DNA from: Nitrospirota bacterium
GTDB lineage: Bacteria; Nitrospirota; Nitrospiria; SBBL01; Manganitrophaceae
Direction: 5' to 3'
NCBI GenBank assembly: GCA_023248505.1
Contig: JAHFEM010000003.1
Span: 1-13,243 of the forward strand
Length of the DNA: 13,243 bases
Below, piece by piece: positions 1-13,243 of this stretch. The stretch's first letter is position 1, and each line of letters begins with the position of its first letter. The translations under genes were made by a program, and so were the position numbers. The notes beneath the pieces are model-generated. The model saw only the letters and a list, made by a program, of their open reading frames with translations. It searched no databases and was not told the origin of the DNA.

Positions 1-1
1 G

Positions 2-511
2 AGCAGCTCCCTGAATAGCCCCCGCGGCCTTACCGTTGATCTGACAAGGAGGACGCTCTATGTCGCAAACAACGGAGGCCACTCGGTCTTGGTCTTTAAG
101 AATGTGGACGAATTGACCGGATCGGTGACGGTCGCCCCGGACGCAGAGATCGGAGGGGTCGCCACCGGGATCAATGCGCCGGCCGCAGTAGCGATCGATT
201 CGGAGCGGGATCTATTGTATGTCTTGAATCAGGGAACCACGGAGATACTAATCTTCGAACAGGCTTCCACTCAGAACGGAAACAGCGCCCCCGCCCGCAT
301 CATCTCCGGCGACGGCTTCATGCAGACCCCCTCTGCGATCTTCCTCGATCCGGAGAGCGACCTTCTTTATGTCGCGGATAAAGGAAGCAATGCCATCTAT
401 GTCTTCACGGGGGCGAGCGAGGCGGAAGGTCAAGCCAACCACAAAACCCTTTCGGGTAATAACACCGCCCTGAACCAACCGACGGCGCTCTTCGTCGACA
501 CGACCCAATAA
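2..511 (+). CDS. Beta-propeller (NHL/YVTN-like) repeat protein, 3' end only
   Basis: The reading frame is open from the left edge of the window, so the start and N-terminal part are missing. About 169 residues are visible. They contain three clear propeller units of roughly 45-55 residues. Each has a P-x-x-[IVL]-x-[IVL]-D turn followed by a strand of the type LLYVADKGSNAIYVF (LYVANNGGHSVLVF, LLYVLNQGTTEILIF, LLYVADKGSNAIYVF). A fourth unit stops just after LNQPTALFVD, which is expected if the last blade is closed by N-terminal strands (velcro closure). No Cys and no haem motif occurs in the visible part. The function is unknown; such propellers usually serve as binding or scaffold domains in exported proteins. 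It converges on the leftward cytochrome block and is probably a separate transcription unit, though the shared propeller theme suggests a related role. Confidence 0.8.
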   Translation, partial: SSSLNSPRGLTVDLTRRTLYVANNGGHSVLVFKNVDELTGSVTVAPDAEIGGVATGINAPAAVAIDSERDLLYVLNQGTTEILIFEQASTQNGNSAPARIISGDGFMQTPSAIFLDPESDLLYVADKGSNAIYVFTGASEAEGQANHKTLSGNNTALNQPTALFVDTTQ

Positions 512-518
512 TCGATCC

Positions 519-562
519 GATCCCATTTTATCGTCAGAACAAAGACGGCCCGGGCTCTTTCT
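519..562. terminator. Possible weak bidirectional terminator at the convergent junction
   Basis: Between the two convergent stop codons lies an imperfect palindrome, AAAGA-(CG)-GCCCGGGC-TCTTT (about 541-560), with AAAGA/TCTTT arms around a GC-rich core. No long T-run follows on either strand, so intrinsic termination would be weak. Its position between convergent genes is the main support. Confidence 0.25.
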
Positions 563-1373
563 AATCGTTTTTCGCGCAGCGGAACCCGAGGAAAGGATAG
601 CGCGCGGTCGGCTCGACGTTCTGTCGGAAGGAAAGGCGGGAAAAAATCGAAAGGGAATAGTGGCCCGACTCTCCGAAGGCGTCGCCCTTGGCCACTTTGA
701 ATTGCTCTCCGAAATCAGGGCTTTGATAATCTCCCCCCGGATAGGGCTGATACCAGTCGGAAACCCACTCCATGACGTTTCCATTCATATCGAACACGCC
801 GTAGAAACTCCGATCCTCTTTCCATTGTCCCACCGGGGTGATATCGCCGTGGCCGCCGGCGCTGACATTGGCCTTCTTGGCATCGAATTGATTTCCCCAG
901 GCGTAGAGATACCCATGCGGCCCCCGCGCCGCCTTCTCCCATTCCGCCTCGGTCGGCAGGCGTTTTCCCTTCCATCGGCAGTAGTCTTCGGCCTCAAACC
1001 AGGTCACGTCAACCACCGGAAAGCGGGCCTCTCCCTCCGGATAGCGCCCTTCCTTCCAGGAAGGAGGCGGCTTCCGTTGACGCTTTTGGACAAACTCCGA
1101 ATAATCCTGATGCGTCACCTCGTATCGATCGATGAGGAAGCCGCCAAGGGAGACCTTCCGCTGCGGATGCTCATCGAGATACCACGGCTTTTTGTTCCCG
1201 AACTCCCCTTGGCTCTCGGAGGAGTCGACATCATTGCTTCCCATGATGAACTCACCGGCGGGGACAAAGACCATCTCGGGTGGGATTTCCCGCTGTCGCG
1301 TGAAAAAGAAAAAAAAGAGTCCAACGGAAACGAGGACAAAGAGAGAGAGGAGAATTACTTTTTTGAAAGACAT
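561..1373 (-). CDS. Membrane-anchored FGE/SUMF1-fold protein, catalytic Cys region not conserved
   Basis: The 270-aa product has an N-terminal hydrophobic segment (residues 6-24) after two lysines, so it is probably anchored in the inner membrane or exported. Residues about 33-268 match the formylglycine-generating enzyme/sulfatase-modifying factor family: FVPAGEFIMGS (36-46), DEHP (67-70), Y-E-V-T (84-87), VTWFEAEDYCRWKGKRLPTE (123-142), AEWEKAARG (143-151), YAWGN (157-161), FDMNGNVMEWVSDWY (194-208) and C-terminal LGFRCA (262-267). True FGEs have a RGGSW block and a nearby active-site Cys pair before the GFR motif. Here that stretch reads VAKGDAFGESGHYSLSIFSR and contains no Cys; only Cys132 and Cys266 remain. 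I infer it is not a formylglycine-generating oxidase but one of the many family members with a binding, structural or other role. The ATG lies 2 bp past the dodecaheme stop and has no strong ribosome-binding site, suggesting translational coupling. It is the last gene of the leftward block. Confidence 0.85.
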   Translation of the reverse strand: MSFKKVILLSLFVLVSVGLFFFFFTRQREIPPEMVFVPAGEFIMGSNDVDSSESQGEFGNKKPWYLDEHPQRKVSLGGFLIDRYEVTHQDYSEFVQKRQRKPPPSWKEGRYPEGEARFPVVDVTWFEAEDYCRWKGKRLPTEAEWEKAARGPHGYLYAWGNQFDAKKANVSAGGHGDITPVGQWKEDRSFYGVFDMNGNVMEWVSDWYQPYPGGDYQSPDFGEQFKVAKGDAFGESGHYSLSIFSRLSFRQNVEPTARYPFLGFRCAKND

Positions 1374-1375
1374 TG

Positions 1376-4300
1376 CTATTTCTGGCCGTTTACGACGGAG
1401 TGGGCGTCGTAGTTGAACCGCATCTTAAACCCGTGGCAGCGGAGGTTGCATCCCGGGCCCTTCCGACCCGCGATGCCGGTATACTCGTCCCCCGTAGAAG
1501 AGCCGGGTCCGTTGACCATCTGACCGGCCCCCCACATCGGTTGGCTGGAAGGACGGTCCGGATTTCCTGTTATGTTCGGCTGGAAATTGATCAGGTGGGT
1601 ATCGACATTGTGGCCGGGATTGTCGGTCGTAAATGTGGAGGTATTGACACCGACATAGATTGTATTCCCCGCTTCGACATTGCTATGGACATTGTTGTGG
1701 CACTCGTGACAGCGGGCATTGGTTCGGCCGACCAAGTGCAACATGTGGAGATTCCCCCCGTCGTTGCCCTGGCCGTCTACATTTTGCGTCCCGCCGCGAT
1801 AGAAATTGGTCAGACGCTCCTTCGGAGCGCGCTCCGAAGCGCTTCCCCACCACGGCGTGATGAAGGCCGCTTCCGCATGGCAGTTAAAACAAAGGGCAAA
1901 ATTCTGAGAATTGTAGGTGGCGCTTGCATGCCCCGTAACGCTGCTGCTTGTATTATCAAGAAGGCTATCCCCTATCAATGCCTGGGTGGCCGTCCCAATC
2001 TTCGTATCATAGTTGGCTCGAAGGATTCTCTTGTAGATCGACCCATGCGGCCCCTGCGCCGTTTTCGGGTCGTTGAGGCTCGCCGTCCGTGTCCCTCCCT
2101 CCGGATTGACAGGAATATCGTTTGGAACATCGGTTGGACGGCGATAGGCGCTCCCCCGCGTGTCGTCAAAGGTAATCGGCCCCGGGTAATCGGGGCAGTG
2201 CGTGTTTTGGCTTCCATCGAAACAGGTCTGCATGGTTGGAAATCCATTCAGGGCGAATGCGATTAAATTGGGGATACCCCCCAGGTAGGTTCCGAACAGA
2301 TCGGTGTTGTGGCAATCGGTGCAGTGGATCGTCTTCTCACGGCTCAACCCCATTCTCCCGAGGAGTTGTCCCTGCTGCGTCGGAACCGACATGTTGTTCG
2401 TGTAATTGTTCAAGACGCCCGATTGGTTTCTCGCAGGCTGAAAGACCGGATGGAACGAATGGTTAAACCGGGGCGGGTTCGGATCGGGGAGGAAGCTGTT
2501 CGGATCGGACGGATTCAGGATTTTGAAATTCTCCGGATAGAAGGGGACGGAGGTCGGATCGAACTCTTTCCGCTTATTGCTGCCGTGCGCGTTGACGCCG
2601 AGCGCCGGGTTAACCGGGCTGTTCCCGCGCGCCTGGACCGTCTTGCCGGTGCCGACCGCCGTGAAAAGAGACTCACGGACATGATTATTGAACGTATTTC
2701 CGTGGCAGCGGAGGCAGACCTCATAGATATACGGCTCCCGACGCTCATCGACCGACTTGAGGGTTTCGGCGACGATGCCTCCCTTGATCGTGACCCCCGG
2801 CATCCCCTGGAAACGATTCCGCCGGGTCACCCGGTGCATGTTGTGGCAGTCGACGCATTCGACATGGGAGGTGTCCGGGGACGAAGGGGCATTTTCGGTG
2901 AGTGATTTATTGTTGGCCGGTTCGGCAAAGGGGCCGCCGAAGAAAGACGGCATCCGGTTGTCGCTTCCCAATTGGACCCCTTCCTTCGGAAGATCGACGA
3001 AGACCGGCTGATGGCCGAGCGCCAGGGTCAGATCCATCGCGCTCCCCGTCGGAGAGGTTCCATGATTGCCGTTCCCTTCCCGGTCTTTGAAAAACTGGGT
3101 CATAATGTCGGGCGCCCGTGTCGGGGCTTGGAGGATCGACGTTTCCTGCGGCTGATGACACTGGAAGCAGGTCTGCTCAATCGCCACGTTTCCAAATTTA
3201 TCGACCCCTTCCCGCATGATGCGGACCGCTCCCTGCCGGGTGTGCGGATCGTGGCAGACAAGGCAAGCCCGCTCCGCGACGGCCGGGGCTTCGCTGTTGT
3301 GGAGATTGGTCGCCCCCGGCTTCAGGTGCGAGTCGTCGAACTGCCCCGTCGGCCGATCGCCGAAGTGCGAATTCAGATCGGCGGCATTGTAAGGCCATCC
3401 CGGCTTGTCGTGGCAGAAGAGGCAGATGATCGCCCCGCCTCCCTTCGGGGGGGCTTCCGTGCCGGGCGAACCGGGGTGTTTCTCCCCCTGGGTGGTGGCG
3501 AAGGTCATCGATTGAAGCCGGTTGGCCCGAAGGAACTTCGGAAAATCGACCTGATGCGGATTGTGACAAGAGGTGCACTGAACGGAGTCGAAGACATCGG
3601 TGCTGTTCCCGGTCGCCCTCCGCAGCGGGGCGATCGGCGTCGGCGTGCTCTGCGTAAACGGGCGCCGGATCGGGGGGCCGGGATTGACGAACTCGGCGTC
3701 TTTGGACAACAGCTCGGTATCGAATCTCATCGAGATCGGATGATCGTTCCGGAGGTCCCGGCCCAAAACGCGGGTGGCCTGGGCGTTCACCCCCTCGCCG
3801 ATCGGCATGCTTCCGGGAGGTCCCGCCGGGGTCTGACCGGTCGGATACTCCATCTCATACGGGGTGCTGTTGAGCCCCCCGCTCCCCCCCTTGTTGACGA
3901 CGCTGCCGAGGGCGATGGTGCCGTCGTGGCAGGAGAGGCAGAGGCGGGAGTATCCGGTCGGGCGGCCCGGATCATTCGGCTTCGCCTCGAACGACTTGCT
4001 CCAGACCTGGTCATACATTTGGTAATGGGCCGGGGAGAGATTCCGGTTCCAGATCGGCGCCCGGATCTTCACCCCCTCCTGGCTGGCGCCATGCGGGGTA
4101 TGGCAGAAGACGCAGACTTCGGTGGTTCCGTTCGGACCGGCGGCCGATCTGATGTTTCGCTCCAGGTCGGGATCGAAGAGGTGCTGAAAGAGGGCCGGAT
4201 TCGGAACCGGGTTCGCCGAGAGGTTGTGTTTGGTATTGCTGACATCCTCGTTAAACGGCTCGACCGTCGGCTGGGCGGAGGAAGGGGTCCGGAAGGGAAC

Positions 4301-4393
4301 GCCCAGAAGCGACAAGGCGATCGTTCCCACCAGAAAGAGAAGAACAATCAACACTCCATAGACGCCGATGCTTGACCTGAACTTTCCCCTCAT
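1376..4393 (-). CDS. Dodecaheme c-type cytochrome (about 1005 aa), exported
   Basis: A large multiheme cytochrome. An N-terminal hydrophobic segment (about residues 10-31) acts as a signal; a cleavage near TPSSA-Q (40/41) is possible. There is no lipobox Cys. Eleven CXXCH motifs start at residues 94, 152, 273, 324, 377, 409, 513, 560, 691, 835 and 895, and a CX3CH motif (CNLRCH, 982-987) lies near the C-terminus, giving up to 12 haems. Many His residues are available as distal ligands, e.g. NTKHNLSANP (53-62) and DLRNDHPIS (213-221). The first part (CVFCHTPH, CLSCHDG, DLRNDHPIS, CTSCHNPH) aligns by eye with the tetra- and pentaheme cytochromes in this window; the rest is an extension. The likely role is electron transfer in the periplasm or at the cell surface. 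The ATG at 4391-4393 is used here; an in-frame TTG at 4394-4396 is equally close to GGAG (4407-4410) and cannot be excluded. It has its own promoter upstream and is coupled to the FGE-fold gene. Confidence 0.93.
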   Translation of the reverse strand: MRGKFRSSIGVYGVLIVLLFLVGTIALSLLGVPFRTPSSAQPTVEPFNEDVSNTKHNLSANPVPNPALFQHLFDPDLERNIRSAAGPNGTTEVCVFCHTPHGASQEGVKIRAPIWNRNLSPAHYQMYDQVWSKSFEAKPNDPGRPTGYSRLCLSCHDGTIALGSVVNKGGSGGLNSTPYEMEYPTGQTPAGPPGSMPIGEGVNAQATRVLGRDLRNDHPISMRFDTELLSKDAEFVNPGPPIRRPFTQSTPTPIAPLRRATGNSTDVFDSVQCTSCHNPHQVDFPKFLRANRLQSMTFATTQGEKHPGSPGTEAPPKGGGAIICLFCHDKPGWPYNAADLNSHFGDRPTGQFDDSHLKPGATNLHNSEAPAVAERACLVCHDPHTRQGAVRIMREGVDKFGNVAIEQTCFQCHQPQETSILQAPTRAPDIMTQFFKDREGNGNHGTSPTGSAMDLTLALGHQPVFVDLPKEGVQLGSDNRMPSFFGGPFAEPANNKSLTENAPSSPDTSHVECVDCHNMHRVTRRNRFQGMPGVTIKGGIVAETLKSVDERREPYIYEVCLRCHGNTFNNHVRESLFTAVGTGKTVQARGNSPVNPALGVNAHGSNKRKEFDPTSVPFYPENFKILNPSDPNSFLPDPNPPRFNHSFHPVFQPARNQSGVLNNYTNNMSVPTQQGQLLGRMGLSREKTIHCTDCHNTDLFGTYLGGIPNLIAFALNGFPTMQTCFDGSQNTHCPDYPGPITFDDTRGSAYRRPTDVPNDIPVNPEGGTRTASLNDPKTAQGPHGSIYKRILRANYDTKIGTATQALIGDSLLDNTSSSVTGHASATYNSQNFALCFNCHAEAAFITPWWGSASERAPKERLTNFYRGGTQNVDGQGNDGGNLHMLHLVGRTNARCHECHNNVHSNVEAGNTIYVGVNTSTFTTDNPGHNVDTHLINFQPNITGNPDRPSSQPMWGAGQMVNGPGSSTGDEYTGIAGRKGPGCNLRCHGFKMRFNYDAHSVVNGQK

Positions 4394-4420
4394 CAAATCC
4401 GCTTCTCCACCCCGGCAAAC

Positions 4421-4449
4421 AATATAATGACCGGTCCTTCTTTTGTCAA
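4421..4449 (-). promoter_or_regulatory. Sigma70-type promoter for the dodecaheme gene
   Basis: Reading leftward: TTGACA (4444-4449), a 17-bp spacer, then TATATT (4421-4426). The predicted start is near 4414, giving a leader of about 20 nt before the ATG with GGAG in between. The -35 is part of TTGACAAAAG, which recurs in both promoters of the divergent region near 11.4 kb. It lies in the gap after the preceding NHL gene, so the dodecaheme and FGE-fold genes can be expressed independently of the upstream operon. Confidence 0.65.
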
Positions 4450-4482
4450 CACGGGAACCCCTTTGAAACCCATTTTGCCCCT

Positions 4483-5556
4483 TCAGCCTTGCGGGCCGGG
4501 AGAGAGATCCTTCCCCTCCAGCAGTTGAAATACCTGGACCCGTTGATTGTACGAATCGGCCACGTAAATCCGACCCTCTCGATCGATGGCGATCCCGGAA
4601 GGAAGCCAGAAGAATCCAGGCTCGACCCCCGACTTTCCAAAATGGAGGAGAAGTTCCCCGGACGAATTAAAGATCTGAACGTTATCATAGAGCGTATCCA
4701 CGACATAGAGATGATTCGCCCGATCGACCGCGATCCCCTTCGGCCGGGAGAATTGACCCAATGTCGCTCCCAGGCTCCCGATCTGAGATTGAAATTTTCC
4801 GTCCGGATCGAACACCTGCACCCTGAAGTTGAGCGAGTCGGAGACATAGAGGCGGCCCGCTTCATCGACGGTGGCATAGGTCGGATAATTCAGCTCGCCG
4901 TCGCCCGTCCCCCGTTTTCCGATCGTCCCTTTCTTTTCTCCGGAAAGGGTATAGATCAGGACCTGATGCCCCATCGTATCGACGATATAAAGCCGCTCCC
5001 GCGATCGATCGATCGCAATCCCCGAAATCCGATGCATCTCCTCGTTTCGGCCGATGACCCGGACCGATTCCCCCTTCGTATCGAAGACGAAGACCCGGTT
5101 GAGATCTGCATCGGCGACATAGAGCCGCCTCGATGCGTCGACGGCCACCCCGATCGGATTCTTCAATCGTCCATACGGCTCCGGGAGCCGAAAATATTGT
5201 TGATACTGATGCAACGTCTGATTGAAGTGGTGGACGACCTGCAGCCCCGTGTCGGCGATGTAGACCCCCCCCTCCTCATCGACCGTAATCCCGGAGGGGC
5301 GAATCACATGAGGGGCTTCCCCCTCCCCGAATAAAAAGTTGATGACCTTTTTAAACCAGGAGGGCTTCACCCCGGCATCTTTCGGCTCGGTCAGGTTTTG
5401 AACAAACGTGACCTTCGGCGGATCGGGCGGCTCCGGCCAGAAAAGGGTCGGACGTTTCTCGACCGGCGCCTCCGCGCAAGCGGCTAAACTCAATAGGACG
5501 GCTCCGATCAGACCGTTTCGAAACAGGGCTCTTGATCCTATTCTTTTCCCCCTCAC
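4483..5556 (-). CDS. Six-bladed NHL beta-propeller lipoprotein (second copy)
   Basis: The 357-aa product begins with a basic n-region and hydrophobic stretch ending in the lipobox LAAC (Cys27), so it should be a lipid-anchored envelope protein. A linker (EKRPTLFWPEPPDPPKVTF) leads to six NHL-type blades, each with P-x-G-[IV]-x-[IV]-D, a turn, and [LI]YVAD-x-x-x-x-RVxVF, for example IGVAVDASRRLYVADADLNR and SGIAIDREGRIYVADSYNQR. There is no haem motif. It is a clear paralog of the NHL lipoprotein at 9272-10411. The start is GTG (5554-5556), with GGGAGG (5565-5570) 8 bp upstream; both sit inside a tandem heptamer repeat. It lies 19 bp after the beta-barrel gene. NHL proteins commonly accompany extracellular cytochrome loci; the precise role here is unknown, and scaffold or docking for the conduit is inference. 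Confidence 0.88.
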   Translation of the reverse strand: MRGKRIGSRALFRNGLIGAVLLSLAACAEAPVEKRPTLFWPEPPDPPKVTFVQNLTEPKDAGVKPSWFKKVINFLFGEGEAPHVIRPSGITVDEEGGVYIADTGLQVVHHFNQTLHQYQQYFRLPEPYGRLKNPIGVAVDASRRLYVADADLNRVFVFDTKGESVRVIGRNEEMHRISGIAIDRSRERLYIVDTMGHQVLIYTLSGEKKGTIGKRGTGDGELNYPTYATVDEAGRLYVSDSLNFRVQVFDPDGKFQSQIGSLGATLGQFSRPKGIAVDRANHLYVVDTLYDNVQIFNSSGELLLHFGKSGVEPGFFWLPSGIAIDREGRIYVADSYNQRVQVFQLLEGKDLSPGPQG

Positions 5557-5571
5557 GCCTCACGCCTCCCG
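5551..5571 (-). repeat. Tandem heptamer repeat (CGTGAGG) carrying RBS and GTG start
   Basis: Three consecutive 7-mers on the minus strand: CGGGAGG, CGTGAGG, CGTGAGG. The first supplies the GGGAGG ribosome-binding site and the third the GTG start of the NHL lipoprotein gene. The same GGGAGGCGTGAG word occurs at 12639-12650 and related words occur at 10306-10390, so this is a dispersed low-complexity repeat of this genome. Confidence 0.6.
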
Positions 5572-5575
5572 TTCT

Positions 5576-7423
5576 TCAAAACACCCGGCTCGCTCTCGCA
5601 AAGAGGGTTTCGCTTCGGAAAACAACCCCCGCCGAGCGGTCATTGGCCCAGCGATGATCGAGATTGAAAATGAACTTCCCGATCTGGTACGCCAGCACGG
5701 TGGTGACCTCCAGCGTATCCCGATCGAGCGAGACATCTCCATCCCCCCGCTGATGGCTGTCGCGGGCCCCGACGGTCACGTTTGCATTTCCAACGTAGAA
5801 ATTCCACTGGATCTCTTCATAGTAGATATCCGAGTCCAAATAAAATCCTTCCGGATAATCTTGCCGGGTCCATCCCGCGCCCAGGAGCCCGCCGCCGAGA
5901 AAATAATAATTTCCCCGAACGTCGATCATGAAGGAGCTCCCCTCCGGTCCGAAGCCCTGGATCCGGGTGAGGCTCGAAGAGGCTTGGAGAAAGAGGCTGT
6001 CGTCCCTCAGAAGAAGCCCGCGGAAATAGCTGCTGTCGACGTTGACCTGGAAGAGATGCGACCGCTGGTCGTCCTCCGGCTGGACGGTCCGGCTGGTCCG
6101 GTTGATATCGTTGAAGGTGTACCCCAGGGCGATATGGACGATTCGGACCTGCGTGTTCTCAACCCCCAGTGTGATCGTGTTCATTAAATCTTTCAGCCGG
6201 TCGTCCTGAGGATCTCCCAAATTATTCCGGGAGGTATCGGCCGTGCCGTAGCTTAAAGCATAGCTGGCGCTGTAACGCAGGATCTCGACCGACCGGGTGT
6301 AGTTTACATAGCCGCGGTACCGCTGATAGAAAGAGGCGAGCTCGGCCCCGTTCCCCTCGGTCCGCGTCTCCCCCCACGACCCTCCAAAACCGGTGCTCAA
6401 CCCAAAGAAGGGGCGGTAATTGAGGTTAAAATCGCCGAAGGGAGAGGAGGTTTTCGTATCGCTCACCTCAAATTGAAAATACCGGATGCTCGTCACCATG
6501 TCGAGCAGTTCGGTCGGCCGGATCGAGCCGCTCCAGAAAGCGTTCATCCTCTTGAGGTTGACCGTATCGGGCGTTTCGGAGTATTCGACCCGCGCATGGG
6601 TATCCCAGTAAATGCTCGGGGTGTAGAAAAGGGCGGCGCCGATCCCCCGTTCTTGGGAGAAGGTCAGCCCCGGCGCGTTCACCCCGCCGACACTGGCGTA
6701 ACGGGTGAAAGTGCTCAACGAAAGGGCCGGCGCGAGACGGCTCTCGGTATTGAGATTCACCCCCTGCCCATGGATGGCGTCCACCTCTCCGTCCGTCCTC
6801 GCCACATCCGTTTGGTTGAATTGATACCGGCCGATCACCGTGGTCTCCCCCACCTTGCCGCTCGATTCGACATCGAAGTACCGGCTCAGGGTATCGGGGA
6901 AACGATTGGGATCGTTCGCCCTCAGCTCCGACTGGTTGTATGAAAGCGCCAGCCGCGGAAGCCGGGGAATCGAAAGAGACCAATTCGCCCCATAAGTGGT
7001 GACCGTGTCCTTTACAACGACATCGAGCTGATTGGAGCGGGTGACCCGTTGAGCGTAAAAACTAAATGGAGAAACATAGGGGAAGAGATTCAACGCGAGA
7101 GAGTAATCGGTGAAGTTGAAATTCTGTTCCGTGGAATCGCCTTTCGATTGCGTGTCCTGGCTGAGGAACGTCCCGTTCAACGAGAAGGTCCCCAGCCGCG
7201 GATCGAGGATCTCTCCATAATTATGGAGATTATATCGCTGCTGAAGAAAGCTCGTCTCGGTAACGGCCTCTTGCTGGGTCGTGCGAATGAGCCCGTACGT
7301 CACATCCGCGCTCCCGCCCAGATTGAGGAGCCGTCCATCCGCCCGCGAAGGGAAAAAGAAGACCGCCGGGAGGGAAAGAAACAAAAAGAGCATTCCGATC
7401 CAAAGATAGTGTTTCTTCTCCAA
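5576..7423 (-). CDS. Outer-membrane beta-barrel protein (porin-like conduit candidate)
   Basis: The 615-aa product has a signal peptide (hydrophobic residues 7-24, likely cleavage near SRA-DG at 28-29). The rest is alternating polar and hydrophobic strands rich in Tyr, Phe, Ser, Asn and Thr, with short charged loops, typical of a large transmembrane beta-barrel. It ends in Val-Phe; a C-terminal Phe is the outer-membrane assembly signal. I see no Cys, so it does not bind haem, and it lacks the N-terminal CXXC found in MtrB. Its length is in the range of the barrels of porin-cytochrome conduits (MtrB/PioB/OmbB class), but primary-sequence similarity to any one family is not clear by eye. The start is TTG (7421-7423), chosen because GGGGGAGG lies 9 bp upstream; an ATG 10 codons later has a poorer site. 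It sits between the SurA-like chaperone and the second NHL lipoprotein. I infer it is the pore through which the cytochromes pass electrons or are exported. Confidence 0.82.
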   Translation of the reverse strand: MEKKHYLWIGMLFLFLSLPAVFFFPSRADGRLLNLGGSADVTYGLIRTTQQEAVTETSFLQQRYNLHNYGEILDPRLGTFSLNGTFLSQDTQSKGDSTEQNFNFTDYSLALNLFPYVSPFSFYAQRVTRSNQLDVVVKDTVTTYGANWSLSIPRLPRLALSYNQSELRANDPNRFPDTLSRYFDVESSGKVGETTVIGRYQFNQTDVARTDGEVDAIHGQGVNLNTESRLAPALSLSTFTRYASVGGVNAPGLTFSQERGIGAALFYTPSIYWDTHARVEYSETPDTVNLKRMNAFWSGSIRPTELLDMVTSIRYFQFEVSDTKTSSPFGDFNLNYRPFFGLSTGFGGSWGETRTEGNGAELASFYQRYRGYVNYTRSVEILRYSASYALSYGTADTSRNNLGDPQDDRLKDLMNTITLGVENTQVRIVHIALGYTFNDINRTSRTVQPEDDQRSHLFQVNVDSSYFRGLLLRDDSLFLQASSSLTRIQGFGPEGSSFMIDVRGNYYFLGGGLLGAGWTRQDYPEGFYLDSDIYYEEIQWNFYVGNANVTVGARDSHQRGDGDVSLDRDTLEVTTVLAYQIGKFIFNLDHRWANDRSAGVVFRSETLFARASRVF

Positions 7424-7451
7424 ACGGAGCGTTCCTCCCCCCAGGCGTTCT

Positions 7452-7513
7452 GTAGGGGCGCACCGATGTGCGCCCGAGACACAGAGAGGGCAGACACGCG
7501 GGTCTGCCCCTAC
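7452..7513. repeat. Palindromic REP-like element with two hairpins (TAGGGGC...GCCCCTA)
   Basis: A 62-bp element bounded by GTAGGGGC (7452-7459) and GCCCCTAC (7506-7513). Inside are two perfect 8-bp stems: GGGCGCAC/GTGCGCCC (7456-7463 with 7468-7475, loop CGAT) and GGGCAGAC/GTCTGCCC (7488-7495 with 7502-7509, 6-nt loop). The outer arms can pair only if the inner stems open. It lies in the 104-bp gap between the chaperone and barrel genes, inside the operon. No T-run follows, so it is unlikely to be a full terminator, but it may stabilise or attenuate the mRNA. Elements with TAGGGGC ends are, to my knowledge, dispersed in many environmental bacterial genomes. Confidence 0.75.
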
Positions 7514-7527
7514 CCCTACCCTTTAAA

Positions 7528-8091
7528 TCAATAAATTTTAATTTCCGATCTCTTTCGAACCCCTTCCAACCAATTCCTTTTCTCCGCCTCATCCGACGGA
7601 GAAATCTCGCTCCACATCTTTCGGACCAGGATGAAGCGGCGAACCCCCTCCCTTACCGCGTCGAGCGTAAGCCCCTCTCGAACCAGCGCCGCATCGAAAT
7701 CGCGCTCATCCGGAAACCGTTTTCGGATTCGATCGACCTCCGCTTCGATCTCCTCGGGAGAGATCTTCCCTCCTTGCTTCAGCGCCTCCTGGTAAATCAA
7801 CTCCTCGTCAATGAGTCGCTCCAGCACTTCTCTCCGCAAGCGCATCATCCTCGAAGGGGAAAGCTCTTTGTGGCCGATCTGGCGCAGATAGTTTCGGACC
7901 TCCCTTTCAACGGAGCTCGCCGGGATCGGGATCCGATTGACCTGCGCGGCCGGCGCCGGATCTTCCGACCGCGCTGCCTGCAGCGCGGCGATGAGAAGAT
8001 AAACGGCACAGAGACAAAAAAGTAAAAAAGGCCTTCGTCCGCCCCGACGGCGCCGATCTTTTCCAGCCTGCCGGCCCTTTGCCTCCTTCAT
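7528..8091 (-). CDS. SurA N-domain-like periplasmic chaperone lacking a PPIase domain
   Basis: The 187-aa product has a very basic N-terminus (KDRRRRGGRR, 11-20), a hydrophobic signal or anchor (21-40), then a helical domain resembling the N-terminal chaperone module of SurA/PpiD-type foldases. Recognisable elements are a short V-N-R-I-P-I strand (51-56), a helix ending LRREVLERLIDEELIYQEAL (85-104), [KIS]PEEIEAEVDRIRKRFPDE (109-129), and a final FILVRKMWSEI helix (153-163). The parvulin rotamase domain that normally follows is absent: the protein ends about 24 residues later at IKIY. It starts with an ATGA overlap with the tetraheme gene and precedes the outer-membrane barrel gene. I infer it is a dedicated chaperone for the barrel or for exported cytochromes. 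PPIases and related chaperones are known in some extracellular cytochrome clusters. Confidence 0.8.
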   Translation of the reverse strand: MKEAKGRQAGKDRRRRGGRRPFLLFCLCAVYLLIAALQAARSEDPAPAAQVNRIPIPASSVEREVRNYLRQIGHKELSPSRMMRLRREVLERLIDEELIYQEALKQGGKISPEEIEAEVDRIRKRFPDERDFDAALVREGLTLDAVREGVRRFILVRKMWSEISPSDEAEKRNWLEGVRKRSEIKIY

Positions 8092-9275
8092 TTTTTATGA
8101 CAGCTCAAACAAACCAGGCTCCCTGCATTCCGGTTTTGCGGATTGGCCCCCGGCATTGAAGCCATCCTGAGAAAGAGACTGTTATTGACCGTTTGGGGGT
8201 TGATCGGCTCGGAGAGGGCCGGCTGCCCGCTGGGCCGACTCGCATCATGCGGATTGTGGCAAGAAGCGCATTCGATGTAGGGGGCATCGGGACGATTGGG
8301 ATCGGAAGGGTAGGCCCGGATTCGATCGCGTTTATCCAACGGCAAAAAGGCGCCGTTTGGATTTCGATCAATCCACATCACACTTCCACTTCCCGGAATG
8401 CGTCCCCCTTTGGAGTTGATATTCGTCAGGATCTCGCGAAACTGCGGATCCGTTCGGGGGATCTCGATGCTCACCGGATGATCATCCCGCAGATCGAGGC
8501 CCAGGTTCGGGAACGGCTCGGCCCCCAACGACGCATTCGGTCCTCCCCCGAAAGCATCGAAGAAGACGAATCCTCCCGCCGAATCGTCCCGGCGCCCCTC
8601 TCGAAAGCTGTTCGTAGCATCCACCGCCGGGCCCGAGAAGGTCATCCCGACGCTTCCCCCCGCCCCGTTGAAAACCCGGTTGCTCGGGAAGAAGCCCCCC
8701 GACCCGGAGCTGTTGATCAGCGCATCAAAGGCGACCGCGCCGTCATGACAGGAGAGGCAGGCCAGCGAGACCCCCTTCGGCCGACCCGGCGTCCCAAGCA
8801 TATCTTGCGCATCATAGTTGGGGCTGGTATAGGGGGAAAAGGCCATCGGATTGGAAAGGCGGCGATTCCAAAGGGGGGCGATTCCGGTCACCCCGCCGAC
8901 GTTGCTCCGCGCGGCGTGGGGGGTGTGGCAGAAGATACAGACCTCTTCATTCAAGCGGATATCTCCTTCGATGCCGCGCACCTCCGGGTTGCGCGCGCCC
9001 CGAAGCGAGGTCAGCTCGCCCGCCTTGAGGTCGCTTCCTTCTCCTGCGAGAATATCGGGGTTCGCGGCGAGATTGTGCTTGGTATGCCGCACATCTTCAA
9101 ATGCAAAGACATTCAAAAGCGAAAGCGCCGTTCCGGCCAGCGTCAAGAGAAGGAGAACGCCCTGCCTTCGCGAGCAAAGCGCTGATGGAAGCGCCTCCCC
9201 GGCCCGGGAGAGAAAGCGCCCGATCCGGCTGGAGGTTCCCCTCTGCCGATCAGAGAATCCGCGGCGCGTGATCAT
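8088..9275 (-). CDS. Tetraheme c-type cytochrome, exported
   Basis: The 395-aa product has a long basic N-terminus (residues 1-38) before a hydrophobic signal (about 39-58, possible cleavage after VFA). Four CXXCH motifs start at residues 113 (CIFCHTPH), 173 (CLSCHDG), 336 (CASCHNPH) and 389 (CLSCHKK, at the extreme C-terminus). Conserved words shared with the other two large cytochromes are TKHNLAANP (65-73), APLWNRRLS (133-141) and DLRDDHPVS (261-269), which contain likely distal His ligands. The 160-residue gap between haems 2 and 3 is rich in Gly, Asn and Phe. The ATG overlaps the stop of the upstream NHL gene by 4 bp (ATGA), and its own stop overlaps the chaperone start the same way, so three genes are translationally linked. 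The ribosome-binding site GGAGG (9286-9290) is complementary to CCTCC just before the ATG and may be partly masked. Confidence 0.92.
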   Translation of the reverse strand: MITRRGFSDRQRGTSSRIGRFLSRAGEALPSALCSRRQGVLLLLTLAGTALSLLNVFAFEDVRHTKHNLAANPDILAGEGSDLKAGELTSLRGARNPEVRGIEGDIRLNEEVCIFCHTPHAARSNVGGVTGIAPLWNRRLSNPMAFSPYTSPNYDAQDMLGTPGRPKGVSLACLSCHDGAVAFDALINSSGSGGFFPSNRVFNGAGGSVGMTFSGPAVDATNSFREGRRDDSAGGFVFFDAFGGGPNASLGAEPFPNLGLDLRDDHPVSIEIPRTDPQFREILTNINSKGGRIPGSGSVMWIDRNPNGAFLPLDKRDRIRAYPSDPNRPDAPYIECASCHNPHDASRPSGQPALSEPINPQTVNNSLFLRMASMPGANPQNRNAGSLVCLSCHKK

Positions 9276-10411
9276 GAGGGAGGTTCCTCCGGTTTCTCAT
9301 TTTTTTCCTTTGGACCGATATATTGGAAGATATTAATCCGATGATTGTACTGGTCGGCAATATAGATCCGATCTTGATCGTCGATGGAGAGGCCGGCCGG
9401 CAGCCAGAACTGCCCGTTCTTGCTTCCGAACTCTCCGAAGAATAGAAGGAGCTTCCCCTCCGGGCTGAAGATTTGGACATTGTTGAAGCGGGAATCGACG
9501 ACATAAATATGTCCTTGGGAATCGACCCCGATCCCCTTTGGAAGGGAGAACTGCCCGAAACCGGTTCCGACATTCCCAAACTTGAAGAGGAATTTTCCGG
9601 TGGGATCAAAAATCTGAACCCGGAAGTTCATATCGGTGACATAGACCTTTCCGGAGGCATCGATGAAGAGGTTCGCCGGGAAGTTGAATTCGCCGTCCTC
9701 CGCGCCGCGTTTTCCGAATTCAAACAGGAAATTTCCCTCGAAGTCGTAGACAAAAACCTGATGCTTTCGCGTATCGGCAATGTAGACCTGCTTCAGCGCA
9801 TCGTTGACGGCCACACCGACCGGACGTTCGAGACGGTTTAAATCTCCGATCGTAAAAAGGTATTTCCCCTCTGTATCGTAGACAAGACATTTGCGAAGGA
9901 CCGTATCGGTGACGTAGACCAGTCCACCCTTGTCGACGGCGACCCCCATCGGCCCGGCGAGGGCCCCCGGGCCGTCGACGCCGATCATCGAGAAGCGCCC
10001 CTGCCGGGCATCGAAAACCAAGATTTTTCTCCAACCCGAGTCGGCCACATAAAGACGCCCTTCCGGCGTGGCAAAAACGCCATACGGCTTCACCAGCTTG
10101 GCGCCGGAGGAGCCTCCGAAGAGGGCCGCTTTGATCCGCTCTCCCCACCCTTTTCTCTCGACATCTTCGGAAGAATCGATGCTCGAGAGGAACTTCACAC
10201 GGGGTGTTTCGGGGGGGGCGGGCCAGACCAGGCCCCGGTCGGGCGCTTGCGCCTTCCCGCCGCATCCGGCCAGGACGAGCAGGGACAGTACAAGAATTAA
10301 ATAACGGGAGGCGGAAGGCGGAAGGGGGGAGGCGGAAAGGCCAAAACAAATTCTTTCACCCCTCACGTCTAACGCCTCAGGCCTCACGCCTTCCTCATTC
10401 GTATAAAACAC
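9272..10411 (-). CDS. Six-bladed NHL beta-propeller lipoprotein (first copy)
   Basis: The 379-aa product has a lipobox LAGC (Cys50) after a hydrophobic run (37-49) and a linker ending VWPAPPETPRVKFL. Six NHL blades follow, e.g. VYVTDMNFRVQIFD, KGIGVDSQGHIYVVDSRFNN and AGLSIDDQDRIYIADQYNHR. It is paralogous to the NHL lipoprotein at 4483-5556; both share the proline-rich linker, FWLP[SA]G in blade 6 and a charged tail. The longest start is GTG (10409-10411), preceded by AGGAGG that overlaps the stop codon of the pentaheme gene (TAGGAGG), with only 4 bp spacing. This start gives an unusually long 36-residue n-region encoded largely by repeat sequence. Downstream GTG codons at residue 9 or residue 16 (10364-10366) would give a more normal lipoprotein signal. 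The role is unknown; an envelope scaffold for the cytochromes is inference. Confidence 0.87.
   Translation of the reverse strand: MFYTNEEGVRPEALDVRGERICFGLSASPLPPSASRYLILVLSLLVLAGCGGKAQAPDRGLVWPAPPETPRVKFLSSIDSSEDVERKGWGERIKAALFGGSSGAKLVKPYGVFATPEGRLYVADSGWRKILVFDARQGRFSMIGVDGPGALAGPMGVAVDKGGLVYVTDTVLRKCLVYDTEGKYLFTIGDLNRLERPVGVAVNDALKQVYIADTRKHQVFVYDFEGNFLFEFGKRGAEDGEFNFPANLFIDASGKVYVTDMNFRVQIFDPTGKFLFKFGNVGTGFGQFSLPKGIGVDSQGHIYVVDSRFNNVQIFSPEGKLLLFFGEFGSKNGQFWLPAGLSIDDQDRIYIADQYNHRINIFQYIGPKEKNEKPEEPPS
10306..10390. repeat. Degenerate GGAGGCGGAAGG / CCTCACG repeat cluster
   Basis: Two near-identical units, GGGAGGCGGAAGG (10306-10318) and GGGAGGCGGAAAGG (10327-10340), are followed by two CCTCACG words (10361-10367, 10382-10388). 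The segment is related to the heptamer repeat at 5551-5571 and the word at 12638-12650. It lies in the 5' coding part of the NHL lipoprotein gene and encodes the low-complexity Leu/Ser/Pro segment just before the signal hydrophobic stretch. Confidence 0.55.
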
Positions 10412-10419
10412 CTTTCCTC

Positions 10420-11226
10420 CTACTTCTGATGACAGGTCAAACAGAGGGCGCTTCCCCGATTGGAGGCCCTCAGAAAAGGATCCCGTCCCTCCATGTTCTT
10501 TTCATCCGGACTATGAATATCATGGCAGGAGGCGCATTGGACCTTGTCTCCCTCAAAGGTTTGAACCCCATTCGGGAACATGCGGCCCCCGTCGGGCTTG
10601 AGGATGGTCGGTTGATTGAACTGCGGATCAATATCCAGGGTCGGGTAGACCATTGAGATGGCGTGATCGTCCCGGAGATCCTTCGTGAAGTAACGGACCG
10701 TCGCATCGTGCGCCCCGGAAAGACCGCCATAGGCCCCTTCAGACCGATTATGGCACTTCGAGCAGGCATCGCTCCCCGGTTCACCTTCCAGGGTCATCCG
10801 ATAATGTGAGCCGGTTTCGACGGTATCATGAAATTGCGGCGGCTTGAGGACCGAATCGAGCGCCACCGACCCGTCGTGGCAGGAGAGACAGGCGAGGGAG
10901 ATTCCGTCCGGCGCTTTCGGGGGGACCGAATCGAAGTTGGGGCTGGAATACATCTGATAGCCCCGCTGCTGCGGAAGCTCTCGATTCCAGAGGGGAGCAA
11001 AGCTGCTGCTGTTATGAGGAGTATGGCAGTAGACGCAGGCCTCGCGGTAGTCGTTGAACGTCCCTCCCTGCATCGGGCCGGTCTCGTTCTGATACCCGCG
11101 CCAATTGAGTGCGGAGAGATCATGCCGGGATCGGATGATAGAACCACCCCTGGCCGAGGCGGAAACAAAGAGGATAAAACCGACGCTTCCCAACAAGATG
11201 AAAACTTGAATTCTCTTAAATGTCAT
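10420..11226 (-). CDS. Pentaheme c-type cytochrome, exported; first gene of the leftward operon
   Basis: The 268-aa product has a signal peptide (hydrophobic 7-22, likely cleavage after SASA at 22-25). Five CXXCH motifs start at residues 64 (CVYCHTPH), 113 (CLSCHDG), 155 (CSKCHN), 231 (CASCHDIH) and 262 (CLTCHQK at the C-terminus). Shared words with the tetra- and dodecaheme proteins are RHDLSAL (34-40), FAPLWNREL (76-84) and DLRDDHAIS (183-191). It is the shortest and simplest member of this cytochrome group. Compared with the tetraheme protein it has an extra haem between the second and the penultimate motifs. The start is ATG (11224-11226) with GGAG 10 bp upstream. It lies about 110 nt downstream of a strong promoter. 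Its stop codon overlaps the ribosome-binding site of the next gene. The role is inferred to be periplasmic or surface electron transfer. Confidence 0.93.
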   Translation of the reverse strand: MTFKRIQVFILLGSVGFILFVSASARGGSIIRSRHDLSALNWRGYQNETGPMQGGTFNDYREACVYCHTPHNSSSFAPLWNRELPQQRGYQMYSSPNFDSVPPKAPDGISLACLSCHDGSVALDSVLKPPQFHDTVETGSHYRMTLEGEPGSDACSKCHNRSEGAYGGLSGAHDATVRYFTKDLRDDHAISMVYPTLDIDPQFNQPTILKPDGGRMFPNGVQTFEGDKVQCASCHDIHSPDEKNMEGRDPFLRASNRGSALCLTCHQK

Positions 11227-11345
11227 CCTGGACGGACTCCCGACGCGTTTTCATCTCATTCGGCAGGGCGGTTCTTTGAGGCTTCAACTAAGGGAATCTG
11301 AGAGAAAGCTGGTCGCGGATACGAATACAAAAAATCCCAAGGATT

Positions 11346-11373
11346 ACTATAGTTTTTTTTACACTTTTGTCAA
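11346..11373 (-). promoter_or_regulatory. Sigma70-type promoter of the leftward operon
   Basis: Reading leftward: TTGACA (11368-11373), a 16-bp spacer containing an A8 run, then TATAGT (11346-11351). The predicted start is near 11339, giving a leader of about 110 nt. The first ten bases, TTGACAAAAG, are identical to those of the facing promoter and of the dodecaheme promoter. Confidence 0.65.
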
Positions 11374-11443
11374 GAAAAAAATCGGAAAGACGATATGAAA
11401 AGCCTCTCTTTTTCATTTAGTTGAATGGTTTGAATGAAATTTG

Positions 11444-11470
11444 TTGACAAAAGAAAAGGGGTATGATAAT
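11444..11470 (+). promoter_or_regulatory. Sigma70-type promoter of the c7 cytochrome genes
   Basis: TTGACA (11444-11449) and GATAAT (11465-11470) are separated by 15 bp, which is short of the usual 17; TTGTTG (11441-11446) at 18 bp is an alternative -35. The predicted start near 11476 gives a leader of about 36 nt before the ATG at 11513. It faces away from the leftward operon promoter; the two TTGACAAAAG words are about 70 bp apart. Confidence 0.55.
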
Positions 11471-11512
11471 GAAGCGGTTGGATTCCACTTCGGCATGGAT
11501 GAGGGAGGGAAG

Positions 11513-11884
11513 ATGAAAAGTGTTCGGATCGGCATTATACTCGGATTAGGCCTTCTGCTGGCGTACATGTGGGGCGGCGATCGGGTGTCGGGGTACTACG
11601 GCGATATGGTCCTGAACAGCAAGGCTGAAAAACGGGGGATGCCGCCGGTGGTCTTCCCTCACTGGTACCATCGCGCGGAATTTAAGTGTAAGGTTTGCCA
11701 CCCTGCCATTTTTGAAATGCGGTCCGGGGCCAATGATATTGACATGAAAAAAATTATCATCGACGGACAATTTTGCGGAAAATGCCATAATGGAACCATT
11801 TCGTGGAAACCGATCGACTGCGGTCGCTGCCACTCCGGAACACCGGGGATGACGACAGGGGTTCTTGAAGGCTTTCCAAGATAG
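11513..11884 (+). CDS. Triheme c7-type cytochrome, exported
   Basis: The 123-aa product has an N-terminal hydrophobic signal or anchor (5-18). The C-terminal domain is c7-like: FPHWYHRAEFKCKVCHPAIF (48-67) with CXXCH motifs starting at residues 59, 88 (CGKCHNG) and 103 (CGRCHSG). The His-containing FPHWYH just before haem 1 is the usual distal-ligand motif. Small triheme c7 proteins are typically periplasmic electron shuttles between inner-membrane donors and outer-membrane conduits. The ATG at 11513 is chosen because AGGGAGG lies 4-5 bp upstream and the signal begins there; an in-frame upstream start at 11441 would overlap the promoter. It is 61 bp upstream of a second c7-type gene, likely co-transcribed. 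Confidence 0.9.
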   Translation: MKSVRIGIILGLGLLLAYMWGGDRVSGYYGDMVLNSKAEKRGMPPVVFPHWYHRAEFKCKVCHPAIFEMRSGANDIDMKKIIIDGQFCGKCHNGTISWKPIDCGRCHSGTPGMTTGVLEGFPR

Positions 11885-11945
11885 CATTCTTAATTTATAT
11901 TATTGATGACGACTTGTTTTGCTTGAATCATTCGGGAGGGTTCTG

Positions 11946-12626
11946 ATGGCTTGGGTAAAAGAACGAAAAAAATATCTCTATACCGGATGCTTGCTCATAC
12001 TTCTTTCCCTCACCACCCTCTATGCCTGCATCCGGCAAGCCAAGAGCGAAACGGCCAATCCGACGGCGGCACCTACACAGGTCGCGCAAGCCACGCCGGC
12101 TCAGGTGCCGGTTCAACCGCCTGCCCAAGCCAAAGAAAAAGATCTTTCGGCGCAGCCTCCTCTGATTGCTCCCCCGCCCTCCAGCGCCGTTCCGCAATTC
12201 GCTGATCCGACCAAGCTTCCCGAACCGGGACCTCCCTATAATCGGGACAACTCAAACGGAGATGTGGTGCTGAAAGATTTTCCGACCGATGCCGTCGGAG
12301 CGATCGATTGGGTCAAATCTTTTAAAGAAAATATGATTAAGCCGCACGAAGCGCTCGACCTCAATAAGCCGCCCGTTCCTCCGTTTATGTTCGATATCGA
12401 AATTCCGGCGGTCGGCTCCATGCCGAACGTGATTTTTCCGCACTTCCCGCATACCTTCTGGTTGGATTGTGCAAATTGCCACCCCGGCATCTTCATGATG
12501 AAGAAGGGGGGCAACCCTATCTCGATGGTCAAGATCGTCAACGGGGAATTTTGTGGGCGCTGCCATGGTCGGGTGGCTTTCCCTCTCGCGAACTGCACCC
12601 GTTGTCACGTCAAACCCAAGAGCTAG
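11946..12626 (+). CDS. Triheme c7-type cytochrome with Pro/Ala-rich linker, probable lipoprotein
   Basis: The 226-aa product has a hydrophobic signal (13-27) followed by LYAC, a plausible lipobox (Cys28). Residues about 35-100 are a Pro/Ala/Gln-rich, probably disordered linker. The C-terminal domain (about 150-226) matches the preceding c7 protein: VIFPHFPHTFWLDCANCHPG (162-181), then GEFCGRCHG (200-208) and CTRCH (217-221), three CXXCH in all. The design suggests a haem head tethered to a membrane by a flexible arm, able to span part of the periplasm; this is inference. The start ATG (11946-11948) follows GGGAGGG by 5 bp. A paralog of its upstream neighbour at the haem domain, it differs by the long tether. 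Confidence 0.9.
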   Translation: MAWVKERKKYLYTGCLLILLSLTTLYACIRQAKSETANPTAAPTQVAQATPAQVPVQPPAQAKEKDLSAQPPLIAPPPSSAVPQFADPTKLPEPGPPYNRDNSNGDVVLKDFPTDAVGAIDWVKSFKENMIKPHEALDLNKPPVPPFMFDIEIPAVGSMPNVIFPHFPHTFWLDCANCHPGIFMMKKGGNPISMVKIVNGEFCGRCHGRVAFPLANCTRCHVKPKS

Positions 12627-12637
12627 AAAAGGGAAGG

Positions 12638-12650
12638 GGGGAGGCGTGAG
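12638..12650 (+). repeat. Dispersed repeat word GGGGAGGCGTGAG
   Basis: Just after the stop of the second c7 gene. The 12-mer GGGAGGCGTGAG is identical to the minus-strand sequence of the heptamer repeat at 5551-5571, and similar words cluster at 10306-10390. Confidence 0.5.
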
Positions 12651-12652
12651 TC

Positions 12653-12684
12653 GGAAGGGGAAAATGATCTGTTTCCCCCGCTTC
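12653..12684 (+). terminator. Possible terminator hairpin after the c7 genes
   Basis: GGGGAAA (12657-12663) can pair with TTTCCCC (12672-12678) over an 8-nt loop; GAAG/CTTC extends the stem across a 2-nt bulge. The following GGGTTTCT has only a short T-run, so termination strength is uncertain. The remainder of the gap to 12793 shows no convincing promoter. Confidence 0.35.
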
Positions 12685-12793
12685 GGGTTTCTCCTGCTCA
12701 ATCCAAATGGGTCCGCTTCCAGGTTGTGATCGATTTTCCTCCTGTTCACTAAAACCTGAATCAACTGGAACGCCTCACCCGATCGATGCCAAA

Positions 12794-13243
12794 ATGCGTT
12801 TAGACAAGCTGAATCATTCATCGATAAAAACAGGCCTGATCGCCTTGGTTCTGGCCCTCCTCCTGATGGATCCCGCTTGGGCTGGGAGGAAGAGCGACAA
12901 AGAACAAGAGCGCCTGATCGGACCGGTCAAGACTGTTTTGATTGAGATGACGAAGATCACAAACGAAAACGGGAAATGGGTCGAGGGCCACCGCATCCCT
13001 TGGCTCTCCAACACCTACGATCTCCAGGGAAACAGAATCGAGGAGGTCCAGCTCTACGATGACGTCTCCCTCAACTTCAAATCGATATTTAATTATGATG
13101 CGCGGGGGAACCCAACGGAAGGGGTCGAATACGACTACAAAGATTTTCCCACCTTTAAGTGGACCTATACCCAGGATGCCGAGCGGAATCGAATCGAAGA
13201 GACGCGCACCCAGATCAACGGCGTCCTCTTTTCGAAAGCGACC
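12794..13243 (+). CDS. Exported protein with YD/RHS-like repeats, 5' part only
   Basis: The frame is open to the right edge (150 codons visible). It starts with ATG (12794-12796), without a clear ribosome-binding site, so the start is tentative. An N-terminal signal peptide (hydrophobic 13-26) ends in PAWA-G (27-31). The mature part begins with a helical, charged stretch and IGPVKTVLIEMTK (42-54). Three repeats of the YD type follow: NTYDLQGNRIEEVQLYD, FNYDARGNPTEGVEYD and YTQDAERNRIEETRTQ, each about 25-30 residues apart and built on a [YT]-x-D-x-x-[GR]-N core. Such repeats form beta-strand arrays in secreted RHS/YD proteins. There is no haem motif in the visible part, and whether it belongs to the cytochrome system cannot be told from here. 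Confidence 0.75.
   Translation, partial: MRLDKLNHSSIKTGLIALVLALLLMDPAWAGRKSDKEQERLIGPVKTVLIEMTKITNENGKWVEGHRIPWLSNTYDLQGNRIEEVQLYDDVSLNFKSIFNYDARGNPTEGVEYDYKDFPTFKWTYTQDAERNRIEETRTQINGVLFSKAT

What the first reader, a model, noticed from the sequence alone, without database searches (positions are those of the whole stretch)
561..11226. Candidate porin-cytochrome-propeller conduit or cytochrome-export locus with a dedicated chaperone
Seen: one leftward block combining three multiheme cytochromes (5, 4 and 12 haem motifs), a Phe-terminated outer-membrane barrel, a SurA-N-type protein, two NHL lipoproteins and an FGE-fold protein, with ATGA overlaps at 8088-8091 and 9272-9275. Known: trans-outer-membrane conduits of the Mtr and Omb/Oma/Omc or Ext types combine a barrel with multiheme cytochromes, and some extracellular cytochrome clusters carry NHL and PPIase-type accessory genes. 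Inferred: this gene order, with duplicated propeller lipoproteins and a PPIase-less chaperone, may be a distinct variant.
Basis: partly seen in the sequence, partly recalled or inferred. Interest (0 to 1): 0.75.

Follow-up and report, generated by a model that had tools for sequence, protein, structure and literature searches.

The report
Uet-type electron conduit in Manganitrophus relative
A block of genes in a relative of the manganese-oxidising bacterium Manganitrophus looks like a wire through the outer membrane, of a kind already described in electrode- and iron-oxidising bacteria, here with a trimmed-down folding helper and an extra surface cytochrome.

Summary
A leftward operon (561-11226) encodes pentahaem, NHL lipoprotein, tetrahaem, SurA-type chaperone, Phe-terminated barrel, second NHL lipoprotein, 12-haem cytochrome (11 CXXCH + 1 CX3CH) and FGE-fold protein. 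Two divergent trihaem genes belong to it. The genome shares a genus with Candidatus Manganitrophus (Nitrospirota). The gene set closely matches the published Uet (undecahaem electron transfer) pathway. A gammaproteobacterial locus of Uet-like order carries homologues of the parts, the barrel by profile comparison only. So this is best read as a Uet-type conduit; the 12-haem protein is not MtrA-family. The tetra- and pentahaem proteins are relatives of the nanowire subunit OmcE, with one invariant free His per haem. The gene order recurs across Nitrospirota. The PPIase-less chaperone is real: on the c12 tree the PPIase-less loci form one clade, pointing to a single loss. By elimination this is probably PCC_1, a published candidate for Mn(II) oxidation; if so, PCC_1 is the local version of a widespread conduit. 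Function, direction of electron flow and filament formation are inferred.

The parts
561..1373 (-). FGE-fold protein (sulfatase-modifying-factor-like), 270 aa, N-terminal membrane segment
   Evidence: PF03781 E=2.3e-55; next to c12 in the f1 and f5 loci whose contig reaches that far, up to three copies in other families
1376..4396 (-). c12: 12-haem doubled-CXXCH cytochrome (11 CXXCH + terminal CX3CH), UetJ-like, proposed trans-outer-membrane conductor
   Evidence: 12 invariant haem His and 15 invariant free His in 9 sequences; 32% identity over 507 aa, 195 bits, to the UetJ-like protein of L261
4483..5556 (-). NHL2: NHL beta-propeller lipoprotein, UetH/I-like
   Evidence: PF01436 E=6e-38; lipobox LAAC; 34% identity, 196 bits, to L261 NHL protein
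5576..7423 (-). outer-membrane beta-barrel, 615 aa, 30 predicted strands, C-terminal Phe, UetC-like by place
   Evidence: best Foldseek match 6r2q_B of the Mtr complex, E=8.4e-10, TM 0.39; hhalign probability 96.8 to a 9-protein gammaproteobacterial alignment, 28.8 to a 5-protein subset
7528..8091 (-). SurA-type periplasmic chaperone without PPIase domain, 187 aa, UetB-like
   Evidence: PF13624 E=4e-15; alignment shows the PPIase segment missing with both ends kept; full-length relatives have Rotamase domains
8088..9275 (-). c4: tetrahaem OmcE/UetA-like cytochrome, 395 aa
   Evidence: profile of 34 sequences hits OmcE 7tfs, E=1.5e-41; 4 invariant free His; 29% identity, 103 bits, to the UetA-like protein of L261
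9272..10411 (-). NHL1: NHL beta-propeller lipoprotein, UetH/I-like; start uncertain (the listed GTG has a good ribosome-binding site but puts the lipobox at residues 47-50)
   Evidence: PF01436 E=4e-30; lipobox LAGC and upstream sequence
10420..11226 (-). c5: pentahaem OmcE-like cytochrome, 268 aa
   Evidence: OmcE 7tfs E=9e-24; 5 haems and 5 invariant free His in 46 sequences
11346..11373 (-). sigma-70-like promoter match upstream of the operon (11 of 12)
   Evidence: TTGACA-16-TATAGT; 2 matches found in the region against mean 0.5, sd 0.8 in shuffles; consensus match only
11513..11884 (+). c7a: trihaem c7-type cytochrome, presumably periplasmic (listed ORF from 11441; likely start 11513)
   Evidence: TIGR04257 E=8e-17 over cut-off; ribosome-binding site at 11513; 46% identity, 119 bits, to L261 trihaem
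11946..12626 (+). c7b: trihaem c7-type cytochrome with N-terminal membrane segment and Pro/Gln-rich linker (listed ORF from 11919; likely start 11946)
   Evidence: TIGR04257 E=2e-16 over cut-off; ribosome-binding site at 11946; 45% identity, 114 bits, to L261 trihaem

Best explanation
This is a Uet-type electron conduit through the outer membrane. The barrel (UetC-like) forms the channel and the 12-haem cytochrome (UetJ-like) sits in it as the wire. The OmcE-like tetrahaem and the pentahaem work on the cell surface; one of them is the UetA counterpart. The trihaem proteins c7a and c7b carry electrons across the periplasm. The SurA-type protein brings barrel or cytochrome to the outer membrane, and the NHL lipoproteins hold or cap the complex. 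In this Manganitrophus relative it most likely runs inward, taking electrons from Mn(II) or Fe(II) outside. Shown here: the gene set, homology, synteny, haem and ligand counts, and the PPIase loss. Inferred: who sits where, direction of flow, and substrate.
For: The gene set closely matches the described Uet set: UetJ with 11 or 12 motifs and doubled CXXCH, tetrahaem UetA, PPIase UetB, porin UetC, trihaems UetDEG, NHL UetHI (PMC10734462, passages; Tenderia trihaem, TPR and undecahaem tags in PMC5371394, passages). A gammaproteobacterial locus (L261) runs tetrahaem, SurA-PPIase, ORF in the barrel's place, two trihaems, two ORFs without Pfam match, two trihaems, NHL, undecahaem. BLASTP of the window proteins against 12 proteins of L261 and L263 (bits, because E-values there are for 12 proteins only) gives c12 195, NHL2 196, c7a 119, c7b 114, c4 103, SurN 40. 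The barrels match only profile to profile (probability 96.8 over 525 columns). L263 has NHL1, tetrahaem, two trihaems, a 675-aa ORF, NHL2, then 11 CXXCH + CX3CH. In Nitrospirota, NHL2 is the next family gene after the barrel in 35 of 38 loci with a called barrel (one gene between in two of them), and the other 3 end within 1.1 kb. The barrel's top Foldseek match is in the Mtr complex.
Confidence: 0.73

Rival explanations
1. Cytochrome-filament export locus. The 30-strand barrel is a secretion and assembly channel for the OmcE-like c4 and c5, which polymerise outside. SurA-type protein, propellers and FGE-fold protein are assembly helpers, and c12 is the base that feeds the filament.
For: c4 and c5 are relatives of the nanowire subunit OmcE with one invariant free His per haem, as a His-shared filament would need. 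PMC12954529 (passages) states that OmcE has an interfacial haem ligated by the neighbouring subunit. c4-type genes are in 2-3 copies in the five f10 loci.
Against: A monomer with its own ligands would have the same His count. The c4 model failed (pLDDT 45), so no interface could be examined. c12 and the trihaems are explained better by a conduit.
Confidence: 0.15
2. Same conduit, but running outward: disposal of electrons to Mn(IV) or Fe(III) oxides or partner cells when oxygen is low.
For: There is some evidence that Mto/Mtr conduits can run both ways (PMC10734462, passage). The module occurs in many Nitrospirota families, not only in Mn(II) oxidisers.
Against: Manganitrophus grows by Mn(II) oxidation (PMC9040806, abstract and passages), and Uet is discussed as an electron-uptake route (PMC10734462, passages).
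Confidence: 0.2
3. A member of MtrCAB/MtoAB or of Geobacter Omb/Oma/Omc or Ext.
For: Barrel plus multihaem cytochromes; the Mtr complex is the top Foldseek hit.
Against: c12 scores 33.8 against the DmsE/MtrA-type family cut-off of 192.2. Proteins over that cut-off, with barrel-sized ORFs beside them, exist elsewhere in G001, G003 and G013 and the neighbouring ORFs are not matched by our barrel profile. Geobacter conduits were not compared.
Confidence: 0.04
4. The barrel is a general solute porin that happens to lie beside cytochromes.
For: No family match for the barrel; many porins in the fold list.
Against: It stays beside NHL2 in 35 of 38 loci with a called barrel, and the other 3 are cut by contig ends.
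Confidence: 0.02

Closest known systems
Uet (undecahaem electron transfer) pathway, Ca. Tenderia electrophaga, some Gallionella and Leptothrix relatives (PMC10734462, PMC13386937, PMC5371394, passages)
   Same: Tetrahaem, SurA/PPIase-family protein, barrel in that order; trihaem c7-type cytochromes; NHL propellers; 11- or 12-haem doubled-CXXCH cytochrome. A locus of Uet-like order has homologues of the parts, the barrel by profile only.
   Different: Extra pentahaem and FGE-fold gene; chaperone lacks its PPIase domain; trihaems are divergent, not inside the operon, and two in number; no TPR gene seen.
PCC_1 of Ca. Manganitrophaceae (porin-dodecahaem complex proposed for Mn(II) oxidation, PMC9040806)
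   Same: Probably this very locus: the only porin plus 12-haem cluster that I found with two cytochrome models in the genomes of SB1 and noduliformans.
   Different: The paper says PCC_1 is not found in Nitrospirota outside the family. Our locus has syntenic homologues across the phylum.
Geoalkalibacter ferrihydriticus cluster with MtoA/MtoC-like cytochromes, an OmcE homologue and two NHL proteins (PMC12016550, passage)
   Same: OmcE-type cytochrome and two NHL proteins with larger cytochromes in one locus.
   Different: Its large cytochromes are described as MtoA/MtoC-like; sequences were not compared here.
PCC4 of neutrophilic iron oxidisers (PMC5566968, passages)
   Same: Porin with three multihaem cytochromes, of 4, 5 and 10 haems.
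   Different: PCC4 has a conserved inner-membrane protein and no extracellular cytochrome; sequences were not compared here.
OmcE filament of Geobacter (PDB 7tfs)
   Same: c4 and c5 are sequence relatives; the c4 profile aligns over all four OmcE haems and their free His.
   Different: c4 is longer through insertions, c5 has a fifth haem, and polymerisation is untested.
MtrAB/MtoAB
   Same: Barrel plus long multihaem cytochrome; weak fold match to the Mtr barrel.
   Different: c12 is not of the MtrA/DmsE family; the barrel is predicted with 30 strands against 26 in MtrB (recalled).
SurA / PpiC-type chaperones
   Same: SurA N-terminal domain and C-terminal tail.
   Different: PPIase domain absent, lost once on the tree examined.

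Membership tests
Uet pathway | 11-12-haem doubled-CXXCH cytochrome (UetJ) | tested here: met
   11 CXXCH + 1 CX3CH, PF09699 E=5e-18; 195 bits to the undecahaem of L261 against 84 to its tetrahaem
Uet pathway | extracellular tetrahaem (UetA) | tested here: met
   c4, 4 haems, 103 bits to the L261 tetrahaem (85 to its undecahaem), same place before the SurA-type gene; c5 is an equal candidate by similarity to L263; extracellular location not tested
Uet pathway | peptidyl-prolyl isomerase (UetB) | tested here: inconclusive
   Homologous SurA-type protein in the same place, 40 bits to L261, but the PPIase domain is absent in the window; present in 8 of 8 outgroup proteins tested
Uet pathway | beta-barrel porin (UetC) | tested here: inconclusive
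   Barrel in the same place, 30 strands predicted; profile match probability 96.8 with 9 proteins but 28.8 with 5
Uet pathway | trihaem cytochromes (UetD/E/G) | tested here: met
   c7a and c7b, 46% and 45% identity to L261 trihaems; two in the window, not three
Uet pathway | NHL proteins (UetH/I) | tested here: met
   Two NHL lipoproteins, 196 and 176 bits to the L261 NHL protein
Uet pathway | comparison with the named Tenderia locus | not testable with these tools
   Eddie 2022 not held; no named Tenderia record reached
PCC_1 of Manganitrophaceae | the one porin-dodecahaem cluster shared by Mn1 and SB1 | tested here: inconclusive
PCC_1 of Manganitrophaceae | not found outside the family | tested here: not met
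   Syntenic homologues of the window locus in other families of class and phylum; the paper's search threshold may explain this
MtrAB/MtoAB | DmsE/MtrA-type decahaem (TIGR03508 over 192.2 bits) | tested here: not met
   c12 scores 33.8 bits
MtrAB/MtoAB | MtrB-type barrel fold | tested here: inconclusive
Geobacter Omb/Oma/Omc and Ext | sequence homology of barrel and cytochromes | not tested
   No Geobacter conduit sequence was fetched
PCC4 | conserved inner-membrane protein in the cluster | not tested
   Known here only from passages of PMC5566968
OmcE-type nanowire | sequence homology and four haems each with a distal His | tested here: met
   c4: 4 haems, 4 invariant free His, OmcE E=1.5e-41; that these His are the ligands is inferred
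OmcE-type nanowire | polymerises into a filament with a His shared between subunits | not testable with these tools
   c4 model pLDDT 45

The most novel reading that the evidence does not exclude
In a manganese-oxidising autotroph, the OmcE-like tetra- and pentahaem proteins form mixed or alternating surface filaments docked on a Uet barrel with its 12-haem wire. Electrons from Mn(II) in the mineral crust would then enter through a nanowire, and the published Mn(II)-oxidation candidate PCC_1 would be one lineage's copy of a conduit shared between phyla.
Probability: 0.25. Interest if true: 0.85.

Novelty: new variant of a known kind. Interest (0 to 1): 0.55.

Why it matters
How Manganitrophus takes electrons from Mn(II) is an open question, and PCC_1 is a published candidate said to be unique to its family. 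Placing it, by elimination, in the Uet family gives a concrete model and named partners: surface OmcE-like cytochromes, a 12-haem wire, trihaem carriers, a chaperone and propellers. It also suggests which other Nitrospirota may exchange electrons with solids. The natural loss of the PPIase domain with both chaperone ends kept is a ready test of what that domain does in cytochrome-barrel assembly.

Tried and rejected
General porin, MtrAB/MtoAB and Ext readings were weighed and set aside for the reasons given above (Ext and Omb without a sequence comparison). A structure model of c4 failed (pLDDT 45) and was not searched. c12 found no match among plasmids, and the barrel profile found only a chance-level lectin among PDB sequences (E=0.09). 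A c7a-profile scan of genome contigs (80 loci kept of 109) was meant to reach Uet loci. The loci titled as other phyla showed the trihaem pair but no barrel, c4, c5 or c12 profile hit within the fetched stretch, and several Nitrospirota loci likewise, so the trihaems alone are no marker of the conduit. The 24-haem protein of the own genome (L238) was checked as an alternative PCC_1. It occurs in 2 of 9 genomes tested, so it is not. A 265-292-aa tetrahaem, seen beside no barrel-profile match or large haem protein in the five genomes whose neighbourhood was tabulated (G001, G004, G005, G013, G015), was also set aside; G003 has a match to it and G000 only a contig-edge fragment. Foldseek and VIA-align lists cannot decide the barrel's family: many unrelated barrels score alike.

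Rows left out: of 26 genomes matched, 20 regions were fetched. Of 72 matched, 20 further regions from 19 genomes were fetched. So 40 loci were tabulated; in 2 of them (L088, L089) the barrel was below the cut-off. Of 23 genomes matched, 11 were fetched as 12 regions, and G408 separately, whose regions show NHL, tetrahaem, 7- and 8-haem proteins but no complete Uet set. Only L261 of the 12 regions has a SurA-profile hit. The c5 alignment used 43 of the 120 listed of 2627 hits, plus the window and two loci. The seven genomes were chosen by me from those with the locus; G002, which lacks a barrel match, was not among them.
Full report
What is there. The window is the first 13243 bases of a 17904-base contig in a 2.61 Mb metagenome-assembled genome, 72% complete. 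Its relatives in the same genus include G001 and G005. The window is therefore from a Manganitrophus relative in Nitrospirota (lineage). Two trihaem genes on the other strand, facing away across an intergenic region with a promoter-like match, belong to the set.

The cytochromes. c5 and c4 are relatives of OmcE, the Geobacter filament subunit: c5 E=9e-24, c4 profile E=1.5e-41. In 46 aligned c5-type sequences exactly five free His are invariant for five haems. In 34 c4-type sequences exactly four are invariant for four haems. Each haem can thus have a second His. This fits a filament in which one His is shared between subunits (OmcE, PMC12954529, passages), but does not show it. c12 begins with an OmcE-like stretch (E=6e-12 to 7tfs) and has 12 invariant haem His and 15 invariant free His in 9 sequences. 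Its last motif is CX3CH. In the 12 gammaproteobacterial regions the corresponding protein has 11 CXXCH plus one CX3-4CH motif in 8, 11 CXXCH alone in 3 (L261, L264, L265), and 10 in L266, where the region's end cuts it. In the 7 of these 8 checked, the extra motif is CX3CH near the C-terminus.

The chaperone. The window protein has the SurA N-terminal domain only. Of ten relatives scanned, the 8 from outside families f1 and f5 carry Rotamase domains and the 2 from f1 and f5 lack them. An alignment of 10 short and 10 long proteins shows a clean absence of the PPIase segment, with the C-terminal tail of the (S/A)EIKIY type kept in the window and several relatives. On a tree of 28 c12 proteins, the 12 loci with a short chaperone (f1 and f5) form one side of a branch with 100/100 support against 13 with the long form. 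The simplest account is one loss. Several long branches make the deeper tree unsure.

Conservation. The barrel profile matches 72 of 395 genomes of the phylum (53 of 169 genera). Weak hits at the end of that list are not proven relatives. In one search, 26 of 58 relatives match; G002 of the same genus, the four genomes of families f2-f4 in the same order, and the genomes of family f6 do not. I fetched 40 loci. In 38 the barrel was called. NHL2 is the next family gene downstream in 35 (one gene between in L070 and L084); in the other three the contig ends within 1.1 kb. In the 13 loci of f1 and f5 the order c5, NHL1, c4, SurA-type, barrel, NHL2, c12, FGE holds wherever the contig reaches, with c7a and c7b divergent where present (L023 has split frames). 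Farther out the SurA-type gene is missing in some loci that do have upstream sequence (L073, L075, L078, L080, L085), and cytochrome genes can be duplicated or moved.

What it works like, and membership. The Gallionellaceae paper (PMC10734462, passages) describes the Uet complex: UetJ (11 and 12 motifs, doubled CXXCH), tetrahaem UetA, PPIase UetB, porin UetC, trihaems UetDEG, NHL UetHI. The Tenderia paper (PMC5371394, passages) gives neighbouring tags for trihaems, a TPR gene and the undecahaem. The full published order I know only through these letters and tags, since Eddie 2022 is not held. A search of 99 genomes in the order of a genome titled Gammaproteobacteria (23 with a match) gave loci to test. 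L261 has tetrahaem, SurA-PPIase, ORF in the barrel's place, two trihaems, two ORFs without Pfam match, two trihaems, NHL, undecahaem, with another NHL gene on the opposite strand. This is close to the implied Uet order, with a fourth trihaem and no recognised TPR. Direct comparison (bits, since the E-values there refer to 12 proteins) gives c12 195, NHL2 196, c7a 119, c7b 114, c4 103 and SurN 40; the barrel matched only profile to profile. The OmcE-like cytochromes and the propellers cross-match each other, so pairing is firm only for the undecahaem and the trihaems, and whether c4 or c5 is the UetA counterpart is open (place favours c4; the L263 tetrahaem is closer to c5). A 5-sequence subset of the gammaproteobacterial barrels scored far worse, so the barrel's homology is likely but not settled. 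MtrA/MtoA membership fails on the haem protein (33.8 against 192.2 bits). Omb/Oma/Omc, Ext and PCC4 were not compared by sequence.

PCC_1. Yu and co-workers (PMC9040806, section 9 and passages) proposed PCC_1, one of three porin-dodecahaem clusters of strain Mn1 (noduliformans, recalled) and the only one of the three in SB1 and SA1, as central to Mn(II) oxidation. In G001 (noduliformans) I find two decahaem clusters over the DmsE/MtrA-type cut-off, each with a barrel-sized ORF (L227, L228). By these models they are absent from SB1 (G005) and G004. The window-type locus is present in all seven genomes that I chose for this search, which were picked because they had it. So the window locus is probably PCC_1, about 0.65 by my judgement. 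Against this, the paper calls all three dodecahaem while the two others I see have 10 CXXCH. It also says that PCC_1 differs in arrangement between freshwater and marine genera and is absent outside the family, and clusters of other cytochrome families could have escaped my models. If the identity holds, the claim of restriction to the family needs revision, since homologous loci in the same order occur in other families of the class at about 30-43% identity for barrel and c12.

What is in print. Searches for Manganitrophus with porin and cytochrome (4 papers), for Nitrospirota with multihaem and NHL (none), for Uet, undecahaem and Nitrospirota (2 papers) and a broader one (30 of 76 papers listed) showed no title or start of abstract that links Manganitrophaceae with Uet or OmcE. 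In PMC13264449 (passages) Manganitrophaceae and undecahaem cytochromes are both cited, apart from each other. The library lacks most subscription papers. Eddie 2022, Yu and Leadbetter 2020, the OmcE structure paper and the 2023 filament paper were not held, so absence in print is not claimed beyond these searches.

Verdict. It has notable variant features, namely a PPIase-less chaperone, an added pentahaem and an FGE-fold partner, and a likely link to Mn(II) lithotrophy. Function remains inferred. On checking, I lowered the main confidence from 0.75 to 0.73 for the cross-matches noted above.

Noticed in passing
window 2-511 (+): C-terminal end of a propeller protein (Lactonase/NHL by its relative L024:1-2634); longer relatives of 841-880 aa, cut at the region's end, converge on the FGE gene in f1 loci L022, L024 and L025.
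   Followed up: partly
window 12707-13243 and contig to 14682 (L021): RHS-repeat-like protein followed by a two-component-regulator-type propeller protein; relatives of the first stay next to c7b in f1 and f5 loci. Possible further members of the system.
   Followed up: partly
L238:829-2622 (G000:C488): 24-haem protein of 597 aa in the window's own genome, shared only with G002 among 9 genomes tested.
   Followed up: partly
L227:6955-10152, L228:6799-10169: Two DmsE/MtrA-type decahaem clusters with barrel-sized ORFs in the noduliformans genome, absent by these models from SB1.
   Followed up: partly
L115-L168, many loci: c7a/c7b trihaem pair, often with a third small protein of 2 CXXCH + 1 CX3-4CH, in loci titled Deltaproteobacteria without a Uet cluster within the fetched stretch.
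   Followed up: no
L265, L266: Gammaproteobacterial loci with NHL, tetrahaem, 8-haem, 7-haem and 18- or 24-haem proteins and a UetJ-like protein: apparent expansion of the module.
   Followed up: no
L023, L117, L190 (GAC4): c12 and FGE frames are split in the GAC4 genome, probably sequencing indels; described only.
   Followed up: no
window 561-1373: The FGE-fold protein has only two Cys (132, 266), so the usual catalytic Cys pair of formylglycine enzymes (recalled) seems absent.
   Followed up: partly
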